In this document: one piece after another, positions 1 through 64,000 of the stretch | Layout: each line of letters begins with the position of its first letter | How positions within the stretch are numbered: the first letter of the stretch is position 1 | From: Subtercola sp. | GTDB taxonomy: Bacteria; Actinomycetota; Actinomycetes; Actinomycetales; Microbacteriaceae | Length of the DNA: 64,000 bases | Direction: 5' to 3' | Assembly (NCBI GenBank): GCA_025463765.1 | Contig: JAODBC010000033.1 | Span: forward strand, 1-64,000 | Position numbers and translations under genes: made by a program | Notes under the pieces: model-generated | Told to the model about the DNA's origin: nothing | Database searches by the model: none | The model's input: the letters and a program-made list of their open reading frames with translations, nothing else

Positions 1-447
1 GAAGTCATCTCGTTGCTGGCGCAGGGGGCCGATAAGGCCGACATCTCGGCGTCGGTGCATCGGGCGGTGGCCGGGCGCACGCTCGGTCTGATCGCCCAAG
101 TGGGTAAGGCGAGCCCGGTGGTGATGACCGGCGGAGTGGCGAAGAATCCCGCTCTCATCAAGTTTCTCTCGGAGGCGCTGCGTCAGCCCATCGAAGTGCT
201 CGACGATCCGCAGATCGCCGGCGCTCTCGGTGCCGCGCTGATCGCGCGCGACGAACACCTGGGCACTCTGTCGAAAGGCATCGCCGACGTGGATACGGAG
301 CGGCAGCTCATCTCGGCGCAGTCGGCCGGCGCACCGCACTGCGCCGACTGCGACGGTCACCTCGACTCGCACGAGCATCGACCTGTCTCGGTCATCTTGC
401 AGCTGAACCACCTCGTCGGGGCGGGTCTGCGACCGGAGGGCCGGTAG
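1..447 (+). CDS. BadF/BadG/BcrA/BcrD-family ATPase, C-terminal part (5' end outside window)
   Basis: Only the last 148 residues are visible; the start lies left of the window. The family comprises ATP-dependent, Fe-S-containing activators of 2-hydroxyacyl-CoA dehydratases and the ATPase subunits of class I benzoyl-CoA reductase, which drive low-potential electron transfer. The diagnostic end of the ASKHA fold is present: TGGVAKNPALIKFL followed by DDPQIAGALGAALIARD. The Fe-S cysteines and N-terminal phosphate loops would lie upstream, so activator and reductase subunit cannot be separated. The tail of about 50 residues after this core contains CADCDGH and several His, which I do not recognise as typical of the family. 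A PaaX-type regulator follows 66 bp downstream, and BadH/BadI-like genes lie 3-5 kb further on. Confidence 0.85.
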   Translation, partial: EVISLLAQGADKADISASVHRAVAGRTLGLIAQVGKASPVVMTGGVAKNPALIKFLSEALRQPIEVLDDPQIAGALGAALIARDEHLGTLSKGIADVDTERQLISAQSAGAPHCADCDGHLDSHEHRPVSVILQLNHLVGAGLRPEGR

Positions 448-513
448 CGCCCCGCCTCTCGTGCAGAATGGATTAAGCGGCTCTCAGGCCGACATTCGGC
501 AGAGAGGTGGCGT

Positions 514-1419
514 ATGACGTCGGCAGCAGCGACATCAGTGGCGGCGACATCAGCATCAGCGACACCGGCGGCGGCGACCGCACAACGCGAGCGCAAGGGC
601 GGCCACGCCGATCTGACCCGCGGTAGCGCACGGTCTCTGCTGCTGACCATTCTGGGCGAACTGGTCTGGCACAGCGGCGAGCCCGCGCGAACGTCGGCCT
701 TGCTCTACGCCATGAACGGCGTCGGAATCGAAGAGCGCACGGCTCGGCAGGCCATCGTGCGCGGCTCGGATTCGGGCTGGATTGAAGCGCACCGGCACGG
801 CCGTGAGGTGAGCTGGACCCTGAGCCCCTCGCTGGTGCAGACCTTTGCCGAGGGCTCGCGCCGCGTCGCATCGCTGAGCGACCCGTTCGACTCGTGGGAC
901 GGCCGCTGGCTCGTTCTGCTGGTGACCGTGCCGCAGGCTCTGCGCGCCAAACGCAAGCGCCTCTACAGCGATCTGGAGTGGGCCGGCTTCGGCAATCCCT
1001 CAGCAGGAGTCTGGCTGAGCCCGCACACCGAACGCCGCGATCAGGTGGCCGCCGTGATCGAGCGGCTCGACCTGACAGAAGAGACGATGTCGTTTCTCGG
1101 TACGGCCGATTCCGTGGGGCTCAGCGAGCCGGACATCGTGAGGCGCGGCTGGGACCTCGACGCGGTGGCCGAAGACTACGAGGCCGTGCTCGAAGAGTTT
1201 CGCGACCCGAATCCGCAGCCGGGAGACGATCAGCTCTTCACGCACATTCGCATCTTGAGCGAGCTGCAGCGCTTTCCGTTCTCCGACCCACAGCTCCCCG
1301 AGGCCCTGCTGCCCGATTGGGTGGGCCGGCGCACCGCGCGCCACCTTCAGGCACTGCGGGCCAGCTGGGCGGCAGACGTCGCCCAGCAGTGGCAGCGAAT
1401 CAATTCGCCGAACCGCTAA
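514..1419 (+). CDS. PaaX-family transcriptional regulator
   Basis: 301 residues. PaaX proteins are winged-helix repressors that in the known cases respond to phenylacetyl-CoA. After a low-complexity Ala/Ser/Thr-rich start (residues 1-30) comes the PaaX N-terminal helix-turn-helix region (SLLLTILGELVWHSGEPARTS, about residues 36-56, then the ERTARQAIVRGSDSGWI recognition part). The central region has WDGRWLVLLVTVPQ and LYSDLEWAGFGNPSAGVWLSP, strongly typical of PaaX, followed by the PaaX C-terminal domain. GAGAGGTGG precedes the ATG. The ligand is unknown; since no paa gene is in the window, it may respond to an aromatic or alicyclic CoA ester made by neighbouring genes. Confidence 0.88.
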   Translation: MTSAAATSVAATSASATPAAATAQRERKGGHADLTRGSARSLLLTILGELVWHSGEPARTSALLYAMNGVGIEERTARQAIVRGSDSGWIEAHRHGREVSWTLSPSLVQTFAEGSRRVASLSDPFDSWDGRWLVLLVTVPQALRAKRKRLYSDLEWAGFGNPSAGVWLSPHTERRDQVAAVIERLDLTEETMSFLGTADSVGLSEPDIVRRGWDLDAVAEDYEAVLEEFRDPNPQPGDDQLFTHIRILSELQRFPFSDPQLPEALLPDWVGRRTARHLQALRASWAADVAQQWQRINSPNR

Positions 1420-1450
1420 GTTTCGGCGGGCCGTCAGCGCTGGTCGACGG

Positions 1451-3100
1451 TCAGTGCTGGGCGACCTCCAGCGGCACCTCGACCGCCACCAGCTCGCCAG
1501 CCGTGATGCGCTCGAGCAGCACGAACTTCTGAACCTTGCCTGACGGTGTCATCGGGTAGGCCTCGGTGAAGAACCAGTGCGCGGGTGTCTTGTGCGCAGA
1601 GATGCGTTCGCGGCACCACGACTTGAGTTCGGCGGGTGAGGGCGGTGTAACGCCCGCTTTCAGCCGGATGACGGCACCAGCCTGTTCGCCCCACTTCTCG
1701 TCGGGTATTCCCACCACCACGACCTCGGCGATGTCGGGGTGCGAGAACAGCAGTTCTTCGATCTCGCGCGGGTAGAGGTTCATGCCGCCACGAATGATCA
1801 TGTCTTTCACGCGCCCAGTGATCTTGATGAAGCCCCGCTCGTCCATGGTGCCGAGGTCGCCCATGTGCAGCCACCCGTCATCTTCGATGGTCGCCGCGGT
1901 CTCCTCGGGCATGTTGTAGTAGCCGAGCATGTTCTGATAGCCCCGGCAGAGAATCTCGCCTTGCTCACCGAGCGGCATCACCTCGCCGGTCTCGAGGTCG
2001 ACGATCTTCACCTCGAGTTCGGGCAGCGGTTGCCCGACCGTGGTCGCCTGGTCGGCAGGCGAGTCGCTGATTCTGGTCTGACTAATCACGCCGTGCATCT
2101 CGGTCTGACCGAAGAGAATGCTGAAGTCACAGCCGAGTTGCTCGTTCACCCGCAAGACCAGAGCCTCTGCGACGGTCGCCGCCCCCGACAAGATGGTCTG
2201 GATGCTCGACAGATCTCGAGTCTGGCTGTCTGGATGCTCGAGAACGGCCAGAAGCATCGTCGGCACCATGAGGGAGTGAGTACCCCGATAGGTCTCGAAG
2301 AGTTCGAGAGTCAGCGCGGCGTCGAAGGCGGGCATCACGACGTAGGTGCCATGAGCCGCGATGGTCGCCAGCTCTGTGACTGCTCCGCCGCCGATGTGGT
2401 ACATCGGCATTCCGTTGATGCACACGGCTCCGTCGGTCATGCCAGCCCGTTGGCCGACGAAGGCCGCCTCGTTGACGATGCCCTTGTGGTGCAGCAGCGC
2501 GCCCTTCGGAAAACCGGTCGTGCCAGAGGTGTACTGAATCTGCACGGGGTCGAGGGGCTTCACCGCCGGAAGCTCTGTTGACGGATCGCCGGACTCCCGA
2601 AAGTCGTTCCACTCGGTGAAACTGATCAATTTGCGAAGGGCCGGGGTGCGCGGCGAGACCGAGAGAATTATTTCGCGAAGATTGCAGCCGCGGTACTCGT
2701 CGACGAAGAAGATGCCGACCGCCCCCGACTGCGAGAGCACGTACTCGAGTTCGTGTTCTCGGTAGGCGGGGTTGATCGCCACGACGAGCATGCCGGCCAT
2801 GGCGATCGCCTGCTGCAGAATGACCCACTCCGCGGCATTCGGCGCCCAGATCGCGATGCGGTCACCTGGTTCGAACGACCGCAGGAGCCCGCGGGCGACT
2901 TTTTCGGTGTCGGCGAGAAACTCCGCGTAGTTCCAGTGGCGGCGGGCGGAGGGCTCGGCGACACCGTCGACGAGGGCAAGACGGTCTGGCACGTCGGCTG
3001 CCGCTTCGCGCAACAACCCGGGCAGTGCTATCTCACGCACGCCCTTGCTCGCCTCGGCGGGCCAACTCGACACCGTGAGCGGTGCGTTCAGAGCATTCAT
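1451..3100 (-). CDS. Acyl-CoA synthetase (AMP-forming), FadD-like
   Basis: 549 residues, the normal length for class I adenylate-forming CoA ligases. It activates a carboxylic acid to its CoA thioester through an acyl-adenylate. Seen: P-loop YTSGTTGFPKGALLHHKG (about residues 190-207), the A5 motif FGQTE, the A7 motif DGWLHMGDLG, the A8 hinge GRVKDMIIRGGMNLYPREIEE and the C-terminal catalytic Lys in MTPSGKVQKF. AAGGAG lies just before the ATG. It is the last gene of a minus-strand series behind the BadI-like gene, with its own upstream region (3101-3264) holding a copy of the region A operator. The substrate is likely a cyclic or branched acid; this is inference from context. Confidence 0.9.
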   Translation of the reverse strand: MNALNAPLTVSSWPAEASKGVREIALPGLLREAAADVPDRLALVDGVAEPSARRHWNYAEFLADTEKVARGLLRSFEPGDRIAIWAPNAAEWVILQQAIAMAGMLVVAINPAYREHELEYVLSQSGAVGIFFVDEYRGCNLREIILSVSPRTPALRKLISFTEWNDFRESGDPSTELPAVKPLDPVQIQYTSGTTGFPKGALLHHKGIVNEAAFVGQRAGMTDGAVCINGMPMYHIGGGAVTELATIAAHGTYVVMPAFDAALTLELFETYRGTHSLMVPTMLLAVLEHPDSQTRDLSSIQTILSGAATVAEALVLRVNEQLGCDFSILFGQTEMHGVISQTRISDSPADQATTVGQPLPELEVKIVDLETGEVMPLGEQGEILCRGYQNMLGYYNMPEETAATIEDDGWLHMGDLGTMDERGFIKITGRVKDMIIRGGMNLYPREIEELLFSHPDIAEVVVVGIPDEKWGEQAGAVIRLKAGVTPPSPAELKSWCRERISAHKTPAHWFFTEAYPMTPSGKVQKFVLLERITAGELVAVEVPLEVAQH

Positions 3101-3264
3101 CGACTCTCCTTCATTGCAGGTCGTTTACGTTCAGTGCAGGTCGCTACACGCCGCGATCTCGAAAGCACTACACGTTCTATGACGAATTAGACAAAACCGT
3201 CGTACATTAGATTAGGACTAACCATACGTTAATTCAACCATTTAGCGAGATCCGCGTCGATGGA
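3101..3264 (-). promoter_or_regulatory. Intergenic promoter region with GGACTAACCAT operator-like site
   Basis: 164 bp between the BadI-like gene and the downstream ligase. The stretch 3180-3240 is notably AT-rich. It holds TTAGGACTAACCAT (3212-3225), which differs by one base from GGACTGACCAT in the site at 11118-11148. I infer a promoter for the 1451-3100 ligase under the same regulator. Confidence 0.45.
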
Positions 3265-4056
3265 TCAGTTTCCGCGGTACGGCGCGAAATTCGGGGCGCG
3301 CTTTTCGTTGAACGCGGTGATGCCCTCGAGGGCCTCTGGCGATTCTCCGAACAGGCGAAGACTCGAATACGCCATCTGCCCGATGCCCGCGAAGTGCTCG
3401 GTGTCAGTGTTGAAAGACTGCTTGAGCACCTTCAGCGAGGTCGGTGAAAGGTTCAAGATCTCGTCGGCCCACTGCCGCACTTCGGCTTTCAGCTGATCGG
3501 GCGCGACGACCTTGTTGATGAGGCCCCAGGCCTCTGCCTGCTCTGCCGAGTACTTGCGGCAGAGAAACCAGATCTCCCGGGCGCGCTTCTCGCCGATGAT
3601 GCGGGCCATGTACCCGGTGCCGAACCCGGCGTCGAACGAGCCGACGCGCGGGCCGTTCTGGCCGAAGATGGCGTTGTCTGACGCGATCGTCAGGTCGCAG
3701 AGCATGTGCAGAACGTGGCCGCCGCCGATGGCGAAACCATTCACCGCCGCGATGACCGGCTTCGGCACGTCACGAATGACGCGGTGCAGCGACTCCACCT
3801 CGAACAGGCCGGACTCCGAGGGGCCGTAGTCGCCCGTCTCGGCTCGCTGCTTCTGATCGCCGCCGGTGCAGAACGCTTTGTCGCCCGCCCCGGTGAGAGT
3901 GATGGCTCCCACGTCGTCGCTGCCCCAGGCGAGTTTGAAGGCGTGGATGAGCTCATCGACGGTTCGAGCGCGGAACGAGTTGTAGCGTTCCGGTCGGTTG
4001 ATGGTGATCCAGGCGAGGCCGTTCTCGACCTCGTAGGTGATATCGGTGAATTCCAT
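3265..4056 (-). CDS. badI: BadI-like 2-ketocyclohexanecarboxyl-CoA hydrolase
   Basis: 263 residues, crotonase fold. BadI opens the ring of 2-ketocyclohexane-1-carboxyl-CoA by hydrolysis to pimelyl-CoA. Compared from memory with Rhodopseudomonas BadI the match is close along the whole chain: DVGAITLTGAGDKAFCTGGDQ, the stretch IRDVPKPVIAAVNGFAIGGG, CDLTIAS, RVGSFDAGFGT, then GEKRAREIWFLCRKYS and SFNTDTEHFAGI. The VGSFD Ser/Asp pair is the signature of the MenB/BadI branch rather than of ordinary enoyl-CoA hydratases. It lies 49 bp behind an enoyl-CoA hydratase and one gene after the BadH-like SDR, the arrangement expected for ring hydration, oxidation and cleavage. The main alternative is a naphthoyl-CoA-synthase-like enzyme; a true MenB occurs separately at 21569-22456. 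Confidence 0.85.
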   Translation of the reverse strand: MEFTDITYEVENGLAWITINRPERYNSFRARTVDELIHAFKLAWGSDDVGAITLTGAGDKAFCTGGDQKQRAETGDYGPSESGLFEVESLHRVIRDVPKPVIAAVNGFAIGGGHVLHMLCDLTIASDNAIFGQNGPRVGSFDAGFGTGYMARIIGEKRAREIWFLCRKYSAEQAEAWGLINKVVAPDQLKAEVRQWADEILNLSPTSLKVLKQSFNTDTEHFAGIGQMAYSSLRLFGESPEALEGITAFNEKRAPNFAPYRGN

Positions 4057-4105
4057 GATGTCGGGGGTGTCCTTTCGGGAGTGGCGATTGGTGCAGAGGG
4101 GTGAA

Positions 4106-4894
4106 TCACGAGAAATCGGGTCGGCGTTTTTCGACGAAGGCGGCGATGCCCTCTTGGCCTTCGCCGTGCTGAAAGAGCTCGGCGATCTGCGCCCGCTCGA
4201 AAGCGTTCCCTTCGGCCAGCGGCAGGTCGAAGGCCGCGTCGACGGTACGCACCACCGCTGCTTGGGCGGGTGCGGATGCCCGGGTCAGCGTTTTCGCAAG
4301 CGCGAGCGCATCGGTGAGAGCCTGGCCCGCAACAGCCAAGCGATCGACGAGGCCGATGGAATGTGCATCCGCAGCGCTGACCTGACGACCGGTGAGCATG
4401 ATGTCGAGGGCTCGGCCACGACCGACCAGCCGCGGCAGTCGCTGGGTTCCGCCGGCGCCTGGAATGAGCCCGAGTTTTACCTCAGGCAGCCCGAACTGGG
4501 CCTCGCCGCCCGCAACCCGAAGGGTGCAGGCGAGTGTCAATTCCAGCCCGCCGCCGAGGGCCAGCCCCTCAACGGCGGCGATCGCCAGTACGGGTGCATT
4601 CGCCAGGCGGTCGACCACGGCCCGCAGTTGATCGCCGTAGCTCTCGAACCCCGCGAAATCGATCGAGGCCATGAGTTTGATGTCGGCGCCGGCCGCGAAG
4701 AATCCCGCGATCGACGACGAGATGACAATGACCTTCGTGCCGGCGTCGGGCGCGAGCGCTGCGTCGAGCGCGGCATCGAGACCGGTGATGAGGGCGGTGC
4801 CGAGCGCATTGGCGGGCGCGCTGTGCAGGTCGACGAGCAGAACGCCGGGCGAGTCCCACTGCCAGCTCACTGCCTCTGAGGTGTTTTCGGGCAT
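4106..4894 (-). CDS. Enoyl-CoA hydratase, BadK candidate
   Basis: 262 residues, crotonase fold. It would hydrate the 1-ene-1-carboxyl-CoA formed by ring dehydrogenation. Seen: the oxyanion-hole segment [25 protein letters not shown], and the catalytic-Glu region FGLPEVKLGLIPGAGGTQRLPRL, where the first Glu matches the hydratase catalytic pair. The tail EGQEGIAAFVEKRRPDF is typical. It sits 9 bp behind the BadH-like gene and ahead of the BadI-like gene, so a BadK role is likely from position; sequence alone only gives enoyl-CoA hydratase. Other hydratase candidates in the cluster are at 20774 and 22485. Confidence 0.82.
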   Translation of the reverse strand: MPENTSEAVSWQWDSPGVLLVDLHSAPANALGTALITGLDAALDAALAPDAGTKVIVISSSIAGFFAAGADIKLMASIDFAGFESYGDQLRAVVDRLANAPVLAIAAVEGLALGGGLELTLACTLRVAGGEAQFGLPEVKLGLIPGAGGTQRLPRLVGRGRALDIMLTGRQVSAADAHSIGLVDRLAVAGQALTDALALAKTLTRASAPAQAAVVRTVDAAFDLPLAEGNAFERAQIAELFQHGEGQEGIAAFVEKRRPDFS

Positions 4895-4903
4895 CGGCTG
4901 CCC

Positions 4904-5662
4904 CTACGCCATCGTGAGGCCGCCGCTGACCGACAGCGTCTGACCGGTGATGTAGCTCGTCTCGTCGGAGGCGAAGAAGACGACGGCGGCCGCAATGTCG
5001 CTCGGTTTGCCGAGGCGGCGCATGGGAACGGCCCGGGTCATGCCCGAGATGACCTTCTCGGCGTCGGCGCCGGACTGGTCGGCGAACTTGCGCAGTGCGG
5101 GGGTGTCGGTGGGGCCGGGGCAGACGGTATTCGCGGTGACGCCGCTCGTCGCGACCTCGCGGGCCAGTGTCTTCGTGAAGGCGATGGTGCCGCCCTTCGC
5201 GCCGGAATACACCGCCTCGAGCGAAGACCCCACACGCCCGGCGTCGGAACCGATGTTGATGACGCGCCCCCAGCCGCGCTCGATCATGCCGGGCACAACG
5301 GCGTGGGTTACGCGCAGCTGGCCCTTGAAGTTGAGGTCGATGATCTTGTCCCAGAAGTCTTCTGTGGTGTCGACGAAGTTCATGAAGTCGTCCCAGCCGG
5401 CGCAGTTGACCACGATCTCGATGGGGCCGAACTCGGTGCTGACGGTCTGAACCGCCGCACCGACCGAGGCACTGTCTGTCACGTTGATGGTGACCGGCAG
5501 CGCTTCACCGCCGGCCGCAGAGATCTCGTCGGCCACGCCGCTCGCTGCCTCTGCGTTCAGGTCGGCGACGGCGACCCGGTAGCCGGCTGCGCCGAGGGCA
5601 AGGGCGATTCCCTTGCCGATGCCCGAGGCTCCGCCCGTGACGAACGCGACTCTGTTACTCAT
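4904..5662 (-). CDS. badH: BadH-like 2-hydroxycyclohexanecarboxyl-CoA dehydrogenase (SDR)
   Basis: 252 residues, classical short-chain dehydrogenase. BadH oxidises 2-hydroxycyclohexane-1-carboxyl-CoA to the 2-keto ester, the BadI substrate. Seen: NAD-binding TGGASGIGKG, NCAGWDDF in place of the common NNAG, active-site Ser in INIGSDAGRVGSS, and YSGAKGG for the Tyr/Lys pair. The segments CAGWD, HAVVPGMIERGWGR, SDAGRVGSSLEAVY, NTVCPGPTDTPALR and TGQTLSVSGGLTM match my memory of Rhodopseudomonas BadH unusually well for an SDR. GGAG is 8 bases before the ATG. It is directly followed by the hydratase and BadI-like genes. Confidence 0.83.
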   Translation of the reverse strand: MSNRVAFVTGGASGIGKGIALALGAAGYRVAVADLNAEAASGVADEISAAGGEALPVTINVTDSASVGAAVQTVSTEFGPIEIVVNCAGWDDFMNFVDTTEDFWDKIIDLNFKGQLRVTHAVVPGMIERGWGRVINIGSDAGRVGSSLEAVYSGAKGGTIAFTKTLAREVATSGVTANTVCPGPTDTPALRKFADQSGADAEKVISGMTRAVPMRRLGKPSDIAAAVVFFASDETSYITGQTLSVSGGLTMA

Positions 5663-5738
5663 TCTTGATCTCCATCGATGTCTGTAGCGGGTGGGTGTTG
5701 CGGGCGCTGATTCGGGTGTTCAGCGGTAACAGCGGTGT

Positions 5739-6674
5739 TCAGTGACTGACGAGCGTGCCTGTCCAGTCGACAGGGCCGGCCAGAATCGAGTGGCTGGTGA
5801 GCTTTCGCCCGAGGCACGTCTGCGCCTCGCGAGCCGCTTCGATGACAAGGCCGAGATCGAGACCGGTATCGACACCCATCTCTTCGAACATGCTGACCAG
5901 GTCTTCTGTGGCGATGTTCCCGGTCGAGCCGGCCGGAACCGGGCATCCACCCAGTTCGCCGAAGCTCGACTCGAAACTGTGGCAGCCCACCTCGAGCGCC
6001 GCGTAGGCGTTCGTCAGGCCCTGACCGCGCGTGTTGTGAAAGTGCGCGGTCAGTTCGACGCCGGGAAGGCGTTCGAAGGCGGCCTCGAAGAAGTCGGTGA
6101 CGTAAGCGGGGTTGGCCATGCCAGTGGTGTCGCCGAAGCCGATCTCGGTTGCTCCCAGCTCGGCGAATCGCTCGGCGAGCCCCAGAACGCGGTCGAGCGG
6201 CACCTTTCCTTCGTAGGGGCAGCCGAACGAGGTGGCGATGACCGCGTCGAGTTTCAGCCCGGCATCGAGAATGCGGGCGGCCATCACGGTGTCGTCGGCC
6301 ATGGTCTGCTCGACCGTGCGATTGATGTTCTTCATGTTGTGCGTCTCTGAAGCACTGACGAAAATGGACGCCTCGTCGAAATACTCGCGCACGGCAAGCG
6401 CGTTATCGAGCCCCTTGCTGTTCGGAATGAGCACCATGCGCGACACCTCGGGGGGCAGATCGATACCTTTTAATACCGCGACGCCGTCAGAGAGCTGGGG
6501 AATCACGTCGGGGCGAACGAAACTCGCCACCTCGATACGGCTGAAGCCGGCCCGGCCCAGGGCATTGATCAGGCGAATCTTCTCAGCGGTGGGAATGACT
6601 TCGGGCTCGTTCTGAAAGCCGTCACGAGGCCCGACCTCTCTAATGAGCACGCTGCCCGGTCTGCGACTCGTCAT
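5739..6674 (-). CDS. Hydroxymethylglutaryl-CoA lyase family protein
   Basis: 311 residues, TIM-barrel HMGL-like lyase. The family cleaves HMG-CoA to acetoacetate and acetyl-CoA or does related retro-aldol/Claisen steps. Seen: VGPRDGFQNE at the start of the barrel with catalytic Arg/Asp, IEVASFVRPD, GFGDTTGMA, the metal-binding HFHNTRGQG, and the signature loop ELGGCPVPAGSTGNIATED with the conserved Cys. AAGGAG precedes the ATG. It lies between the BadH-like gene and a CoA transferase. It may process a 3-hydroxy-3-methyl or branched dicarboxylyl-CoA, or serve leucine breakdown; no liuABC genes are nearby. Confidence 0.85.
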   Translation of the reverse strand: MTSRRPGSVLIREVGPRDGFQNEPEVIPTAEKIRLINALGRAGFSRIEVASFVRPDVIPQLSDGVAVLKGIDLPPEVSRMVLIPNSKGLDNALAVREYFDEASIFVSASETHNMKNINRTVEQTMADDTVMAARILDAGLKLDAVIATSFGCPYEGKVPLDRVLGLAERFAELGATEIGFGDTTGMANPAYVTDFFEAAFERLPGVELTAHFHNTRGQGLTNAYAALEVGCHSFESSFGELGGCPVPAGSTGNIATEDLVSMFEEMGVDTGLDLGLVIEAAREAQTCLGRKLTSHSILAGPVDWTGTLVSH

Positions 6675-6691
6675 GCGCCTCTCCTTCTCTC

Positions 6692-6727
6692 GATGCTGGT
6701 GATGCTGGTGATGCTGGTCGTGCTGGT
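6692..6727. repeat. Short 9-bp tandem repeat (GATGCTGGT x3 plus one variant)
   Basis: Three exact copies of GATGCTGGT (6692-6718) and a fourth with changed first bases (CGTGCTGGT) lie in the 79-bp gap between the CoA transferase and the HMGL-like gene. It is non-coding there. It looks like a slippage repeat; no function is apparent. Confidence 0.7.
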
Positions 6728-6753
6728 CAGCGTGGCCGTGCCGGTGAACTCGG

Positions 6754-7989
6754 TCATGCCGTCAGCTCCGCTCGGTTGCCGGCGGCGCGCTCGAGCGCCT
6801 CGCGGTGTTCGGGCGCAGCGATGTCGATCAGGCGCCGGGTGCGCTCGGCGAAACCGCAGCCGCGTAAGTGGGCCGCCCCGTATTCGGTGACGACGACATC
6901 GACGTCGGTGCGCGAGGTGGTGACCGTGGAGACGGCCGGAACGATGGTGGAGTGCGAGCCGCCGCGAGAGCGCAGGGCGATGATCGACCGCGCGCCCGAC
7001 TGGCTCGCCGCCCGCGAGAAGTCGGACTGCCCGCCGACGGCTCCGATATACGTGCCGCCCCGCATCTCGGCGTTGACCTGGCCGCTGAGGTCGACCTCGA
7101 TGGCCGAGTTGATCGAGACGAGCGAACGAAGCTGCGACAAAATGCTCGCATCGTGGGTGTAGCTGGCCGGCCTGAATTCGACCGGGAGTGAAGCGAGCCG
7201 TTCGTAGAAGGCGGTGCTGCCGAGAGCGGCGCCCGTCACGATGAGGCCTGTGTCGATCTCTTTGAGAGCGCCAGTGATCACCCCGAGGTCGACCAGGTCG
7301 GCGATACCGTCGGTGATCAGGCCGGAGTGCACGCCGAGGTCACGGTGTTCGCTGAGATCGGCGAGTACCGCACTCGGCAGGGCGCCGACGCCGAGCTGAA
7401 TGGTGTCGCCGTCTTCGATCAGGTCGGCAATGACGGCTGCGATGGCCGTGTCGACGGGCGTCGGCGAGGTGAGCGGGGCTTGCAGCAACGGCCGATCGGT
7501 TCGCACCGTTGCGGCGAACCGCGAGAGGGCAATGCGTTCGCTGCCGACGGTGGCGGGCATCCGCTCGTTGATCTCGGCGATGATCACTCGGGTGTGCCGA
7601 AGTGCGTCTGCTGCGTAGTCGACGCCGACGCCGAGCGAGCAGAGCCCGTTCTCATCGGGGGGTGAAACTTGCACGAGCGCCACGTCGCAGGGCAGCTCAC
7701 CGGTTGCGAACAGTTCGGGCAGTGCCGAGTAGTTCGCCGGAATGACTTCGAGTCGGCCCTCTTTGCTGAGGTGCCGAAGGTCGCCGAGGGCGCCGTACGA
7801 GATGACGGTCAGTTCGTCAGGCGGGGTGCGGGTGACGCGCTTGTCGAAGGTCAGGCCGACGAACGCCGTGACCGGCCCGATGGCCGACAGCTGGTCGAGC
7901 AGGGCGTGCACGAGCGGGGTCGGCTCGGCGCTGGTCTGGCTCCACCAGACTTGGTCGCCCGCCCTGATCAGGCCGGTGAGATCTATCAT
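6754..7989 (-). CDS. Acetyl-CoA hydrolase/transferase-family CoA transferase
   Basis: 411 residues with the ATG at 7989, which overlaps the stop of the upstream thiolase as ATGA; longer forms would run into the thiolase. Family members move CoA between acyl groups and acetate or 4-hydroxybutyrate-type acids. Seen: DTIQLGVGALPSAVL (CoA-binding GxGxxP), LGVHSGLITDGIADL, SINSAIEVDLSGQVNAE and GAVGGQSDFSRAA, all at family positions. In clostridial 4-hydroxybutyrate CoA transferase the corresponding stretch is GIHTEM with the catalytic Glu; here Gly occupies that place, so the thioester-carrying residue or mechanism may differ. A second member with the same change is at 58920. Confidence 0.85.
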   Translation of the reverse strand: MIDLTGLIRAGDQVWWSQTSAEPTPLVHALLDQLSAIGPVTAFVGLTFDKRVTRTPPDELTVISYGALGDLRHLSKEGRLEVIPANYSALPELFATGELPCDVALVQVSPPDENGLCSLGVGVDYAADALRHTRVIIAEINERMPATVGSERIALSRFAATVRTDRPLLQAPLTSPTPVDTAIAAVIADLIEDGDTIQLGVGALPSAVLADLSEHRDLGVHSGLITDGIADLVDLGVITGALKEIDTGLIVTGAALGSTAFYERLASLPVEFRPASYTHDASILSQLRSLVSINSAIEVDLSGQVNAEMRGGTYIGAVGGQSDFSRAASQSGARSIIALRSRGGSHSTIVPAVSTVTTSRTDVDVVVTEYGAAHLRGCGFAERTRRLIDIAAPEHREALERAAGNRAELTA

Positions 7990-9182
7990 GTCTCGAGCCG
8001 CTGGATGAGTGTTGCGGTGCCGAGGCCACCGCCGCAGCACATCGTGACGAGGCCGAGCTCGACGTCGCGGCGCTCCATCTCGGCGAGAAGGGTGGCGATG
8101 AGACGCGAGCCCGTCGCACCGACCGGATGCCCGAGAGCGATAGCGCCACCGTTGACGTTGACCCGCTGCATGTCGGGTTCGAGCTCTTGCTGCCAGGCCA
8201 GAACGACGGAGCCGAACGCTTCGTTGATCTCGATGAGGTCGATGTCGCCGATGGTCAGGCCATTGCGAGCGAGCAGTTTGCGCGTCGCCGGAATCGGCCC
8301 GGTGAGCATGATGATCGGGTCGACGCCCACGGTGGTCTGGTCGAGAATTCTGGCCCTGACCTTGAGCCCGTGCTTCTCGGAGGCGGCCCGCGAGGCGAGA
8401 AGCACGCCCGCCGCACCGTCGGTGAGTGGAGACGAGGTGCCGGCTGTGACGCGCCCGTTCTCGGGGCGGAAGACGGTTTTCAGACCGGCGAGAGTCTCAA
8501 GACTGGTGCCGGGGCGGACGCTCTGGTCGCTCATGCGCTGTTCGCCGTCGAGTGTCATGGGCACCATCTCGGCGTCGAAACGCCCGGCTGCTGTCGCGGC
8601 AGCAGCCAGCGCGTGCGATCGAACGGCGAACTCGTCCATCTCGGTGCGGCTGATGTTCCAGCGTTCGGCGATGAGTTCGGCGCTCTCACCCTGGGTGACC
8701 ATCTCGTAGCGGTCGAGCAGTTCTTGCGGCCAGGCCTTGCCGTAGAGCTCTTCGATTTTACCGACCGAGTTCATCGGCACGCGGGTCATGCTCTCTACAC
8801 CGCCGGCGATCACCAGCTCGTGCATGCCTGAGGCGACGAACGCCGCGGCCATGGCCACGGAGGTCTGGGCGGAGCCGCAGCGTCGGTCGACCATCACGGC
8901 GGGAACCTCGGGCGGGTAACCGGCCTGCAGCCAGGCGTTGCGCCCGATGTTGCGGGACTGCTCGCCGAACTGTGCGGTGCAGCCGATGATGAGGTCGTCG
9001 ATGTCGCTCGGGTCGACGCCGCTTCGGTTCAGCAGGTCTGTATACACCGCTCCGAGCAAGACGTTCGGGTGCGTGTCGCGGAACCAGCCCTTTTCGGGGT
9101 TGGCCTTGCCCATCGGGGTGCGCACCGCCTCGGCGATGAGGGCCTCACGGCCCGAAGCGATGAAGGGATTGTCGAAGGCCAT
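7986..9182 (-). CDS. Acetyl-CoA acetyltransferase-family thiolase
   Basis: 398 residues from the ATG at 9182 (MAFDNPF), which shares one base with the stop of the SDR upstream. Catalyses CoA-dependent cleavage of a 3-ketoacyl-CoA. Seen: nucleophilic Cys in DRRCGSAQTSVAMAA, EINEAFGSV, the His of [17 protein letters not shown], and the second Cys in TMCCGGGLGTA. Tight coupling with the SDR and CoA transferase suggests one transcript (SDR, thiolase, CoA transferase), i.e. the end of a beta-oxidation turn of the ring-opened acid. Confidence 0.92.
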   Translation of the reverse strand: MAFDNPFIASGREALIAEAVRTPMGKANPEKGWFRDTHPNVLLGAVYTDLLNRSGVDPSDIDDLIIGCTAQFGEQSRNIGRNAWLQAGYPPEVPAVMVDRRCGSAQTSVAMAAAFVASGMHELVIAGGVESMTRVPMNSVGKIEELYGKAWPQELLDRYEMVTQGESAELIAERWNISRTEMDEFAVRSHALAAAATAAGRFDAEMVPMTLDGEQRMSDQSVRPGTSLETLAGLKTVFRPENGRVTAGTSSPLTDGAAGVLLASRAASEKHGLKVRARILDQTTVGVDPIIMLTGPIPATRKLLARNGLTIGDIDLIEINEAFGSVVLAWQQELEPDMQRVNVNGGAIALGHPVGATGSRLIATLLAEMERRDVELGLVTMCCGGGLGTATLIQRLET

Positions 9183-9931
9183 CAGATCACCGTTCCACCG
9201 TCGACCGGCAGCACTTGCCCGGTGATGTACCCCGCCGCGTCTGAGGCGAAGAAGACGAACGTCTCGGCGATCTCGTCGGGTTCGGCCCACCGACCGAGGG
9301 GAATGCGAGCGAGTGTGACTGCGGCGAGCTTCTCGTTGTCGCGGATGTTCTGAGTCATAGCCGTCGCAGCGAGGGGGGCGATCGCGTTGACGGTGATCGA
9401 CCGGCGAGCCAGCTCTTTGGCCAACGATTTTGTCAGCCCGATGATGCCGGCCTTCGCCGCACCGTAGTTCGCCTGCCCGATGGTGCCGACGATGCCGGCG
9501 GCAGAGGTCACGTTGATGATGCGCCCCGAGCCGTCGTCGGGAAGGTAGCCGAGCGCCGCTTTGCTGCAGATGAAGCTGCCCATCAGGTGAATCTCCACAA
9601 TGCGGCGAAAGTCGTCTTCGTCGAGGTTCTTGAACATGGCGGGGGCGATTGCGCCGGCATTGTTGACGAGAATGTGCAGCGTGCCGCCTGCGAGACGGGC
9701 GGCCGCGGCGGCGGCTTCGGCGGCCGACGCACTGTCGCGAACGTCGAACCCGAACGCTTCAGCGGTGAAGCCGTCGGCCACGAGGGCATCGGCGACGGCT
9801 TGCGCCGCCTCGCCGTTGATATCGGTAACCAGTACGGCCGCGCCGTTTCGCGCGAGCGCGCGAGACACCGCTGCGCCGATTCCGCCGCCCGCGCCGGTAA
9901 CCAGCGCCGATCGACCCGAGAGGATGCCCAT
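9182..9931 (-). CDS. Short-chain dehydrogenase, 3-hydroxyacyl-CoA dehydrogenase-like
   Basis: 249 residues from the ATG at 9931 (MGILSGRSAL), sharing one base with the stop of the acyl-CoA dehydrogenase upstream. FabG-type SDR with TGAGGGIGAAVSR, NNAGAIAP, active-site Ser in INVTSAAG, YGAAKAG, and the C-terminal ITGQVLPVDGG. Placed between acyl-CoA dehydrogenase and thiolase, it probably oxidises the 3-hydroxyacyl-CoA made after dehydrogenation and hydration. Substrate inferred from context only. Confidence 0.85.
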   Translation of the reverse strand: MGILSGRSALVTGAGGGIGAAVSRALARNGAAVLVTDINGEAAQAVADALVADGFTAEAFGFDVRDSASAAEAAAAAARLAGGTLHILVNNAGAIAPAMFKNLDEDDFRRIVEIHLMGSFICSKAALGYLPDDGSGRIINVTSAAGIVGTIGQANYGAAKAGIIGLTKSLAKELARRSITVNAIAPLAATAMTQNIRDNEKLAAVTLARIPLGRWAEPDEIAETFVFFASDAAGYITGQVLPVDGGTVI

Positions 9932-11097
9932 CAGTAGCTCCTCGGCAGGCCGAGCACGTGCTCGCCGATGTAGTTGAGCACCATCTCCTGACTGAGCGGA
10001 GCGATACGCAGCAGCCGGGACTCTCTGAAGTACCGCGCCACGTGGTATTCCTCGGCGTAGCCCATGCCGCCATGCGTCTGCAGCGCGCGGTCGGCGGCCT
10101 CGAAGCCGGCGTCGGCGCACAGGTATTTCGCCATGTTCGCCTCGCGGGCGCACGGCAAGCCCTTGTCGTAGAGCCAGGTCGCCTTGCGCAGCATCAGTTC
10201 CGCCGCGTCGAGCCGGGCCAGTGCATCGGCGAGCGGAAACTGCAGCCCCTGGTTCATGCCGATGGGCCGGCCGAAGACGTGACGGTCGTTGCCGTATTGC
10301 ACCGCACGGCGAAGGGCGGCTCGGCCGATTCCGAGCGCTTCGGCTGCGACGAGCATCCGTTCGGGGTTCAGGCCGTCGAGAATGTAGCGAAAGCCTTTGC
10401 CCTCATCGCCGATGCGGTCTTCGACCGGAATCTGCAGGTTGTCGATGAAGAGCTCGTTCGAGCTGACGGCGTTTCGGCCCATCTTCTTGATGGGCTTCAC
10501 CTCGATTGCCGAGCGGTCGAGATCGGTGAAGAAGAGGGTCAACCCATCGGTCTTCTTGGGGGAGTCTTCGAACTTCGCGGTGCGGGTCAGCAGCAGAATC
10601 TTCTCTGACTCCATGGCCTTCGAGATCCACACCTTTTTACCGTTGACCACGTAGTGATCGCCGTCGCGTTTGGCGAAGGTGGTGATGCGGGTCGTGTCGA
10701 GCCCGGCGTCGGGCTCGGTCACCCCGAAACAGACGTGCAGGTCGCCGTTGACGATGCGTGGCAGGTTCTGCTGCTTCATCTCGTCGGAGCCGTGCACGAT
10801 CACCGGGTGCATGCCGAAGATGCTGAGGTGAATTGAGCTGGCGGCGTTCATCCCACCGCCAGAGGCGGCGACCGCCTCGATGAGAAGCGAGGCCTCGGTG
10901 ATGCCGAAACCGTGGCCGCCGTATTCTTCGGGGGTGGTGATGCCGAGCCAGCCGCCCTCGGCCATGGCGTTGTAGAACTCGGTGGGAAATTCTTTGTCGA
11001 GGTCTTTATGCATCCAGTAGTCGTCGTCGAACCGATCGGCGAGGTCGGTGACGGCGTCACGTATCGTCACCTGATCTTCGGTGAGCTCAAAATCCAC
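9931..11097 (-). CDS. Acyl-CoA dehydrogenase (putative catalytic subunit)
   Basis: 388 residues from GTG at 11097, chosen because GGAG lies 5 bases upstream and the protein then starts with the typical DFELTEDQ. FAD-dependent alpha,beta-desaturation of an acyl-CoA with electrons to ETF. Seen: PEEYGGHGFG, the FAD/substrate motif GVTEPDAGLDTT, WISKA and QTHGGMGYAEEYHVARYFRE. The helix-G stretch LNPERMLVAAEALG has a Glu where isovaleryl- and long-chain acyl-CoA dehydrogenases have their base; the usual C-terminal EGT Glu is absent. The next gene upstream is a second, apparently non-catalytic dehydrogenase, suggesting a heteromeric enzyme like PimCD or steroid FadE pairs. Confidence 0.88.
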   Translation of the reverse strand: MDFELTEDQVTIRDAVTDLADRFDDDYWMHKDLDKEFPTEFYNAMAEGGWLGITTPEEYGGHGFGITEASLLIEAVAASGGGMNAASSIHLSIFGMHPVIVHGSDEMKQQNLPRIVNGDLHVCFGVTEPDAGLDTTRITTFAKRDGDHYVVNGKKVWISKAMESEKILLLTRTAKFEDSPKKTDGLTLFFTDLDRSAIEVKPIKKMGRNAVSSNELFIDNLQIPVEDRIGDEGKGFRYILDGLNPERMLVAAEALGIGRAALRRAVQYGNDRHVFGRPIGMNQGLQFPLADALARLDAAELMLRKATWLYDKGLPCAREANMAKYLCADAGFEAADRALQTHGGMGYAEEYHVARYFRESRLLRIAPLSQEMVLNYIGEHVLGLPRSY

Positions 11098-11117
11098 AAT
11101 GACTCCGTTTCGCGTTC

Positions 11118-11148
11118 TTGGACTTACCTTATCAAAGGACTGACCATT
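11118..11148 (-). promoter_or_regulatory. 31-bp operator/promoter element (double half-site), copy 1
   Basis: This element lies directly upstream of the 9931-11097 dehydrogenase and reaches its upstream neighbour's stop codon. On the plus strand it reads TTGGACTTACC, five to six bases, then GGACTGACCATT. It matches 28 of 31 bases with the element at 19888-19918. On the coding strand a TTGATAAGG stretch between the two boxes could serve as the -10. The boxes fit a FadR-subfamily GntR operator (family consensus TNGTNNNACNA). Confidence 0.6.
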
Positions 11149-12203
11149 TAGGCTACCGGCACCAACTCCAATGCTGCGGCGATTCGTTCGTTCCACTCGG
11201 CAGGGCTGCCGAACAACGGCACGTCGAGCTTGGTGCGCTTGTACAGAAGCTGAAGATCGTGCTCCCAGGTGTAGCCGATGGCCCCGTGCATAGTGAGTGC
11301 GGACTCGGCCGAATGCGATGCGCTCGCCGTGCCCTGAGCCTTGGCAGTCGCCGCGTGAAGCGCGCACTCTGGCAGATTCTGGTCGACGGATGCTGCTGCG
11401 AAGTACACGATCGAACGCGACGCCTCCTCGTCGACCAACATCGTTGCGGCAGCGTGTTTCATGGCCTGAAACGAACCGATCGCTGCGCCGAACTGCGTAC
11501 GCTGCTTGCTGTATTCGACGGCCAGCTCGAGCAGCCGAGACGCCGCGCCGAGACTGTCGGCGGCTACGAGAACGGCGGCTCGAAGCAGCGCCGTCTTGAG
11601 AAAGTCGTCGGCGACGGCCTCAAGCGGGGTGCCGGTTGCGCCGGTGAGGGTCACGGTTGCCGCACTGCGGCTTCGGTCGAGCAACGGCGTCGACTCGATC
11701 GTGACTCCCGGCGAGGTCGCCTCGACCAGATAGAGCACGCCGCCGGCAGAGACGACGAGCGAGTGTGCCCGATCGGCGCCGAGCACCGTGTGCGCCACCC
11801 CGCTGATGAGGCCGGCTTCGACGGTGAAGTCACTCGTCAGCGCCGCGCTGTCGGCGCTGACAGCGAGGGCGAGAAAGCGGCCCTCCTCTACGAAGGTCGT
11901 CGCCTGCTCTGCGTCGAGGGCCGGCAGCGCGAGCACTGTTGCGAGCCACGCCGATGACGGCGCGGCGCGGCGCGAGAGTTGTTCGGCGATCAGGGCGAGT
12001 TCGAGCAACCCGCCGCCCTGGCCGCCGCGCTCCTCGGCCAGACCCACGGCGAGCCAGCCTTCTTCGGCGAGCCCGTTCTCGAATGTCGCGGCGTCGCCCT
12101 CATCGAGCCACGCGCGCACTCGTTCTGCCGTGGCGAAGCGATCGAGCCAATCGGAGAACGCTTCGACGAACATCTGCTGTTCTGGATCTACTGCCCACCG
12201 CAT
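11148..12203 (-). CDS. Acyl-CoA dehydrogenase-like protein, probable non-catalytic partner subunit
   Basis: 351 residues, acyl-CoA dehydrogenase fold but divergent. N-terminal helical region (WAVDPEQQMFVEAFSDWLDR), LAEERGGQGGG, then SKQRTQFGAAIGSFQAMKH and LTMHGAIGYTWEHDLQLLYKR identify the family. Catalytic positions are lost: where helix-G enzymes have ER the sequence is TALLRAAVLVAADSLG, and the C-terminal EGT is LFGSP. The usual FAD/substrate loop (TEPxAGSD) is also replaced. Such subunits pair with an active dehydrogenase in actinobacterial side-chain and ring-degrading enzymes. It is first of the run, 50 bp ahead of the catalytic partner, and divergent from the GntR gene. Confidence 0.8.
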   Translation of the reverse strand: MRWAVDPEQQMFVEAFSDWLDRFATAERVRAWLDEGDAATFENGLAEEGWLAVGLAEERGGQGGGLLELALIAEQLSRRAAPSSAWLATVLALPALDAEQATTFVEEGRFLALAVSADSAALTSDFTVEAGLISGVAHTVLGADRAHSLVVSAGGVLYLVEATSPGVTIESTPLLDRSRSAATVTLTGATGTPLEAVADDFLKTALLRAAVLVAADSLGAASRLLELAVEYSKQRTQFGAAIGSFQAMKHAAATMLVDEEASRSIVYFAAASVDQNLPECALHAATAKAQGTASASHSAESALTMHGAIGYTWEHDLQLLYKRTKLDVPLFGSPAEWNERIAAALELVPVA

Positions 12204-12272
12204 GTGGTGCTCCTTCGCGAGGTGCCCGCGCAGGTACCGTTCAACGGTAAATGGCGAAGCGTCAATGATACA

Positions 12273-12296
12273 TTGGAACTAAATATCAGGCCATAA
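12273..12296. promoter_or_regulatory. Divergent promoter with TATCAGGCCATAA operator-like site
   Basis: The 104-bp divergent region between the dehydrogenase at 12203 and the GntR gene at 12308 contains TTGGAACTAAATATCAGGCC followed by ATAA. TATCAGGCCATA matches TATCAGACCAAA at 20741-20752 in 10 of 12 positions. Its position suggests autoregulation of the GntR gene and control of the divergent dehydrogenase operon. Confidence 0.45.
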
Positions 12297-12307
12297 AAGG
12301 GGATTCC

Positions 12308-13075
12308 ATGTCGGAAGCGAACGCGCAGGGTCGAGGCGGGCGCTCGAGCATCCAGCTGTCTCCGATGAAGGTTCCGAAGGCGTCTGACGTGCTTGCGAAC
12401 GAGCTTCGCGAGCGCATTCTGACCGGTGAATTCGCCGAGGGCATGGGGCTTCCGGCCGAACGTGATCTCGTCACCCAGACCGGAATGAGCCGCACGACGG
12501 TGCGCGAGGCACTGCGCATTCTCGAGGTGCAGGGCCTCATTCGCATCAAGGCCGGCCGCACCGGCGGCGCCTTCGTGCAGCAGCCGGGCGAAGAGGCCAT
12601 GGCGCGAACCGTCAACCTGCTCATCCGCGGGCGTCAGATTCGGCTCGCCGCCCTGCTCGAGACCCGTGAGGCGATCGAGCCATTCTGCGCCCAGCTCGCG
12701 GCAGGTGCCCGAACCGACGAAGATCTCGCCGCCCTCGATGCCGCAAACGCGGCGATCTCCGACGACGCCGGCGGCTTGGCGAAGTTCTTGCAGGCCAACG
12801 TCGACTGGCACGTCGCGGTGGCGCGCGCGAGCCACAACGAGCTGCTCTCTGGCATGATGACGGCTCTGTCGCGCGCGATCTACACCGCGACCGAAGACGA
12901 GAACTTCGTCGACACCGAGGTGCGGCACACTACGATCCGGTCGCACGAGACCATCACCGCGGCCATCCGTGACAAAGACGGCGAGGCGGCCGTGCGTCGT
13001 ATGAAGCGCCATGTGCATTCCTATGCTCAAGAGATTCTGAAGCGCGACGAACGAACCGAGATCGAGCTGCCGTAA
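12308..13075 (+). CDS. GntR-family (FadR/FCD) transcriptional regulator
   Basis: 255 residues. Winged helix at about residues 27-90 (VLANELRERILTGEFAEG, LPAERDLVTQTGMSRTTVREAL, LEVQGLIRIKAGRTGGAFV) and an FCD ligand-binding domain after residue 100 with the metal/ligand His and Asp pattern (LETREAIEPF, NVDWHVAVARASHNELL, TIRSHETITAAI, MKRHVHSY). AAGGGGA precedes the ATG. These regulators usually sense a CoA ester or carboxylate and repress catabolic operons. Its location in the middle of region A, and a recurrent operator that fits the FadR consensus, make it the likely regulator of the alicyclic-acid cluster. Confidence 0.92.
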   Translation: MSEANAQGRGGRSSIQLSPMKVPKASDVLANELRERILTGEFAEGMGLPAERDLVTQTGMSRTTVREALRILEVQGLIRIKAGRTGGAFVQQPGEEAMARTVNLLIRGRQIRLAALLETREAIEPFCAQLAAGARTDEDLAALDAANAAISDDAGGLAKFLQANVDWHVAVARASHNELLSGMMTALSRAIYTATEDENFVDTEVRHTTIRSHETITAAIRDKDGEAAVRRMKRHVHSYAQEILKRDERTEIELP

Positions 13076-13115
13076 CCGCGAGCCCGGTCATCCGCCTTCA
13101 TATGGTTGGCCGACG

Positions 13116-15056
13116 TCATTTGGTGGTTTGGCTTCCCACGGCGCGAGCGATCTCGTCGACCGCATCCGGATTCTCGGCCCCCGACAGATCGCCTTGAGGC
13201 AGGTTGAGGGCCGCGGCCCGAACGGCGCGGCGCATGATCTTCTGCGAACGGGTCTTCGGCAGCTGGCTGACGCGCCGCACCAGCGACGGCGCAAACGGTT
13301 TGCCCAGTTCGCTCGCAACGAGAGCGCGCAACTCGTCTGACACGTCTTCGGTCGAGGAGGCCCGCGGCACCCAGAACGCCCAGACGGTCTCGCCCTTCGT
13401 GGAGTCGGGCACACCGACCGCGGCGGCTTCGACCACGGCGGGATGAGTGATCAGCACCGATTCGACCTCGGCCGGCGCCAGTCGTTTGCCCGCCACGTTC
13501 ATGACGTCGTCTGATCGGCCGAGAATGAACCACTGGCCGTCGTCGACGAGGGCGAAGTCGCCGTGGTGCCACAGGCCGGGGAACGTGTTCCAGTACGCGT
13601 CGAGGTAACGGGCGTCGTCTTTCCAGATTCCTCGCGTCATCGCCGGCCAGGGCTGGCGGCAGACCAGCTCACCCACCTCGCCGCGCACCGAGTCGCCGTT
13701 CGCGTCGACCACGTCGACATCCATGCCGAGCGACGGGCCGCCGAGCGAACAACTGCGAATGCTCTCGACCGGGTAGGGCGCGAGAAACGACCCGCCGACC
13801 TCGGTTCCGCCCGAGAAGTTGATGATGGGAACGCGGTCGCCGAACACCTCGACAGCGAGCCATTCGTAGGCGCTCGGATCCCACGGTTCGCCCGTCGAAC
13901 CCAGAACGTGCACGCTCGACAGGTCGTAGTCGGCGTAGGTGGTCGAATTCGCCGCTCGCAGCGTTCGGATCAGTGTCGGCGAAACGCCCAGCATGGTCAC
14001 CCGATGGGCCTGAACGAGCGCCCACAACCGATCGATGTCGGGAACGTCGGGTGAGCCCTCGTAGAGCACGAGCGTCGCCCCGTTGGCGTGTGTGCCGAAG
14101 ATCGAGAGCGGCCCCATGATCCAGCCCATGTCGGTGATCCAGCAGAACACGCCGTCTGGCCCGACGTCGAACGAGTACGCGACCTCGCTGGCGGTCTTCA
14201 CTAAGAATCCGGCGTGGGTATGAATTGCACCCTTCGGCTTTCCGGTGGTGCCCGAGGTGTACGCCAACAGCAACGTCTCGGTGGCAGAGACCCCGAGCGC
14301 TTCGCCGGGCGGCGTCGACGTCTCGAGCAGGGTGTTCCACGCGATGTCGAGAGTGGATGCCGGCGTCTCGCCCCCGACGTTCTCGACCACGATGACGTGC
14401 TGCACGCTCGGGCAGCTCGCTACAGCCTCATCGAGCAGTCTCTTCATCTCGACGCGGCGGTGGCGGCGAAGGGTGCCATCGGCGACGATCACGGCGACGG
14501 CTCCGGCGTCGTGGATGCGCGCGGCGATGGCCGAGGGCGCGAAACCCGAGAACAGCGGCACGATGATGGCGCCGAGCGAGGCGATGGCGTAACAGGCGAT
14601 CACGGCCTCGGGAATCATCGGCAGAAACAGTGCGACGGGGTCGCCGCGCTTCACGCCGAGCGAGCTCAACCCGGCCGCGATCGCGGCCGCCTTTTCGGCG
14701 AGTTCACGGTAGGTCAGCTTCGTGACGGTGCCGTCTTCGGCCTCGTGGGCGACGGCGACCTTCTCGGCATGTTGCGGCGTCTGCCACCGGGTCAGGCAGG
14801 CATCGACGATATTCATCGTCGACCCGGTGAACCACTCGGGGCGCTCGATGCCCGCCGAGACATCGACGACCTCCTCGTACGGCGTGCGGAACGGCAGACC
14901 GAGATCGGTCACCACGGCGTTCCAGTACCAGCCGATGTCGGCGACCGATCGGGCTCGCAGCTCGGGCAGCGTCTCCAGGCCGTTGCTGCGCCCGAGCCGG
15001 GTGACGTTCGCGTTCTCGATGTAGTCGGCAGTCGGCTGCCATTCGTAGTCGGTCAT
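13116..15056 (-). CDS. AMP-forming acyl-CoA synthetase, acetyl-/acetoacetyl-CoA synthetase type
   Basis: 646 residues, the long Acs-type form with an N-terminal cap (W..YW..VV, EWFTGSTMNIVDACL). Seen: P-loop LAYTSGTTGKPKGAIHTHAG, WITDMGWIMGP, INFSGGTEVGG, the A7/A8 region WHHGDFALVDDGQWFILGRSDDVMNVAGKRLAPAEVE, and the C-terminal Lys in LPKTRSQKIMRR. AGGAG precedes the ATG. Its start overlaps by four bases the stop of the acyl-CoA dehydrogenase upstream (ATGA), so the two are translationally coupled. The substrate is probably a short or medium acid intermediate of the pathway. Confidence 0.9.
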   Translation of the reverse strand: MTDYEWQPTADYIENANVTRLGRSNGLETLPELRARSVADIGWYWNAVVTDLGLPFRTPYEEVVDVSAGIERPEWFTGSTMNIVDACLTRWQTPQHAEKVAVAHEAEDGTVTKLTYRELAEKAAAIAAGLSSLGVKRGDPVALFLPMIPEAVIACYAIASLGAIIVPLFSGFAPSAIAARIHDAGAVAVIVADGTLRRHRRVEMKRLLDEAVASCPSVQHVIVVENVGGETPASTLDIAWNTLLETSTPPGEALGVSATETLLLAYTSGTTGKPKGAIHTHAGFLVKTASEVAYSFDVGPDGVFCWITDMGWIMGPLSIFGTHANGATLVLYEGSPDVPDIDRLWALVQAHRVTMLGVSPTLIRTLRAANSTTYADYDLSSVHVLGSTGEPWDPSAYEWLAVEVFGDRVPIINFSGGTEVGGSFLAPYPVESIRSCSLGGPSLGMDVDVVDANGDSVRGEVGELVCRQPWPAMTRGIWKDDARYLDAYWNTFPGLWHHGDFALVDDGQWFILGRSDDVMNVAGKRLAPAEVESVLITHPAVVEAAAVGVPDSTKGETVWAFWVPRASSTEDVSDELRALVASELGKPFAPSLVRRVSQLPKTRSQKIMRRAVRAAALNLPQGDLSGAENPDAVDEIARAVGSQTTK

Positions 15057-16234
15057 CGTGCGCTCCTAGGCATGTCGAGCATCCGTTCGGCGACAATATT
15101 GCGCTGAATGAAGGTGGAACCGCCGGCGATGGCCGTGCCGCGGGCTTGGTAGGCCAGGCGCACCCAGCGCGCCGTCTCCGGGTCGTCACCCTCGGGCGCG
15201 AGTTGCCCCCCGAGGGGTGAGAGCGACACCCGGAAGTCGGCGAGATCTTCGACGAGCGGGCAGAAGAACAGCTTGCCGATCGACGTCACGGGGCCGGGAG
15301 GGCCGTCGTCGGTGGCCAGCGAAACGACTCGCTGGCCGATGAGGTAGTGGATGAGCGCCCGGCCGTACAGGTCGGCGACGGTGTCGCGCACGCGAGAGTC
15401 GGCGCCGAGAGGGCGGCCGGCGCTATCGGTCGCGGCGTGCACGTCTCTGACGATGTCGCGAACGGCGCGCTGGGTGTTCACTCGACCGGTGGCGATCGCC
15501 ACACGTTCGTACGCGAGGGTGCCCATGGTCACGGCCCAGCCGCCGTCGACCTCGCCGACGACCAAGTCGTCAGGCACGAAGACCTCGTCGAGAAAGACCT
15601 CGTTGAATTCGGCCTCGCCGAGCATGTGCCGCAGCGGGCGAATCGTGACGCCGGGGCTGTTCAGGGGCAAGATGAAGAAGGTGATTCCCTTGTGCCGCGG
15701 CTCGGTTCCGGTGCGGGCGAGCAAGATGGCATACGAGGCGATGTGCGCACGGCTGGTCCAGATCTTCTGGCCGGTGATCGAGAACCCGCCTTCGACCTTC
15801 GTCGCTTTCGTGCGCAGCGAGGCCAGGTCTGACCCGGCCTCCGGCTCGGAGAAGAGCTGGCACCAGATGTCGTCGCCGGCCAGAATCGGTCGCAGAAAGC
15901 GCTCTTTCTGCTCAGGGGTGCCGAAATCGATGATCGTCGGGCCCGAGAAGTCTTCGCCGATGGTGTTCAGGCGCTCGGGGGCCCCGGCCAGATCGAGCTC
16001 TTCTGCGAAGATCGCCCGGATGTTCGGCCCGGCGCCGCCGCCGCCATACTCTTTCGGCCACGACAGCCCGGCATACCCGCCCTCGAACAGCGCCTTCTGC
16101 CACTTGGTCCAGAACGGAACTTTCGCCACCAGATCGGCGGGTTCCGGCCAGGGCAGGGTCGGCAGCGTCGTCTCGATGAAGGCTCGAGCTTCGGCGCGGA
16201 ATCGTGCTTCTTCGGGCGAATCCGACAGGTCCAT
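15053..16234 (-). CDS. Acyl-CoA dehydrogenase (FadE-like)
   Basis: 393 residues. Seen: GLSWPKEYGGGGAGP, FAD/substrate loop QLFSEPEAGSDLASL, WTSRAHIA, LAYERVAIATGRV (helix-G Glu in the base position of isovaleryl/long-chain enzymes) and GGSTFIQRNIVAERML at the C-terminus, where most relatives have GGTSEIQRN. Resembles FadE proteins of cyclic-compound degradation in actinobacteria. A candidate for desaturating the ring acyl-CoA (AliB/BadJ-type role), by context with the coupled CoA ligase. AGGAAG precedes the ATG. Divergent from the hydratase pair across the TTGGTCAGACCAA site. Confidence 0.88.
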   Translation of the reverse strand: MDLSDSPEEARFRAEARAFIETTLPTLPWPEPADLVAKVPFWTKWQKALFEGGYAGLSWPKEYGGGGAGPNIRAIFAEELDLAGAPERLNTIGEDFSGPTIIDFGTPEQKERFLRPILAGDDIWCQLFSEPEAGSDLASLRTKATKVEGGFSITGQKIWTSRAHIASYAILLARTGTEPRHKGITFFILPLNSPGVTIRPLRHMLGEAEFNEVFLDEVFVPDDLVVGEVDGGWAVTMGTLAYERVAIATGRVNTQRAVRDIVRDVHAATDSAGRPLGADSRVRDTVADLYGRALIHYLIGQRVVSLATDDGPPGPVTSIGKLFFCPLVEDLADFRVSLSPLGGQLAPEGDDPETARWVRLAYQARGTAIAGGSTFIQRNIVAERMLDMPRSAR

Positions 16235-16270
16235 TACACTTCCTCACATGTTTCAGGTCTGATGATACTA

Positions 16271-16283
16271 TTGGTCAGACCAA
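16271..16283. promoter_or_regulatory. Perfect 13-bp palindromic operator TTGGTCAGACCAA
   Basis: TTGGTC-A-GACCAA is a perfect inverted repeat in the 60-bp region between the divergent dehydrogenase (16234) and hydratase (16295) genes. It contains TGGTCAGACCA, which fits the FadR-subfamily consensus TNGTNNNACNA exactly. TGATGATACT just upstream could be an extended -10 for the rightward gene, placing the operator at the transcription start. Confidence 0.75.
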
Positions 16284-16294
16284 AAGAGGTGAAA

Positions 16295-16711
16295 GTGGCT
16301 GGAATTCCCATCGGAGGCATCGTCGACGTCGTCGAGTTCACGGTAGAAGCCGGAAAGATTCGAGAATTCGCCCGCGCCACGTTCACCGAAGACCCGCGCC
16401 ACCTCACCCGCGAACTGGCCACGGCGACCCACTCCGTGGTCACCGGGCACTACCGCGATCAGCGAGACTTCGTCGCCCGGCTCGGGCTCGCCATCGAGCG
16501 CATCGTCGTGGGATCGGTGTCGTGGCAGTATTCACGGCCGCTGCTGGCGGGCGATCGCCTCGTGGCCACCCGCCGGGTCGAAGCCGACCTCGTGCGCGAG
16601 AGCAAGCGTGGCCCCATGCGCCTGGTCACCCTCGCCACCGAGTTCGTCGATCAAGGCGGCGAGACCGCCTTGGTGCAGCGCGAAGTACTCATTGAAAGGC
16701 CGAGCGCATGA
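16295..16711 (+). CDS. MaoC-like N-terminal (FAS1-type) dehydratase domain protein
   Basis: 138 residues from GTG at 16295, preceded at ideal distance by AGAGG; an ATG at 16262 would put the operator inside the gene and is less likely. It has the fold of the N-terminal half of double hot-dog enoyl-CoA hydratases: FTVEAGKIREFARATFTEDP, then RIVVGSVSWQYSRPLLAGDRLVATRRV and LVTLATEFVDQGGETALVQREVLIER. The half lacks the Asp/His active site, which the next gene supplies. Stop and next start overlap (ATGA). Comparable two-gene hydratases (ChsH1/ChsH2, HadAB) act on bulky or long-chain enoyl-CoAs. Confidence 0.82.
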   Translation: MAGIPIGGIVDVVEFTVEAGKIREFARATFTEDPRHLTRELATATHSVVTGHYRDQRDFVARLGLAIERIVVGSVSWQYSRPLLAGDRLVATRRVEADLVRESKRGPMRLVTLATEFVDQGGETALVQREVLIERPSA

Positions 16712-17091
16712 CCCTCAGACCACCCCCGTCACGCCGAGTCGGCCCCGTCACGCGCACCGACATCGTGCGCTTCGCTGGTGCCGGCGGAGACTTCAATCCC
16801 CTGCATCACGACCCGGAGGCCGCTCGCAGGGCTGGATTCGACGACGTTATCGCCATGGGGCAGTTTCAGGCGGGAGTTCTTGCCGGTTTTCTGACCGACT
16901 GGGTCGGGGTCGAGAATCTGCGCTCGCTCGAGGTGCGATTCGTCGCCCCCGTGCGGCTCGGTGACACCATCGAGGTGTCGGCGAAAGTGGGCTCCGCCGA
17001 ATCCGGCGTGACGCAGATCTCCCTCACGGCTTCGGCCGGCCCGACCATCGTCGTAACGGCCGAAGCCTCCGTCGCCGATCCGTCGTCGTGA
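16708..17091 (+). CDS. MaoC-family (R)-specific enoyl-CoA hydratase subunit
   Basis: 127 residues, single hot-dog domain. The catalytic hydratase motif is visible: FAGAGGDFNPLHHDPEAARRAGFDDVIAMG, with Asp (residue 28) and His (33) in the conserved D-x-N-x-x-H arrangement, followed by LEVRFVAPVRLGDTIEVS. It probably forms a heteromer with the preceding gene and hydrates an enoyl-CoA of the alicyclic pathway. Downstream lies an imperfect inverted repeat (17112-17126 with 17150-17164) before the convergent ligase gene. Confidence 0.88.
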   Translation: MTLRPPPSRRVGPVTRTDIVRFAGAGGDFNPLHHDPEAARRAGFDDVIAMGQFQAGVLAGFLTDWVGVENLRSLEVRFVAPVRLGDTIEVSAKVGSAESGVTQISLTASAGPTIVVTAEASVADPSS

Positions 17092-17175
17092 CCGCCGTGG
17101 CGAAAGCATCGTGTGGGCTCGAAGTGTGTGCTTCAGCGAGAGGAACCCGCACTTACGGCCCACAAGATGAGCCGC

Positions 17176-18822
17176 TCATCCGACCGCGGCGCGCTGACGC
17201 AGTTCGAACTTCTTGACCTTGCCGGTCGCGGTCGTCGGCAGTTCGTCGATGTAGATGAGGCGTTCGGGGCATTTGTGCGCCGCGATGTGTCGCTCGCCCT
17301 GCAAGAAGGCGGCGAGTTCGCCGACGGTCAGTCGTTCGTCTCCGGCGGCCACGATGAAGGCGCACACCTTCTCGCCCAGCCGTTCGTCGGGCATAGACAC
17401 GGCGGCGATCGCGGCAATCGCCGGATGGTAGGCGGCGTTCTCTTCGACCTCGCGCGCAGAAATGTTCAGGCCACCGCGAATGATCAGGTCTTTGATGCGC
17501 CCGGTGACGCGCAGGTAGCCGTCGGTGACCTTGCCCAGGTCGCCGCTGGCAAAGAATCCATCGGCCCCGATGGCGCCGGCGGTCTTCTGCGGGTCGTTCC
17601 AGTAGCCGAGCAGCAACCCGGGGCTTCGGAACACGATCTCGCCTTCGCTGCCGTCGGTGACGGCGGCACCCGACTCGTCGCGAATCTCGAGGGTCACCCC
17701 GTCTGCCGGGCGCCCATCTGACACCAGAGCTTTCTCGGCCGGGTCGTCGTGCTGCATCGCGGTGACGATCAGCGCCTCGCTGTTGCCGTAGACGGGCAGC
17801 GCGAGGCACCCGGGAGCGAGGTCTCGCCACGCACGCAACATCGACTCGGGAATCGGCGCGCCGGCGCTGGCCCAGACGCGCATGCTCGACATGTCGTGTG
17901 TGGGGTCGGCTTTCAGTGCACCGAGGGTCATCTGCAGAAACGGCGTGGCGCTCATGCTCACAGTCGTTTTGTATTCGGCGATGCGGTGCAGCGCGTCGTG
18001 CGGCTCCCACACGTCGACGAGATGGATGGACGCACCGTACAGCAGCGGCATCATGAGCCCTGCGGCGAGCCCCGTTGCGTGCGTGATCGGCGTCGGCATG
18101 AGCATCACGTCGTCTTGTGACAGCTGAAAGACGTCCACAGCCAAGCGCCGAGCGGTGAATGCCATGGTCGCGAAGGTGTGTTCGCAGCCCTTGGGCCGAG
18201 ACTCGGTTCCCGACGTGTAGATGATGGCGTGGGTGTCTTCTGACGATGGCCCGCGGCCGAGTTCAGCATCTGTCGGCACGTGCTCGCCGGCGATGAGTTC
18301 GTCGTACGAGAGCGTCGATGCCGAGCCTGCTCCGCGCACCACGATGACATTCTCGAGGGCCGGGGTGACTGCACGAATTCCCTCGATCATCGCGACGTAG
18401 TCGAAGTGGCGAAAGTTCGAGGTGACGATCGACATTTTCGCGCCCGAATTATCGATGACGAACTTCACTTCATCGTCTCGGTACACCGGCATCGTCGGCA
18501 CGAGAATCGCTCCGAGCCGGGCGAGAGCGAGGTAGATGACCGCGAACTCGTTCCAGTTCGGCAGCTGAACCTGCACGCGGGCGCCGTGGGTGATGCCGAG
18601 GTTCTTCAGCGACAGCGCCAGCCGGCGTGAACGGTCGTGCAGTTCGCCGCGGGTGAGCGAGCCGTATCCGTCGGTGAGGGCGATTTTGTCGGGGGCGGCG
18701 ATCGCAAGGTCGTCGACGTACGACGTGAGCGTGCCGGCATCCCACTGGCCACTGCTCTCGAACGCCTCGATCTGCTGCGGGGTGTAGCGGGCCAGGGCGT
18801 GGTTGGCTTCGGTAGTCGTCAT
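17176..18822 (-). CDS. Acyl-CoA ligase, cyclohexanecarboxylate-CoA ligase (AliA) candidate
   Basis: 548 residues from ATG at 18822 (GGTGA five bases upstream); an in-frame GTG at 18831 is an alternative. Class I adenylate-forming ligase with QVQLPNWNEFAVIYLALARLG, a variant P-loop YTSGTESRPKGCEHTF (ES replaces TG), VYGNSEA, GFFASGDLGKVTDGYLRVTGR, KDLIIRGGLNISAREVE, and the C-terminal Lys in TTATGKVKKF. The LPNW segment and the variant P-loop recall AliA-type ligases, but this is from memory. Its upstream region has the 33-bp near-palindrome at 18900-18932 with GGACAGACCA, tying it to the region A regulon. It is the best candidate for first activation of the ring acid. Confidence 0.78.
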   Translation of the reverse strand: MTTTEANHALARYTPQQIEAFESSGQWDAGTLTSYVDDLAIAAPDKIALTDGYGSLTRGELHDRSRRLALSLKNLGITHGARVQVQLPNWNEFAVIYLALARLGAILVPTMPVYRDDEVKFVIDNSGAKMSIVTSNFRHFDYVAMIEGIRAVTPALENVIVVRGAGSASTLSYDELIAGEHVPTDAELGRGPSSEDTHAIIYTSGTESRPKGCEHTFATMAFTARRLAVDVFQLSQDDVMLMPTPITHATGLAAGLMMPLLYGASIHLVDVWEPHDALHRIAEYKTTVSMSATPFLQMTLGALKADPTHDMSSMRVWASAGAPIPESMLRAWRDLAPGCLALPVYGNSEALIVTAMQHDDPAEKALVSDGRPADGVTLEIRDESGAAVTDGSEGEIVFRSPGLLLGYWNDPQKTAGAIGADGFFASGDLGKVTDGYLRVTGRIKDLIIRGGLNISAREVEENAAYHPAIAAIAAVSMPDERLGEKVCAFIVAAGDERLTVGELAAFLQGERHIAAHKCPERLIYIDELPTTATGKVKKFELRQRAAVG

Positions 18823-18899
18823 TGACTTCACCGACCTCTCGTTGTGGGTTCACGGCCGTCGGAGATTCACGACACTGTCGAACCAGCATCAGAGTACAT

Positions 18900-18932
18900 T
18901 TTTGGTCTGTCCATTGCAATGGATAACCAAAA
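18900..18932. promoter_or_regulatory. 33-bp near-perfect palindrome containing GGTCTGTCC
   Basis: Left arm TTTTGGTCTGTCCATTG (18900-18916) and right arm CAATGGATAACCAAAA (18917-18932) pair in 14 positions, broken only by the CTG/TA bases between the boxes. It lies 78-110 bp upstream of the ligase start. Read on the minus strand the box is GGACAGACCA, identical to the one at 19907-19916. Likely operator for the ligase. Confidence 0.65.
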
Positions 18933-18980
18933 GCATCGCTAGAATCCGCACCGACCGTTCAGACGGCGCCCTTGTCGCAC

Positions 18981-19886
18981 TCAGACGCTGCGCTGGGTCT
19001 TGCTGGCTTCAGACGCGGCCTGGCTGGCCGCGCGTACATCGGCCCAGTCCTGATCGCTGAGCGAGGTGAGGCCGGCGAAGGTCGCGGGGCCCGCGAGGCG
19101 CTGCCCGCCATCCATCGCGATGGTCTCGCCGGTGAGGTAGTCGCACGCGTCAGAGAGCAGAAAGATCGTCAGCGCCGCAAGCTCTTCGATGGTGCCCACA
19201 CGCTTCATCGGAATCTGGTCGGGTTGTGTCGCGCCGACGGCACTGCTGCCGGTGGGGCTGAGCATCTCCCAGGCGTAGTCGGTGGGAATCGGGCCGGGAG
19301 CCAGGGCGTTCAGCCGAATGCCGTACCGAGCCCACTCGACGGCGAGCGACATGGTCATGGCGTGCACGGCCGCCTTCGCCATGGCGGAGGGAACAACGAA
19401 GGCCGAGCCCGTCCACACCCAGGTGGTGAGCGTCGAGAGCACGCAGCCCGGAAGGCCGTCTGCGATCCAGCGCTTTCCCGCGGCATGAGTGGTGTTGAAC
19501 GACCCGTTCATCACCGTCGAGCTCACCGCCTCGAACGCCCGTGAGCTGAGGCTCGCGGTGGGAGCGATGAAGTTTCCGGCGGCGTTGTTGATCACGCTCG
19601 TCAGGGGGCCGTGCTCGTGCCAGATCACGCCCATGGCGTCATCGACGAGATCGGCCTTTCGAACATCCACTGCCTGGCAGAACACGAGACCGTCACGACC
19701 ACCGGATGCCTCGGCCGCCGCCTCTTCGAGCACAGCGATTCGGCGGCCCCACAGGTGCACCTCGGCACCGTGATCGACGAGGTGTTTGGCCACGCCTCTG
19801 CCGAGCCCCGTGCCGCCGCCGGTGATGAGGATGCGCTTGCCCGCCAGAACATCGGGGGCGAAGATCGACTTCTTCGACGTTGTCAT
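18981..19886 (-). CDS. SDR of the 2,4-dienoyl-CoA reductase type
   Basis: 301 residues. NAD(P)-binding TGGGTGLGRG, NNAAGNFIAPT, then STLTTWVWTGSAFVVPSAMAKAAV. The Tyr of the classical YxxxK pair is replaced by Ser (PSAMAK), exactly as in 2,4-dienoyl-CoA reductases, and the following AVEWARYGIRLNALAPGPI is typical of that group. A dienoyl-CoA reductase would let partially unsaturated rings or chains enter the pathway. ATG at 19886 has no clear ribosome-binding site; the operator at 19888-19918 lies immediately before it, which may mean a very short leader. Confidence 0.83.
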   Translation of the reverse strand: MTTSKKSIFAPDVLAGKRILITGGGTGLGRGVAKHLVDHGAEVHLWGRRIAVLEEAAAEASGGRDGLVFCQAVDVRKADLVDDAMGVIWHEHGPLTSVINNAAGNFIAPTASLSSRAFEAVSSTVMNGSFNTTHAAGKRWIADGLPGCVLSTLTTWVWTGSAFVVPSAMAKAAVHAMTMSLAVEWARYGIRLNALAPGPIPTDYAWEMLSPTGSSAVGATQPDQIPMKRVGTIEELAALTIFLLSDACDYLTGETIAMDGGQRLAGPATFAGLTSLSDQDWADVRAASQAASEASKTQRSV

Positions 19887-19887
19887 A

Positions 19888-19918
19888 TTGGACTTACCGT
19901 ATCAACGGACAGACCATT
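19888..19918 (-). promoter_or_regulatory. 31-bp operator/promoter element, copy 2
   Basis: Plus-strand reading TTGGACTTACC, then GTATCAAC, then GGACAGACCATT. It differs at three positions from the element at 11118-11148. It sits directly before the dienoyl-CoA-reductase-like gene; on the coding strand TTGATACGG between the boxes may be the -10. Confidence 0.6.
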
Positions 19919-19956
19919 GCGGCCAGAGGCTGTTCGTTGAGGCGAGACAATGGAGT

Positions 19957-20664
19957 ATGCCGACTTCTGCCCCGCGCCCGCGTGAAAACGACGACCTCGA
20001 GCGGCGGCGTGCCGCCGCAGTCGATCTGGCCGATGCCCTGAGGCAGGCGAACATCGTGTTGACGGGTGTCGACGCCACCGCAGAGCAGCTGGCATCGGCG
20101 GCGGGCGCCGTTCGTAGTGCCATCGGTGTTCTCGGCGACATCGTTCGGCCGTTGAACGAAGTATCGCCGTTCGACGATCTCGCCGAGGGCAAGCGCTTCT
20201 TCAGCCCTGTCATCGGGGCGGGCAACCCCATGTCGCCGCCGCTCACCTTCGAGACGACGCCGCAAGGCGTCGAGGCGCGCGGCACTTTCGACCGCCGATT
20301 CGAAGGGCCTCCCGGGTTCGTGCACGGCGGTATCTCGGCGCTGCTCTTCGATGAGCTGCTGGGCACCGCCATGGCACGGGCCGGGCGCTGGGGCATGACG
20401 GCTCAGCTGACCGTCGACTATCGGCGCGCTCTGCCGCTCGACACCGAATTGACGATGAAGGCGACGGTCTCGTCGGCAGAGGGCCGCAAGACGTGGATCG
20501 AGGGCAGCATCACCGTCTCGTCGCAGCCCGATGTCGTCTTCGCCACCGCATCGGCCTTGTTCATCGAACCTCGACAGTCGACCCGAGAGCAGTACTTCGG
20601 TTCACTCGTCGATGAGAACGGTGCGAGCCTGACCGACGATCTCACCAAACGATTGATGGACTGA
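19957..20664 (+). CDS. PaaI-like hot-dog thioesterase
   Basis: 235 residues from ATG at 19957 (MPTSAPRPREN). A helical N-terminal part of about 85 residues precedes a hot-dog domain with FDRRFEGPPGFVHGGISALLFDELLGTAM, the PaaI/YbgC-type signature containing HGG and the helix Asp/Glu. It would hydrolyse an acyl-CoA, perhaps to relieve CoA sequestration by dead-end esters. Transcribed away from the dienoyl-CoA-reductase-like gene and towards the hydratase at 20774. Confidence 0.78.
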   Translation: MPTSAPRPRENDDLERRRAAAVDLADALRQANIVLTGVDATAEQLASAAGAVRSAIGVLGDIVRPLNEVSPFDDLAEGKRFFSPVIGAGNPMSPPLTFETTPQGVEARGTFDRRFEGPPGFVHGGISALLFDELLGTAMARAGRWGMTAQLTVDYRRALPLDTELTMKATVSSAEGRKTWIEGSITVSSQPDVVFATASALFIEPRQSTREQYFGSLVDENGASLTDDLTKRLMD

Positions 20665-20714
20665 GCGACGCGACGCACGACCGCCTTCGCGGGCCGCCTA
20701 CGCTGGCCCAAGGT

Positions 20715-20752
20715 TTGACGATCGAGGTAAATGATCTTATTATCAGACCAAA
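20715..20752 (+). promoter_or_regulatory. Sigma70-type promoter with overlapping TTATCAGACCAA operator
   Basis: TTGACG (20715-20720), a 17-base spacer, and TATTAT (20738-20743) form a good vegetative promoter in front of the hydratase at 20774. TTATCAGACCAAA (20740-20752) overlaps the -10 and keeps one half (GACCAA) of the palindrome at 16271-16283. Binding there would block transcription. Confidence 0.65.
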
Positions 20753-20773
20753 CCGTCGAGGGAGACTCTGAGC

Positions 20774-21562
20774 ATGAACGACGAAGCCCGGCCCATTCTG
20801 CTCGAAATCACCGACGGTATGGCGGTGATCACGCTGAACCGGGACTCCAAGTATAACGCGATGTCGATGGACCTCGCCGTCGGGCTGTTCGCCGCTGTCA
20901 CTGACATCGCCGCGCGACCTGACGTCGGAGTCGTGCTGATCGAGGCTCGCGGGCCCGCGTTCTGCGCGGGAGGAGACCTCGACGGCATCTCTGAGGCGGT
21001 CGATCGCCGCGAGTACATGACCGAGTTGGCTGTGCAGCTGCACGGTGCGTTCGGCCTGCTCGCCAGCCTGCCCGTCGTCGTCGTGGTCGCGGTTCACGGC
21101 GTCGTCGCCGGGGGAGGCGTCGGCATGATGCTGGCCGGCGACCTCATCATCGCGGGCGAAGACTCCACGTTTTTCTCTGCTTACGACCGCCTGGGGTTCA
21201 CGCCCGATTGCGGTGTCAGTGCGCGGCTCCCGGCTGCCGTCGGTGTGCAGCGGGCGCTGCAGTTCTCGGTGGGCGGTCGCAAACTCACCGCTCAGGATGC
21301 CCTGGCCTGGGGGCTGGTGACCGAGGTCGTTCCCGCGGCAGAGGTCGAGACTCGGGCGCGCCAAGTCGCACGCCGCGTGCTTGAGAGCGCACCCCGTGCG
21401 CTGGGGCAGACGCGCATGCTGCTCAGAACCTCGGGCGGCAGATCTTGTCAGCAGAACCTCGACCTCGAGGCCGAGACGATCGTCGCGCTGAGTTCAGAAG
21501 ACGAGTCGTCGAGCTTGTTCGAGACAGTTGTCCGGGCCCGGCTTGCGTCGCGCCGGGGGTGA
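20774..21562 (+). CDS. Enoyl-CoA hydratase/isomerase family protein
   Basis: 262 residues, crotonase fold. Oxyanion segments GPAFCAGGDLDGIS and VVAGGGVGMMLAGDLIIAG are present, then YDRLGFTPDCGVSARLP. Here Asp follows TP where hydratases carry the second catalytic Glu (IPGAGG), so this may be an isomerase or specialised hydratase rather than a standard 2-enoyl hydratase. It has its own promoter and region A operator. It could isomerise double bonds of a ring acyl-CoA; the function is not fixed by sequence. Confidence 0.82.
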   Translation: MNDEARPILLEITDGMAVITLNRDSKYNAMSMDLAVGLFAAVTDIAARPDVGVVLIEARGPAFCAGGDLDGISEAVDRREYMTELAVQLHGAFGLLASLPVVVVVAVHGVVAGGGVGMMLAGDLIIAGEDSTFFSAYDRLGFTPDCGVSARLPAAVGVQRALQFSVGGRKLTAQDALAWGLVTEVVPAAEVETRARQVARRVLESAPRALGQTRMLLRTSGGRSCQQNLDLEAETIVALSSEDESSSLFETVVRARLASRRG

Positions 21563-21568
21563 GCCCGC

Positions 21569-22456
21569 TCAGAACTGCCAGGGGTAGGGCCCCCAGTCGG
21601 GCTCGCGCTTTTCGAGGAACGAATCGCGGCCCTCGACGGCTTCGTCTGTTCCGTATGCGAGGCGGGTCGCTTCGCCGGCGAACAACTGCTGACCGACCAG
21701 GCCGTCGTCGACGGCGTTGAACGAGAATTTGAGCATACGGATCGACGTCGGCGACTTCGTCAGAATGGTGTTCGCCCAGGCATACGCCGTCGTCTCCAAC
21801 TCGGCATGCGGCACGACTGCGTTGATCGCGCCCATTTCGTACGCCCGCTGAGCGCTGTACTCCTGGCCCAGAAAGAAGATCTCGCGGGCGAATTTCTGGC
21901 CCACCTGCCGTGCCAGATAGGCGCTTCCGTACCCGCCGTCGAACGAGCCGACGTTCGCGTCGGTCTGCTTGAACTTGCCGTGCTCGGCGCTCGCGATGGT
22001 GAGATCGCAGGTGACGTGCAGCGAGTGACCCCCGCCCGCGGCCCAGCCGGGAACAACCGCGATCACTACCTTGGGCATGAACCGAATCAGGCGCTGCACC
22101 TCGAGAATGTGCAGTCGGCCCGTCGAGTGCGTGCCGTCTTTGTACTGGTAGCCGTCGCGGCCGCGGATGCGCTGGTCGCCCCCGGAGCAGAACGCCCAGT
22201 TGCCGTCTTTCGGGCTAGGCCCGTTGCCGGTCAGCAGAATGACCCCGATGCGGGTGTTCTGGCGGGAGTCTTCAAGCACGCGGAACAGTTCGTCGACCGA
22301 TTGCGGGCGAAAAGCGTTCAGTACCTCCGGGCGGTTGAAGGCGACGCGGGCCACCCTCCCGGCGCGGTCGTGGTGGTAGGTGATGTCGGTGAGGTCGGCG
22401 AAGCCGTCGACGGGCATCCACACCGACTCGTCGAAGAGTTCAGATATCTGGGTCAT
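21569..22456 (-). CDS. menB: 1,4-dihydroxy-2-naphthoyl-CoA synthase (MenB)
   Basis: 295 residues. Menaquinone ring-closing Claisen enzyme. Diagnostic segments: NRPEVLNAFRPQSVDELF, CSGGDQRIRGRDGYQY, RLIRFMPKVVIAVVPGWAAGGGHSLH, CDLTIASAEHGKFKQTDANVGSFDGGYGSAYLAR, QEYSAQRAYEMGAIN, and the tail FLEKREPDWGPYPWQF. This is the classical MenB signature rather than BadI. No other men gene is in the window. It is convergent with the hydratase at 20774 (6 bp apart) and follows a crotonase at 22485 on the same strand. Confidence 0.93.
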   Translation of the reverse strand: MTQISELFDESVWMPVDGFADLTDITYHHDRAGRVARVAFNRPEVLNAFRPQSVDELFRVLEDSRQNTRIGVILLTGNGPSPKDGNWAFCSGGDQRIRGRDGYQYKDGTHSTGRLHILEVQRLIRFMPKVVIAVVPGWAAGGGHSLHVTCDLTIASAEHGKFKQTDANVGSFDGGYGSAYLARQVGQKFAREIFFLGQEYSAQRAYEMGAINAVVPHAELETTAYAWANTILTKSPTSIRMLKFSFNAVDDGLVGQQLFAGEATRLAYGTDEAVEGRDSFLEKREPDWGPYPWQF

Positions 22457-22484
22457 TACGACAGCTTAGATTCACCGGGCGGCT

Positions 22485-23291
22485 TCACTGGCCCGTGAAG
22501 TCCGGCGCGCGCTTGTCGAGAAAAGCGGCCAGCGCTTCGGGCATGTCTGCTGTGCGCGTGAGAAGAGCTTGTCCGCGGTTCTCCAATTCCATCGCCGCCG
22601 CGTACGAACCGATTTCGGCATTCGCTTGCAGGGCCCGTTTCGACAGTGCCACGCCGCTCGGTGAATTCGAGCAGATCAGTTCGGCCATCGCTTCCGCGTC
22701 GGCCAAGAGCTGCCCATCGGCGCTGACGGAATTCACCAGGCCGATTCTGGCGGCCTCCGAAGCCCCCACCAGTCTGCCCGTGAAGGCGATCTCGGCGGCG
22801 ACACCCGGCCCCACCAGACGCGGCAGCAACCACGAGGCGCCGAGATCGCCCACAGAGAGCCCGATGCGAACAAAAGCGGCGTTGAAGCGAGCCGACGGCG
22901 ACGCGAGGCGAATGTCGGCGGCGAGAGCCAGAGAGAGTCCGCCTCCTGCCGCGACCCCGTTCACGGCGGCGATCACGGGTACTCGCACCGATCGGATGCC
23001 TGTGAGCGCTCGAGCGGCACGCTCTTGCAGTTCGAGAAAGTCCATGGCCGACATGACCGAGAGCTGCTGCGCCTCGTCTGTGTCGTAACCCGCGCAGAAC
23101 GCTCTGCCGGCGCCGGTCAGAATGAGCACCCGAGCGCTGCGGTCTGCGGTCACGGCCCTGGCGAGCAGATCGAACTCGTCGAACATGCTCGACGTCATCG
23201 CGTTCATCCGATCGGGCCGATTGAGCACCACGGTCACGATGCCAGACTCCGATCGGCTGACGGCGAGTGTTTCGAAAGCGGGGTAGGTCAT
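22485..23291 (-). CDS. Enoyl-CoA hydratase
   Basis: 268 residues from ATG at 23291 (MTYPAFETL). Crotonase fold with AGRAFCAGYDTDEAQ, AAGGGLSLALAADIRLAS and FVRIGLSVGDLGASWLLPRLVG; the positions of the catalytic Glu pair hold less typical residues (R-I-G-L, D-L-G), so catalysis may be isomerase-like. It lies 59 bp behind the thiolase at 23351, with which it is probably co-transcribed, and 28 bp ahead of menB. Confidence 0.8.
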   Translation of the reverse strand: MTYPAFETLAVSRSESGIVTVVLNRPDRMNAMTSSMFDEFDLLARAVTADRSARVLILTGAGRAFCAGYDTDEAQQLSVMSAMDFLELQERAARALTGIRSVRVPVIAAVNGVAAGGGLSLALAADIRLASPSARFNAAFVRIGLSVGDLGASWLLPRLVGPGVAAEIAFTGRLVGASEAARIGLVNSVSADGQLLADAEAMAELICSNSPSGVALSKRALQANAEIGSYAAAMELENRGQALLTRTADMPEALAAFLDKRAPDFTGQ

Positions 23292-23350
23292 GGCGACTCC
23301 AAGAACGGGCGAATGGGCTGACGGCAGAGAACGGTCGTGAGAAGAGCCGG

Positions 23351-24547
23351 TTAGGGAACGCGGATGATCAGGGCGTCGCCTTGACCGCCGCCGCCACACA
23401 GAGCGGCAGCACCGAGGCCGCCGCCGCGCCGTTTGAGTTCGAGCGCGAGAGTCAGAACCAGGCGCGCGCCGCTCATGCCCACCGGGTGGCCCAGGGCGAT
23501 GGCGCCGCCGTTCACGTTCACGATGTCGGGGTCGACCCGCAGCTGGCTCATCGAGCCGAGCGCCACGCCTGCGAAGGCCTCGTTGATTTCGATCAGGTCG
23601 AGGTCGGCTGCGGTCAACGAGCCGGCCCCGAGCGCCGAGGCATGCGCCAGGGCATTCTCGATCGCGCCGGCGGGCTGCAAGACGAGTGACGGATCGGGGC
23701 CGCCCACCGAGCCGTAGCTCACGATCTCGGCGAGCCACTCGAGGCCCTGTCGTTCGGCCTCCTCTTTCTGCATGACGACGAGGGCGGCACCACCGTCAGA
23801 GAGCTGCGACGACGATCCGGCGGTGATTGTGCCGTCGGGCAGAAAGGCGGGCCGCAGTTTCGAGAGGCTCTCGACGGTGGTTGCAGGCCGTACGCCCTCG
23901 TCGTCGACGACGTCGGTGACGCCGGCGCGCGTCGTGACAGCAACGTTGACGAGTTCGTCGGCGAACCGGCCGTCGATGCGCGCCGCGCTCGCGCGGGTAT
24001 GCGAGAGTGCTGCGAACTCGTCGAGCTGCGTACGCGTGAAATGGAAGGGCCGTTGGTACTTCTCGGTCGCCAGGCCCATGATGTCACCATCGATTCCGCA
24101 GATCAGCGCGTCTCGGTCGAGCGCGTCTTCGAGGTCGGCCCGACCGTACTTCAGGCCGGCGCGCACGCCCCGCTCGAGATACGGCGCGTTCGACATCGAT
24201 TCGAAGCCGCCCGCTAGAACGGTGCGGTACTGGCCGGCCCGGATGAACGCGTCGGCCGTCGCGATAGCAGTGAGCCCTGACAGGCAGAGCTTGTTGAGCG
24301 TCGTCGCCGGCACATCCAGCGGCAGGCCCCCTGCGACGGCGGCCAGGCGGGCGGGGTTGGGCCCGACTCCAGCCTGAACCACATTGCCGAGAAACGCGGC
24401 CTCGAAGGACTCGACCGGTACGCCGGAGCGTTCGATCGCCGCGCGGATGGCAATGCCGCCCAGCTCGGGTGCGGTGAGGGTCGAGAGCGCACCCAAGAGT
24501 TTGCCGATCGGAGTCCGTGCTCCTGAGACGATGACGCTGGTTGCCAT
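23351..24547 (-). CDS. Acetyl-CoA C-acyltransferase (thiolase)
   Basis: 398 residues. Nucleophilic Cys in [16 protein letters not shown], the reading [26 protein letters not shown], the active His in [16 protein letters not shown], and the second Cys in [18 protein letters not shown] lies just before the ATG. A degradative or biosynthetic thiolase; closest in style to acetoacetyl-CoA/beta-ketoadipyl thiolases. Divergent from the valine operon. Confidence 0.92.
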
Positions 24548-24685
24548 ACGGCACCTCCCTGTGCGAAGTTCACGCTATCCAATGGTACTGCTAGCAGATA
24601 CAACTAAGACCTAGTAAATAGTCTCCATTCCTACTATATTGAAATCAACGTGCACCACGGTGGTGGCGGGTGAGGAAGAGGCTTC
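24548..24685. promoter_or_regulatory. Divergent promoter region (thiolase / mmsA operon)
   Basis: 138 bp, AT-rich around 24580-24650. Leftward candidate: TTGTAT, 18 bases, GATAGC on the minus strand. Rightward: ACTATATTGA near 24633-24642 could be a -10, without a clear -35. A 10-bp palindrome CTGCTAGCAG (24588-24597) is present. None of the region A operator boxes occurs here. Confidence 0.4.
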
Positions 24686-26185
24686 ATGGTTCGCGAATTG
24701 ACACATTTCGTCGGCGGCGTGGCGGTCGCCGGAACATCGGGCCGCTTCAGCGATGTGTTCGATCCGAGCACAGGCGAGGTGCAGGCCCGCGTGCCATTGG
24801 CGACGACCGAAGAGGTCGAAGCGGCCATCGCGAACGCCGAAGAAGCGCAACTCGTCTGGGGGGCGTGGAACCCACAGCGCCGAGCTCGGGTGCTCGCCAA
24901 GTTCCTCACTCTCGTCGAGCGTGACCTCGACAAGCTCGCCCGGTTGCTCAGCTCTGAACACGGCAAGACGGTCGCCGACGCGAAGGGCGACATTCAGCGC
25001 GGGGTCGAGGTCGTCGAGTTCGCCGTCGGTGGCCCGCACCTGCTGAAGGGCGAGTACACCACCGGCGCAGGCACCGGAATCGATGTCTACTCGATGCGCC
25101 AGCCGCTCGGGGTCGTCGCCGGAATCACTCCGTTCAACTTTCCGGCCATGATTCCGCTGTGGAAATGCGGGCCGGCGCTCGCCGCTGGCAATGCTTTCAT
25201 CTTGAAGCCGAGCGAGCGCGACCCGTCAGTTCCCCTCGCTCTGGCCGAACTCTTCATCGAGGCAGGCATGCCGCCCGGCGTCTTCAACGTCGTCATCGGC
25301 GACAAGGTCAGCGTGGATGCCCTGCTGCACGATGACCGAGTGAAGGCCATCGGCTTCGTCGGTTCGACCCCCATCGCGCAGTACATCTACGAGACGGCCG
25401 CGCAGAACGGTAAGCGCGCGCAGTGCTTCGGCGGTGCCAAGAATCACATGATCGTGATGCCCGACGCAGACCTCGACCAGGTCGCCGACGCTCTCATCGG
25501 GGCGGGCTACGGCTCGGCCGGCGAGCGCTGCATGGCAATCTCCGTCGCAGTGCCCGTGGGGGAGGCGACCGCGAACGCCCTGGCGGCGAAGCTCACCGAG
25601 CGCGTCAAAGAGCTGAAGATCGGCCCGGCGCTCGACGAGACCAGCGACTACGGCCCCCTGGTCACTCAGGCCGCCGTCGACAAGGTGAGCGGATACATCC
25701 AGATCGGCATCGACGAAGGAGCGACCCTGCTCGCCGACGGTCGCGGTCACGTGGTCGAGGGCTACGAGAACGGCTTTTACCTCGGCCCGACGCTCTTCGA
25801 CAACGTCACCCCCGACATGACGATCTACCTCGAAGAGATCTTCGGCCCGGTGCTGATCATCGCCCGCGCGAAAGACTATGAAGAGGCCCTGCGGCTGCCC
25901 TCCGAGCACATGTACGGCAACGGCGTGTCGATCTTCACCCGCGACGGCGATACCGCCCGCGACTTCACCGCCCGGGTGAACGTCGGAATGGTCGGGGTGA
26001 ACGTACCGATCCCGGTGCCGATCGCGTACCACACCTTCGGTGGCTGGAAGAAGTCGGGCTTCGGTGACCTGAATCAGCACGGCCCCGACGCCTTCCGTTT
26101 CTACACCAAGACCAAGACGGTGACATCGCGCTGGCCCTCGGGCCTGAAAGAGGGAGCCAGCTTCTCGATCCCGACGATGGACTGA
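24686..26185 (+). CDS. mmsA: Methylmalonate-semialdehyde dehydrogenase (CoA-acylating)
   Basis: 499 residues. Converts methylmalonate semialdehyde with CoA and NAD to propionyl-CoA (valine catabolism). Seen: ITPFNFPAMIPLWKCGPALAAGN, LKPSERDPSVP, GFVGSTPIAQYIYE, FGGAKNHMIVMPDAD, and the catalytic Cys in GSAGERCMAISVAVPVG. GAKNH and the GERCMA Cys segment are diagnostic for the CoA-acylating MmsA group, as is GMVGVNVPIPVPIAYHTFGGWKKS near the end. AGGAAGAGG precedes the ATG. First gene of a five-gene operon. Confidence 0.96.
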   Translation: MVRELTHFVGGVAVAGTSGRFSDVFDPSTGEVQARVPLATTEEVEAAIANAEEAQLVWGAWNPQRRARVLAKFLTLVERDLDKLARLLSSEHGKTVADAKGDIQRGVEVVEFAVGGPHLLKGEYTTGAGTGIDVYSMRQPLGVVAGITPFNFPAMIPLWKCGPALAAGNAFILKPSERDPSVPLALAELFIEAGMPPGVFNVVIGDKVSVDALLHDDRVKAIGFVGSTPIAQYIYETAAQNGKRAQCFGGAKNHMIVMPDADLDQVADALIGAGYGSAGERCMAISVAVPVGEATANALAAKLTERVKELKIGPALDETSDYGPLVTQAAVDKVSGYIQIGIDEGATLLADGRGHVVEGYENGFYLGPTLFDNVTPDMTIYLEEIFGPVLIIARAKDYEEALRLPSEHMYGNGVSIFTRDGDTARDFTARVNVGMVGVNVPIPVPIAYHTFGGWKKSGFGDLNQHGPDAFRFYTKTKTVTSRWPSGLKEGASFSIPTMD

Positions 26186-26188
26186 GAC

Positions 26189-27331
26189 ATGTACGACCTG
26201 AACGAAGACCAGAAGGCCCTCGTCGACGTTGTTCGCGACTTCGCGGAGTCGGCTCTGGCTCCGCATGCCATCGAGTGGGATCAGACCAAGTTCTTTCCCG
26301 TCGACGTTCTGAAGCAGGCCGGCGAACTCGGCCTCGGTGGCATTTACACACGCGAAGACGTCGGTGGCGCCGGTCTGACCCGCAGTGATGCGGTGCTGAT
26401 TTTCGAAGAGCTGGCTCGGGGCGACACCACGATCGCCGCCTACATCTCCATTCACAACATGGTGGTGTGGATGATCGACACCTTCGGCAACGACGAACAA
26501 CGTCATCGCTGGGTGCCCGAACTCGCCTCGATGCAGCAGCTCGGCAGTTACTGCCTTACCGAGCCCGGCGCGGGATCAGATGCCGCAGCGCTGCAGACGA
26601 CCGCCCGCCGCGAAGGCGACGAGTACGTGCTGAACGGCACCAAGCAGTTCATCTCCGGCGCAGGATCATCGAGCATCTATGTCGTCATGGCGCGCACGGG
26701 CGGCCAGGGGCCGCACGGAATCAGCGCCATCGTCGTTCCGGCAGACACGCCCGGGCTCTCTTTCGGTGCGAACGAGAAGAAGATGGGCTGGAACGCGCAG
26801 CCCACCCGCCAGGTCATCTTCGACGAGTTGCGGGTTCCGGTGACGAACCGTCTCGGCGAAGAGGGTGGCGGCTTTCGTATCGCCATGAAGGGCCTGAACG
26901 GCGGTCGCGTCAATATGGGCGCCTGTTCGCTGGGTGGAGCCCAGTGGGCACTCGAGCAGACGATCGCGCACCTGAACGAACGAGAAGCGTTCGGCAAGCC
27001 GCTCGCCGCGCAGCAGTCGCTCGTCTTCACCCTCGCCGACATGGAGACCGAACTTCAGGCTGCGCGCGGAATGCTGCGCCAAGCCGCGCTGGCGATGGAT
27101 AACGACGACCCCGATGTCGCGACTATCTGCGCCATGGCGAAACGGTTCGCGACCGATGCGGCATTCACCGCGGCGAACTCGGCCCTGCAGCTTCACGGCG
27201 GTTACGGCTATCTTGCAGACTACGGAATCGAGAAGGTGGTTCGCGATCTGCGTGTGCACCAGATTCTCGAGGGATCGAACGAGATCATGCGCGTGATCGT
27301 AGGTCGGGCCCTTCTGGAGACCGCGCGATGA
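26189..27331 (+). CDS. Isobutyryl-CoA dehydrogenase (acyl-CoA dehydrogenase)
   Basis: 380 residues, 3 bp after mmsA. Full acyl-CoA dehydrogenase: GIYTREDVGGAGLTR, YCLTEPGAGSDAAAL, FISGAGSSSIYVVMART, EREAFGKPLAAQQS, LQLHGGYGYLADYGIEK, and the catalytic Glu in HQILEGSNEIMRVIVGR. The operon (mmsA, hydrolase, mmsB, hydratase) gives the isobutyryl-CoA specificity; electrons go to the ETF encoded at 32322-34085. Confidence 0.92.
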   Translation: MYDLNEDQKALVDVVRDFAESALAPHAIEWDQTKFFPVDVLKQAGELGLGGIYTREDVGGAGLTRSDAVLIFEELARGDTTIAAYISIHNMVVWMIDTFGNDEQRHRWVPELASMQQLGSYCLTEPGAGSDAAALQTTARREGDEYVLNGTKQFISGAGSSSIYVVMARTGGQGPHGISAIVVPADTPGLSFGANEKKMGWNAQPTRQVIFDELRVPVTNRLGEEGGGFRIAMKGLNGGRVNMGACSLGGAQWALEQTIAHLNEREAFGKPLAAQQSLVFTLADMETELQAARGMLRQAALAMDNDDPDVATICAMAKRFATDAAFTAANSALQLHGGYGYLADYGIEKVVRDLRVHQILEGSNEIMRVIVGRALLETAR

Positions 27332-28386
27332 CAGCAGAAACCGTGCCCGAACCCGACGTGCTCTTCGAACAGCGTGGCAGGCTCGGACTCATCACGTTGA
27401 ACCGACCGCGAGCGATCAATGCTCTCAATCACGCGATGGTCACCTCGATTCACGAGGCGTTGTCGGCTTGGAGAGATGACGACACGATTTCGACGGTGGC
27501 GATCACGGGTTCGGGTGAGCGAGGGCTGTGCGCGGGCGGCGACATCGTCTCGATCTACCGTGAAACCCAGAGCGGCGACCTCTCGGGCACCGTTCAGTTC
27601 TGGCGCGACGAGTATGCATTGAACATCTTGATTGCGAATTACCCGAAACCCTACGTCGCGGTGATGGACGGCATCGTGCTGGGCGGGGGAATCGGCATCT
27701 CGGCGCACGGCTCGCACCGAATCGTCACGGAGCGCACGAAAGTCGGCATGCCCGAAACCGGAATCGGCTTTGTGCCCGACGTGGGCGGAACCTGGCTGCT
27801 CTCGCATGCGCCTGGTGAACTCGGCACCTTTCTCGCCCTGACCGCAGGCTCAGCGAGCGGGGCCGACGCCATCGCCCTGGGTCTCGCCGATTGGTGGCTG
27901 CCCTCCTCGTCGATCGCGCAGCTGCTGTCGGCCCTCGAACGCGCGGATGCGGGCGAGGTCGTGCTGTTGCTGGCCACCGAGCCGCCAGAGTCGAAACTGC
28001 TGGCGCAGCAGGAGTGGATCGATCGTGCGTTCGTCGGCAGCAGCGTCTCGGCGATCGTCGATCGGTTGTCTGCCTCTGCGGTCGACGCCGCGCGCGATAC
28101 CGCGAGCACCGTGGCTGCCAAATCGCCGACGGCCCTCGCGGTCACCCTCGAATCGCTTCGCCGGGCCAAAGACCTCGATCTCACCTCGTGCATCGAGCAG
28201 GAGTTCCGGGTCTCGCTTCGAGCCGTACGGGCGCCTGACTTCGCCGAAGGTGTGCGCGCCCAGGTCATCGACAAAGACCGCTCGCCGAAGTGGCGGCCGG
28301 CCGAGATCGATGCCGTCGACGCATCGCTCGTCGAGGCGTACTTCGAATCGCTGGGCGACGACGAACTCGTCATAGTCGATCGATGA
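27328..28386 (+). CDS. 3-hydroxyisobutyryl-CoA hydrolase
   Basis: 352 residues, long crotonase of the HIBCH type, overlapping the upstream gene by four bases (ATGA). Frees 3-hydroxyisobutyrate from its CoA ester. Seen: RGRLGLITLNRPRAINALNH-like start, ERGLCAGGDIVSIY, VLGGGIGISAHGSHRIVTE, and MPETGIGFVPDVGGTWLLSHAPGELGTFLALTA, with the Glu and Asp of the HIBCH active site (ETGIG..PDVGG). Length and the extra C-terminal domain distinguish it from plain hydratases. Confidence 0.93.
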   Translation: MTAETVPEPDVLFEQRGRLGLITLNRPRAINALNHAMVTSIHEALSAWRDDDTISTVAITGSGERGLCAGGDIVSIYRETQSGDLSGTVQFWRDEYALNILIANYPKPYVAVMDGIVLGGGIGISAHGSHRIVTERTKVGMPETGIGFVPDVGGTWLLSHAPGELGTFLALTAGSASGADAIALGLADWWLPSSSIAQLLSALERADAGEVVLLLATEPPESKLLAQQEWIDRAFVGSSVSAIVDRLSASAVDAARDTASTVAAKSPTALAVTLESLRRAKDLDLTSCIEQEFRVSLRAVRAPDFAEGVRAQVIDKDRSPKWRPAEIDAVDASLVEAYFESLGDDELVIVDR

Positions 28387-28440
28387 GCATCCGTTCGGCA
28401 CTCTGCAACACTTGAAATACCGCGAAGGAATGGAAAGCAC

Positions 28441-29361
28441 ATGACCACCTCAATCGCATTCATCGGTCTCGGCCACATGGGCGGCCCGATGGCGATCAAC
28501 CTGGCGAAAGCCGGGCACGCCGTGACGGGCTTCGACCTGTCGCAGGCGGCTCTGGACGCCGTCGCCGGGCATGACATTCTGATCGCCGGCAGCGCAGCAG
28601 AAGCCGTGGCGACGGCAGACGTCGTGATCACGATGCTGCCGGCCGGCCGGCATGTCATCGGCGCGTACTCTGCATCGGGCGACGACAAGGGGCTGCTGGC
28701 TTACGCCCGACCGGGAACACTGTTCATCGATTCGTCGACCATTGCCGTCGATGACGCGCGAACTGCGCACGACCTCGCTGTGGCGGCCGGGCACCGCGCG
28801 ATGGATGCCCCCGTCTCGGGCGGCACCGTCGGCGCCGAAGCGGGCACGCTCGCCTTCATGGTCGGCGGATCATCCGAAGACTTCGCTGCGGCCGAGCCGA
28901 TTCTGCAGGTGATGGGCAAGCGCATCGTGCACTGCGGCGGTTCGGGGCTCGGACAAGCGGCGAAGGTCTGCAACAACCTGATTCTCGGCATCTCGATGAT
29001 CGGGGTGAGTGAGGCGTTTGTGCTGGGCGAAAAGCTGGGGCTCGAACACCAAGCGCTCTACGACGTCGCCTCGAACGCCTCGGGGCAATGCTGGGCTCTC
29101 ACCACGAACTGCCCTGTTCCCGGGCCCGTGCCCACCAGCCCCGCGAACCGCGACTATCAGCCGGGGTTCGCCGGGGCGCTGATGGCGAAAGATCTCGGCC
29201 TCGCCGCCCAGGCGTTCGAATCGACCGGTGTAGACGCTCTGATCGGCAAGCTCGCGAACGAGATCTATCAACGATTCGCCGAGGGCGCCGGCGCAAACGC
29301 CGACTTCTCGGGAATCATCAACGACATTCGTGAGCGCAGTGCGGCGCAGGGCGCAGCATGA
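28441..29361 (+). CDS. mmsB: 3-hydroxyisobutyrate dehydrogenase
   Basis: 306 residues. NAD-dependent oxidation of 3-hydroxyisobutyrate to methylmalonate semialdehyde, the MmsA substrate. Seen: Rossmann start [21 protein letters not shown], substrate-binding [22 protein letters not shown], catalytic Lys in [15 protein letters not shown], and the C-terminal [20 protein letters not shown] 54-bp gap with GAAGGAA separates it from the hydrolase. Confidence 0.95.
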
Positions 29362-30134
29362 GCGACTACGAGAACATCATCGTCGAACAGCGTGGGCGAG
29401 TGGGAATCATCACGCTGAACCGGCCGAAGGCGCTGAATGCCCTGAATACCGCCCTCATGCTCGAAGTCGTCGAAGCGGCGAGCGCCTTCGACCGCGATCC
29501 CGGGGTCGGCGCCATTGTTCTCACCGGCTCCGAACGCGCGTTCGCCGCCGGCGCCGACATCAAAGAAATGTCGAGCCTCGGATTCGTCGAGGTGTCAGAG
29601 CAGAACCTCTTCGCCGGCTGGGATGCCTTCGCGAGCCTACGAACTCCCACCATCGCTGCGGTAGCGGGCTACGCGCTCGGCGGCGGCTGCGAAGTGGCGA
29701 TGATGTGCGACTTCATCATCGCTGCCGACACGGCGAAGTTCGGCCAGCCGGAGGTGAATCTCGGCGTCATTCCGGGCATCGGCGGCACGCAGCGCCTCAC
29801 CCGAGCCATCGGCAAAGCCAAAGCCATGGAGTTGATTCTCACGGGTCGCACGATGGGCGCAGTTGAGGCCGAGGCCGCCGGTCTTGTGGCCCGCGTCGTG
29901 CCGGCGGCCGAGCTGCTCGACGACGCCATCGCCACCGCGACGACGGTCGCGAATCACTCGCTTCCGGTCATCCGGGCAGCGAAAGAGGCCGTCAAGGTCG
30001 CGGCCGAATCCACCCTCGCAGAGGGCCTGCGCTTCGAACGACGCACCTTCTATGCAACTTTCGCACTGAACGATCAGAGCGAGGGGATGCTCGCCTTCCT
30101 CGAGAAGCGAAAGCCCGACTTCACCAACAGCTGA
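29358..30134 (+). CDS. Enoyl-CoA hydratase (methacrylyl-CoA hydratase role)
   Basis: 258 residues, overlapping mmsB by ATGA. Canonical short-chain hydratase: [49 protein letters not shown], and both catalytic Glu in [25 protein letters not shown] as in crotonase (the first clearly, the second position has Pro-Gly as usual). In this operon it would hydrate methacrylyl-CoA. It also resembles BadK, so an additional role in ring hydration is possible. Followed by convergent marR-like gene 50 bp away. Confidence 0.9.
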
Positions 30135-30184
30135 GCGGGTCTCGAGCGAGTCTCGGGTGGCCCGCCGACGCTTCTGACGCAGGT

Positions 30185-30721
30185 CTAGAGCGGGTCGGGA
30201 ATCGTCGGCGGGTCGCCGAAGTCGCCCGAACGACGACGGAACTGCGCCAGAATGCTCACCAGATCTGCGAGGTCGTCGTCGGCGAAACCGGGCTTGGAGA
30301 AGACCGTCTCGTTGAGCGCATCGGTGGCTTGCCGCACGACCTCCGCGCCGGTGTCGGTGAGCTCGAGCAGGGTCGCACGACCATCGGTCGGGTGTGGCGA
30401 CCGCTTCACGAGCCCCGCCCGCTCGAGTCGGTCCACGGTATTCGTGACGCTGGTCGGATGCACCTGAAGCCGCGCGGTCGCGCTCGACATCGGCAGCGCG
30501 CCCCCGCGAGAGAACGCCAGCAGGCGCAGCAGCTCGAAGCGTGCGAACGACAGGCCGAACGGTTTCAGTGCACCCTCCACGCGGGCGAGCATGATCTGCT
30601 GCGCACGCATGATCGACGTGACCGCGGCCATACCGCTCGCCGCATCGCCCCAGCCGTGATCGAGCCATTGCCGTTTCGCTTCCGCGATGGGATCGATCGG
30701 AAGGGGCGACGACGGGGGCAC
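30185..30721 (-). CDS. MarR-family transcriptional regulator
   Basis: 178 residues from GTG at 30721, chosen because AAGGA lies 8 bases upstream; upstream in-frame extension runs into the cytochrome gene and lacks MarR features. Winged helix: LSFARFELLRLLAFSRGGALPMSSATARLQVHPTSVTNTVDRLERAGLVKRSPHPTDGRATLLELT in the family order. It lies 86 bp behind the etfBA-cytochrome series on the same strand, so it may control electron-transfer or valine genes; no operator is visible. Confidence 0.88.
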   Translation of the reverse strand: MPPSSPLPIDPIAEAKRQWLDHGWGDAASGMAAVTSIMRAQQIMLARVEGALKPFGLSFARFELLRLLAFSRGGALPMSSATARLQVHPTSVTNTVDRLERAGLVKRSPHPTDGRATLLELTDTGAEVVRQATDALNETVFSKPGFADDDLADLVSILAQFRRRSGDFGDPPTIPDPL

Positions 30722-30807
30722 AGTTCGGTCCTTTCGACGCGTACAGATCAGTCTTGGAAGCATACCGGGCGACGCTGCGACCATCGACGGCCCCTGCGCC
30801 GAGGTGC

Positions 30808-32319
30808 TCAGCGGCCGACTTTGCCCATGAGTCCCGCGATGGGGGCGAGGATGATCGGCCGTGCCGCGAGTACCGCCCCGGCCATGACGAGGAGCGAGGC
30901 GGTGAAGATGCCGAAGCCCCACCAGTTGATGGCGTCTTGGCCGCCGTACATGTGGTTGAGGTTGCGCAGGGCGCCGGTGGCGAGCACGAGCGTGACGTGG
31001 ATGATGATGAACACCACGAAGTAGAGCATGACGGGGAAGTGGATGGCGCGGGCGAGTTCGATGGGGTAGAACCGGTTGATCTTCGCTTTCGAGGGCCAGG
31101 CTCCAGACATGCGGATGCCCGTGATCGCGGCGAGGGGTGCGGCGAGGAACACTGTGGCGAAGTAGGTCAGCACTTGCAGGCTGTTGTAGTTGACCCAGCC
31201 GTCTTCGGTGGGCCAGTTCAGCGAGGCGTACTGCAGGGCGGCAGAGATCGTGTTGGGAACGATGGCCCAGCTGGTGGGCACGATGCGCATCCATTGCCCG
31301 GTTGCGAAGAGCAGCACGATGAAAACGATGCCGTTGAGAAACCAGAACGAGTCCATGGTGAGGTGAAACCACAGGTCCAGGCTGATTCGTTTCGGGCGGC
31401 CCTTGGTTTTGATGAGGCCTTCGTTGTTGCGGATCCAGGAGGCGGGGGGTCGTTTCGTGGTTCGCACGAGCCAGCCTGAGCGGATGATCAGCACGATGAA
31501 GAACGCGTTGAGAAAGTGCTGCCATTCGAGCCAGATGGGTATTCCGACGGGGGCGGCGGCCGGTAGCGGGGTCTCGCCCGGATAGGTCACGAGAAAATCT
31601 TGCACCGCCGTCATCGAGACGAGCACCCGGGCGATCAGCACGACGACCGCCGCGGCCAGCACGAGAACGATTGCACCAGTGATGTAGCGGCGACGCCGTT
31701 TGCGCCGTGCGAGCTGCTCGTCAGAGAGGGGCGGGGCTGAGGTCGTGCTCGCCCGGGCAGTAGCGGGGGAGGCCGCAGTCGTAGCGGTTGTGGTTGTGGT
31801 TGTGGGGGTCGTGGCGGCGGTCGCCGACGAAGCGGCCGACAGCCCGACGCGACCCGAGGGCCGAGCGGCGGCCGGTGCCGCTTCGGCGACCTGTGCAGAT
31901 GCGTCGGCCGGTGCAGGGGCCGTTGCGGGAGAGAGTGCGGGGGCGGCAGCGGACGACACTGCGGCCGCGCGGGGCAGACCTTGTCGCCGCGACGGCGCCG
32001 CTGCGGAGGGTGCTTCGACTGCCGACGGTGCGGCAACAGGCGGTGCGGCAACGGGCGGTGCGGCAACGGGCGGTGCGGCGACGGGGGCCGAAGCGGCGGA
32101 TGCCGGTTGACCGGAGCGCGGCAGACCCTGCCGCCGTGCGGGGGCGGCTGCCGGGGCGACCGCTTCTGCTACCGGTTCAGCTGTCGGCGTCTGGGCCGCA
32201 GCGGGCGTTGCCGCCACGTTCTCTGTAGTCGAGGGGGCGACTTCGACCGGTGCCGGGGTCGCCGGCTGACCCGGTCGGGGCAGGCCTTGCCGTCGGCGAG
32301 GTGGTGGGGGCGTGGTCAC
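30808..32319 (-). CDS. Membrane b-type cytochrome with RQGLPR-repeat N-terminus, linked to ETF
   Basis: 503 residues in two parts. Residues 1-205 are Ala/Pro/Thr-rich, without predicted structure, with three copies of RQGLPR (near 10, 63 and 112), a degenerate RVGL near 157, and four VAAPP repeats at 80-98. Residues 210-500 hold six hydrophobic segments (starting YITGAIVLVLAAAVVVLIA) with His in EWQHFLN, DLWFHLTMD, ARAIHFPVM and FIIIHVTLV, the layout of a di-haem cytochrome b561/formate-dehydrogenase-gamma-like protein. It follows etfA by 2 bp. I infer that it passes electrons from ETF to quinone, with the basic repeats perhaps docking the ETF. No ETF:quinone oxidoreductase gene is in the window. 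Confidence 0.82.
   Translation of the reverse strand: MTTPPPPRRRQGLPRPGQPATPAPVEVAPSTTENVAATPAAAQTPTAEPVAEAVAPAAAPARRQGLPRSGQPASAASAPVAAPPVAAPPVAAPPVAAPSAVEAPSAAAPSRRQGLPRAAAVSSAAAPALSPATAPAPADASAQVAEAAPAAARPSGRVGLSAASSATAATTPTTTTTTATTAASPATARASTTSAPPLSDEQLARRKRRRRYITGAIVLVLAAAVVVLIARVLVSMTAVQDFLVTYPGETPLPAAAPVGIPIWLEWQHFLNAFFIVLIIRSGWLVRTTKRPPASWIRNNEGLIKTKGRPKRISLDLWFHLTMDSFWFLNGIVFIVLLFATGQWMRIVPTSWAIVPNTISAALQYASLNWPTEDGWVNYNSLQVLTYFATVFLAAPLAAITGIRMSGAWPSKAKINRFYPIELARAIHFPVMLYFVVFIIIHVTLVLATGALRNLNHMYGGQDAINWWGFGIFTASLLVMAGAVLAARPIILAPIAGLMGKVGR
32026..32090 (-). repeat. 15-bp tandem repeats encoding VAAPP
   Basis: Four near-identical 15-bp units (GGTGCGGCAACGGGC type) lie inside the cytochrome gene and encode VAAPP repeats of the disordered N-terminus. 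Such in-frame units can change in number by slippage without disrupting the gene. Confidence 0.8.
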
Positions 32320-32321
32320 TC

Positions 32322-33299
32322 TTAGGCCTTTCTGGTCTCCAGAGTGTGGATCAATTGGGGTACGACCGAGAATACGTCACCGACGATGCCGAAGTCGGCG
32401 ATGGCGAAGATGGGCGCGTCGGCGTCTTTGTTAATCGCGACGATGGTCTTCGCGGTCTGCATTCCGGCTCGGTGCTGAATGGCGCCCGAGATGCCGAGCG
32501 CGATGTACAACTGTGGCGAGACGGAGACGCCGGTCTGGCCGACCTGAAAGTTCTGCGGCACATAGCCGGCGTCGACGGCGGCGCGGGAGGCGCCGACGGC
32601 AGCACCGAGGGCATCGGCGAGTTGTTCGACGAGCACGAATTTCTCACCGGATTGCAGACCGCGACCGCCGGAGACGACTTTGGCCGCACCGCGCAGGTCG
32701 GGTCGGGCAGAGTTGGAGACGAGGGGCTGAAAGCCAGTGATCTCAGCCGCGGCCGCCGCCGAGGCGGGCACGTCGAGGGCCTCGATGACGGCTTCTCGGG
32801 CTTCTGCGCGGGCATCGATCGACCCTTGGCGCACGGTCACGACGAGTGCGCCCATGCTGGCGGCGGAGTCGACGTTGTAGGCCCCGCCGTACACGGAGTG
32901 GGATGCCACGACCCCCTCTTCGTCGCGGCTGAGGCCGACGGCATCCACTGCCAGGCCGAGCCGGGCGCGAACGGCGAACCGGGCGGCGAGGTCTCTGCCG
33001 TCGACGCCGTTCGAGATCAGTACTGCGTCGGGAGCCACGGCCGCGAACGCGGCGGTGAGCGCGTCGAGCACGGGCACGGTGAGCACGGTGCTGAACTGGT
33101 CGGTTTCGACGGTCAAAACTCGGGCGGCGCCGAGCTGTGCGACAGCCTGCGCGGCCTCGGCCGCCTGGCCGACGCCGGTGACGACAAGTGCGACGGGCTC
33201 GCCGATCAGAGCGGCGGCACCGATCAGGCCCGCGGTGTTCTTATGCACGGTGCCGTCGGGGGTGATTTCGGCGAGCACCAAGATGGAGTTCTGTGGCAT
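32322..33299 (-). CDS. etfA: Electron transfer flavoprotein alpha subunit
   Basis: 325 residues. Accepts electrons from acyl-CoA dehydrogenases. FAD-binding C-terminal domain is clear: KVVSGGRGLQSGEKFVLVEQLADALGAAVGASRAAVDAG, then QNFQVGQTGVSVSPQLYIALGISGAIQHRAGM and TIVAINKDADAPIFAIADFGIVGD. Nine bp behind etfB and 2 bp ahead of the cytochrome gene, so one transcript is likely. Serves at least five dehydrogenases encoded in this window. Confidence 0.97.
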   Translation of the reverse strand: MPQNSILVLAEITPDGTVHKNTAGLIGAAALIGEPVALVVTGVGQAAEAAQAVAQLGAARVLTVETDQFSTVLTVPVLDALTAAFAAVAPDAVLISNGVDGRDLAARFAVRARLGLAVDAVGLSRDEEGVVASHSVYGGAYNVDSAASMGALVVTVRQGSIDARAEAREAVIEALDVPASAAAAAEITGFQPLVSNSARPDLRGAAKVVSGGRGLQSGEKFVLVEQLADALGAAVGASRAAVDAGYVPQNFQVGQTGVSVSPQLYIALGISGAIQHRAGMQTAKTIVAINKDADAPIFAIADFGIVGDVFSVVPQLIHTLETRKA

Positions 33300-33308
33300 G
33301 GGATTCTC

Positions 33309-34085
33309 CTACGCGAGTCTGTTCGAGATGAGGTAGTCGGCGAGCTGCTCGCCCGCGGTTCCTTCGTCGACGATGGTCACTCCTGCGGCGCGCGCCGGCC
33401 GTTCAGCGACAGCGATCACGATCGATCGGGCTTTCGATGCATCGTCGGGATCGATACCGAGATCGGCGAGAGTGAGTGTTTCATGCGGCTTCTTCTTCGC
33501 CGCCATGATGCCCTTGAAGTTCGGAAAGCGGGCCTCCGGCAGCTTCTCGGTCACGCTGATCACGGCCGGCAGCGGTGCAGTCACGGTGAAGGTTCCGGCC
33601 TCGGTCGCACGGGTGCCCGCGACGTGATCGGCGAAGATCTGTACCTGTTCGAGGTTCGTGGCCTGCGGCACGCCGAGCAGCTCTGCGATCATTGCGGGCA
33701 CGACACCGCCGTATCCGTCGGTCGACACGTTGCCCGCTATCACGAGATCGAACCCCGTTTGCGCGGTCGCCGCGGCGAGCACTTCGGCGGTCAGGCCGGT
33801 GTCGGCGCCGACGAGACGCTCATCGACGATCTGCACGACGGAGGTGCCCCCCATCGCGAGGCCCTTACGCAGCGTGGTGACGGCGGACTCGGGAGCCATC
33901 GATACCAGCACGACCTCGGTGCCCGGGTTCGAGTCGGCGTACGTCAACGCGAGCTCGAGGGCACGCTCGTCGACCTCGTCGGCGGTCGCGTCGCTCGCGC
34001 CTCGGTCTGCCAGCCCGCTTTCCAGATGGAGTTTGCGGTCGCCGTAAGTATCGGGGACCTCTTTCAGCAGCACAACGATCTTCAT
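33309..34085 (-). CDS. etfB: Electron transfer flavoprotein beta subunit
   Basis: 258 residues from ATG at 34085 (MKIVVLLKEVPDTYGDRKL). AMP-binding ETF beta: DEVDERALELAL, LVIAGNVSTDGYGGVVPAMIAELLG, and the recognition-loop region ISVTEKLPEARFPNFKGIMAAKKKP, where Leu follows the usual T-E-K pattern that contacts dehydrogenases. An in-frame upstream start at 34121 would add 12 residues with no family support. First gene of etfB-etfA-cytochrome. Confidence 0.96.
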   Translation of the reverse strand: MKIVVLLKEVPDTYGDRKLHLESGLADRGASDATADEVDERALELALTYADSNPGTEVVLVSMAPESAVTTLRKGLAMGGTSVVQIVDERLVGADTGLTAEVLAAATAQTGFDLVIAGNVSTDGYGGVVPAMIAELLGVPQATNLEQVQIFADHVAGTRATEAGTFTVTAPLPAVISVTEKLPEARFPNFKGIMAAKKKPHETLTLADLGIDPDDASKARSIVIAVAERPARAAGVTIVDEGTAGEQLADYLISNRLA

Positions 34086-34139
34086 GAACTCAAAACTATC
34101 TGCATGTCCTACTAAATACAAGGTAGTGCATGCATATTT

Positions 34140-34502
34140 TCAGGGACGGACGGGGGATCGGTCGGCGTCGGTGAAGAGGTGACGGTTCACGTCGCGCAAA
34201 ACCGTTCGCACCTCTTCTTCGTCAGCTCGGCAGTACGTGATCGGGCCGCTGCCACGGGGATGCGTGCAATGTCGGGCGCGGAGCAGGCCGCCCTCGGTAA
34301 GGGCTCGCAGGTGATGAAGCACCCCGTTGCGACTCAGACCGAGATTCATGGCGAGCTGGCTTGCACTCACGTCGCCTGAGGCGAGCACGATTCGCAAGAT
34401 CTCGATACGGGTCGGTGTGATGCCGAGCGCGATACATGCCCGGTCAGCCGCGTCGGCATCGCCGAACCCGATGAGTGGCTCAATCATGTCAAAACCATAC
34501 AT
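34140..34502 (-). CDS. Small winged-helix (ArsR/MarR-like) regulator
   Basis: 120 residues. DNA-binding domain ITPTRIEILRIVLASGDVSASQLAMNLGLSRNGVLHHLRALTEGGLLRARH in the typical helix-turn-helix order, followed by a short wing and tail. A second in-frame start at 34487 is possible. It is divergent from the mycofactocin-type SDR gene at 34581 with 78 bp between them, so it may control region D entry genes, or itself. No metal-binding Cys pattern is seen, hence not a classical metal sensor. Confidence 0.75.
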   Translation of the reverse strand: MYGFDMIEPLIGFGDADAADRACIALGITPTRIEILRIVLASGDVSASQLAMNLGLSRNGVLHHLRALTEGGLLRARHCTHPRGSGPITYCRADEEEVRTVLRDVNRHLFTDADRSPVRP

Positions 34503-34580
34503 TACGAATGATTCGATTGCTCCAATTCATTCGCAGCAATACACTGAGGGAACGCATAACCGACTACAAAGGAGTACTCC

Positions 34581-35393
34581 ATGGGAGACCGTCTGAAAGG
34601 CAAAGTCGCCTTCATCACCGGTGCAGGGCGAGGCCAGGGCCGCGCACACGCCATTCGTCTCGCGCAAGAAGGCGCAGATATCATCGCCATCGACGCGTGT
34701 ATCAACTTCGACACCGTTCGTTACGACATGGCCAGTGAGGAAGACCTGCAAGAAACCGTGCGGCTCGTCGAGGCGCTCGACCGCCGCATCATTGCCAGCA
34801 AGGTGGATGTTCGTGACGCCCCCGGGCTCGCAAAGGCTGTCGGCGATGGTGTCGCCGAATTCGGCAAACTCGATGTCGTCGTGGCGAACGCCGCAATCTG
34901 CTCGTGGCAGAAGTGGGACGACACCTCGGCGCAGGTGTGGCAAGACACGCTCGATGTGAACCTCACCGGTGTGTGGAACACCATGGTCGCTTGCACGCCC
35001 CACCTGATCGCGAACGGCGGTGGGTCGATCATCGCCACCAGCTCGACCTCGGGCATCAAGGGCACCCCGTGGCTCGGCCCGTACGTGGCCGCCAAGCATG
35101 GCGTGGTCGGCATTGTGCGCATGATGGCCAACGAGCTCGCGCGCCACAACATTCGAGTAAACACGGTTCACCCCACGGGCGTGAATACGCCCCTCGCCAC
35201 GAACGGCTTCGAGGTGCTCAACCAGTTCATCGCCGAAGACCCGAAGATGGGACCCATCTTCACGAACCCGATGCCGATCGACCTGCTCGAGCCCGTCGAG
35301 ATCAGCAACGCCGTCCTGTTCCTGGCCTCTGACGAATCGCAGTGGGTCACCGGAACGCAGCTCAAGGTCGATGCGGGTAACACCAACATCTGA
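34581..35393 (+). CDS. Mycofactocin-type SDR alcohol dehydrogenase
   Basis: 270 residues. Start region GKVAFITGAGRGQGRAHAIRLAQEGADIIAIDACINFDTVRYDMASEEDLQETVRLVEALDRRIIA carries the extra segment (ID-C ... Y ... EDL-ETV) that marks SDRs reported to hold NAD tightly and use mycofactocin for turnover, such as carveol-type dehydrogenases. Catalytic Ser/Tyr/Lys in SSTSGIKG and YVAAKHG. AAAGGAG precedes the ATG. The gene opens region D and would oxidise a secondary alcohol, e.g. of a terpenoid. No mft synthesis genes are in the window. Confidence 0.85.
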   Translation: MGDRLKGKVAFITGAGRGQGRAHAIRLAQEGADIIAIDACINFDTVRYDMASEEDLQETVRLVEALDRRIIASKVDVRDAPGLAKAVGDGVAEFGKLDVVVANAAICSWQKWDDTSAQVWQDTLDVNLTGVWNTMVACTPHLIANGGGSIIATSSTSGIKGTPWLGPYVAAKHGVVGIVRMMANELARHNIRVNTVHPTGVNTPLATNGFEVLNQFIAEDPKMGPIFTNPMPIDLLEPVEISNAVLFLASDESQWVTGTQLKVDAGNTNI

Positions 35394-35426
35394 CGTTCTC
35401 GCCAGAGAGACTCGCCAACTAAGACG

Positions 35427-35462
35427 AACCACCGGCGCGCCCTCGAGGGTGCGCCGGTGGTT
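35427..35462. terminator. Strong bidirectional hairpin between convergent SDR genes
   Basis: AACCACCGGCGC (35427-35438) pairs exactly with 35451-35462, and the bases between extend the stem (CCC with GGG) to leave a TCGA loop, so about 16 base pairs. There is no long T-run. It lies between the stop at 35393 and the convergent stop at 35491 and fits a shared terminator. Confidence 0.8.
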
Positions 35463-35490
35463 GTCGATTCACGACGTGGTTGCGTGCCTT

Positions 35491-36252
35491 TCACCCCTCC
35501 ATGAACGCGCCGGCCGTAAACCCGCCATCAACGGCCAAGACCTGACCGGTGATGAATCCGGCTTCGTCGGAGGCGAGAAACGTGACCGCCGCCGCGATCT
35601 CTTCAGGTCGACCGAACCGCTTCACTGCGAGGTGCTTCAGCCAGGCGTCGTGCGTCGACGAAGCGTGCGCCTGTTGCACAAGCGCAGTCTGAATCGGCCC
35701 AGGCGCGATGGCGTTCACGGTTATTCCGCGCTCGCCGACCTCGAGCGCAAGAGTCTTCGTCAGTTGTACGACGCCCGCTTTCGCGGCTGCGTATGCGCCT
35801 CGCCGCGTGATCGCTTTGATGCCGGCCACCGACGTGATGTTGATGATGCGACCGGCGTGGCCAACCTCGAATGCCGGAATCGCCGCACGGTTGAGGTAGA
35901 AAGTGCCGCTGAGCAGAACGGCGAGCAGAGCATCCCATTGCTCGTTGGAGGTAGCTTCGACCTCTTCGAGGGCGACTATTCCCGCGCAGTTGACAACAAC
36001 GTTCAGCCGACCCCAGTGGGCGACGGCTGACGCGATGGCATCGTCGCACGATTTCGAATTCGAGATGTCGGTCTGAGTGGCGACGGCCTGCCCGCCGACA
36101 TCGACGATAGCTTGCACGGTTGCCTGCGCCGCGTCGGCGTTTCGGTCCACAACAGACACATAGTCGCCGAGTCCCGCGAAGCGTAATGCTGTCGCGCGGC
36201 CGATTCCGCTGCCGGCTCCCGTGACGAATACAGATCGATGGTGATCAGACAT
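35491..36252 (-). CDS. SDR-family oxidoreductase (FabG-like)
   Basis: 253 residues from ATG at 36252, which has AAAGGAG five bases upstream; an upstream ATG at 36276 has no such site. Seen: VTGAGSGIGRATALRFA, NCAGIVALEEVEAT, INITSVAGIKA, YAAAKAGVVQLTKTLALEV and FITGQVLAVDGGF. Likely an alcohol or 3-hydroxyacyl dehydrogenase of region D. Divergent from the ABC transporter; both starts flank the TCATGATTATGGTT motif. Confidence 0.85.
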   Translation of the reverse strand: MSDHHRSVFVTGAGSGIGRATALRFAGLGDYVSVVDRNADAAQATVQAIVDVGGQAVATQTDISNSKSCDDAIASAVAHWGRLNVVVNCAGIVALEEVEATSNEQWDALLAVLLSGTFYLNRAAIPAFEVGHAGRIINITSVAGIKAITRRGAYAAAKAGVVQLTKTLALEVGERGITVNAIAPGPIQTALVQQAHASSTHDAWLKHLAVKRFGRPEEIAAAVTFLASDEAGFITGQVLAVDGGFTAGAFMEG

Positions 36253-36275
36253 GTGGTCTCCTTTGACAATGCTCA

Positions 36276-36305
36276 TTGCATCCTATTCATGATTATGGTT
36301 ATATT
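36276..36305 (+). promoter_or_regulatory. Promoter of ABC transporter with region D operator motif
   Basis: TTGCAT (36276-36281), 17 bases, TTATAT (36299-36304). The spacer contains TCATGATTATGGTT (36287-36300), a relative of TCATGATCATAGTA found at 47630 and 58854. Confidence 0.5.
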
Positions 36306-36366
36306 CAGTGCTAGCAAGTCACATTCGCTTTTCAGCTGCACTTCTACCGTTTCAAAGGAGAAACAC

Positions 36367-37521
36367 ATGGCAAGATCTACGCGGGCGCGCATGGCGTTCA
36401 CGATGATGGCGGCGCTCACCGTCGCTTCAGTCGCAACCGGGCTGGTGGGCTGCAGCTCAGGCGGTAGTAGTAGCAGCAGCAGCGGGTCGGCGGCACCGGC
36501 AGACCTTGCCGCGGCCCAGACGGCAGTGGATGCTGCGCTCAAGGCCCCGACAGCAATCACCCAGACCGTTCCGTTGCCGAAGGCGCCGGCACACGGGCTG
36601 GTCATCGATGTCGACAACGGCCTTCCTGGCTCGCTTCGAATCGGAGCAGGTGTGCAGGCTGCAGCCGAAGCGGCGGGCTGGGAGTTTCAGACGATGTCTT
36701 TCGACGCGGCGAGCCCGGCTTCGCTGCAGGCGGCGATGATGAACGCCCTGGCGAAGAACCCTACCTTCGTTACTGAGGCCGGCACCCCGCAGTCGCAGTT
36801 CGGCGACTCCGTACTGGCCGCCTACAAGGCAGCCGGCGTCGGCATCATCGTCAATAGCGCAGAACCTGTTGTCGCCGACGCTCCGGTCGTGGCCGATTCG
36901 ACTCAGATTCCGAACGGTTACGCGTTGAACAAGGCCATGGGCAAGATCTTGGCCGACTGGTTCATTGTGGATTCCAAAGGAACCGGCAACGCGATCATCG
37001 CTAGTGTCTCGAGCTTTCCGAGCCTGAAAGGCATGCCCGACGGCTTCATCCCCGAGGTTCAGGCGCTCTGCCCAGGCTGCACAGTGAGTGTTACCGACAT
37101 CAGCCTCGCTGACATTCAGGCCGGCACTAACCAAGACACCGCCGTCGCAGCGCTTCGTCGTAGCCCGAACACCGGCTACCTGTTCTTCGACAACGGCCAG
37201 TTCGCGGTGGGCATCGACAGCAAGCTCGCTGCTGCTGGTCTGACGAACGTCAAGGTCGCCGGCATCGCGCCGGAGCCGAAAGATATCTCTGACCTCGCAG
37301 CCGGCGGCACGTCTGCCTGGACCACGATCGGCTTCGAGTACACCGGGTACGCCTCGATGGACCTGGCCTTCCGCAAGCAGCAGGGTGTCGATCTGACCAC
37401 CAACAACGCTGTGCAGCCGGTGCAGCTCGTCACGTCGGCCAACGCAAGCACCGTGACGGTGCCATGGAACTTGCCGACCGACGCGCTGGCGCAGTTCTCG
37501 AAGCTCTGGCAGCTCAAGTAA
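36367..37521 (+). CDS. RbsB-type substrate-binding lipoprotein of an ABC transporter
   Basis: 384 residues from ATG at 36367 (AAGGAG upstream). Signal peptide with Arg-rich start, hydrophobic MAFTMMAALTVASVATG and lipobox LVGC (Cys29), then a Gly/Ser-rich linker. Two-lobed periplasmic-binding fold with IGAGVQAAAEAAGWEF, LAKNPTFVTEAGTPQ, NTGYLFFDNGQFAVGIDSKL and VKVAGIAPEPKD. Lobes resemble sugar-binding proteins, but in this cluster a terpenoid or organic acid is as likely. Followed 43 bp later by the ATPase and permease genes. Confidence 0.88.
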   Translation: MARSTRARMAFTMMAALTVASVATGLVGCSSGGSSSSSSGSAAPADLAAAQTAVDAALKAPTAITQTVPLPKAPAHGLVIDVDNGLPGSLRIGAGVQAAAEAAGWEFQTMSFDAASPASLQAAMMNALAKNPTFVTEAGTPQSQFGDSVLAAYKAAGVGIIVNSAEPVVADAPVVADSTQIPNGYALNKAMGKILADWFIVDSKGTGNAIIASVSSFPSLKGMPDGFIPEVQALCPGCTVSVTDISLADIQAGTNQDTAVAALRRSPNTGYLFFDNGQFAVGIDSKLAAAGLTNVKVAGIAPEPKDISDLAAGGTSAWTTIGFEYTGYASMDLAFRKQQGVDLTTNNAVQPVQLVTSANASTVTVPWNLPTDALAQFSKLWQLK

Positions 37522-37564
37522 CACCGAACATCCACACCACCCGGTTCGTGTCAAGGGAGACCAA

Positions 37565-39115
37565 ATGAGCACCGAAGAGTACGCTCTCGACGTTCGTTCG
37601 ATGACGAAGTCGTTCGCAGGCAAAGCTGTGCTGCAAGACTTCGATCTGACCATCGAGCCGGGCGAGATTCACGCCCTGCTCGGTCAGAACGGCTCAGGCA
37701 AGTCGACCTTCATCAAGGCGCTGGCGGGGTACCACGAGCCGGACGCAGGGTCATTCGTCGCCGTTGGCGGCAAAGACCTTGCGTTCGGCTCACCCAAAGA
37801 CTCTTTCGCTCTCGGGTGCCGATTCGTGCACCAAGACCTCGCGCTGATCTTGGACATGTCCGTGCTCGACAACATGTTCATGAGCAGCTCCTTTCCCATG
37901 CGGATGGGCGTGGTTGACAAGCGCGAGGGTCGCCGCCGCGCGAAGCGAGCTCTCGAGACTGTCGGGCTCGACCTCGACCTCGACACTTTCGTCAAAGACC
38001 TCCGCCCGGCCGAGCGCACGGGGCTCGCGGTCGCCCGAGCATTGCTGTCGCATAATAACGAAACGCCGAGTGTTCTCGTTCTCGACGAGCCGACCGCATC
38101 GTTGCCGACGATCGAGGTGCAAGCGCTGCTCGCAACGGTTCGACGCACGGCGGCGGCCGGCGTGGGGATTCTGTACGTCACCCATCACCTCGACGAGATT
38201 CCGAACTTCGCCCAGCGCGTCAGTGTGCTGCGCAACGGCCGCCTGGTCGGAACGTGGAAGACCGCCGAGATTTCGCATCGCGAGCTCGTCGAGCACTTGA
38301 TCGGCGAGGCCCTCGCCGCAGAGATGAACACTCAGCGCGACAAGGTCGACAGCGACCTCTCGGCCTCCCCAGCGATTGTCGTCTCCGGGCTCCAGGCCGG
38401 GCGGCTCGAGGACTTCTCGATCAGCGTGCGTCCTGGCGAGATCGTCGGCCTGTATGGCCTGACCGGTTCGGGTCGTGAAGAGATTCTGCCCGCCATCTTC
38501 GGGTCGCTGTCGGCCGACGCCGGAACCATCGTGGTTCAGGGTAAGACGCTGGAGATGGGCCGGCCCGATGCAGCCATTCGGCTCGGAATCGGCTATATGC
38601 CCCCCGACCGCAAAACGCTGGGCGGCTTCATGAGCCAGACCGCCCGGCATAACATGACTTTGCTCAGCATGAAGCAGTTCTTTCGCGGCGGGTTCTTGCG
38701 AAAGAAGCCCGAAGTGGCCGAAGCCGCTCGCTGGTTCGAGCGCTTGAACGTGCAGCCGCAGAAGGCTGAAGAGGCCCTGCTCAGCACCTTCAGTGGTGGT
38801 AACCAGCAGAAGATTCTGCTCGGCAAGTGGCTGCGCATCGATCCGAAAGTCATGCTGCTCGACGAACCGAGCCAGGGTGTCGACGTGGGCGCGAAGCTCG
38901 AGGTGCACAAGCAGATCGCGCTCGCCGCGACCAACGGCACCGCGGTGATCATCGGATCGTCTGACGTCGAAGAACTCGCTTCGCTCTGCGAACGTGTTCT
39001 CGTGCTTCGAGACGGTCATGTGGCCGAAGAACTGACCGGCGCGCGGGTGACGGTTAAAGACATCAACACAAGTTTCCACTCGGACATCAATCGCGAAGGA
39101 CTGGTCCACGCATGA
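37565..39115 (+). CDS. ABC transporter ATP-binding protein, RbsA/MglA type (two domains)
   Basis: 516 residues. First nucleotide-binding domain: Walker A GQNGSGKST, Walker B VLVLDEPTAS with a degenerate signature (LRPAERTGLAVARAL). Second: degenerate Walker A GLTGSGREE, signature FSGGNQQKILLGKWL and Walker B VMLLDEPSQGVD. The complementary defects, one good site built from two halves, are normal for this class. Overlaps the permease start by four bases (ATGA). Confidence 0.95.
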   Translation: MSTEEYALDVRSMTKSFAGKAVLQDFDLTIEPGEIHALLGQNGSGKSTFIKALAGYHEPDAGSFVAVGGKDLAFGSPKDSFALGCRFVHQDLALILDMSVLDNMFMSSSFPMRMGVVDKREGRRRAKRALETVGLDLDLDTFVKDLRPAERTGLAVARALLSHNNETPSVLVLDEPTASLPTIEVQALLATVRRTAAAGVGILYVTHHLDEIPNFAQRVSVLRNGRLVGTWKTAEISHRELVEHLIGEALAAEMNTQRDKVDSDLSASPAIVVSGLQAGRLEDFSISVRPGEIVGLYGLTGSGREEILPAIFGSLSADAGTIVVQGKTLEMGRPDAAIRLGIGYMPPDRKTLGGFMSQTARHNMTLLSMKQFFRGGFLRKKPEVAEAARWFERLNVQPQKAEEALLSTFSGGNQQKILLGKWLRIDPKVMLLDEPSQGVDVGAKLEVHKQIALAATNGTAVIIGSSDVEELASLCERVLVLRDGHVAEELTGARVTVKDINTSFHSDINREGLVHA

Positions 39116-40143
39116 ACAGCGTCATTTCAAAACTCGGGCTGGATCGGTTCAGCGGCGTATACCTCGGCGTCATTCTCATCATCGTCTTCGGGTTCGCAAC
39201 CCCCGAATTCTTGACGCCTGCAACCTTTCACGTCATCGCGTCGAGCCAGTCGATCGCAGGCATCATCGCCATCGCCCTGCTGATACCCATGGTCGCCGGG
39301 CAGTACGACCTGTCGGTGGGCACGAACGCAAACCTCACCGGGCTCGTCGTCGTCGCGCTGCAGGGTTACTGGGGCTGGTCATTGCCCGCCGCGCTGGTCG
39401 CGGGTGTCGCCTTGGGGGTACTGATCGGCTTCGTGAACGGCTTCATCGTGGTGGTGCTGAAGGTGGATTCGTTCATCGCCACACTGGGTGTCTCGTCGAT
39501 CCTGACCGCTTCGGTGATCATCGTCACGAACTCTGTCGTTCCGCCTCAGCCCACGTCAGCCGGGTGGAAGAGTTTGACGCAGTTCGAGTTCGGCGGCTTT
39601 CAGATCGTCATCGTCTACCTGATCGTGCTTGCCCTGCTTGCCTGGTGGCTTTTGGAGTTCACCCCCGCCGGCCGCTATCTGCACGCCATCGGCAGCAACC
39701 GCGACGCGGCTCGCCTGGCGGGCGTTCGAGTCAATCGCTGGTCGTGGATCGCTCTTGTGCTATCGGGCGGAATCGCCGGCATCGGCGGCATTCTCTACAC
39801 GTCGCTCACCGGCCCCTCCTTCACCTTCGGCGCGACCTTGTTGTTGCCCGCGTTCGCGGCAGTGTTCCTCGGCTCGACGCAGCTCTTCCCCGGCCGGTTC
39901 AACGTGTGGGGAACCCTTCTCGCCATCTTCGTTCTGGCGCTCGGCGTTCAGGGCCTCCAGCTGCTCTCGGGAGTCACCTGGCTCAGCCCGATGTTCAATG
40001 GCATCGCGCTGATCGCGGCCGTCGCACTCGCCGTCAGCCGTGGCCGCTCGCGAAGCAAGGGGTCTAAGCAGTCGAAAGAAGTCGAGCCGCCGAACGAAGC
40101 GGCCGAGCGCCACGACTCGCCGGCTCTCACCGGCGTGAGCTGA
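39112..40143 (+). CDS. ABC transporter permease, RbsC type
   Basis: 343 residues with about 9-10 membrane segments. Family pattern: GIIAIALLIPMVAGQYDLSVGTNANLTGLVVVAL, GFVNGFIVVVLKVDSFIATLGVSSIL, LLEFTPAGRYLHAIGSNRDAARLAGVRVNRW, LLPAFAAVFLGSTQLFPGRFNVWGTLLAIFVLALGVQGL. A charged cytoplasmic tail of about 40 residues ends the protein. Only one permease gene is present, so a homodimer is likely. Confidence 0.94.
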   Translation: MNSVISKLGLDRFSGVYLGVILIIVFGFATPEFLTPATFHVIASSQSIAGIIAIALLIPMVAGQYDLSVGTNANLTGLVVVALQGYWGWSLPAALVAGVALGVLIGFVNGFIVVVLKVDSFIATLGVSSILTASVIIVTNSVVPPQPTSAGWKSLTQFEFGGFQIVIVYLIVLALLAWWLLEFTPAGRYLHAIGSNRDAARLAGVRVNRWSWIALVLSGGIAGIGGILYTSLTGPSFTFGATLLLPAFAAVFLGSTQLFPGRFNVWGTLLAIFVLALGVQGLQLLSGVTWLSPMFNGIALIAAVALAVSRGRSRSKGSKQSKEVEPPNEAAERHDSPALTGVS

Positions 40144-40200
40144 CGCATCCCCAACAGGCGAGACAAAGCATGAGCGCCATGATCGCAACCCACGTGTTCT

Positions 40201-40382
40201 GCTGCGGTTGATGCGGCTCGCACCGCTTTCGCTGACGGCCCCTGGGATGCGGCTCTGGCTGCTTCGCACCAGATCGTCTGGGAAGAAGACCGCGGCGACG
40301 CAATCGCGCGTCACGAGCCGTCGCGTACGGCGACCGCCGGCCTCCGGAGTTGGAGCACGGCTACTACTACGAGCCGTCGTTT
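40201..40382 (+). pseudogene. Collapsed remnant of an aldehyde dehydrogenase gene
   Basis: Three separate pieces of an ALDH are fused in plus-strand order. 40201-40248 reads AAVDAARTAFADGPWD, an ALDH N-terminal helix; 40273-40323 reads IVWEEDRGDAIARHEPS, matching LPWEEDRGDAIIRREPT of the intact gene at 40491-41999; 40347-40379 reads ELEHGYYYEPS, matching EHGYFYEPT, but in another frame. In an intact protein these are about 75 and 230 residues apart, so large internal deletions occurred. The remnant is on the opposite strand and differs in codons from the neighbour, so it is an older or different ALDH and not a recent copy. Confidence 0.8.
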
Positions 40383-40422
40383 AGCTCTTCGCGGTGTCGA
40401 AACCGTGTGCAGCACACACAAA

Positions 40423-40457
40423 AGCTCCCGGCAGATGGATGAGATCTGCCGGGAGCT
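40423..40457 (-). terminator. 14-bp perfect stem-loop after aldehyde dehydrogenase gene
   Basis: AGCTCCCGGCAGAT (40423-40436), a 7-base loop, and the exact complement (40444-40457). Read leftward (minus strand) the stem is followed by TTTTGTGTG, giving a modest T-run, so it probably terminates the minus-strand aldehyde dehydrogenase transcript. Confidence 0.82.
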
Positions 40458-40490
40458 CTTGGCTTGTGCCGGGCGCCTGGCCCAGTTTTA

Positions 40491-41999
40491 TCAGGCGTCG
40501 AGGTATGAAGTGCCCGACGGCAGAAGCATCTGCTTGATGTCTGTGAACTCCAAGATGCCCTCTGGTCCGCATTCGCGACCCCAGCCCGACTTCTTCATGC
40601 CGCCGAACGGCTGCCCTAGTGACATGCCCGAGACGTTGACGCCGACGGTACCCGAACGAATGCGACGGGCGATCTGCAGGGCGAAGTCGTTGTCTTGCGT
40701 GAAGATCGAGGCAGCGAGACCGTAGTCGGTGTCGTTGGCGATATCGACGGCTTCTTCGATGCCGTCGTAGCGCATCAGCACGGTCACCGGGCCGAAGACC
40801 TCTTCTTGGGCGACCGTCATGTCACGGGTCACATTGCCGAGCACCGTGGGCTCGTAGAAGTAGCCGTGTTCGAATCCGTCGGGCTGTTTGCCGCCGATGA
40901 CGACGTCGGCGCCCTGAGCGAGTGCACCCTGCACGAATCCTTCGACCCGGGTCACCGAACGCGCGGTGGCCAGCGGCCCACGTGTGGTGTCGGGGTTGAA
41001 GGGGTCGCCCAGCGTGAACTTACTGAAGTAGTCGGCGAAAGCAGCGGCCGTCTCGTCGTAACGGCTGCTCGGCACCAAGATGCGCGACAGCGCCACACAG
41101 ACCTGACCGTTGAACGCCTGGGCGCCCTCGGCGAGGTTCGGAATGACTGATTCGAGGTCGAAGTCTTCACCCAGAATGGCCGGCGACTTTCCGCCCAGTT
41201 CGAGCGCGGTGCGGGCGAGCCGGCCGGCGGTGCGCTGCACGATGTCGGTGGCGGCGCGCTGGCTGCCGGTAATGGTCACCATGTCGATTCCGTTGTGCCC
41301 AACAAGGTACTGCGTGATGTCGAGCTCGGCCGGCACGAAGTTGATGACGCCTTTCGGCAGCCCGGAGGTGCGGGCTGCTTCGGCCAGAATGTGCGCGCTC
41401 AGCTGCGATTCGGGGGCGTGCTTGACCACGACGGTGCAGCCGGCAAGCAGTGCCGGAACTACCTTCATGCCGATGAGAACGGTCGGGCCGTTGTTGGTCA
41501 GAATGGCCAGAACGGTTCCGGTCGGCTCCCGACGGATGATCGCGTCTCCGCGGTCTTCTTCCCACGGCAGGCTCTCGGCGATGTTGATCGAACTGTTCCA
41601 CGAGATTACTGCCGCGCCGTTGTTGATGATGCGAGCGTGCGCCAGAGTCGGGCCTGATTCGAACGCCCACGCCCGGTTGAGGTCTTCGAGCTTCTCGGTG
41701 ATGGCATCGGTGAAGCGGCGAACAGCTGCGACACGTTCACCCGGCGACATGCGGGGCCACTCGCCCTTATCGAAGGCAGCCCGTGCTGCAGCGACGGCAG
41801 CATCTGCTTCGGCCACACCGGGACGAGCGACCTTCAGCAGAACCTGCTCTGTCGTCGGGTCGATGACATCGATTGTTCCCGCTTCGGCGAGCTTGATCCA
41901 CTCTCCGCCCACGAACACGGCGTCAGGCTCGGGAATGTCGATGTCGATTACGTGGTTCGTCAGCGTCTGTTCGACGGTACCCTGAACGACTTGGCTCAT
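40491..41999 (-). CDS. Aldehyde dehydrogenase (NAD-dependent)
   Basis: 502 residues. Seen: LPWEEDRGDAIIRREPTGTVLAILTNNGP (cofactor region), VVVKHAPESQ, ITGSQRAATDIVQ, catalytic Glu in LELGGKSPAIL, catalytic Cys in FNGQVCVALSRILVPSS, and PFGGMKKSGWGRECGPEG. The usual N-terminal PWNFP is replaced by TNNGP, an unusual variant at the active-site Asn region. AAGGGAG precedes the ATG. Likely oxidises an aldehyde intermediate of the region D substrate. Upstream 42000-42231 is shared with the divergent P450 redox genes. Confidence 0.92.
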   Translation of the reverse strand: MSQVVQGTVEQTLTNHVIDIDIPEPDAVFVGGEWIKLAEAGTIDVIDPTTEQVLLKVARPGVAEADAAVAAARAAFDKGEWPRMSPGERVAAVRRFTDAITEKLEDLNRAWAFESGPTLAHARIINNGAAVISWNSSINIAESLPWEEDRGDAIIRREPTGTVLAILTNNGPTVLIGMKVVPALLAGCTVVVKHAPESQLSAHILAEAARTSGLPKGVINFVPAELDITQYLVGHNGIDMVTITGSQRAATDIVQRTAGRLARTALELGGKSPAILGEDFDLESVIPNLAEGAQAFNGQVCVALSRILVPSSRYDETAAAFADYFSKFTLGDPFNPDTTRGPLATARSVTRVEGFVQGALAQGADVVIGGKQPDGFEHGYFYEPTVLGNVTRDMTVAQEEVFGPVTVLMRYDGIEEAVDIANDTDYGLAASIFTQDNDFALQIARRIRSGTVGVNVSGMSLGQPFGGMKKSGWGRECGPEGILEFTDIKQMLLPSGTSYLDA

Positions 42000-42231
42000 A
42001 GCTACTCCCTTGTAGGTGGTGTTGGTGCCCTCAAGTATCGCGCAAATTGCTGCGTATGAAAAGGATTATTCGATTGGATATTGACTTTGCTCTTATTCCG
42101 TATGCCGGGCGCAACGGTGCGAAGAGTGACAGAGTCGGGATGACTGGGCATATCGATAATCTGTGCGTATAGTTAGCATGCTGGTAATGAATTATCGACT
42201 CGTGCCCGATTCGAACGACGGAGTTCTTGTA
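42000..42231. promoter_or_regulatory. Divergent regulatory region (aldehyde dehydrogenase / P450 redox operon)
   Basis: 232 bp, AT-rich in 42045-42100 and 42150-42200. It holds TGCGTATG (42051-42058) and TGCGTATA (42164-42171); the inverse TATACGCA occurs at 60244-60251 before the last acyl-CoA dehydrogenase. TTGACT at 42081 has no well-spaced -10. A promoter for both sides is expected, but I cannot place it firmly. Confidence 0.4.
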
Positions 42232-43500
42232 ATGGTCTTGAAGAACGTGGTGATCGCCGGAGCCTCGGTGGCGGGGGTGACCGCTGCTCGTGAACTTCGT
42301 GCGCAAGGTTACGCCGGCCATCTGACCGTCATCGACCGAGACCCGCATTCTCCCTACCGTCGCCCCGAGGTCTCGAAAGCACTGCTCTCGGGCGTTCTCG
42401 GCCTCGACAAGGTGAGCATGCCCTGGCCCGAGGGCCTCGACGCAGAACGACTGGTCGGCGTCGAGCTGACCGGTCTTGACCTCGCCGCCCGCACGGTGTC
42501 GATCAGCAGCGAGGGTGAAGCCCGTGAGATCGGCTTCGACGGCCTCATCATCGCCACCGGAACAGTCTCTCGCCCGTCACCGTTCGGCGAGGGCATCCCT
42601 GGTGTGCATTCTTTGCGCAACTACACCGATTCCATCAAGATGCGCGACGAGCTGGTGGATGCCCGCAACCTCGTCGTGGTCGGTGGCGGTTTCATCGGGC
42701 TCGAGGTCGCCGCCGTTGCGCGTGCCCTCGGAAAGTCGGTCACCGTCGTCGAAGCGGCCGCCTTGCCGCTGGAGCGAGTCTTCGGTGAGGAGTTCAGTTT
42801 GCAATTGCTGAAGAATCACCAACTGCAAGGTGTCGACGTTCGCCTGGCGGCGACTGTGGCTTCGCTCGAGCGAGGCGACAGCGGTGCCGTGAGCGAAGTC
42901 GTCTTGGGCGACGGAAGTCGCATTCCCGCCGACGTCGTTCTCGTGGCGATCGGATCGGTTCCGGCCACCGCGTGGCTGGCCGGCTCGGGCATTGACATCA
43001 GTCAGGGTGTCGTCTGCGACGCCACCTGCGCCGTGCTCGACGAGAACAGCGATGTCATCGAAGGAATCGTTGCGGCTGGTGACGCGGTCACCTGGTACAA
43101 CTCCCTCTATCGGCGTCAGATGCGTGTCGAGCATTGGACGAATGCCATAGAGCAGGGAGCTTATGCTGCAAAACGGCTGCTGGGCATCCACGACCCCGAC
43201 GGGTTCGTCAGCGCACCATACTTCTGGTCCGACCAATACGGCTCGCGTATTCAGAGCATCGGTTCGACGTTCGGCCATGACGAGGCGGTCGTACTCGATG
43301 ACGACCCGGAGCTGCTGCTGGTCGCCTACCTGCAGAACGGTCGTCTCGTCGCGGTCGCCGGCATGAAGGCTGGGGCATCGATCTTTCGTTACCGCGCGCT
43401 CGTGAACAGTGGGGGCTCGCTCGATGACGTGCGCTCGCACGCTCGGGCTCTGCGCGAAGCCGCCGAAGCCAAACGCCAGGTGCTGGAGCGCACGGCATGA
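42232..43500 (+). CDS. Ferredoxin reductase (FAD/NAD(P)H), P450 redox partner
   Basis: 422 residues from ATG at 42232 (GGAG 8 bases upstream); earlier in-frame starts lack a site. FAD-binding NVVIAGASVAGVTAARELRAQGYAG, YRRPEVSKALLSG, second dinucleotide fold NLVVVGGGFIGLEVAAVARALGKSVTVVE, and IVAAGDAVTWYNSLYRRQMRVEHWTNAIEQGAYAAKRLLG. Same type as CamA/putidaredoxin reductase and rubredoxin reductases. Coupled with an SDR, P450 and ferredoxin, so it supplies electrons to the P450. Confidence 0.93.
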   Translation: MVLKNVVIAGASVAGVTAARELRAQGYAGHLTVIDRDPHSPYRRPEVSKALLSGVLGLDKVSMPWPEGLDAERLVGVELTGLDLAARTVSISSEGEAREIGFDGLIIATGTVSRPSPFGEGIPGVHSLRNYTDSIKMRDELVDARNLVVVGGGFIGLEVAAVARALGKSVTVVEAAALPLERVFGEEFSLQLLKNHQLQGVDVRLAATVASLERGDSGAVSEVVLGDGSRIPADVVLVAIGSVPATAWLAGSGIDISQGVVCDATCAVLDENSDVIEGIVAAGDAVTWYNSLYRRQMRVEHWTNAIEQGAYAAKRLLGIHDPDGFVSAPYFWSDQYGSRIQSIGSTFGHDEAVVLDDDPELLLVAYLQNGRLVAVAGMKAGASIFRYRALVNSGGSLDDVRSHARALREAAEAKRQVLERTA

Positions 43501-44270
43501 GCACGGACCTCGTGCTCGACGGGCAGGTGGCACTGGTCACCGGCGCAGCTCAGGGAATCGGACTCGCCATCGCGGCCGGGCTTCGCGCTGCGGGGGCTCA
43601 GGTCGCTCTAGTCGACGTTCAAGAAGAGATGCTGAACGAAGCCGTGGAATCGCTCGGCGGCCAAAGCGACGACGTGCGCGGGTACCTGGCCGATCTTTCA
43701 TTGCCCGAAATCGCCCAATCGCTTCCCGGTCGGGTTGCCGACGACTTCGGGCAACTCGACATCGCGGTGAACAACGCGGGGCGCCGCGGAGTCTACGCGT
43801 TTCTCGACTATCCACTCGCGGACTGGGAGCGAACCTTCGCCCTGAACGTCACGGCTCCGTTTTTGATCTGCCGCGAGGCCGCGAAGATCATGGTCGCGCA
43901 GGGCGGTGGGGGCAGCTTGGTCAATGTCACGTCGGTCGCGGCCGATCTGGCGTTCGGTAACAGAGCCGCATACAACTCGTCGAAAGCGGCGCTGGTGATG
44001 CTGACAAAGTCCATCGCGCGAGAGCTCGGGGTACACGGTGTGCGATGCAACGCGGTGGCGCCGGGCATCGTGGAGACGCCCCTCAACTCGGAGTACCTTC
44101 GCGATTCACCGGTGACCCCGGTCATCCTCGATGGCACGCCGATGGGTCATTGGGGTCAGCCAGAAGACGTAGCTGCACCCGTTGTCTTTCTCTGCACGCC
44201 GGCGGCGAAGTTCATCACCGGAGCCGTGATCCACGCCGACGGCGGCTGGACCACCGGAAAAGGCTACTGA
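43497..44270 (+). CDS. SDR-family alcohol dehydrogenase in P450 operon
   Basis: 257 residues, overlapping the reductase by ATGA. Seen: VTGAAQGIGLAIAAGL, NNAGRRGVYAFLDY, VNVTSVAADLAFGNRAAYNSSKAAL (Ser, Tyr, Lys), CNAVAPGIVETPLN and FITGAVIHADGGW. Between reductase and P450, it is well placed to oxidise the alcohol formed by the P450 to a ketone. Confidence 0.88.
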   Translation: MSTDLVLDGQVALVTGAAQGIGLAIAAGLRAAGAQVALVDVQEEMLNEAVESLGGQSDDVRGYLADLSLPEIAQSLPGRVADDFGQLDIAVNNAGRRGVYAFLDYPLADWERTFALNVTAPFLICREAAKIMVAQGGGGSLVNVTSVAADLAFGNRAAYNSSKAALVMLTKSIARELGVHGVRCNAVAPGIVETPLNSEYLRDSPVTPVILDGTPMGHWGQPEDVAAPVVFLCTPAAKFITGAVIHADGGWTTGKGY

Positions 44271-44322
44271 CCGGATACCCCGGCAGATCACCCCCGCACC
44301 CACAACTCGAAGGAGAGAAACG

Positions 44323-45537
44323 ATGACACCGACAGGTCAGACCGAAGCGCCTGCGATAAAGCGCTACCCGTTCACGCGCACGTCGCCGCTTGCGCCCGCG
44401 CCCGAATTCGATGAGTTGCGTACGAACGATCCGGTGACGCAAGTGGAGTTGTGGAACGGCAACCGCGCCTGGCTCGCGACGCGCTACGAAGACATTCGAG
44501 CCCTTCTGCACAACCCCAATCTGAGCTCGGACACCATGCGCGAAGGCTTTCCGCAGGCCAACGCCACGGCGGCCTCGTTTCGGGGTGGCCAGAGGGTCTT
44601 CGCGCGCATGGATCCGCCGCAGCACGACGAGCACCGTCTCATGTTGACGGCCGACTTCATGGTGCGTCACGTTCGCGAATTGCGGCCGTATCTCGATGAA
44701 CTCATCGACAACTTTCTTGACGACATGCAAGCCTCAGAAGGCCCCGTCGACCTCGTCAAGGTGCTGGCTCAGCCTGTTCCGGCGAACATTATCACTCGCC
44801 TTCTCGACCTGCCGCCCGAAGACAGCGAGTTCTTTCTCGAGCGTGTCAACACGTGGATGAGCCTCGAAGTCGAGCCGGCCGTGTCGGCACAGGCCGGAGC
44901 CGACTCGCTCGCCTACTTCGATCGTCTCATCACCTCCCGACTCGAAAGCACCGCCGACGACCTCGTCAGCCGGTTGATTCGCGAGCGTCTGCTCACGGGC
45001 CAGCTCTCCCGTGCCGAGCTCCAGCACATGCTCGGACTCATCCTCGTGGGTGGCTTCGACACCACGGCGAACATGATCGCGCTGGGCACTCTCACGTTCA
45101 TCCAGCACCCCGACCAGCTGCAGGTGCTGCTCGACGACCCGAGCCTCTTGCCGAACGCAGTCGAAGAGCTCTTGCGTTATCTCACCGTCGCCCATCACGT
45201 GGCCTATCGCATCGCTGCGGGGCCGATCGAGATCGCCGGCCGGAGCATCAGGGAGGGTGACGGCGTGATCGCTCCACTTATGGCCGCGAACTACGACCCC
45301 GAGGTCTTTCCCTCGCCTCACACGTTCGACATTCAGCGGGACGCCCGGGGTCACCTCGCCTTCGGCTATGGGGTGCACCAGTGTCTCGGTCAGGCGCTCG
45401 CCCGGGTCGAGCTGCAGGCCGTGTTCGGCAAGCTGTTCCAGCGGCTGCCGAACATCCGTCTCGCCGTACCCGAGAACGAGCTGCGCTTCAAAGACTCGCT
45501 CATCTACGGGGTCGTCGCTTTGCCCGTCACCTGGTGA
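44323..45537 (+). CDS. Cytochrome P450 (CYP105-like soluble type)
   Basis: 404 residues, soluble bacterial P450. Start RYPFTRTSPLAPAPEFDELRTNDPVTQVELWNG, C-helix MDPPQHDEHRLMLTADF, I-helix oxygen-binding LILVGGFDTTANMIALG, ExxR in EELLRYL, and haem ligand in HLAFGYGVHQCLGQALARVELQ (Cys about 353). AAGGAG precedes the ATG. With its own ferredoxin and reductase it forms a class I system. Substrate unknown; the island suggests a cyclic terpenoid or bicyclic ketone. The CYP105-like label is from the N-terminal style only. Confidence 0.95.
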   Translation: MTPTGQTEAPAIKRYPFTRTSPLAPAPEFDELRTNDPVTQVELWNGNRAWLATRYEDIRALLHNPNLSSDTMREGFPQANATAASFRGGQRVFARMDPPQHDEHRLMLTADFMVRHVRELRPYLDELIDNFLDDMQASEGPVDLVKVLAQPVPANIITRLLDLPPEDSEFFLERVNTWMSLEVEPAVSAQAGADSLAYFDRLITSRLESTADDLVSRLIRERLLTGQLSRAELQHMLGLILVGGFDTTANMIALGTLTFIQHPDQLQVLLDDPSLLPNAVEELLRYLTVAHHVAYRIAAGPIEIAGRSIREGDGVIAPLMAANYDPEVFPSPHTFDIQRDARGHLAFGYGVHQCLGQALARVELQAVFGKLFQRLPNIRLAVPENELRFKDSLIYGVVALPVTW

Positions 45538-45575
45538 ATTCGCTCACCGCCCGTAGCTTCAGAAAGGTATGAACA

Positions 45576-45791
45576 ATGTCAGTCAAAATCGAGGTCATGC
45601 GCGAACGGTGCATGGGTGCCGGAAACTGCGCCGAGGTGTCACCGGACTACTTCGACCAGGATTCCATCGACGGTACAGTGGTGCTGCTGCGCTCAGACGT
45701 CGAACCGGGTGACGAGCACGAGGTCGAGACGGCCGCCGATGTGTGCCCCGTCGCCGCCATTCTCGTGAAGAAGACCGCTGCTTCGGTCTGA
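45576..45791 (+). CDS. Small [3Fe-4S]-type ferredoxin, P450 partner
   Basis: 71 residues. Cluster ligands in RERCMGAGNCAEVSPDYF and the C-terminal CPVAAI, i.e. three Cys with the central one of the CxxCxxC run missing, as in actinobacterial P450 ferredoxins (SoyB/FdxD type). 38 bp after the P450 with AAAGG upstream. Transfers electrons from the reductase at 42232 to the P450. Confidence 0.93.
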   Translation: MSVKIEVMRERCMGAGNCAEVSPDYFDQDSIDGTVVLLRSDVEPGDEHEVETAADVCPVAAILVKKTAASV

Positions 45792-45824
45792 TCCGGTCGA
45801 CGCCGGGAGATCTCGGGTACCGCA

Positions 45825-47018
45825 TCACTCGTGCTGCGGTACCCTTTCTCGCGCCCGGCGGCTGGCGGTCGACGCGGCCACCACGAAGAGCGGAGTCAAC
45901 ACCGCTGCGACGATCCACAGCCCGTTCGTCAGGCCCACTCGCGTTGCTACCTCGCCTCCGGCGATCACGAACAGCGCGCAGGCCGCGTAAGAGATGCAGG
46001 CGTACACCGACGCTCTGCCCCCCTGTAGTCGAGGGGTCAGCCCGGCCGAGGCGATGCGCAACCCCAGGCGGTAGCCGGCACCCTGCCCGAACCCGACGAA
46101 GGCGCAACCGAGCACGACGAACGGAACCAGGCCTGCCGCGACCGAGGCAGCGATGATCACGACTCCGGCTCCCATGCAGATCATGGCCAGAGCCGACATA
46201 TGCCTGATCGATCTGCCCCCCACCGAGAACTGCCCGATGTTCGCGAAGACGAGCAACGCGATCGTACCCAAGCCGGCGATCAGCAACGATGTGGTGTTGA
46301 GGTCTTGGCTGATGGCGAGCGGAACGAGCGCCACAATGATGCCGCCCGAGATCCAGGCGAGCGAGCCCATCAGGTAGCCCGTCCAGCGGGCAGGCAGATC
46401 GCGCGGAACGGCCGTGTTGATGGCGACCTGCCGATCGAGTGCCCACGATGACCGGGGCCAGCGCACGAGCCCTACGATCACGGCGATGAGCGCCGCGCAC
46501 GTGACGGCCGCATGAATGGCGTATCCCGCGATCAGTGGCGCGGGGCCGAATTGGGCGAGTGTAACGGCGATGATGCTTCCGACGACCGCGCCGACGATGG
46601 TGCCCGTCGCTGCGAGAGTTCGTGCGCGTTCGCCCCGGAGTGCCAGGGCGAGGCTGGCGGCTGCTCCGGTGCCGAGGCCGAGGCTGATTCCGTTGAGGGC
46701 ACGGCCGACGATGAGAGCCGGGTGCGTGGCTAACGAGAGAACGAGGTCGGCGACCACCGCCATGAGCAGCGCCGCCACCAGCGCCGCACCCGGTCGGGAT
46801 TGCATACGCGGCCGGGCCATGGCTGCAAGGGTGATGGTGAGCGCGATGAGAAAGGAGCTGTAGACGATCGACAGATCCGCCGGATCCAGACCGAGCGTTC
46901 GGCCGTACAGAGGCAGAAGCGGGTTGGGCAGATTTGGCCCAGCAACGATGACGACGAATGCCACGGGAATGGTCGCAGAGAGGATGCGGGGCGACAGACC
47001 CGAATTCGCCCGGCTCAT
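45825..47018 (-). CDS. MFS transporter
   Basis: 397 residues with about 12 hydrophobic segments. LPNPLLPLYGRTLGLDPADLSIVYSSFLIAL and the GRALNGISLGLGTGAAASLALAL segment in helix 4-5 are MFS-like. It could export a toxic intermediate or import the substrate. Overlaps the HtaA-domain gene upstream by four bases (ATGA), so these two are coupled. Convergent with the ferredoxin gene. Confidence 0.88.
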   Translation of the reverse strand: MSRANSGLSPRILSATIPVAFVVIVAGPNLPNPLLPLYGRTLGLDPADLSIVYSSFLIALTITLAAMARPRMQSRPGAALVAALLMAVVADLVLSLATHPALIVGRALNGISLGLGTGAAASLALALRGERARTLAATGTIVGAVVGSIIAVTLAQFGPAPLIAGYAIHAAVTCAALIAVIVGLVRWPRSSWALDRQVAINTAVPRDLPARWTGYLMGSLAWISGGIIVALVPLAISQDLNTTSLLIAGLGTIALLVFANIGQFSVGGRSIRHMSALAMICMGAGVVIIAASVAAGLVPFVVLGCAFVGFGQGAGYRLGLRIASAGLTPRLQGGRASVYACISYAACALFVIAGGEVATRVGLTNGLWIVAAVLTPLFVVAASTASRRARERVPQHE

Positions 47019-47554
47019 CGAGACGCGGGGGCGATCACCGAGCGCGGAACATACAGCGGGTCGAGCATCGTTTCGGCGGGGTAAACGTCACCGAACAGGT
47101 GGGAGCCCTCTGCCGTCAGCACCGGCCAGAGCTCGATCTGCTCAGTCTCGATCAGCTCTGCGTGTGTACGCTCCGCCTCGGCGCGATCGGGGCCGCCAGT
47201 GAGAAGGGCGATCATGAGCCGTTCTGCACCCCCGTTTGTCGACGTGGCACCGTCCACCGTCAGCCAGGCGGCGCCGTGGCGCACGATGACGGCAGGGTCG
47301 CGCAGTGAGAAGTCGAGCGCGCCGAAGTGGGCGGAGAAGTGAATCGTGCCGGCGAATCGGGTGTCCTGGTCGTCGCTGCCACTACCCGAGGCCGCGTCAG
47401 ACACGAGTGGAAAGACGAAAAAGAAACCGTCTTCTGTGGCGGGCGATTGCACTTCTACCGTTCCGCCGGCCGTTCGCAGGTAGCGCCGAAAGCTCGTCTT
47501 GACGCCCCAGACCAGAGCTGATGGTGCTGACACCTTCGTCGATGGATGCTGCAC
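47015..47554 (-). CDS. HtaA-domain protein, apparently cytoplasmic
   Basis: 179 residues from GTG at 47554 (GAGAGGAAA upstream); a TTG at 47590 is an alternative. HtaA domain as in corynebacterial haem-uptake proteins: LVWGVKTSFRRYLRTAGGTVEV, then FFFVFPLV, RFAGTIHFSAHFGALDFSLRDPAVIV and AAWLTVDG. The Tyr of the SFRRYL segment and His of SAHFGALD are where haem-binding residues sit in HtaA. There is no signal peptide, lipobox or membrane anchor, unlike known haem HtaA proteins. Coupled to the MFS gene. It may bind haem for the P450, or a hydrophobic ligand; function unknown. Confidence 0.78.
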   Translation of the reverse strand: MQHPSTKVSAPSALVWGVKTSFRRYLRTAGGTVEVQSPATEDGFFFVFPLVSDAASGSGSDDQDTRFAGTIHFSAHFGALDFSLRDPAVIVRHGAAWLTVDGATSTNGGAERLMIALLTGGPDRAEAERTHAELIETEQIELWPVLTAEGSHLFGDVYPAETMLDPLYVPRSVIAPASR

Positions 47555-47601
47555 GTCCGGCTTTTCCTCTCTGAAGCGACCTCTCGACAAGCTTGGCGTG
47601 C

Positions 47602-47643
47602 TTGCTTCGCATATACAAGATCAATATAATCATGATCATAGTA
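47602..47643 (+). promoter_or_regulatory. Strong promoter of amidohydrolase operon with TCATGATCATAGTA operator
   Basis: TTGCTT (47602-47607), 17 bases, TATAAT (47625-47630, perfect -10). TCATGATCATAGTA (47630-47643) covers the expected transcription start. The same 14 bases occur at 58854-58867 before the GntR gene. This is the clearest regulated promoter in region D. Confidence 0.75.
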
Positions 47644-47667
47644 AGCACCTAAGTTTCGGAGGATGCC

Positions 47668-48801
47668 ATGACAACGCAGTTAGCAACTCCCGCACCCGTG
47701 TTCGGGTCGGAGACCACGTACCCCATCGTGGATTGCGATATTCACCCCATGGCTCCGTCGACGGCGGACTTCTATCCCTATCTCTCATCGGCCTGGCGTC
47801 AGCACTTCGACGAGCGCGGCATTCGAACCTACGCCCGGGCTCGTGACCGGTACAACCACCCCGCCGACACCCAGCGGCTCGACGCGTACCCTGAAGACGG
47901 GGGGCCTGCGGGCTCAGACCCTGCGATGACCATCGCGCGTCACCTCGACCCTTTCGGCATCAGCGTGGCGCTGTTGCTGCCGCAGCAGCCGTACGGCGTC
48001 ACGTCGTGGGGAGACGTCGACGCGGCCAGCGCCTTCATCTCGGCCACCAACGACTTCTTCGTCGAAAAGTGGGTCGGCTACGACGAGCGCTACAGCCTCG
48101 CGGTAACGGTCTCGCCGCACGACCCCGCCGCCGCCGCCGCGGAGATCCGCCGGCACGCGGACACCCCCGGGGTGATTGCGGTACAGCTGCTGCTGATGGA
48201 TCGCATGCTGGGCGACACCTGGTATGACCCGATCTACGAAGCCGCCTGCGAGGCCGGTCTTCCGATCGCAATGCACCAGAGCGGGGCAGAAGGGTGCTTC
48301 ACGTACTCTCAAGGCCCGGCAGTCGGTGTTCCGCGGTCATACGGCGAACGTCACGTGGTGCTGACTCAGGTCGGCGCAGCGAATGTCGCAGACATGGTGG
48401 TGGGTGGGGCCTTTGAGCGTTTTCCTGAACTCAAGGTCGTCATGGTCGAGTGGGGGTTCAGCTGGCTTCCGTCGCTGAGCAACCGACTTGATCTGTTCTG
48501 GCAGCGTGACCCTTCAGCCGCCCTGCGCATCAAGAAGCTTCCGAGCGAGTACATCCAGAAGCACTTCACCTTCACCACGCAGCCGCTTGACGAGGTCGAG
48601 ACGCAAGCCGACCGAAAGGCGCTCTTCTCTGCTAGTGGGCTCAGCGACATGTTGCTGTTCAGCTCGGACTACCCGCACTACGACACCGATGACCCCCGAT
48701 TCGTGCTGCAGAACAAGATTCCAGAAGAATTGCGGGCCGCGCTCTGCTACCAAAACGCGGTCGGGGTGTTTGGGCCCGAGATTCTGCGTGCCGTCGCCTG
48801 A
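47668..48801 (+). CDS. Amidohydrolase-2 family metal-dependent hydrolase/decarboxylase
   Basis: 377 residues, TIM-barrel of the ACMSD/amidohydrolase-2 group. Seen: N-terminal metal motif IVDCDIHPM (D-I-H), LPIAMHQSGAEG (His), VVMVEWGFSWLPSLSNRLD (Glu in the EWGFSW position) and LLFSSDYPHYDTDDP (catalytic Asp). All expected metal and catalytic positions are present. GGAGG precedes the ATG. It opens the operon and probably hydrolyses or decarboxylates a ring-derived acid; the paralogue next door lacks several of these residues. Confidence 0.88.
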   Translation: MTTQLATPAPVFGSETTYPIVDCDIHPMAPSTADFYPYLSSAWRQHFDERGIRTYARARDRYNHPADTQRLDAYPEDGGPAGSDPAMTIARHLDPFGISVALLLPQQPYGVTSWGDVDAASAFISATNDFFVEKWVGYDERYSLAVTVSPHDPAAAAAEIRRHADTPGVIAVQLLLMDRMLGDTWYDPIYEAACEAGLPIAMHQSGAEGCFTYSQGPAVGVPRSYGERHVVLTQVGAANVADMVVGGAFERFPELKVVMVEWGFSWLPSLSNRLDLFWQRDPSAALRIKKLPSEYIQKHFTFTTQPLDEVETQADRKALFSASGLSDMLLFSSDYPHYDTDDPRFVLQNKIPEELRAALCYQNAVGVFGPEILRAVA

Positions 48802-48872
48802 GGCGCAGCCACGAGCATCCGTCGCCCGGCACCGCGCCGCGCAGCAAGCCCAGACCTACAGAGAGGTACGTC

Positions 48873-49883
48873 ATGATTTTTGACGTTGACCGCCACGTCG
48901 CGGTTCAGAGTTACAGCGAGATCTTTCCGTTCATGGAACACTCCTGGCAGAAGCATTTCGAACGAAAGGAGTTCGTCGGTTCCATCGCGGAGTCGTCGAA
49001 CCACATCAGGGTCTCGAGCAGATTCGGCGATGCGCCTGAATCTGCCCCGGCGCTGGTCGAGGCAGACCATACTCTGCTCGTGCCGCACCAGGCACTGACC
49101 GTCAACGGCTGGGCCGACAACGTCGCCGCAGTAGTCTTCGTCGAGGCATTCAACAGCTTCGCCGCAGAGAACTGGGTGAGCGAGAAATCGGCCCCCGCCA
49201 TTGTCGTTTCTGCTGCCGACCCGGAATGGTCGGCGCGCGAGATCACGCGTCGCGCGGGTGACGGTGGTTTCGGCGCCGTCGCGCTTCCGCTCGGGGCGAC
49301 GCTGGCCGGCTCGAAATATTACGACCCGATTTACGAGGCGGCCTCGAACGCGGGACTGCCGATCGTCTTTCACTTCTCGGGTGTCGAAGGCTTTTACGAT
49401 GGAGCTCCCGGGCTCGGCGGCGGCATTCACCAGACGGCGTTCTCGCGGCTGGTACTGCTGCCTCAACTCGCCGAATCGACGATTACCAGCCTGGCGTTCG
49501 AGGGAGTCTTCGAACGCTTTCCACAGCTTCGGGTCGTGTTCTCAGGATTCGGGTTCAGCTGGCTGCCGTCGTTGCTCTGGCGACTCGATCGGGAGTGGCG
49601 AACGTTCCGGCACGACGTGCCATGGGTGAAGCGAGTGCCGAGCGAGTACGTACTCGAGAACGTCTGGCTGACGACCTGGCCACTCCAGGAGGCCACGATG
49701 GATGACGACTGGCACCGTTTGTTCAGCACAGAAACCCTGCGCAGCCGAATCGTCTTCGGTTCGCATGCGCCCTTCGATGGCGACGCTCCGTCTGACGTGG
49801 TCGAGCAATTGGGCGAAACCGACGCGGCACTCGTGCTCGGCAACGGCGCAGCGTTGCTGCCCTTCGTCTCGGTACGAGCATGA
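48873..49883 (+). CDS. Amidohydrolase-2 family protein, degenerate active site
   Basis: 336 residues, paralogue of the preceding protein. It keeps the N-terminal IFDVDRHV (D-R-H) and IVFHFSGVEG (His), and FERFPQLRVVFSGFGFSWLPSLLWRLDREW aligns with the partner, but Glu of EWGFSW is Gly (SGFGFSW) and the SSDYPH Asp is lost (FGSHAPFDGD). It is therefore probably a non-catalytic or altered subunit that assembles with the first one. Stop overlaps the Rieske start by four bases. Confidence 0.85.
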   Translation: MIFDVDRHVAVQSYSEIFPFMEHSWQKHFERKEFVGSIAESSNHIRVSSRFGDAPESAPALVEADHTLLVPHQALTVNGWADNVAAVVFVEAFNSFAAENWVSEKSAPAIVVSAADPEWSAREITRRAGDGGFGAVALPLGATLAGSKYYDPIYEAASNAGLPIVFHFSGVEGFYDGAPGLGGGIHQTAFSRLVLLPQLAESTITSLAFEGVFERFPQLRVVFSGFGFSWLPSLLWRLDREWRTFRHDVPWVKRVPSEYVLENVWLTTWPLQEATMDDDWHRLFSTETLRSRIVFGSHAPFDGDAPSDVVEQLGETDAALVLGNGAALLPFVSVRA

Positions 49884-50350
49884 CGTCAGAACGCCTCGGT
49901 TCGACTGTGACCGCTGATGCCGCCGCTGGCGCACCTGGGGCGGTCACGCCCGGCGTGGCCGACGACGGTTTCGAATACATCTGCGAGCTCGACGAGCTGG
50001 TGCCGAACAAGATTCGGCGTTCAGCGGTCGGCGGTCGAGAGATCGGCGTCGTTCGCACCGTGGCCGGCGTTTTTGCCATCGGCTCCAGCTGCCCGCATCA
50101 GGGCGGCCCGATGTGCGACGGCGCGATCAAGGGCACCATGGAGCCCTCCGATCGTAACGAATACGTCTTCGCGCAAGAAGGCGAGGTCGTGACGTGCCCC
50201 TGGCACGGCTACGAGTTCGAACTGAAGACCGGTGCGAGCGTCGGCGGGGCCATCCTCGGGCGAATCGGCGTCTATCAGGTCGACGTGCGCGGCACGGCGG
50301 TATTCTGCAGCTCGAAGCGAATTCGCCCGCAACGCCGGAGGGCGGAGTAG
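49880..50350 (+). CDS. Rieske [2Fe-2S] ferredoxin
   Basis: 156 residues. Rieske ligands CPHQGGPMCDG (Cys-x-His) and CPWHGYEFELKTG (Cys-x-x-His), with the fold segments VRTVAGVFAIGSSCPH and GVYQVDVRG. Coupled to the amidohydrolase gene by ATGA and to the CitE-like gene by one shared base. No oxygenase alpha subunit is present, so its electron partner is either an oxygenase elsewhere or, unusually, the amidohydrolase pair. Role unresolved. Confidence 0.93.
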   Translation: MTSERLGSTVTADAAAGAPGAVTPGVADDGFEYICELDELVPNKIRRSAVGGREIGVVRTVAGVFAIGSSCPHQGGPMCDGAIKGTMEPSDRNEYVFAQEGEVVTCPWHGYEFELKTGASVGGAILGRIGVYQVDVRGTAVFCSSKRIRPQRRRAE

Positions 50351-51216
50351 TGCGCTCGGGTCTGCGTTCGTTTCTTTTCGTTCCTGGCGATGACGACCGC
50401 AAGCTCAGCAGGGCTGCCACGACGGCCGCGGATGCCCTGATCGTCGACCTCGAAGACGCCGTCGCGCCAGAGAACAAGAGCGCCGCACGACAACGGGTGC
50501 TCTCCTTCATCGGGTCGTATGCGGGATCTGCCGAACTCGTGGTGCGCATCAACGCCGCGGGCACGCCGTTCTTCGTCGACGACCTCAGGGCTGTCGCGGC
50601 CACGAAGACGGTCGCGATCATGCTGCCGAAGGCCACGGAGGCCAGCCTTCGCGAGTTGGCCGCCCTCGCGCCCGGAGCCGAAATAGTCGCTCTGATCGAG
50701 ACGGCGCTCGGAGTCGAGCAGGCCTTCGTGATCGCATCGCACCGTCAAGTGATGCGGCTGATGCTCGGCTCGGCCGACCTGGCTGCAGAACTCGGAATCG
50801 CCCTTTCGGTCGACGAGATCGAGATGCAGTATCCGCGTGCACGGGTCGCGTTCGCGTCGGCGGCGGCACTGCGCGAGGCCCCGATCGACGTCGTGCACCT
50901 CGGTGTAGCAGACCCCGAGGCCCTGCTCGAGAGCAGCCGGCGCGGCAAGGCGCTCGGATTCACGGCCAAGGCGTGCATCCACCCTGCCCAGCTCGACGTG
51001 GTGAATCGCGTGTTCAGCCCGAGTGCAGGCGAAGTCAGCGAGGCTCGCGACGTCGTCGAGGCCTATGCGGATGCCCGGCAGGCCGGCCTCGGAGTGACGT
51101 CTGTCAACGGCAAGCTCGTCGACCTTCCGGTCGTATTGCAGGCCCAACGGATTCTTGCGATGCATAACGCACCGTCGATGCAGAGCGCGACCATTCGCGG
51201 AGAGGAACAAAGATGA
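50350..51216 (+). CDS. CitE-like CoA-ester lyase (HpcH/HpaI aldolase family)
   Basis: 288 residues from GTG at 50350, whose G is the last base of the Rieske stop codon. Malyl-/citramalyl-/methylmalyl-CoA-lyase type: RSFLFVPGDDDRKL, DALIVDLEDAVAPENK (metal Asp/Glu), VVRINAAGT (Arg), VALIETALGVEQ (Glu), LGSADLAAELG (Asp) and FTAKACIHPAQL. It would cleave a 3-hydroxyacyl-CoA to acyl-CoA and a 2-oxo acid such as glyoxylate, or form such a bond. MaoC follows with a 4-base overlap. Confidence 0.92.
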   Translation: MRSGLRSFLFVPGDDDRKLSRAATTAADALIVDLEDAVAPENKSAARQRVLSFIGSYAGSAELVVRINAAGTPFFVDDLRAVAATKTVAIMLPKATEASLRELAALAPGAEIVALIETALGVEQAFVIASHRQVMRLMLGSADLAAELGIALSVDEIEMQYPRARVAFASAAALREAPIDVVHLGVADPEALLESSRRGKALGFTAKACIHPAQLDVVNRVFSPSAGEVSEARDVVEAYADARQAGLGVTSVNGKLVDLPVVLQAQRILAMHNAPSMQSATIRGEEQR

Positions 51217-51746
51217 CGAACACAGCGACCGTGCAGGCGCCGAAAGAATGGCGAGGTCGATACTTCGAAGACATGGAGGTCGGCGACGTCTATCGCAGTC
51301 GGCTGGGGCGCACCATCGAGCAGACCGACAACACCTGGTTCACCCTGCTCACCTGCAATACGAACCAAGTGCACTTCAATAGCGAGTTCGCGGCGGCGAC
51401 GGAATTCAAAGAGCCGCTGGTCAATTCGTGTCTGACGCTTTCGATCGTCGTCGGCCTCTCAGTGGCAGACACCAGCGAAAACGCCATGGCGAATCTCGGC
51501 TGGGACTCAATCTCTATGCCGACACCGGTCTTCGCCGGCGACACGCTCTGGGCCGAGAGCGAGGTGCTGTCGAAGCGAGAGTCTAAGTCGCGACCACATC
51601 AGGGCATTGTGGGCATCCGCACCAGAGGCGTGAATCAGCGTGGCGAAACTGTCGTCGAGTACTTGCGCACCTTCATGATGTACCGCCGCAGTGCCCCGCA
51701 GGCGGTCAGCCGTTTTCCTGAACCCGCCTCTGAGTGGCGGGTCTGA
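51213..51746 (+). CDS. MaoC-family dehydratase
   Basis: 177 residues, hot-dog fold of the beta-methylmalyl-/mesaconyl-CoA hydratase kind: WRGRYFEDMEVGDVYRSRLGRTI, then WFTLLTCNTNQVHFNSEFAAATEFKEPLVNS with Asn and His of the active site (Asn in place of the usual Asp of D-x-N-x-x-H), and NLGWDSISMPTPVFAGDTLWAESEV. Paired with the CitE-like lyase as in the methylmalyl-CoA route: hydration then C-C cleavage, or the reverse. Confidence 0.88.
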   Translation: MTNTATVQAPKEWRGRYFEDMEVGDVYRSRLGRTIEQTDNTWFTLLTCNTNQVHFNSEFAAATEFKEPLVNSCLTLSIVVGLSVADTSENAMANLGWDSISMPTPVFAGDTLWAESEVLSKRESKSRPHQGIVGIRTRGVNQRGETVVEYLRTFMMYRRSAPQAVSRFPEPASEWRV

Positions 51747-51810
51747 TCCATTTCTCACCGCTCGTGCGATGACGCCCGAGTTTCGCAAACACCCCGAGGA
51801 GTTGTAACCA

Positions 51811-53049
51811 GTGAGCATCACCGACCAGCCCATCATCACCGAACCGCTTGGCCCGACCGACCTGAGAGCACTGGCCGGTCTGAAGATCGTCGAGTTCGCG
51901 CACGTAATCGCGGGCCCGTTGGCCGGCACGCTGATGGCGGACCTTGGCGCCGACGTCGTGCATGTCGAAGATCCGGGGCGCGGCGACCCGCAGCGAAATG
52001 CCGGTCCCGCGAAAGACGGCACCCACCTGTGGTGGAAGGTTTCGGCACGAAACAAGAAGTCGGTCACGCTCAATCTGCGCACCGAAGAGGGCCGAGTTCT
52101 CGCACGGGAGCTCGCGATGTGGGCCGATGTCGTGATCTGCAACTTCCGAGTCGAGACGCTCGAGAAGTGGGAACTCGACTTCGTCTCGTTGAACAAGATC
52201 AACCCGAAGCTGATCATGCTGCAGGTCACAGGCTTCGGCAACACGTCGTCGAAGCGCAATTCACCCGGCTTCGGTAAGGTCGGCGAGGCCATGAGCGGTG
52301 TTGTGAACATCACCGGTTTTCCCGACGGACCGCCCGTGCATACCGGCTTCTCGCACGGCGACTCCGTGACCGGTCTGATGGGTGCGTTCTCAGTGATGGC
52401 GGCCCTCTACCGTAAGAACACCGATCCAGAGTTTCGTGGTGAATGGATCGATCTCGCGCTGTACGACGGACTGTTCCGGCTCATCGAGTGGCAGGTCATT
52501 TTCTACGACCAGCTCGGTGAAAATCCCACCCGCGTCGGCAACGAGTTGTCGGCCGCGCCGGCCGCGGTCATCAACACCTTCAAGACTTCGGATGATCGTT
52601 GGATCACCGTCACGTCGGGCACCCCGCGTTCGGTTCAGAACGTGGCCGCTCTCGTCGGTGAGCCGATCGAGGAGTATGCCACCGCCGCCATGCAGGTGGT
52701 GCGCAAGGCGCGGCTCGACGAGATGGTTCGCCAGTGGATTCTGCAGCACACGCTCGACGAGTGCATCGCCGAGATGACCCGCCTCGAGGTCGTCGCGTCG
52801 CCGATCTTCACGGTCGAAGACATTCTGGCCGACCCGACCTACCGCGAACGTGAGAACGTTGTCGAGATCGAAGACCCCGACCTGGGCATGGTGAAGATGC
52901 AGAACGTCTTTCCCCGGTTGGCCAACTACGCCGGAAAGGTCTGGCGCACTGCTCCGGCACTCGGCGAAGACAGTGATGCGGTGTACAGCCAGGCGCTCGG
53001 GCGCACGCCAGAGCAGATCGCCGAACTGCGCGCCGCCGGTACGATCTAG
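51811..53049 (+). CDS. Family III CoA transferase (CaiB/BaiF)
   Basis: 412 residues from GTG at 51811 with GAGGAG upstream. Seen: LAGLKIVEFAHVIAGPLAGTLMADLGADVVHVEDPGRGDPQRN, NKKSVTLNLRTEEGR, NPKLIMLQVTGFG, and the region HTGFSHGDSVTGLMGAFSVMAAL holding the candidate catalytic Asp. Transfers CoA to a carboxylic acid without ATP. It would activate the ring-opened acid or a downstream intermediate. Confidence 0.92.
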   Translation: MSITDQPIITEPLGPTDLRALAGLKIVEFAHVIAGPLAGTLMADLGADVVHVEDPGRGDPQRNAGPAKDGTHLWWKVSARNKKSVTLNLRTEEGRVLARELAMWADVVICNFRVETLEKWELDFVSLNKINPKLIMLQVTGFGNTSSKRNSPGFGKVGEAMSGVVNITGFPDGPPVHTGFSHGDSVTGLMGAFSVMAALYRKNTDPEFRGEWIDLALYDGLFRLIEWQVIFYDQLGENPTRVGNELSAAPAAVINTFKTSDDRWITVTSGTPRSVQNVAALVGEPIEEYATAAMQVVRKARLDEMVRQWILQHTLDECIAEMTRLEVVASPIFTVEDILADPTYRERENVVEIEDPDLGMVKMQNVFPRLANYAGKVWRTAPALGEDSDAVYSQALGRTPEQIAELRAAGTI

Positions 53050-53090
53050 GGTGCGACCGGTCAGCGCGGACGCCCGAAGGAGTGTGCTCC

Positions 53091-53831
53091 ATGAGTGAAG
53101 TTGTTCCCGAGTGGCAGACGGTCGCTGTGTCGGTCGCAGACGACATCATCGAGTTGCGGCTGCATTCCGGCGAGCAGTCGCTCGTATGGAGTGCAACCGC
53201 GCATCGCGAAGTCATGGAGGCTTTCGGCTGGGCCGGTTCGCGCCGTTCGACCAAAGCGGTGATCATCACCGGCACCGGCGAGACGTTCTGTTCGAGTATC
53301 GACGTTGCGTCGTTCAAGGGCATGCCGTGGGATGAGATCTGGTGGGAGGGGCGGCGCATGTTGCAGAACATCACCGACATCGATGTTCCGGTCATCGCGG
53401 CCGTCAACGGCCCGGCGACCGCCCACGCAGAGATCGCGGTGCTGGCCGACATCGTCATCGCTTCTGATACCGCGGTGTTCGGTGACCATATCCACATCAC
53501 TCGTCGAACCGCGCCGGGTGATGGCGCGCACGCGGTCTGGGCGAACCTGCTCGGCCCGTCTCGGGTGAAATACTTTCTGCTCACCGCGGCGACCATCGAC
53601 GCCCACGAAGGCAGAACCATCGGATTCGTGCACGAGGTTCTGCCGTACGACGATGTTCTGCCGCGGGCTCACGCCGTCGCTGAGCGGCTTGCAACGCTGA
53701 GCGTTCCCGTGCTGCGATTCTCGAAGGCGGCGGTGTCGATCGCCGCTCGCCGGTTCTTCGCCGAAGACCTGAGCCACGGCCTCGGTCTCGAGGGCAGCGG
53801 CCACTGGGTCGACGGCGGCATCTCGTCGTAG
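53091..53831 (+). CDS. 6-oxocamphor hydrolase-like C-C hydrolase (crotonase fold)
   Basis: 246 residues from ATG at 53091 (AAGGAG upstream). 6-Oxocamphor hydrolase (OCH) splits a bicyclic beta-diketone by a retro-Claisen step. Compared from memory with Rhodococcus OCH: SLVWSATAHREV matches SLVWTSTAHDEL, PVIAAVNGPATAHAEIAVLADIVIA matches along its length, and PGDGAHAVWANLLG and YFLLT are shared. The four OCH catalytic residues, His122, His145, Asp154 and Glu244, correspond to His112, His135, Asp144 and Glu234 with a constant offset of ten. The usual CoA-hydratase Glu pair is absent. Last of the CitE-MaoC-CaiB series. Most likely it cleaves a cyclic 1,3-diketone made by the P450 and SDR genes. 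Confidence 0.85.
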   Translation: MSEVVPEWQTVAVSVADDIIELRLHSGEQSLVWSATAHREVMEAFGWAGSRRSTKAVIITGTGETFCSSIDVASFKGMPWDEIWWEGRRMLQNITDIDVPVIAAVNGPATAHAEIAVLADIVIASDTAVFGDHIHITRRTAPGDGAHAVWANLLGPSRVKYFLLTAATIDAHEGRTIGFVHEVLPYDDVLPRAHAVAERLATLSVPVLRFSKAAVSIAARRFFAEDLSHGLGLEGSGHWVDGGISS

Positions 53832-53906
53832 CCCATCGTGCGGCGCACCGGCGGCGACTCTGATTCATCCGAACTTTCACCACTCTCAACGTCAAAGGAG
53901 ACACCA

Positions 53907-54773
53907 ATGGCTGACGCACAGCGCCTCGACATTCCCGAATTCACGAGTGACACACGGCTCGCCGGTCGAACCGCCATCGTGACCGGAGCGGGCTCTGCCG
54001 GCGAGATGGGCGGCACCGGTTCGGATATCGCGGTGCTTCTGGCCGCGAAGGGGGCGAACGTCATGATTCTCGATGTCGACGAAGCCCGCGCCTGGCACAC
54101 CGCCGAAGCGGTCGAACGGGTCGGCGGCACCTGTCTCGTCGCAATCGCCGACATCACCGAACAAGAGGAGTGCGAAGACGCCGTCGACAAGTGTGTTCGC
54201 GAGTTCGGTGGCGTCGACATTCTGGTGAACAATGCGGCCATCGCTCCCGGCGAGCAAGAGAATTTGCGGTCGATGTGGGACAAGATCATCGCGCTCAACC
54301 TGACGGCAGTGAAACTCATGTCTGACGCGGTGTTGCCGAGCATGTTCGAAAAGGGTGCGGGTTCGATCATCCACATCACCTCGGTGGCCGGTCTGCGCGC
54401 CGGCGGGGGCATCGGGTACTCGGCGTCGAAGGGCGGGCTCATCGCAATGGCCAAGGCTCAGGCATACGAGTATGGTCCGCGTGGGGTGCGCGTGAACACG
54501 GTCGCTCCCGGGCACGTCGCCATTCCCATGGGCCTCGGTTTCGCGGGCTGGAATGGCGGCGGAACCGGCGAGATGCGCCGTCGCCGCGCGAAGGCGACGA
54601 TGCTCGGAACCGAAGGCACGGGGTGGGATGTCGCGTTCGCGGTACTCTACCTCGCCAGCGACGAGGCCTCGTATGTGACGGGCCACACCATTCCCGTCGA
54701 CGGCGGCACCACCGAGGTGTTCCCCATCGTCATGGCTGAGACGATCGTCGGCGACGGTTCGGGCAGTCTCTAG
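53907..54773 (+). CDS. SDR-family oxidoreductase
   Basis: 288 residues from ATG at 53907 (AAAGGAG six bases upstream). NAD-binding motif with an insertion, TGAGSAGEMGGTGSDIA instead of TGxxxGxG, NNAAIAPGEQE, IHITSVAGLRAGGGIGYSASKGG (Ser, Tyr, Lys), VNTVAPGHVAIPMG. SDRs with this elongated glycine loop occur in actinobacterial catabolic clusters. It may make the ketone cleaved by the OCH-like enzyme, or act later. Its stop shares CTAG with the stop of the convergent MmgE/PrpD gene. Confidence 0.85.
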   Translation: MADAQRLDIPEFTSDTRLAGRTAIVTGAGSAGEMGGTGSDIAVLLAAKGANVMILDVDEARAWHTAEAVERVGGTCLVAIADITEQEECEDAVDKCVREFGGVDILVNNAAIAPGEQENLRSMWDKIIALNLTAVKLMSDAVLPSMFEKGAGSIIHITSVAGLRAGGGIGYSASKGGLIAMAKAQAYEYGPRGVRVNTVAPGHVAIPMGLGFAGWNGGGTGEMRRRRAKATMLGTEGTGWDVAFAVLYLASDEASYVTGHTIPVDGGTTEVFPIVMAETIVGDGSGSL

Positions 54774-56161
54774 AGCACAAAAGAATTCGTCAGGGAACGG
54801 GCGTCGGCGGCGCTGCCGAGCAGACTGATGTGCTGCAGCGCAGCCGTCGCCTTCGCTTCGCCGAGCACGGGCGTTGCACGCACGAGAAACAGGCGCGCGA
54901 AAGAATCGTCGTCGGGAAACAGGATGCCCGGCCGGCGCCCGGCCAGCGTCACCGTCTCGCCATCGCTCAGGTGCACGACATACTCAACGTCGCCGCTGAC
55001 CGATGTCTGAAGATGAATGCGTTCGGCGAGATCATGGGTAGCCTCGTCAGAGCCCGCGGACTCGAAATAGAACGGGCGGTTGACCGGCCGGCCGAGCAGG
55101 GCCGCGGCCGCGGTGAATCTCGCCGACATCTGTCGCTGCAGCCGCGTTTCATAGGGCCCGTCGGCGCCGACTCCCGGGCTGGCGGTGCCGTTCTCGGGGG
55201 TGTTCGGGCGTCGAAGCACGACGGCCTCGATCTCGCGGTCGCCGATCAACTCGCGCACCTCGCCAGCGAGTTCGATGCTCTCTTGGTTCTGCAAGCACAC
55301 CGCGTACTTCTTGCTTCCCAGCCCCTCGAGGGCGAGCCGCTCGTCGTCGGAGAAGAGCGGATCGGGAATCGCCGCCTGCCCGGCGTAAACGGCGAAGAAC
55401 CCGTGTTCGCCCTCGAGGGCCAATTCTGCGCTCGGGGCTCCGGCGACGGCCAGTGAGGCCGCCAGCAGACCGTTTCGGGCCGCGAACCCGGCATGGAAGT
55501 ACGGTTCCATGCTGCCAGAGACGAAGCCCTGGCTGGTGCCGGCCGATGTATTGGCGGCGATGCCGATGGCGCGCCCGATGACTTCGGCGTCGCCGCCGAG
55601 GGCGTAGGCGGCGGCAACCGCGGCGCCGAACGGCCCCATGACGCCGACCGGCCGAAACCGACGTGCGCTCAGTGCGGGCGGAACGGCAAGACCCAGCCGG
55701 TGAACGGCCTCGTACCCGGCGATGATGGCACGCTGCAATCGGTCGCCCGAGCATCCACTCAGGTCTGCGGCCGCCAGCGCCGCGGGAATGACGTACGTGC
55801 CAGGGTGGCTGCCTTCGCGAAACCCGCCGGGCCCGCAGTCTTCTTGCAGGCTGCTGTGCGCCGTTACCGCGTTCACGAAGGCCGCTGCGCCCGGCGCAAG
55901 GCGAGTGGATGAACCGACGACGACGGCATCGCCCGACTCTGTCGTGAGTGCGTCGAGCGCGGTGCTGAACGGCTCTAGCGCTGTGCTGGCGAGGCTTACT
56001 CCGAGGGAGTGCGTGAGGCGATTCGAGACGGCCGTGCCCGAAGACGATGTCAGCGGGGCAGCGGCCAAGTCGTAGATCTTCTCGGCGAGCGCGTGCGCCA
56101 TTCCGCCGGAACCATAGACACTGCTCGAGGTCACCGGACTCACGCCAGCGGGAATGGTCAT
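54770..56161 (-). CDS. MmgE/PrpD-family protein
   Basis: 463 residues, the length of 2-methylcitrate dehydratases. Seen: N-terminal helical domain with SHSSLQEDCGPGGFREGSHPGTYVIPAALAAAD in place of the usual H-x-x-D-D-x-H pattern, IIAGYEAVHRLG, FRPVGVMGPFGAAVAAAYALGGD, and MEPYFHAGFAARNGLLAA. The family removes water from tricarboxylates or related acids. Here it probably dehydrates a hydroxy acid of region D. Divergent from the alpha/beta hydrolase across the TCATGCATATAGTA site. Confidence 0.86.
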   Translation of the reverse strand: MTIPAGVSPVTSSSVYGSGGMAHALAEKIYDLAAAPLTSSSGTAVSNRLTHSLGVSLASTALEPFSTALDALTTESGDAVVVGSSTRLAPGAAAFVNAVTAHSSLQEDCGPGGFREGSHPGTYVIPAALAAADLSGCSGDRLQRAIIAGYEAVHRLGLAVPPALSARRFRPVGVMGPFGAAVAAAYALGGDAEVIGRAIGIAANTSAGTSQGFVSGSMEPYFHAGFAARNGLLAASLAVAGAPSAELALEGEHGFFAVYAGQAAIPDPLFSDDERLALEGLGSKKYAVCLQNQESIELAGEVRELIGDREIEAVVLRRPNTPENGTASPGVGADGPYETRLQRQMSARFTAAAALLGRPVNRPFYFESAGSDEATHDLAERIHLQTSVSGDVEYVVHLSDGETVTLAGRRPGILFPDDDSFARLFLVRATPVLGEAKATAALQHISLLGSAADARSLTNSFVL

Positions 56162-56189
56162 GTGAACCTCACTTCAGTGGAATGGCAAT

Positions 56190-56203
56190 TCATGCATATA
56201 GTA
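56190..56203. promoter_or_regulatory. Region D operator-like site TCATGCATATAGTA
   Basis: Lies in the 97-bp divergent region between MmgE/PrpD (56161) and the alpha/beta hydrolase (56259). It keeps TCATG and AGTA of the 47630 and 58854 motifs with the same 5-base spacing (centre CATAT instead of ATCAT). TATAGT within it may act as the rightward -10. Confidence 0.5.
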
Positions 56204-56258
56204 ACATTGATAAGAATGATGTTGGTGGAGTTGTTCGCTCAGCGAGGAGTTATGGATC

Positions 56259-57107
56259 ATGCACGACTATCAAGATGGTGAAGTTCGCGTCGGCGGCCTC
56301 AAAATGCATTACCTCGAGTGGGGCACCCCGGGCAAGCCGCCGCTGGTGATGCTGCACGGCCTGAACGTTCAGGCCCACACGTGGGATCCGATCTCCCGTC
56401 GCCTTGCGAGCGACTACCACGTGTTCACGCCCGATCTGCGCGGGCACGGTGAGAGCGACTGGTCGAAGACGGGATACCGAGTGCGTTCGATGTCGAACGA
56501 CATCAGCCTCTTCGTCGATGCACTCGGCATCGGCGAATTCGACCTGCTGGGGCATTCGGCGGGTGTGCGCGTCGCGCTCTCGCTGGCGGGCGAACGCCCC
56601 GACATCGTGAAGAAGCTGATCTTGTCTGACGCGGGCCCCGAGACCACCCGCGCGGGTGCGGAGTTCATGCGCGACTTCATTCAGCGCACCGTCTCGATTC
56701 GCGGGTTCCGCAACTCGGCCGAGGCGCGCGAGTACTACAAGAAAGAGCACCCTGAGTGGGTCGAAGAGTTCATCGACCTGCACGTCGAGCACCAGCTGCG
56801 CAAGAACTGGGCCGGCAAGCTCGTGCTGAAGGCCGACCCCGACGTGCAGTGGATCACTGGGTCGGCGAGCCTGCCCGACATTCCCTACCTGTGGAAGATG
56901 TGCGCCCAGGCGAGCATGCCCACCCTGCTGATGATCGGTCGCACGAGCAACGTGCTCGACGAGGGCATCGTCGAAAAGATGACCACCGTCATGCCCGACG
57001 CCGTGGCGCTCTGGTTCGAGACCGGCCACTACATTCCACGTGAACAGCCCGAAGAGTTCATCGCTGCAGTGCAAGACTTTCTCGCCGCCGAGAAGGTGAC
57101 CGCATGA
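56259..57107 (+). CDS. Alpha/beta hydrolase
   Basis: 282 residues. Oxyanion MLHGLNVQAHTWDP, nucleophile elbow GHSAGVRVALSLAG (Ser), acid in the DEGIV region and catalytic His in FETGHYIPREQPEEF. GAGGAG precedes the ATG. Could be a C-C hydrolase, lactonase or thioesterase; a ring lactone or dione product in region D would fit. Coupled by ATGA to the second CitE-like gene. Confidence 0.9.
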   Translation: MHDYQDGEVRVGGLKMHYLEWGTPGKPPLVMLHGLNVQAHTWDPISRRLASDYHVFTPDLRGHGESDWSKTGYRVRSMSNDISLFVDALGIGEFDLLGHSAGVRVALSLAGERPDIVKKLILSDAGPETTRAGAEFMRDFIQRTVSIRGFRNSAEAREYYKKEHPEWVEEFIDLHVEHQLRKNWAGKLVLKADPDVQWITGSASLPDIPYLWKMCAQASMPTLLMIGRTSNVLDEGIVEKMTTVMPDAVALWFETGHYIPREQPEEFIAAVQDFLAAEKVTA

Positions 57108-57976
57108 CCGCACGCGCTGATTTCGCGACGATGACGAGCCTCATCGAGGTGCCTATTCTGAATCCCAAATACTGGTCGAAGGTGCCCGAGGTGCAGGCCG
57201 ACGCGATCATGCTCGACCTCGAAGACTCCGCGACACCGGCGAACAAGGCGGCGGTGCGCACGGCGATCATCGAGGCGCTCGGCGATATGTCGTACTTCGG
57301 CGGGCGCCGCGTCATCGTGCGGTGCAACAACCTCGCCACCCCGTGGGGCCGAGACGACCTCGAAGCCCTCGGCGCCGTGTCGGCCGATATCGTGGTGTCG
57401 TATCCCAAGGTCGAGCGGCGCGCGGAGCTCGACGAAGTGGCCGGCATTCTCGCGGCTGCAGGCAACGCGCATCCACTGCACGTCATGATCGAGACCGCGC
57501 GCGCACTGATCGAGATCGACCAGATCGCGTCGCACGAGGCCGTGGCCGGCCTGCACTTCGGCTACGTCGACTTCGCGGCAGACGTGGGCAGTCGCCCGTT
57601 CGATGCGAACGGCGAGCTGTCGATGCTGACCAGTGGCTACGCGCGATCGAAGATCGCCATCGCGGCGGCGGCCTACGGGCTTTTCGCAACGGGCGGCTCA
57701 CTGATTCCCGACTACAAAGATCTCGACAAAGTGCGGGCGCTCATCCAGTCGTGGTCAGACCTCGGATACACCGCGTGCATCGCCGTGTCGCCGGCCCATC
57801 TGCCGATCATCAACGAGGTCATGCGCCCGTCTGCCGCCGAGATCACGAAGGCGAAAGAGGTCGTCGAGGCCTACGATGCGGCCACCGCACAGGGCGACCC
57901 GGCTGCAGTACTCAATGGGCGAGTAATCACGCTGCCCGACTACCGGGTCGCCGAGCTGCTGCTCAAGCGCGCGTAA
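57104..57976 (+). CDS. Second CitE-like CoA-ester lyase (HpcH/HpaI family)
   Basis: 290 residues. AIMLDLEDSATPANK (metal residues), VIVRCNNLATPWGRDDL (Arg with Asn), LHVMIETARALIEIDQI (Glu), GLHFGYVDFAADVG (Asp) and the C-terminal GYTACIAVSPAHLPIIN in the place of the CIHPxQ motif, where Ser replaces His. It is only distantly similar to the lyase at 50350, so it should act on a different substrate. Coupled to the alpha/beta hydrolase. Confidence 0.87.
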   Translation: MTARADFATMTSLIEVPILNPKYWSKVPEVQADAIMLDLEDSATPANKAAVRTAIIEALGDMSYFGGRRVIVRCNNLATPWGRDDLEALGAVSADIVVSYPKVERRAELDEVAGILAAAGNAHPLHVMIETARALIEIDQIASHEAVAGLHFGYVDFAADVGSRPFDANGELSMLTSGYARSKIAIAAAAYGLFATGGSLIPDYKDLDKVRALIQSWSDLGYTACIAVSPAHLPIINEVMRPSAAEITKAKEVVEAYDAATAQGDPAAVLNGRVITLPDYRVAELLLKRA

Positions 57977-58043
57977 TCGCAGCGCCCGTGCGCGAGCGGA
58001 TGCCCGCGCGCAACGACCTCGCCGACTCGACCTCCGTCGGTCG

Positions 58044-58820
58044 TCAGCCCCAGTTGATGACCGACGGCCCGAATCCGGGCGAGGCCTCGAGAGTCTGAGC
58101 GAAGTGCTCGGTGAGGTGCTCACGCATGAGTCTCTCGGCCAGATCACCGTCGCCGGCGATCACGGCGTCGCCAATGCGGCGGTGTTCATGCCTGATCGTC
58201 GGCTTCGTGGTCTTCTCGGCGAGACCCACGCCCACGACGCGGGTCGTATACATTTCTTTCAGGGCCGTGGCGACGAGGTTGAACACGCTGTTTCCGGTGA
58301 GCGTGGCAAGCAGATAATGAAAGTCGTTCGCTGCTTCGACCACGGTTCCGGCGGTCGGGCGCACCGACTCCTCGCGGTCGAGGGTGGCGAGAATCGCGGC
58401 CTTCGACTCGTCGCTGATCGCTTCGGCGGCCATGCGGGCCGCTTGCGGGTCGATGATGAGGCGCGCATCGACCAGCTCCTGAATCGTGGCGCCGCTGATG
58501 TTGAGGTACAGCGAGAAGCTGCGGCTGACGTCGCGCGGATTGACGCTCAGCAGCACGGGACCGCCGCCGGGGCCTGAGCGCAGGCTGATCATGCCGTAGG
58601 TCTCCAGAATGCGCAGAGCCTCGCGCAGTGAGCCGCGACCGACCTCGAACTGCTCGATCATCTCGGCCTCATTGGGCAATCGATCGCCTGGTTTTAGGCC
58701 GTTGTCGACGATGAGAGTGACGATGGCCGAGGCGACGCGCTCAGAGGTCTTGACCTGACGCCCGATGGCCGATGCGCTGAAATTGGTGGGCCACGCCGAC
58801 TTCGACTCAGACTCAGTCAT
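58044..58820 (-). CDS. GntR-family (FadR/FCD) transcriptional regulator
   Basis: 258 residues from ATG at 58820 (AGGGGT upstream). Winged helix VASAIVTLIVDNGLKPGDRLPNEAEMIEQFEVGRGSLREALRILETYGMISLRSGPGGG in the family order, then FCD domain with VDARLIIDPQAARMAA, EAANDFHYLLATLTGNSVF and IRHEHRRIGDAVIAGD (His and Asp/Glu ligand positions). It has the exact 14-bp motif of the amidohydrolase promoter in front of it, so it most likely autoregulates and controls region D. Confidence 0.92.
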   Translation of the reverse strand: MTESESKSAWPTNFSASAIGRQVKTSERVASAIVTLIVDNGLKPGDRLPNEAEMIEQFEVGRGSLREALRILETYGMISLRSGPGGGPVLLSVNPRDVSRSFSLYLNISGATIQELVDARLIIDPQAARMAAEAISDESKAAILATLDREESVRPTAGTVVEAANDFHYLLATLTGNSVFNLVATALKEMYTTRVVGVGLAEKTTKPTIRHEHRRIGDAVIAGDGDLAERLMREHLTEHFAQTLEASPGFGPSVINWG

Positions 58821-58853
58821 CGATACCCCTGTCCGTCCGAACGATAAGAACAT

Positions 58854-58867
58854 TCATGATCATAGTA
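58854..58867 (-). promoter_or_regulatory. Operator TCATGATCATAGTA upstream of GntR gene
   Basis: Identical in 14 bases to 47630-47643. It lies 34 bp upstream of the GntR start; on the coding strand TATGAT inside it may be the -10 (no clear -35). Suggests autoregulation. Confidence 0.65.
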
Positions 58868-58919
58868 TTCGGGGTTGCGACGTGCGCCGCAAGCGAGTCG
58901 TTCTCACCGAAATTCCGTG

Positions 58920-60215
58920 CTAGGTGCGAAGACCCGCCCGGTCATCTGGGTGCGCGATCTGGGCGAGCAGCTCGCGTCGCTCGAACAATGTGCGCCCCGT
59001 GAGGTGCGCAATGCCGTATTCGGTCACGACGTAATCGACATCCCCACCCGCTGTCGTTGCCGTTGCTCCGTGCAGTGCGTCGACGATGCGACTGTGAGCT
59101 TTTGCGCTGCGCGACGGTAGTGCTATCACCGACGCACCTTCAGCGCTCAGATGCGCCGCCCGCATGAAGTCGGCCTGCCCGCCGCCGCAGACGAGCTTCT
59201 GTCCGTTCATCCACTCGGCGTTTGTCTGACCGCTCAGGTCGACCGAGAACGCCGAGTTGATCGACCACAGGTTCGGGTGCCGAGCGAGCTCGATCGGCGA
59301 GTGGGTCTGCGAGATGGGCCGCAACTCGACCGTCTGAGGCCACGCACCGCGGCCGGCGGTGGGCGAGAGGCCGGTCGCCACCACGCGGCCCTCGTCGAAC
59401 GTCTTCGCCGCCCCGGTGAACCGCCCGGCGGCGAGCTCGGCGCGCAGCGAGTTCGGCAGAATACCGGTGTGGATGCCCGTGCGGCCGTTGATCGAAAGTG
59501 CTCCGATGATCGCTTCAGCCGCCCCGCCGATACCGATTTGTACCGTCGCGTCTGGGGGCACAATCGAGGCGATCAGGCGCGCAATGTGCTCCCGCTCGGC
59601 GTCGTGTCGCTGTGGAGTCGGCGGGGCAGCCTCGTAGGGCGTCACGGTGTCGTGCCAGACGGTGGCCCGTGCGGCGGCGTCTGTGTCGAGTGTGGCGAAG
59701 CCCGTTGCGTACTGCTGAGAATGCGAGACCTCGAGGGCGAGCACAACGTCGGGGCGTGCCGCCAGGGTTGGGGTGTAGGCGACCATGTTGCCGAGGTCGA
59801 ATGCGCCGTCGAAGAGGCCCGGTTGCACCCGAACCGCGTAGATGTCGCACGCGATCTGACCGCTGCCGAGCATCCGGTCGGCGTCCCACAGCGAATGCGG
59901 CCAGCTGTCGACGAGGCCGCTCAGGGCGCGAGGAACGCCCCCGGCCAGCATCGAGATCTGCAGGCGTCCTGAGGCGAGATCGTTGCGGCCGTCTTCGTCG
60001 AGAAAGTCGAACGTGCCCTCGACATCGGCGACGAGCAGCCGAATCGCGATGCCGAGTCGGCGGGCTTCGCGAACCAGTGCGGCAAGCAGGAAGGTCGGCT
60101 GCTGAGGCGACATCGCCGCACAGACCGTCACCGCCGCTCTGCCGTCGAGCAGAGTTTCAGCGGTATTTCGTAGTTCCGCATCGTTCGCACTCGAATGCAG
60201 CAGGAATTGGTTCAT
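58920..60215 (-). CDS. Acetyl-CoA hydrolase/transferase-family CoA transferase
   Basis: 431 residues. Same family as the gene at 6754: TVQIGIGGAAEAIIGAL, GIHTGILPNSLRAEL, SINSAFSVDLSGQTNAEW, VCGGGQADFMRAA, VDYVVTEYGIAHLTG. The place of the catalytic Glu of GIHTEM-type clostridial enzymes is Gly, and the otherwise conserved Glu in NSAIEVDL is Ser. AAGGTGGG precedes the ATG. It may transfer or hydrolyse CoA in region D. Divergent from the acyl-CoA dehydrogenase at 60302. Confidence 0.82.
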   Translation of the reverse strand: MNQFLLHSSANDAELRNTAETLLDGRAAVTVCAAMSPQQPTFLLAALVREARRLGIAIRLLVADVEGTFDFLDEDGRNDLASGRLQISMLAGGVPRALSGLVDSWPHSLWDADRMLGSGQIACDIYAVRVQPGLFDGAFDLGNMVAYTPTLAARPDVVLALEVSHSQQYATGFATLDTDAAARATVWHDTVTPYEAAPPTPQRHDAEREHIARLIASIVPPDATVQIGIGGAAEAIIGALSINGRTGIHTGILPNSLRAELAAGRFTGAAKTFDEGRVVATGLSPTAGRGAWPQTVELRPISQTHSPIELARHPNLWSINSAFSVDLSGQTNAEWMNGQKLVCGGGQADFMRAAHLSAEGASVIALPSRSAKAHSRIVDALHGATATTAGGDVDYVVTEYGIAHLTGRTLFERRELLAQIAHPDDRAGLRT

Positions 60216-60250
60216 TGCGTCCCACCTTCGTATCCGTCATAATTATACGC
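60215..60250 (+). promoter_or_regulatory. Promoter of acyl-CoA dehydrogenase with TCATAATTATA motif
   Basis: TTGCGT (60215-60220), 17 bases, CATAAT (60238-60243). TCATAATTATA (60237-60247) overlaps the -10 and follows the TCATRATYATA pattern of the other region D sites. Weaker than the 47630 and 58854 copies. Confidence 0.45.
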
Positions 60251-60301
60251 ATCAATAGCCGCAATCTCAGCTAGCCGTTCTGAAACCAAAGGATCCGCCG
60301 A

Positions 60302-61465
60302 ATGACCCGACTCAGCGTTGAGCAAGAAGAACTCACCCAACTCGTTCGATCATGGGTCGACCAAGAGGTACTACCGGTCGCCTCCGACTTCGATCACCGA
60401 GACGAATTTCCTGAAGAGCTTGTCGAAGCGATGAAAGAGATGGGTCTGTTCGGAGTGACGATTCCCGAGGAATACGGTGGTCTCGGTCTCGACCTGCTCA
60501 CTTACGCTCTCGTCATCAAGGAGCTGGCGCGCGGCTGGATCTCGCTCGCAGGTGTCGTCAACACTCATTTCATGGCCGCGTGGATGATCATGACCTACGG
60601 CACCGACGAGCAGAAGCAGCATTACCTTCCCCGCATGGTCACCGGCGAAATGCGTAGCGCCTACTCGATGACCGAGCCGCAAGCCGGCTCCGACGTGCAG
60701 GCCATCACGACTCGCGCCAGGCGGGAGGGCGACGAGTTCGTCATTGACGGATCGAAGATGTGGGTCACGAACGGTTTGCGAGCCGACATGATCATGATCT
60801 TGACGGTGACCGACCCGACGGCCGAGCCCCGACACCGCGGAATGACAGCATTCATTCTCGAGAAAGAGGCCGGCGTCTCGCATCAGCCCGGGCTCATCGT
60901 GCCGCCTCAGCTGAAGAAGATGGGCTACAAGGGGGTCGAATCCACCGAACTGATTTTCGAGGGGTTCCGCACGCCTGTGTCGTCGGTGCTCGGCGGCGAA
61001 GTCAATATCGGTGCTGGTTTCAAGCACTTCATGGCAGCCGTCGAGCTTGGCCGGGTGAATGTGGGTGCCCGCGCAGTGGGCCTTGCGACCTGTGCCCTCG
61101 AACAGGCTGTGAAGTACGCAAACGAACGCGAGACATTCGGCAAGAAAATCAGCAAGCATCAGGCGATTCAGCTGAAGATCGCCCAGATGGGCACGAAGAT
61201 AAAGGCCTCCGAGCTTCTCGTCTTCGACGCGGCCGAAAAGAAGGCCGAGGGCGGCCGGGTCGATCTCGAAGCCGGAATGGCCAAGTACTTCGCCACTGAG
61301 ACCGCGTTAGAGGTCGCCACGGAGTCGATGCGCATCCACGGCGGCTACGGCTACTCGCAGGAGTTCATGGTCGAGCGGCTCTACCGCGACGCCATGCTGC
61401 TCATTCTGGGTGAGGGAACCAACGAGATTCAGCAGCTGCTGATTGCTCGAAGGCTGCTGGAGTAA
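60302..61465 (+). CDS. Acyl-CoA dehydrogenase
   Basis: 387 residues, canonical. TIPEEYGGLGLDLL, YSMTEPQAGSDVQAI, MWVTNGLRADMIMIL, ERETFGKKISKHQAIQ, RIHGGYGYSQEFMVERLYRDAM and the catalytic Glu in LLILGEGTNEIQQLLIARR. Last clearly pathway-linked gene of region D. The substrate is probably the acyl-CoA released after ring opening. Electrons go to ETF (32322-34085). Confidence 0.93.
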   Translation: MTRLSVEQEELTQLVRSWVDQEVLPVASDFDHRDEFPEELVEAMKEMGLFGVTIPEEYGGLGLDLLTYALVIKELARGWISLAGVVNTHFMAAWMIMTYGTDEQKQHYLPRMVTGEMRSAYSMTEPQAGSDVQAITTRARREGDEFVIDGSKMWVTNGLRADMIMILTVTDPTAEPRHRGMTAFILEKEAGVSHQPGLIVPPQLKKMGYKGVESTELIFEGFRTPVSSVLGGEVNIGAGFKHFMAAVELGRVNVGARAVGLATCALEQAVKYANERETFGKKISKHQAIQLKIAQMGTKIKASELLVFDAAEKKAEGGRVDLEAGMAKYFATETALEVATESMRIHGGYGYSQEFMVERLYRDAMLLILGEGTNEIQQLLIARRLLE

Positions 61466-61520
61466 CGGCGGTCGACGAGACCGGCGGCCGCGGCGACCCA
61501 GAGCGCCTAGCATCGTGTTC

Positions 61521-64000
61521 ATGGGCGAACTCAAGCGAAACCGCGAGCTGTTCCGGTCGCTACGCCGTGCGGGTATCGACGTGAAAGACGACGCGGGCAG
61601 CATCGTGATGTACTCCAGTGACGCCTCGCTGTACCGGGTTCCGCCGATCGGCGTCGCCCGGCCGCGCTCGGCAGACGAGGTCGCGACCATCGTCAGCACC
61701 GCCGAGCGTCTCGGCGTGCCGGTGACCGCCCGCGGCGGCGGCACGTCGGTCGCGGGCAACGCGATCGGCCGCGGGCTGGTGGTCGATTTCAGTCGTCATT
61801 TCGACCAGGTGCTCGAGGTCGACATCGATGAGCGGTGGGCGCGGGTGCAGCCCGGGGTGGTGCAGGCCGACGTGCAGAAGCGCGTTCGGCCGCACGGTCT
61901 GCGGTTCGGCCCCGATCCGTCGACGCACACCCGCTGCACCATCGGGGGCATGATCGGCAACAACGCGTGCGGATCGCACAGCCTCGTTTACGGCCGCACC
62001 TCTGACAACGTGCTCGGGCTCGAGGTGGTCGGAGCCGGGGGAAAGCGCTTCGCGACCGGCTACGACGAGCACGGGCTGCCGACGCTGCACGGGACCGAAG
62101 GGAACGGCGCCGGTACCCACGGCGCCGACGAGCTCGCCTCGGCGTTACGGGGCGTGGCGTCACGGCATCTCAGCACGGCCCGCACCGAGTTCGCCCGTTT
62201 CGGGCGGCAGGTCTCTGGGTACGCCGCCGAGCACCTCCTGCCCGAGAACAAGCTCGACCTCACGAAGCTGCTGGTCGGCAGCGAGGGAACCCTCGCAATC
62301 GTGACCGAGGCCACGCTTCGGCTCGTGCCCGAACCGCTCTACCGGGTCGTCGTGGCGATCGGCTTCGTCGACATCGCTTCGGCCGCCGATGCGGCGCCCG
62401 CCGTTCTCGTGTTCAGCCCCACCGCGTGCGAAGGGCTCGACGCCCGCATCGTCGACGTCGTGCGGTCACGCCGAGGCCAGGCGCTGGTGCCCGACCTGCC
62501 GCGCGGAAACGCCTGGCTGTTCGTCGAGATCTCCGACGACGACGCCGGTCTCGCCGCCGCTCGTGCTCGCGAGCTGGCCGCGGCCGGTTTCGGAATCGAG
62601 AGCCGTGTCGTCACCAGCGCGGCGGAGGCGGCGGCGCTGTGGCACATTCGCGAGGCCGGCGCAGGGCTCGCTGGCCGAGCACCCTCTGGGCTGCCGGCCT
62701 GGGCGGGCTGGGAAGACTCGGCCGTGCCGCCCGCGGCGCTCGGCGCCTACCTGCGCGAATTCGACGAACTCGTCGCTCGGTACGGCATGAGCGCGATGCC
62801 CTACGGCCACTTCGGTGACGGATGCGTGCACGTGCGCCTCGACTATCCGCTCGGTTCCCCGGGCGGCACCGACACCTTCCGCGAATTCGTCACCGACGCG
62901 GCAGACCTCGTCGGGCGGTTCGGCGGTTCGCTGTCGGGCGAGCACGGCGACGGCCGGGCGCGCAGCGAACTGTTAGGGCGGATGTACTCGGCAGACGCCA
63001 TGCGCATGTTCGCTGAGATCAAACACGCCTTCGATCCGGGCAACGTGCTGAACCCCGGGGTGCTTGTCGATGCGGAGGCGCTCGATGCGGGCATCCGTGT
63101 CGCCGCCCCGCTGCGCACGCCCGTCGACCTGATGTTCGGCTACACATCTGACAACGGCGACTTCGCCCAGGCGGTGCATCGCTGCACCGGGGTGGGGTCA
63201 TGCCGGGCCGACAACAGCGCAGCCGAGGGAGTGATGTGCCCGTCGTTCGGGGCGACCCGCGAAGAGAAAGATTCCACCCGCGGCCGCGCGCGCGTGCTCG
63301 AAGAGGTGATTCGGGGCGACCGGCTGCTGTCGTGGAAGTCGCCAGAGGTCGAAGACGCGCTGGATCTCTGTCTGTCATGCAAAGGCTGTGCATCCGATTG
63401 CCCGACGGGTGTCGACATGGCCGCCTACAAGTCCGAAGCGCTGCAGCAGCGTTACCGAGGGCGGCTTCGACCGCGGGCGCACTACAGCATCGGGCGACTG
63501 CCGCAGTGGAGCCGGCTCGCCCATCGGGCCCCGGCGCTGGCGAACCTCGCGTTGCGGTTGCCGGGCATCCGTCGAGCCGGCCTGTTTGCGGCGGGCGTCG
63601 ACAGCAGACGAACGATTCCGCCCTTTGCGCGCGAAACGTTTCGCGAGTGGTTTCTTCGGCGCCCTAGCGCCCCGGCGGGTGTGCCCGTGCTGCTGTTCGT
63701 CGACAGCTTCACGAACCACTTCGAGCCGAAAGTGGCGAAGTCGATGGTCGCGGTGCTCGAGTCGGCGGGGTTCGCGCCGCAGATCACCGAACGCGAGGTG
63801 TGTTGCGGGCTGACCTGGATCACCACCGGGCAGCTGACGTCGGCCCGTGCCATTCTGACCGAGACGGTGGATGCTCTGCAGCACTCCGCCGCGTCCGGAA
63901 TGCCGATCGTGGGCATCGAGCCGTCGTGCACGGCAGTGCTGCGCAGCGACGCGGTCGAGTTGCTCGCAAGCGACGCGGCCCGCAGCGTGGCACGCGCGAC
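61521..64000 (+). CDS. FAD-binding and [4Fe-4S] oxidoreductase, GlcD/YdiJ type (3' end outside window)
   Basis: 826 codons visible from ATG at 61521; no stop before the window edge. FAD-linked oxidase domain (RGGGTSVAGNAIGRG, FGPDPSTHTRCTIGGMIGNN, ACGSHSLVYGRTSDN; later PYGHFGDGCVHVRLDYPLG and GEHGDGRARSELLGRMY), then an Fe-S part with RCTGVGSCR and CLSCKGCASDCPTGVDM, and the start of a CCG domain (EVCCGLTWITTG). This is the long D-lactate/D-2-hydroxyacid dehydrogenase type that passes electrons to the quinone pool. It is 55 bp after the dehydrogenase and may be a separate housekeeping unit. Confidence 0.92.
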   Translation, partial: MGELKRNRELFRSLRRAGIDVKDDAGSIVMYSSDASLYRVPPIGVARPRSADEVATIVSTAERLGVPVTARGGGTSVAGNAIGRGLVVDFSRHFDQVLEVDIDERWARVQPGVVQADVQKRVRPHGLRFGPDPSTHTRCTIGGMIGNNACGSHSLVYGRTSDNVLGLEVVGAGGKRFATGYDEHGLPTLHGTEGNGAGTHGADELASALRGVASRHLSTARTEFARFGRQVSGYAAEHLLPENKLDLTKLLVGSEGTLAIVTEATLRLVPEPLYRVVVAIGFVDIASAADAAPAVLVFSPTACEGLDARIVDVVRSRRGQALVPDLPRGNAWLFVEISDDDAGLAAARARELAAAGFGIESRVVTSAAEAAALWHIREAGAGLAGRAPSGLPAWAGWEDSAVPPAALGAYLREFDELVARYGMSAMPYGHFGDGCVHVRLDYPLGSPGGTDTFREFVTDAADLVGRFGGSLSGEHGDGRARSELLGRMYSADAMRMFAEIKHAFDPGNVLNPGVLVDAEALDAGIRVAAPLRTPVDLMFGYTSDNGDFAQAVHRCTGVGSCRADNSAAEGVMCPSFGATREEKDSTRGRARVLEEVIRGDRLLSWKSPEVEDALDLCLSCKGCASDCPTGVDMAAYKSEALQQRYRGRLRPRAHYSIGRLPQWSRLAHRAPALANLALRLPGIRRAGLFAAGVDSRRTIPPFARETFREWFLRRPSAPAGVPVLLFVDSFTNHFEPKVAKSMVAVLESAGFAPQITEREVCCGLTWITTGQLTSARAILTETVDALQHSAASGMPIVGIEPSCTAVLRSDAVELLASDAARSVARA

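Follow-up and report, generated by a model that had tools for sequence, protein, structure and literature searches.

What reaction would a protein resembling 6-oxocamphor hydrolase (OCH) catalyse when its gene is surrounded by genes for CoA-ester metabolism, and which enzymes would supply its substrate? The question is raised by a gene at 53091-53831 of the Subtercola sp. contig JAODBC010000033.1 (assembly GCA_025463765.1), of which positions 1 to 64,000, hereafter the window, were analysed. OCH-type hydrolases are C-C bond hydrolases, of which few members have been characterised. Enzymes of the family formed by OCH and the Anabaena beta-diketone hydrolase (ABDH) use a His-Asp pair to activate water, which splits a 1,3-diketone in a retro-Claisen reaction that needs no CoA.

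The open reading frame lies on the forward strand, beginning with an ATG at 53091 (an alternative in-frame GTG is found at 53082) and closing with a stop codon that ends at 53831, and it encodes a crotonase-fold protein of 246 amino acids. When PDB chains were searched with phmmer, the best matches were Rhodococcus OCH (1o8u, 2.2e-53; 1szo), followed by ABDH (2j5g, 2.5e-47), while the best enoyl-CoA hydratase, 3qk8, reached only 5e-22. Identity is 41-43% to OCH, with which the protein shares its fold and five catalytic positions, and 36-39% to ABDH (2j5g, 2j5s), with which it shares fold and catalytic residues. An AlphaFold2 model built with 26 relatives (mean pLDDT 92.5) superposes on OCH 1o8u (Foldseek TM 0.93, 1.3 A, E 9.6e-28); the top 12 structural matches are all OCH or ABDH chains (9.6e-28 to 4.1e-25), and the first ordinary hydratase follows at 2.8e-17.

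Four of the catalytic positions, H112, H135, D144 and E234, align with H122, H145, D154 and E244 of OCH at the constant ten-residue offset that the original prediction had proposed. A fifth, H38, was not part of that prediction; it corresponds to OCH H45 at an offset of 7, because the OCH alignment contains a three-residue gap. The catalytic residues of ABDH given in the accessible text of PMC3584854 (H43, H144, D153 and E243) map to H38, H135, D144 and E234 by our own count in chain numbering, with an offset of 10. We tallied these positions across 97 OCH-type rows, comprising the window protein, OCH, ABDH and 94 loci, with five ordinary hydratases of the window kept apart. Equivalents of all five residues are present in 92 of the 97, and H135 and D144 are invariant across the 96 rows besides the window protein. 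In the five ordinary crotonases, columns 38, 112, 135 and 144 never show the catalytic residue; Glu does occupy column 234 in four of them, so that E234 is non-discriminating and carries little weight.

Phylogenetic placement agrees with this separation in two trees of three. In a tree of 102 rows, the OCH/ABDH-type clade stands apart from the five ordinary window hydratases with support of 100/99 and includes the window protein, paired (97/95) with a long row, L015, in what the tree program flagged as a possible false long-branch join. OCH itself forms a subclade with L021, L047 and L014 (100/96), outside which the window protein falls, and ABDH belongs to a cyanobacterial subclade. A tree of 47 rows again places the protein in the OCH/ABDH-type clade (100/99), this time outside the other 42 OCH-type rows together with the second copy from L015 (93/92). 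When that copy, L018, L055, L013 and L016 were removed to leave 42 rows, the protein attached weakly (83/54) to the side of three hydratases, and a topology uniting it with the OCH subclade was not rejected (p-AU 0.187). We therefore regard it as a long, deep branch that is probably either inside the OCH/ABDH family or basal to it. L015 is a locus on a Sphingopyxis macrogoltabida plasmid where two OCH-like genes occur in tandem (11140-12717); copy 1 lacks the H38 equivalent and copy 2, judged by eye, appears to lack that of H112.

Could the protein be an ordinary CoA-dependent crotonase, whether hydratase or isomerase, whose likeness to OCH is superficial? ECH_1 is the sole Pfam domain it matches, and the best 25 of 57 NCBIfam models are crotonase-family models (e.g. 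enoyl-CoA hydratases), all scoring under cut-off; CoA-ester genes lie all around, and the 42-row tree leans weakly the same way. Against this stand the wide gap between OCH/ABDH and hydratase scores in both sequence and fold, the absence of the residues at 38, 112, 135 and 144 from the window's own hydratases, and the 100/99 separation in the two larger trees, which together leave an ordinary crotonase very improbable. By residues and fold, the protein is assigned to the OCH/ABDH type, and it very probably is a CoA-independent enzyme that splits 1,3-diketones as OCH does. The central claim of the original prediction, an OCH-like enzyme at this position, is upheld by the search ranking, the residues, the two larger trees and the superposition of the fold, subject to the weak attachment in the smallest tree. 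Extrapolation of the substrate class is weak, because only two OCH/ABDH-type enzymes with known activity were met in the analysis.

Near relatives are scarce in the genomes sampled. No protein exceeds 46% identity among the at least 80 OCH-type loci listed, or in overlapping samples of 199 family, 396 phylum and 394 class genomes, and plasmid relatives are all below 60%, the best among the matches listed being 41.5%. The sole close relative comes from another member of the genus (G593), found through DNA comparison; it is 95.5% identical, all five catalytic residues are the same, and the ratio of non-synonymous to synonymous change shows the gene to be under strong constraint.

The OCH-type gene is the seventh of eight co-directional forward-strand genes (47668-54773) with spacings of -4 to +75 bp, which encode two PF04909 proteins, a Rieske ferredoxin, CitE, MaoC and CaiB proteins, the hydrolase and an SDR, in that order (Table 1). 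A second block of reductase, SDR, P450 and ferredoxin genes lies 7.3-10.9 kb upstream of the OCH-type gene, with two minus-strand genes between it and the run. The reductase is a possible electron source for both the P450 and the oxygenase described below, and the aldehyde dehydrogenase, MmgE/PrpD-family protein and acyl-CoA dehydrogenase may each belong to the same pathway. On the minus strand at 47015-47590, an HtaA-domain ORF with a TTG start overlaps an MFS gene and diverges from the run; it is fast evolving (70.7% identity and dN/dS 0.35 against G593).

Table 1. Features of the region around the OCH-type gene, with window coordinates and the evidence for each assignment
Feature	Coordinates	Strand	Evidence and remarks
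Aldehyde dehydrogenase	40491..41999	-	55% identity to an aldehyde dehydrogenase of Rhodococcus sp. WAY2 whose gene adjoins an AibH2-like one
Ferredoxin reductase (Pyr_redox_2 + Reductase_C)	42163..43500	+	Profile match; searches run from 42211
SDR dehydrogenase of P450 block	43497..44270	+	Profile match
Cytochrome P450, nearest solved structure 2z36 (compactin hydroxylase)	44323..45537	+	Profile and PDB search
Small ferredoxin	45576..45791	+	Read from ORF sequence
PF04909 'amidohydrolase', AibH2/SfbO-type dinuclear monooxygenase-like catalytic subunit (protein 1)	47668..48801	+	D24, H26, H203, E261, D334, H337, D339
Second PF04909 protein, AibH1-like partner with degenerate metal site (protein 2)	48873..49883	+	8sm6 5.1e-38; ligand alignment; dN/dS 0.035
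Small Rieske ferredoxin, long-spacer CPH...CPWH type	49880..50350	+	Pfam Rieske 1.2e-10; spacer comparison
CitE-like C-C lyase, RipC/Ccl-like below curated cut-off	50350..51216	+	HpcH_HpaI 1.1e-35; RipC 163.8 bits, cut-off 375; GTG start at 50350, searches run from 50353
MaoC hydratase, RipB/Ich-like below curated cut-off	51213..51746	+	194.1 bits, cut-off 340
Class III CoA-transferase (CaiB)	51811..53049	+	5.4e-104; under cut-offs of all 7 listed NCBIfam models
OCH/ABDH-type beta-diketone hydrolase (predicted)	53091..53831	+	H38, H112, H135, D144, E234; dN/dS 0.040 vs G593
SDR dehydrogenase, last gene of run	53907..54773	+	Profile match; ATG at 53907, searches run from 53904
MmgE/PrpD-family protein, convergent with run	54770..56161	-	Profile match
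Acyl-CoA dehydrogenase	60302..61465	+	Profile match

The principal amendment to the original prediction concerns the first three genes of the run, which it left unmentioned. In a PDB search, PF04909 protein 1 is closest to SfbO-type structures (8sm7, 6e-63; 8sm6, 2.7e-56) and to AibH2 (6m1w_B, 3.1e-47), its best decarboxylase match being far weaker at 7.1e-16. It keeps all six metal ligands of AibH2, as listed in the available portion of PMC7782822, together with the equivalent of Asp342, a second-sphere Asp. Protein 2 has G225 and H298 at ligand positions and is missing the last His; it is nonetheless conserved in G593 at 95.5% identity with a low dN/dS, as would be expected of a structural partner subunit. 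We rejected the ligand residues as sole proof of oxygenase function, since all six are kept by every PF04909 protein compared except window protein 2, including weak matches that lack a Rieske neighbour. Two weak PF04909 proteins near other OCH-type genes have PtmU3 (6.7e-48) and DitZ (2.4e-40) as their best PDB matches. The oxygenase assignment in the window is instead based on overall similarity, on the pairing of two subunits and on the Rieske gene next to them.

The long-spacer CPH...CPWH form of the Rieske protein recurs in 7 of 10 checked loci with AibH2-like genes, and in 10 of 14 when the regular expression allows a spacer of 26-40 residues. The part of PMC10811679 available takes the proximity of a small Rieske gene and a PF04909 gene to indicate such an oxygenase, and the gene at 49880-50350 lies within the three coding regions of a PF04909 gene specified there; the accessible text of PMC10401708 reports 90% co-occurrence of the two gene types and counts 555 uncharacterised relatives of AibH2. 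Compared with AibH1H2/AibG (PMC7782822, PMC10401708) and SfbO (PMC10811679), in so far as the available sections of these papers describe them, the window resembles the aib cluster in that a small Rieske gene comes after a pair of PF04909 genes, and in that one subunit, the first in this case, carries the six metal residues along with the Asp342 equivalent. It differs in that three metal-ligand positions are missing from the other subunit, and in that the module sits among CoA and diketone-hydrolase genes, with no dedicated AibF-type reductase recognised alongside it. Judged by homology, 47668-50350 encodes an apparent non-haem dinuclear monooxygenase of the recently described AibH1H2/SfbO type, which would contain Mn/Fe or diiron, and its Rieske ferredoxin.

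This arrangement was compared with the surroundings of OCH-type genes elsewhere, using 86 loci (at least 80 from a one-pattern contig scan and six chosen plasmid loci), many of them short and with flanks of at most 12 kb. Among those listed at E <=1e-8, SDR-like genes occur in 37 (SDR1 query), CaiB-like in 16, P450-like in 14, ACAD-like in seven, and MaoC-like and CitE-like in two each. Weak PF04909 matches to protein 1, of at most 71 bits, occur in eight of the 86, a Rieske match in none of those listed, and within these flanks no syntenic copy of the run was found outside the genus. Seven further actinobacterial loci (matches above 60 bits) include MaoC-like genes in five, CaiB-like in four and P450-like in two, and the oxygenase module in none. 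The CPH...CPWH motif is absent from all 94 OCH-type loci, where eight regular-expression matches were obtained, none of that form.

The converse survey covered 24 AibH2-like neighbourhoods, drawn from 6 of 6 non-window places, 14 of 40 and 4 of 13 plasmid records, three of them on contigs below 8 kb. Rieske genes are present in 22, P450 in eight, CaiB in two, CitE and PrpD in one each and MaoC in none. Crotonase matches above 60 bits occur in two, both without the catalytic residues, and in none of the 24 is an OCH-type gene paired with the Rieske-type module. One actinobacterial neighbourhood (L114, 1-17000) has the order MFS, CaiB, CitE, CaiB, PrpD and AibH2-like oxygenase, divergent from the Rieske gene, with GntR and branched-chain-type transporter genes and no OCH-type gene found; it is the single case among the 24 of such CoA genes beside this oxygenase type.

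The original prediction described a new actinobacterial gene context. CitE, MaoC and CaiB genes do lie directly upstream, and P450, ferredoxin, reductase and SDR genes further upstream, as it stated; the actinobacterial attribution is likewise supported, the window genome being of the same class as G579, whose OCH-type locus L008 adjoins Mycolicibacterium vulneris L091 in the 102-row tree. Novelty holds in part. P450, SDR, CaiB, ACAD or MaoC genes near OCH-type genes recur elsewhere and are not new, whereas, among the sampled loci, only the window and G593 combine an OCH-type gene with the AibH1H2/SfbO-type module, which the prediction missed. Among the papers listed in searches of open-access literature, we found none joining such an oxygenase with an OCH-type hydrolase.

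Within the genus, 12 genomes were compared by DNA, the window's own included. G593 has the whole of the block 40491-54773, with 86% DNA identity, and the other ten have short matches only. Seven of the eight run genes have dN/dS values of 0.022-0.058 against G593, with CitE at 0.203, and the P450 block ranges over 0.037-0.077. The sequence at 54800-64000 is also present in G593, and elsewhere in the genus only as two weaker stretches in G153. This distribution, in which approximately 36-61.5 kb occurs in two of the 12 genomes (its own and G593), suggests an accessory catabolic island. At its edge, forward-strand periplasmic-binding-protein and ABC transporter genes (36364-40143) form a possible uptake system; the first has a Peripla_BP_4 match just under cut-off and the others were read from ORFs. 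Parts of 24.6-34.1 kb occur in several other members of the genus; the forward-strand aldehyde dehydrogenase, acyl-CoA dehydrogenase, ECH_2-type, 3-hydroxyisobutyrate-dehydrogenase-like and crotonase genes at 24686-30134 look like valine/isobutyryl-CoA degradation.

Our preferred reading, to which we assign a probability of about 0.62, is an oxygenase-fed catabolic island in which the OCH-type hydrolase carries out retro-Claisen cleavage of a 1,3-diketone, followed by CoA-ester breakdown. The AibH1H2/SfbO-type oxygenase, the nearby P450, or both would hydroxylate an alicyclic or branched substrate, and the SDRs would oxidise the resulting alcohol to a ketone, the second carbonyl. By analogy with the family, H135 and D144 would then activate water while H112 and H38 helped to hold the carbonyls or enolate, and a 1,3-diketone, probably cyclic, would be broken at a C-C bond lying between its carbonyl groups to give an oxo-acid. 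CaiB, MaoC (by hydration) and the C-C lyase CitE would process this acid in the form of its CoA ester. The reading thus keeps, as a putative order of steps, that of the original prediction (hydroxylation, oxidation to a 1,3-diketone, retro-Claisen opening, CoA-based breakdown); the P450 block, set apart from the run by two minus-strand genes, may or may not take part in the same pathway.

In a camphor-type (CamK) route, the P450 and SDR close by would make 6-oxocamphor, and the hydrolase, as an orthologue of OCH, would cleave it. Such a route would account for the 43% identity to OCH and for the proximity of P450, ferredoxin, reductase and SDR genes; a plasmid locus of the OCH subclade (L014, Rhodococcus sp. 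008) likewise has P450, ferredoxin, SDR, ACAD and MaoC genes, and the p-AU value given above is compatible with a place in that subclade. The 102-row tree, however, puts OCH with three other loci and the window protein elsewhere, as a deep separate branch. The best 60 of 136 solved P450s matching 44323-45537 are led by compactin-hydroxylase and P450-SU1 types and do not include P450cam, and a camphor-type P450 is therefore unsupported by the nearest solved structures. The run also differs from the OCH setting in its PF04909 oxygenase-like, Rieske and CitE genes, which to our knowledge have no place in the known camphor route. We consider this route distinctly improbable.

A further departure from OCH concerns the loop at 133-141, which after the catalytic H135 contains R138-R139 where OCH has S-G. 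Position 139 is Gly in 87 of the 96 other OCH-type rows and Arg in one of them, although R138 by itself is found in 11. The rare Arg speaks for an alternative in which the enzyme, as a retro-Claisen hydrolase of a branched-acid pathway, acts on a non-terpenoid or acidic 1,3-dicarbonyl (an acyclic diketone or a ring bearing a carboxyl group, for example). The PF04909 oxygenase would there put a hydroxyl on a tertiary or methyl carbon, a methyl group being what AibH1H2 hydroxylates. Itaconate is degraded by a CoA-transferase, a MaoC hydratase and a CitE lyase, and the run has the same trio as RipABC and Ict-Ich-Ccl, in keeping with itaconate- or mesaconate-type routes; the second AibH2-like cluster with CaiB, CitE, CaiB and PrpD but no OCH-type gene (L114) and the valine-type cluster at 24.7-30.1 kb point the same way. 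Scores well under the curated NCBIfam cut-offs (Table 1) count against it, and true RipABC equivalogs are ruled out by those of CitE and MaoC. Such a substrate seems to us unlikely, if less so than 6-oxocamphor, and the preferred reading remains an oxygenase-fed route to a probably cyclic 1,3-diketone.

PF04909 genes also adjoin OCH-type genes in other phyla. They occur in 11 of the 94 OCH-type loci, close to the frequency that PF04909 gene abundance gives by rough arithmetic, and five of 14 matches, of low similarity to those of the window, are no more than 200 bp away from the OCH-type gene. Under uniform placement, which ignores gene packing, 0.43 would be expected, and five was reached in none of 20000 simulations; without L088, kin of L084, the comparison is four against 0.40 (P 0.0003). 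A gene-slot estimate, assuming 2 of 18 slots, gives an expectation of 1.6 (P 0.014), or 1.4 without L088 (P 0.048). The excess is thus suggestive, and marginal under the latter estimate. At one proteobacterial MAG locus (L079, 8763-10768), a PtmU3-like PF04909 gene lies 99 bp from the OCH-type gene, with three more PF04909 genes present.

Tentatively, and as a possibility that we would not yet favour, an OCH-type retro-Claisen hydrolase may work together with a PF04909 monooxygenase of Mn/Fe type in one pathway, from alcohol to 1,3-diketone to CoA-free C-C hydrolysis, of which the close neighbours in other phyla (gap <=200 bp, 5 of 94 loci) would be variants. The accessible text of PMC10811679 states that the natural substrates of candidate PF04909 oxygenases are not readily inferred from genomic data. 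A conserved run joining an oxygenase module with a diketone hydrolase offers a concrete, testable substrate class and hints at the role of these orphan oxygenases; if the pairing is real, precursors of ring 1,3-diketones would be assigned to these oxygenases as their substrate class.
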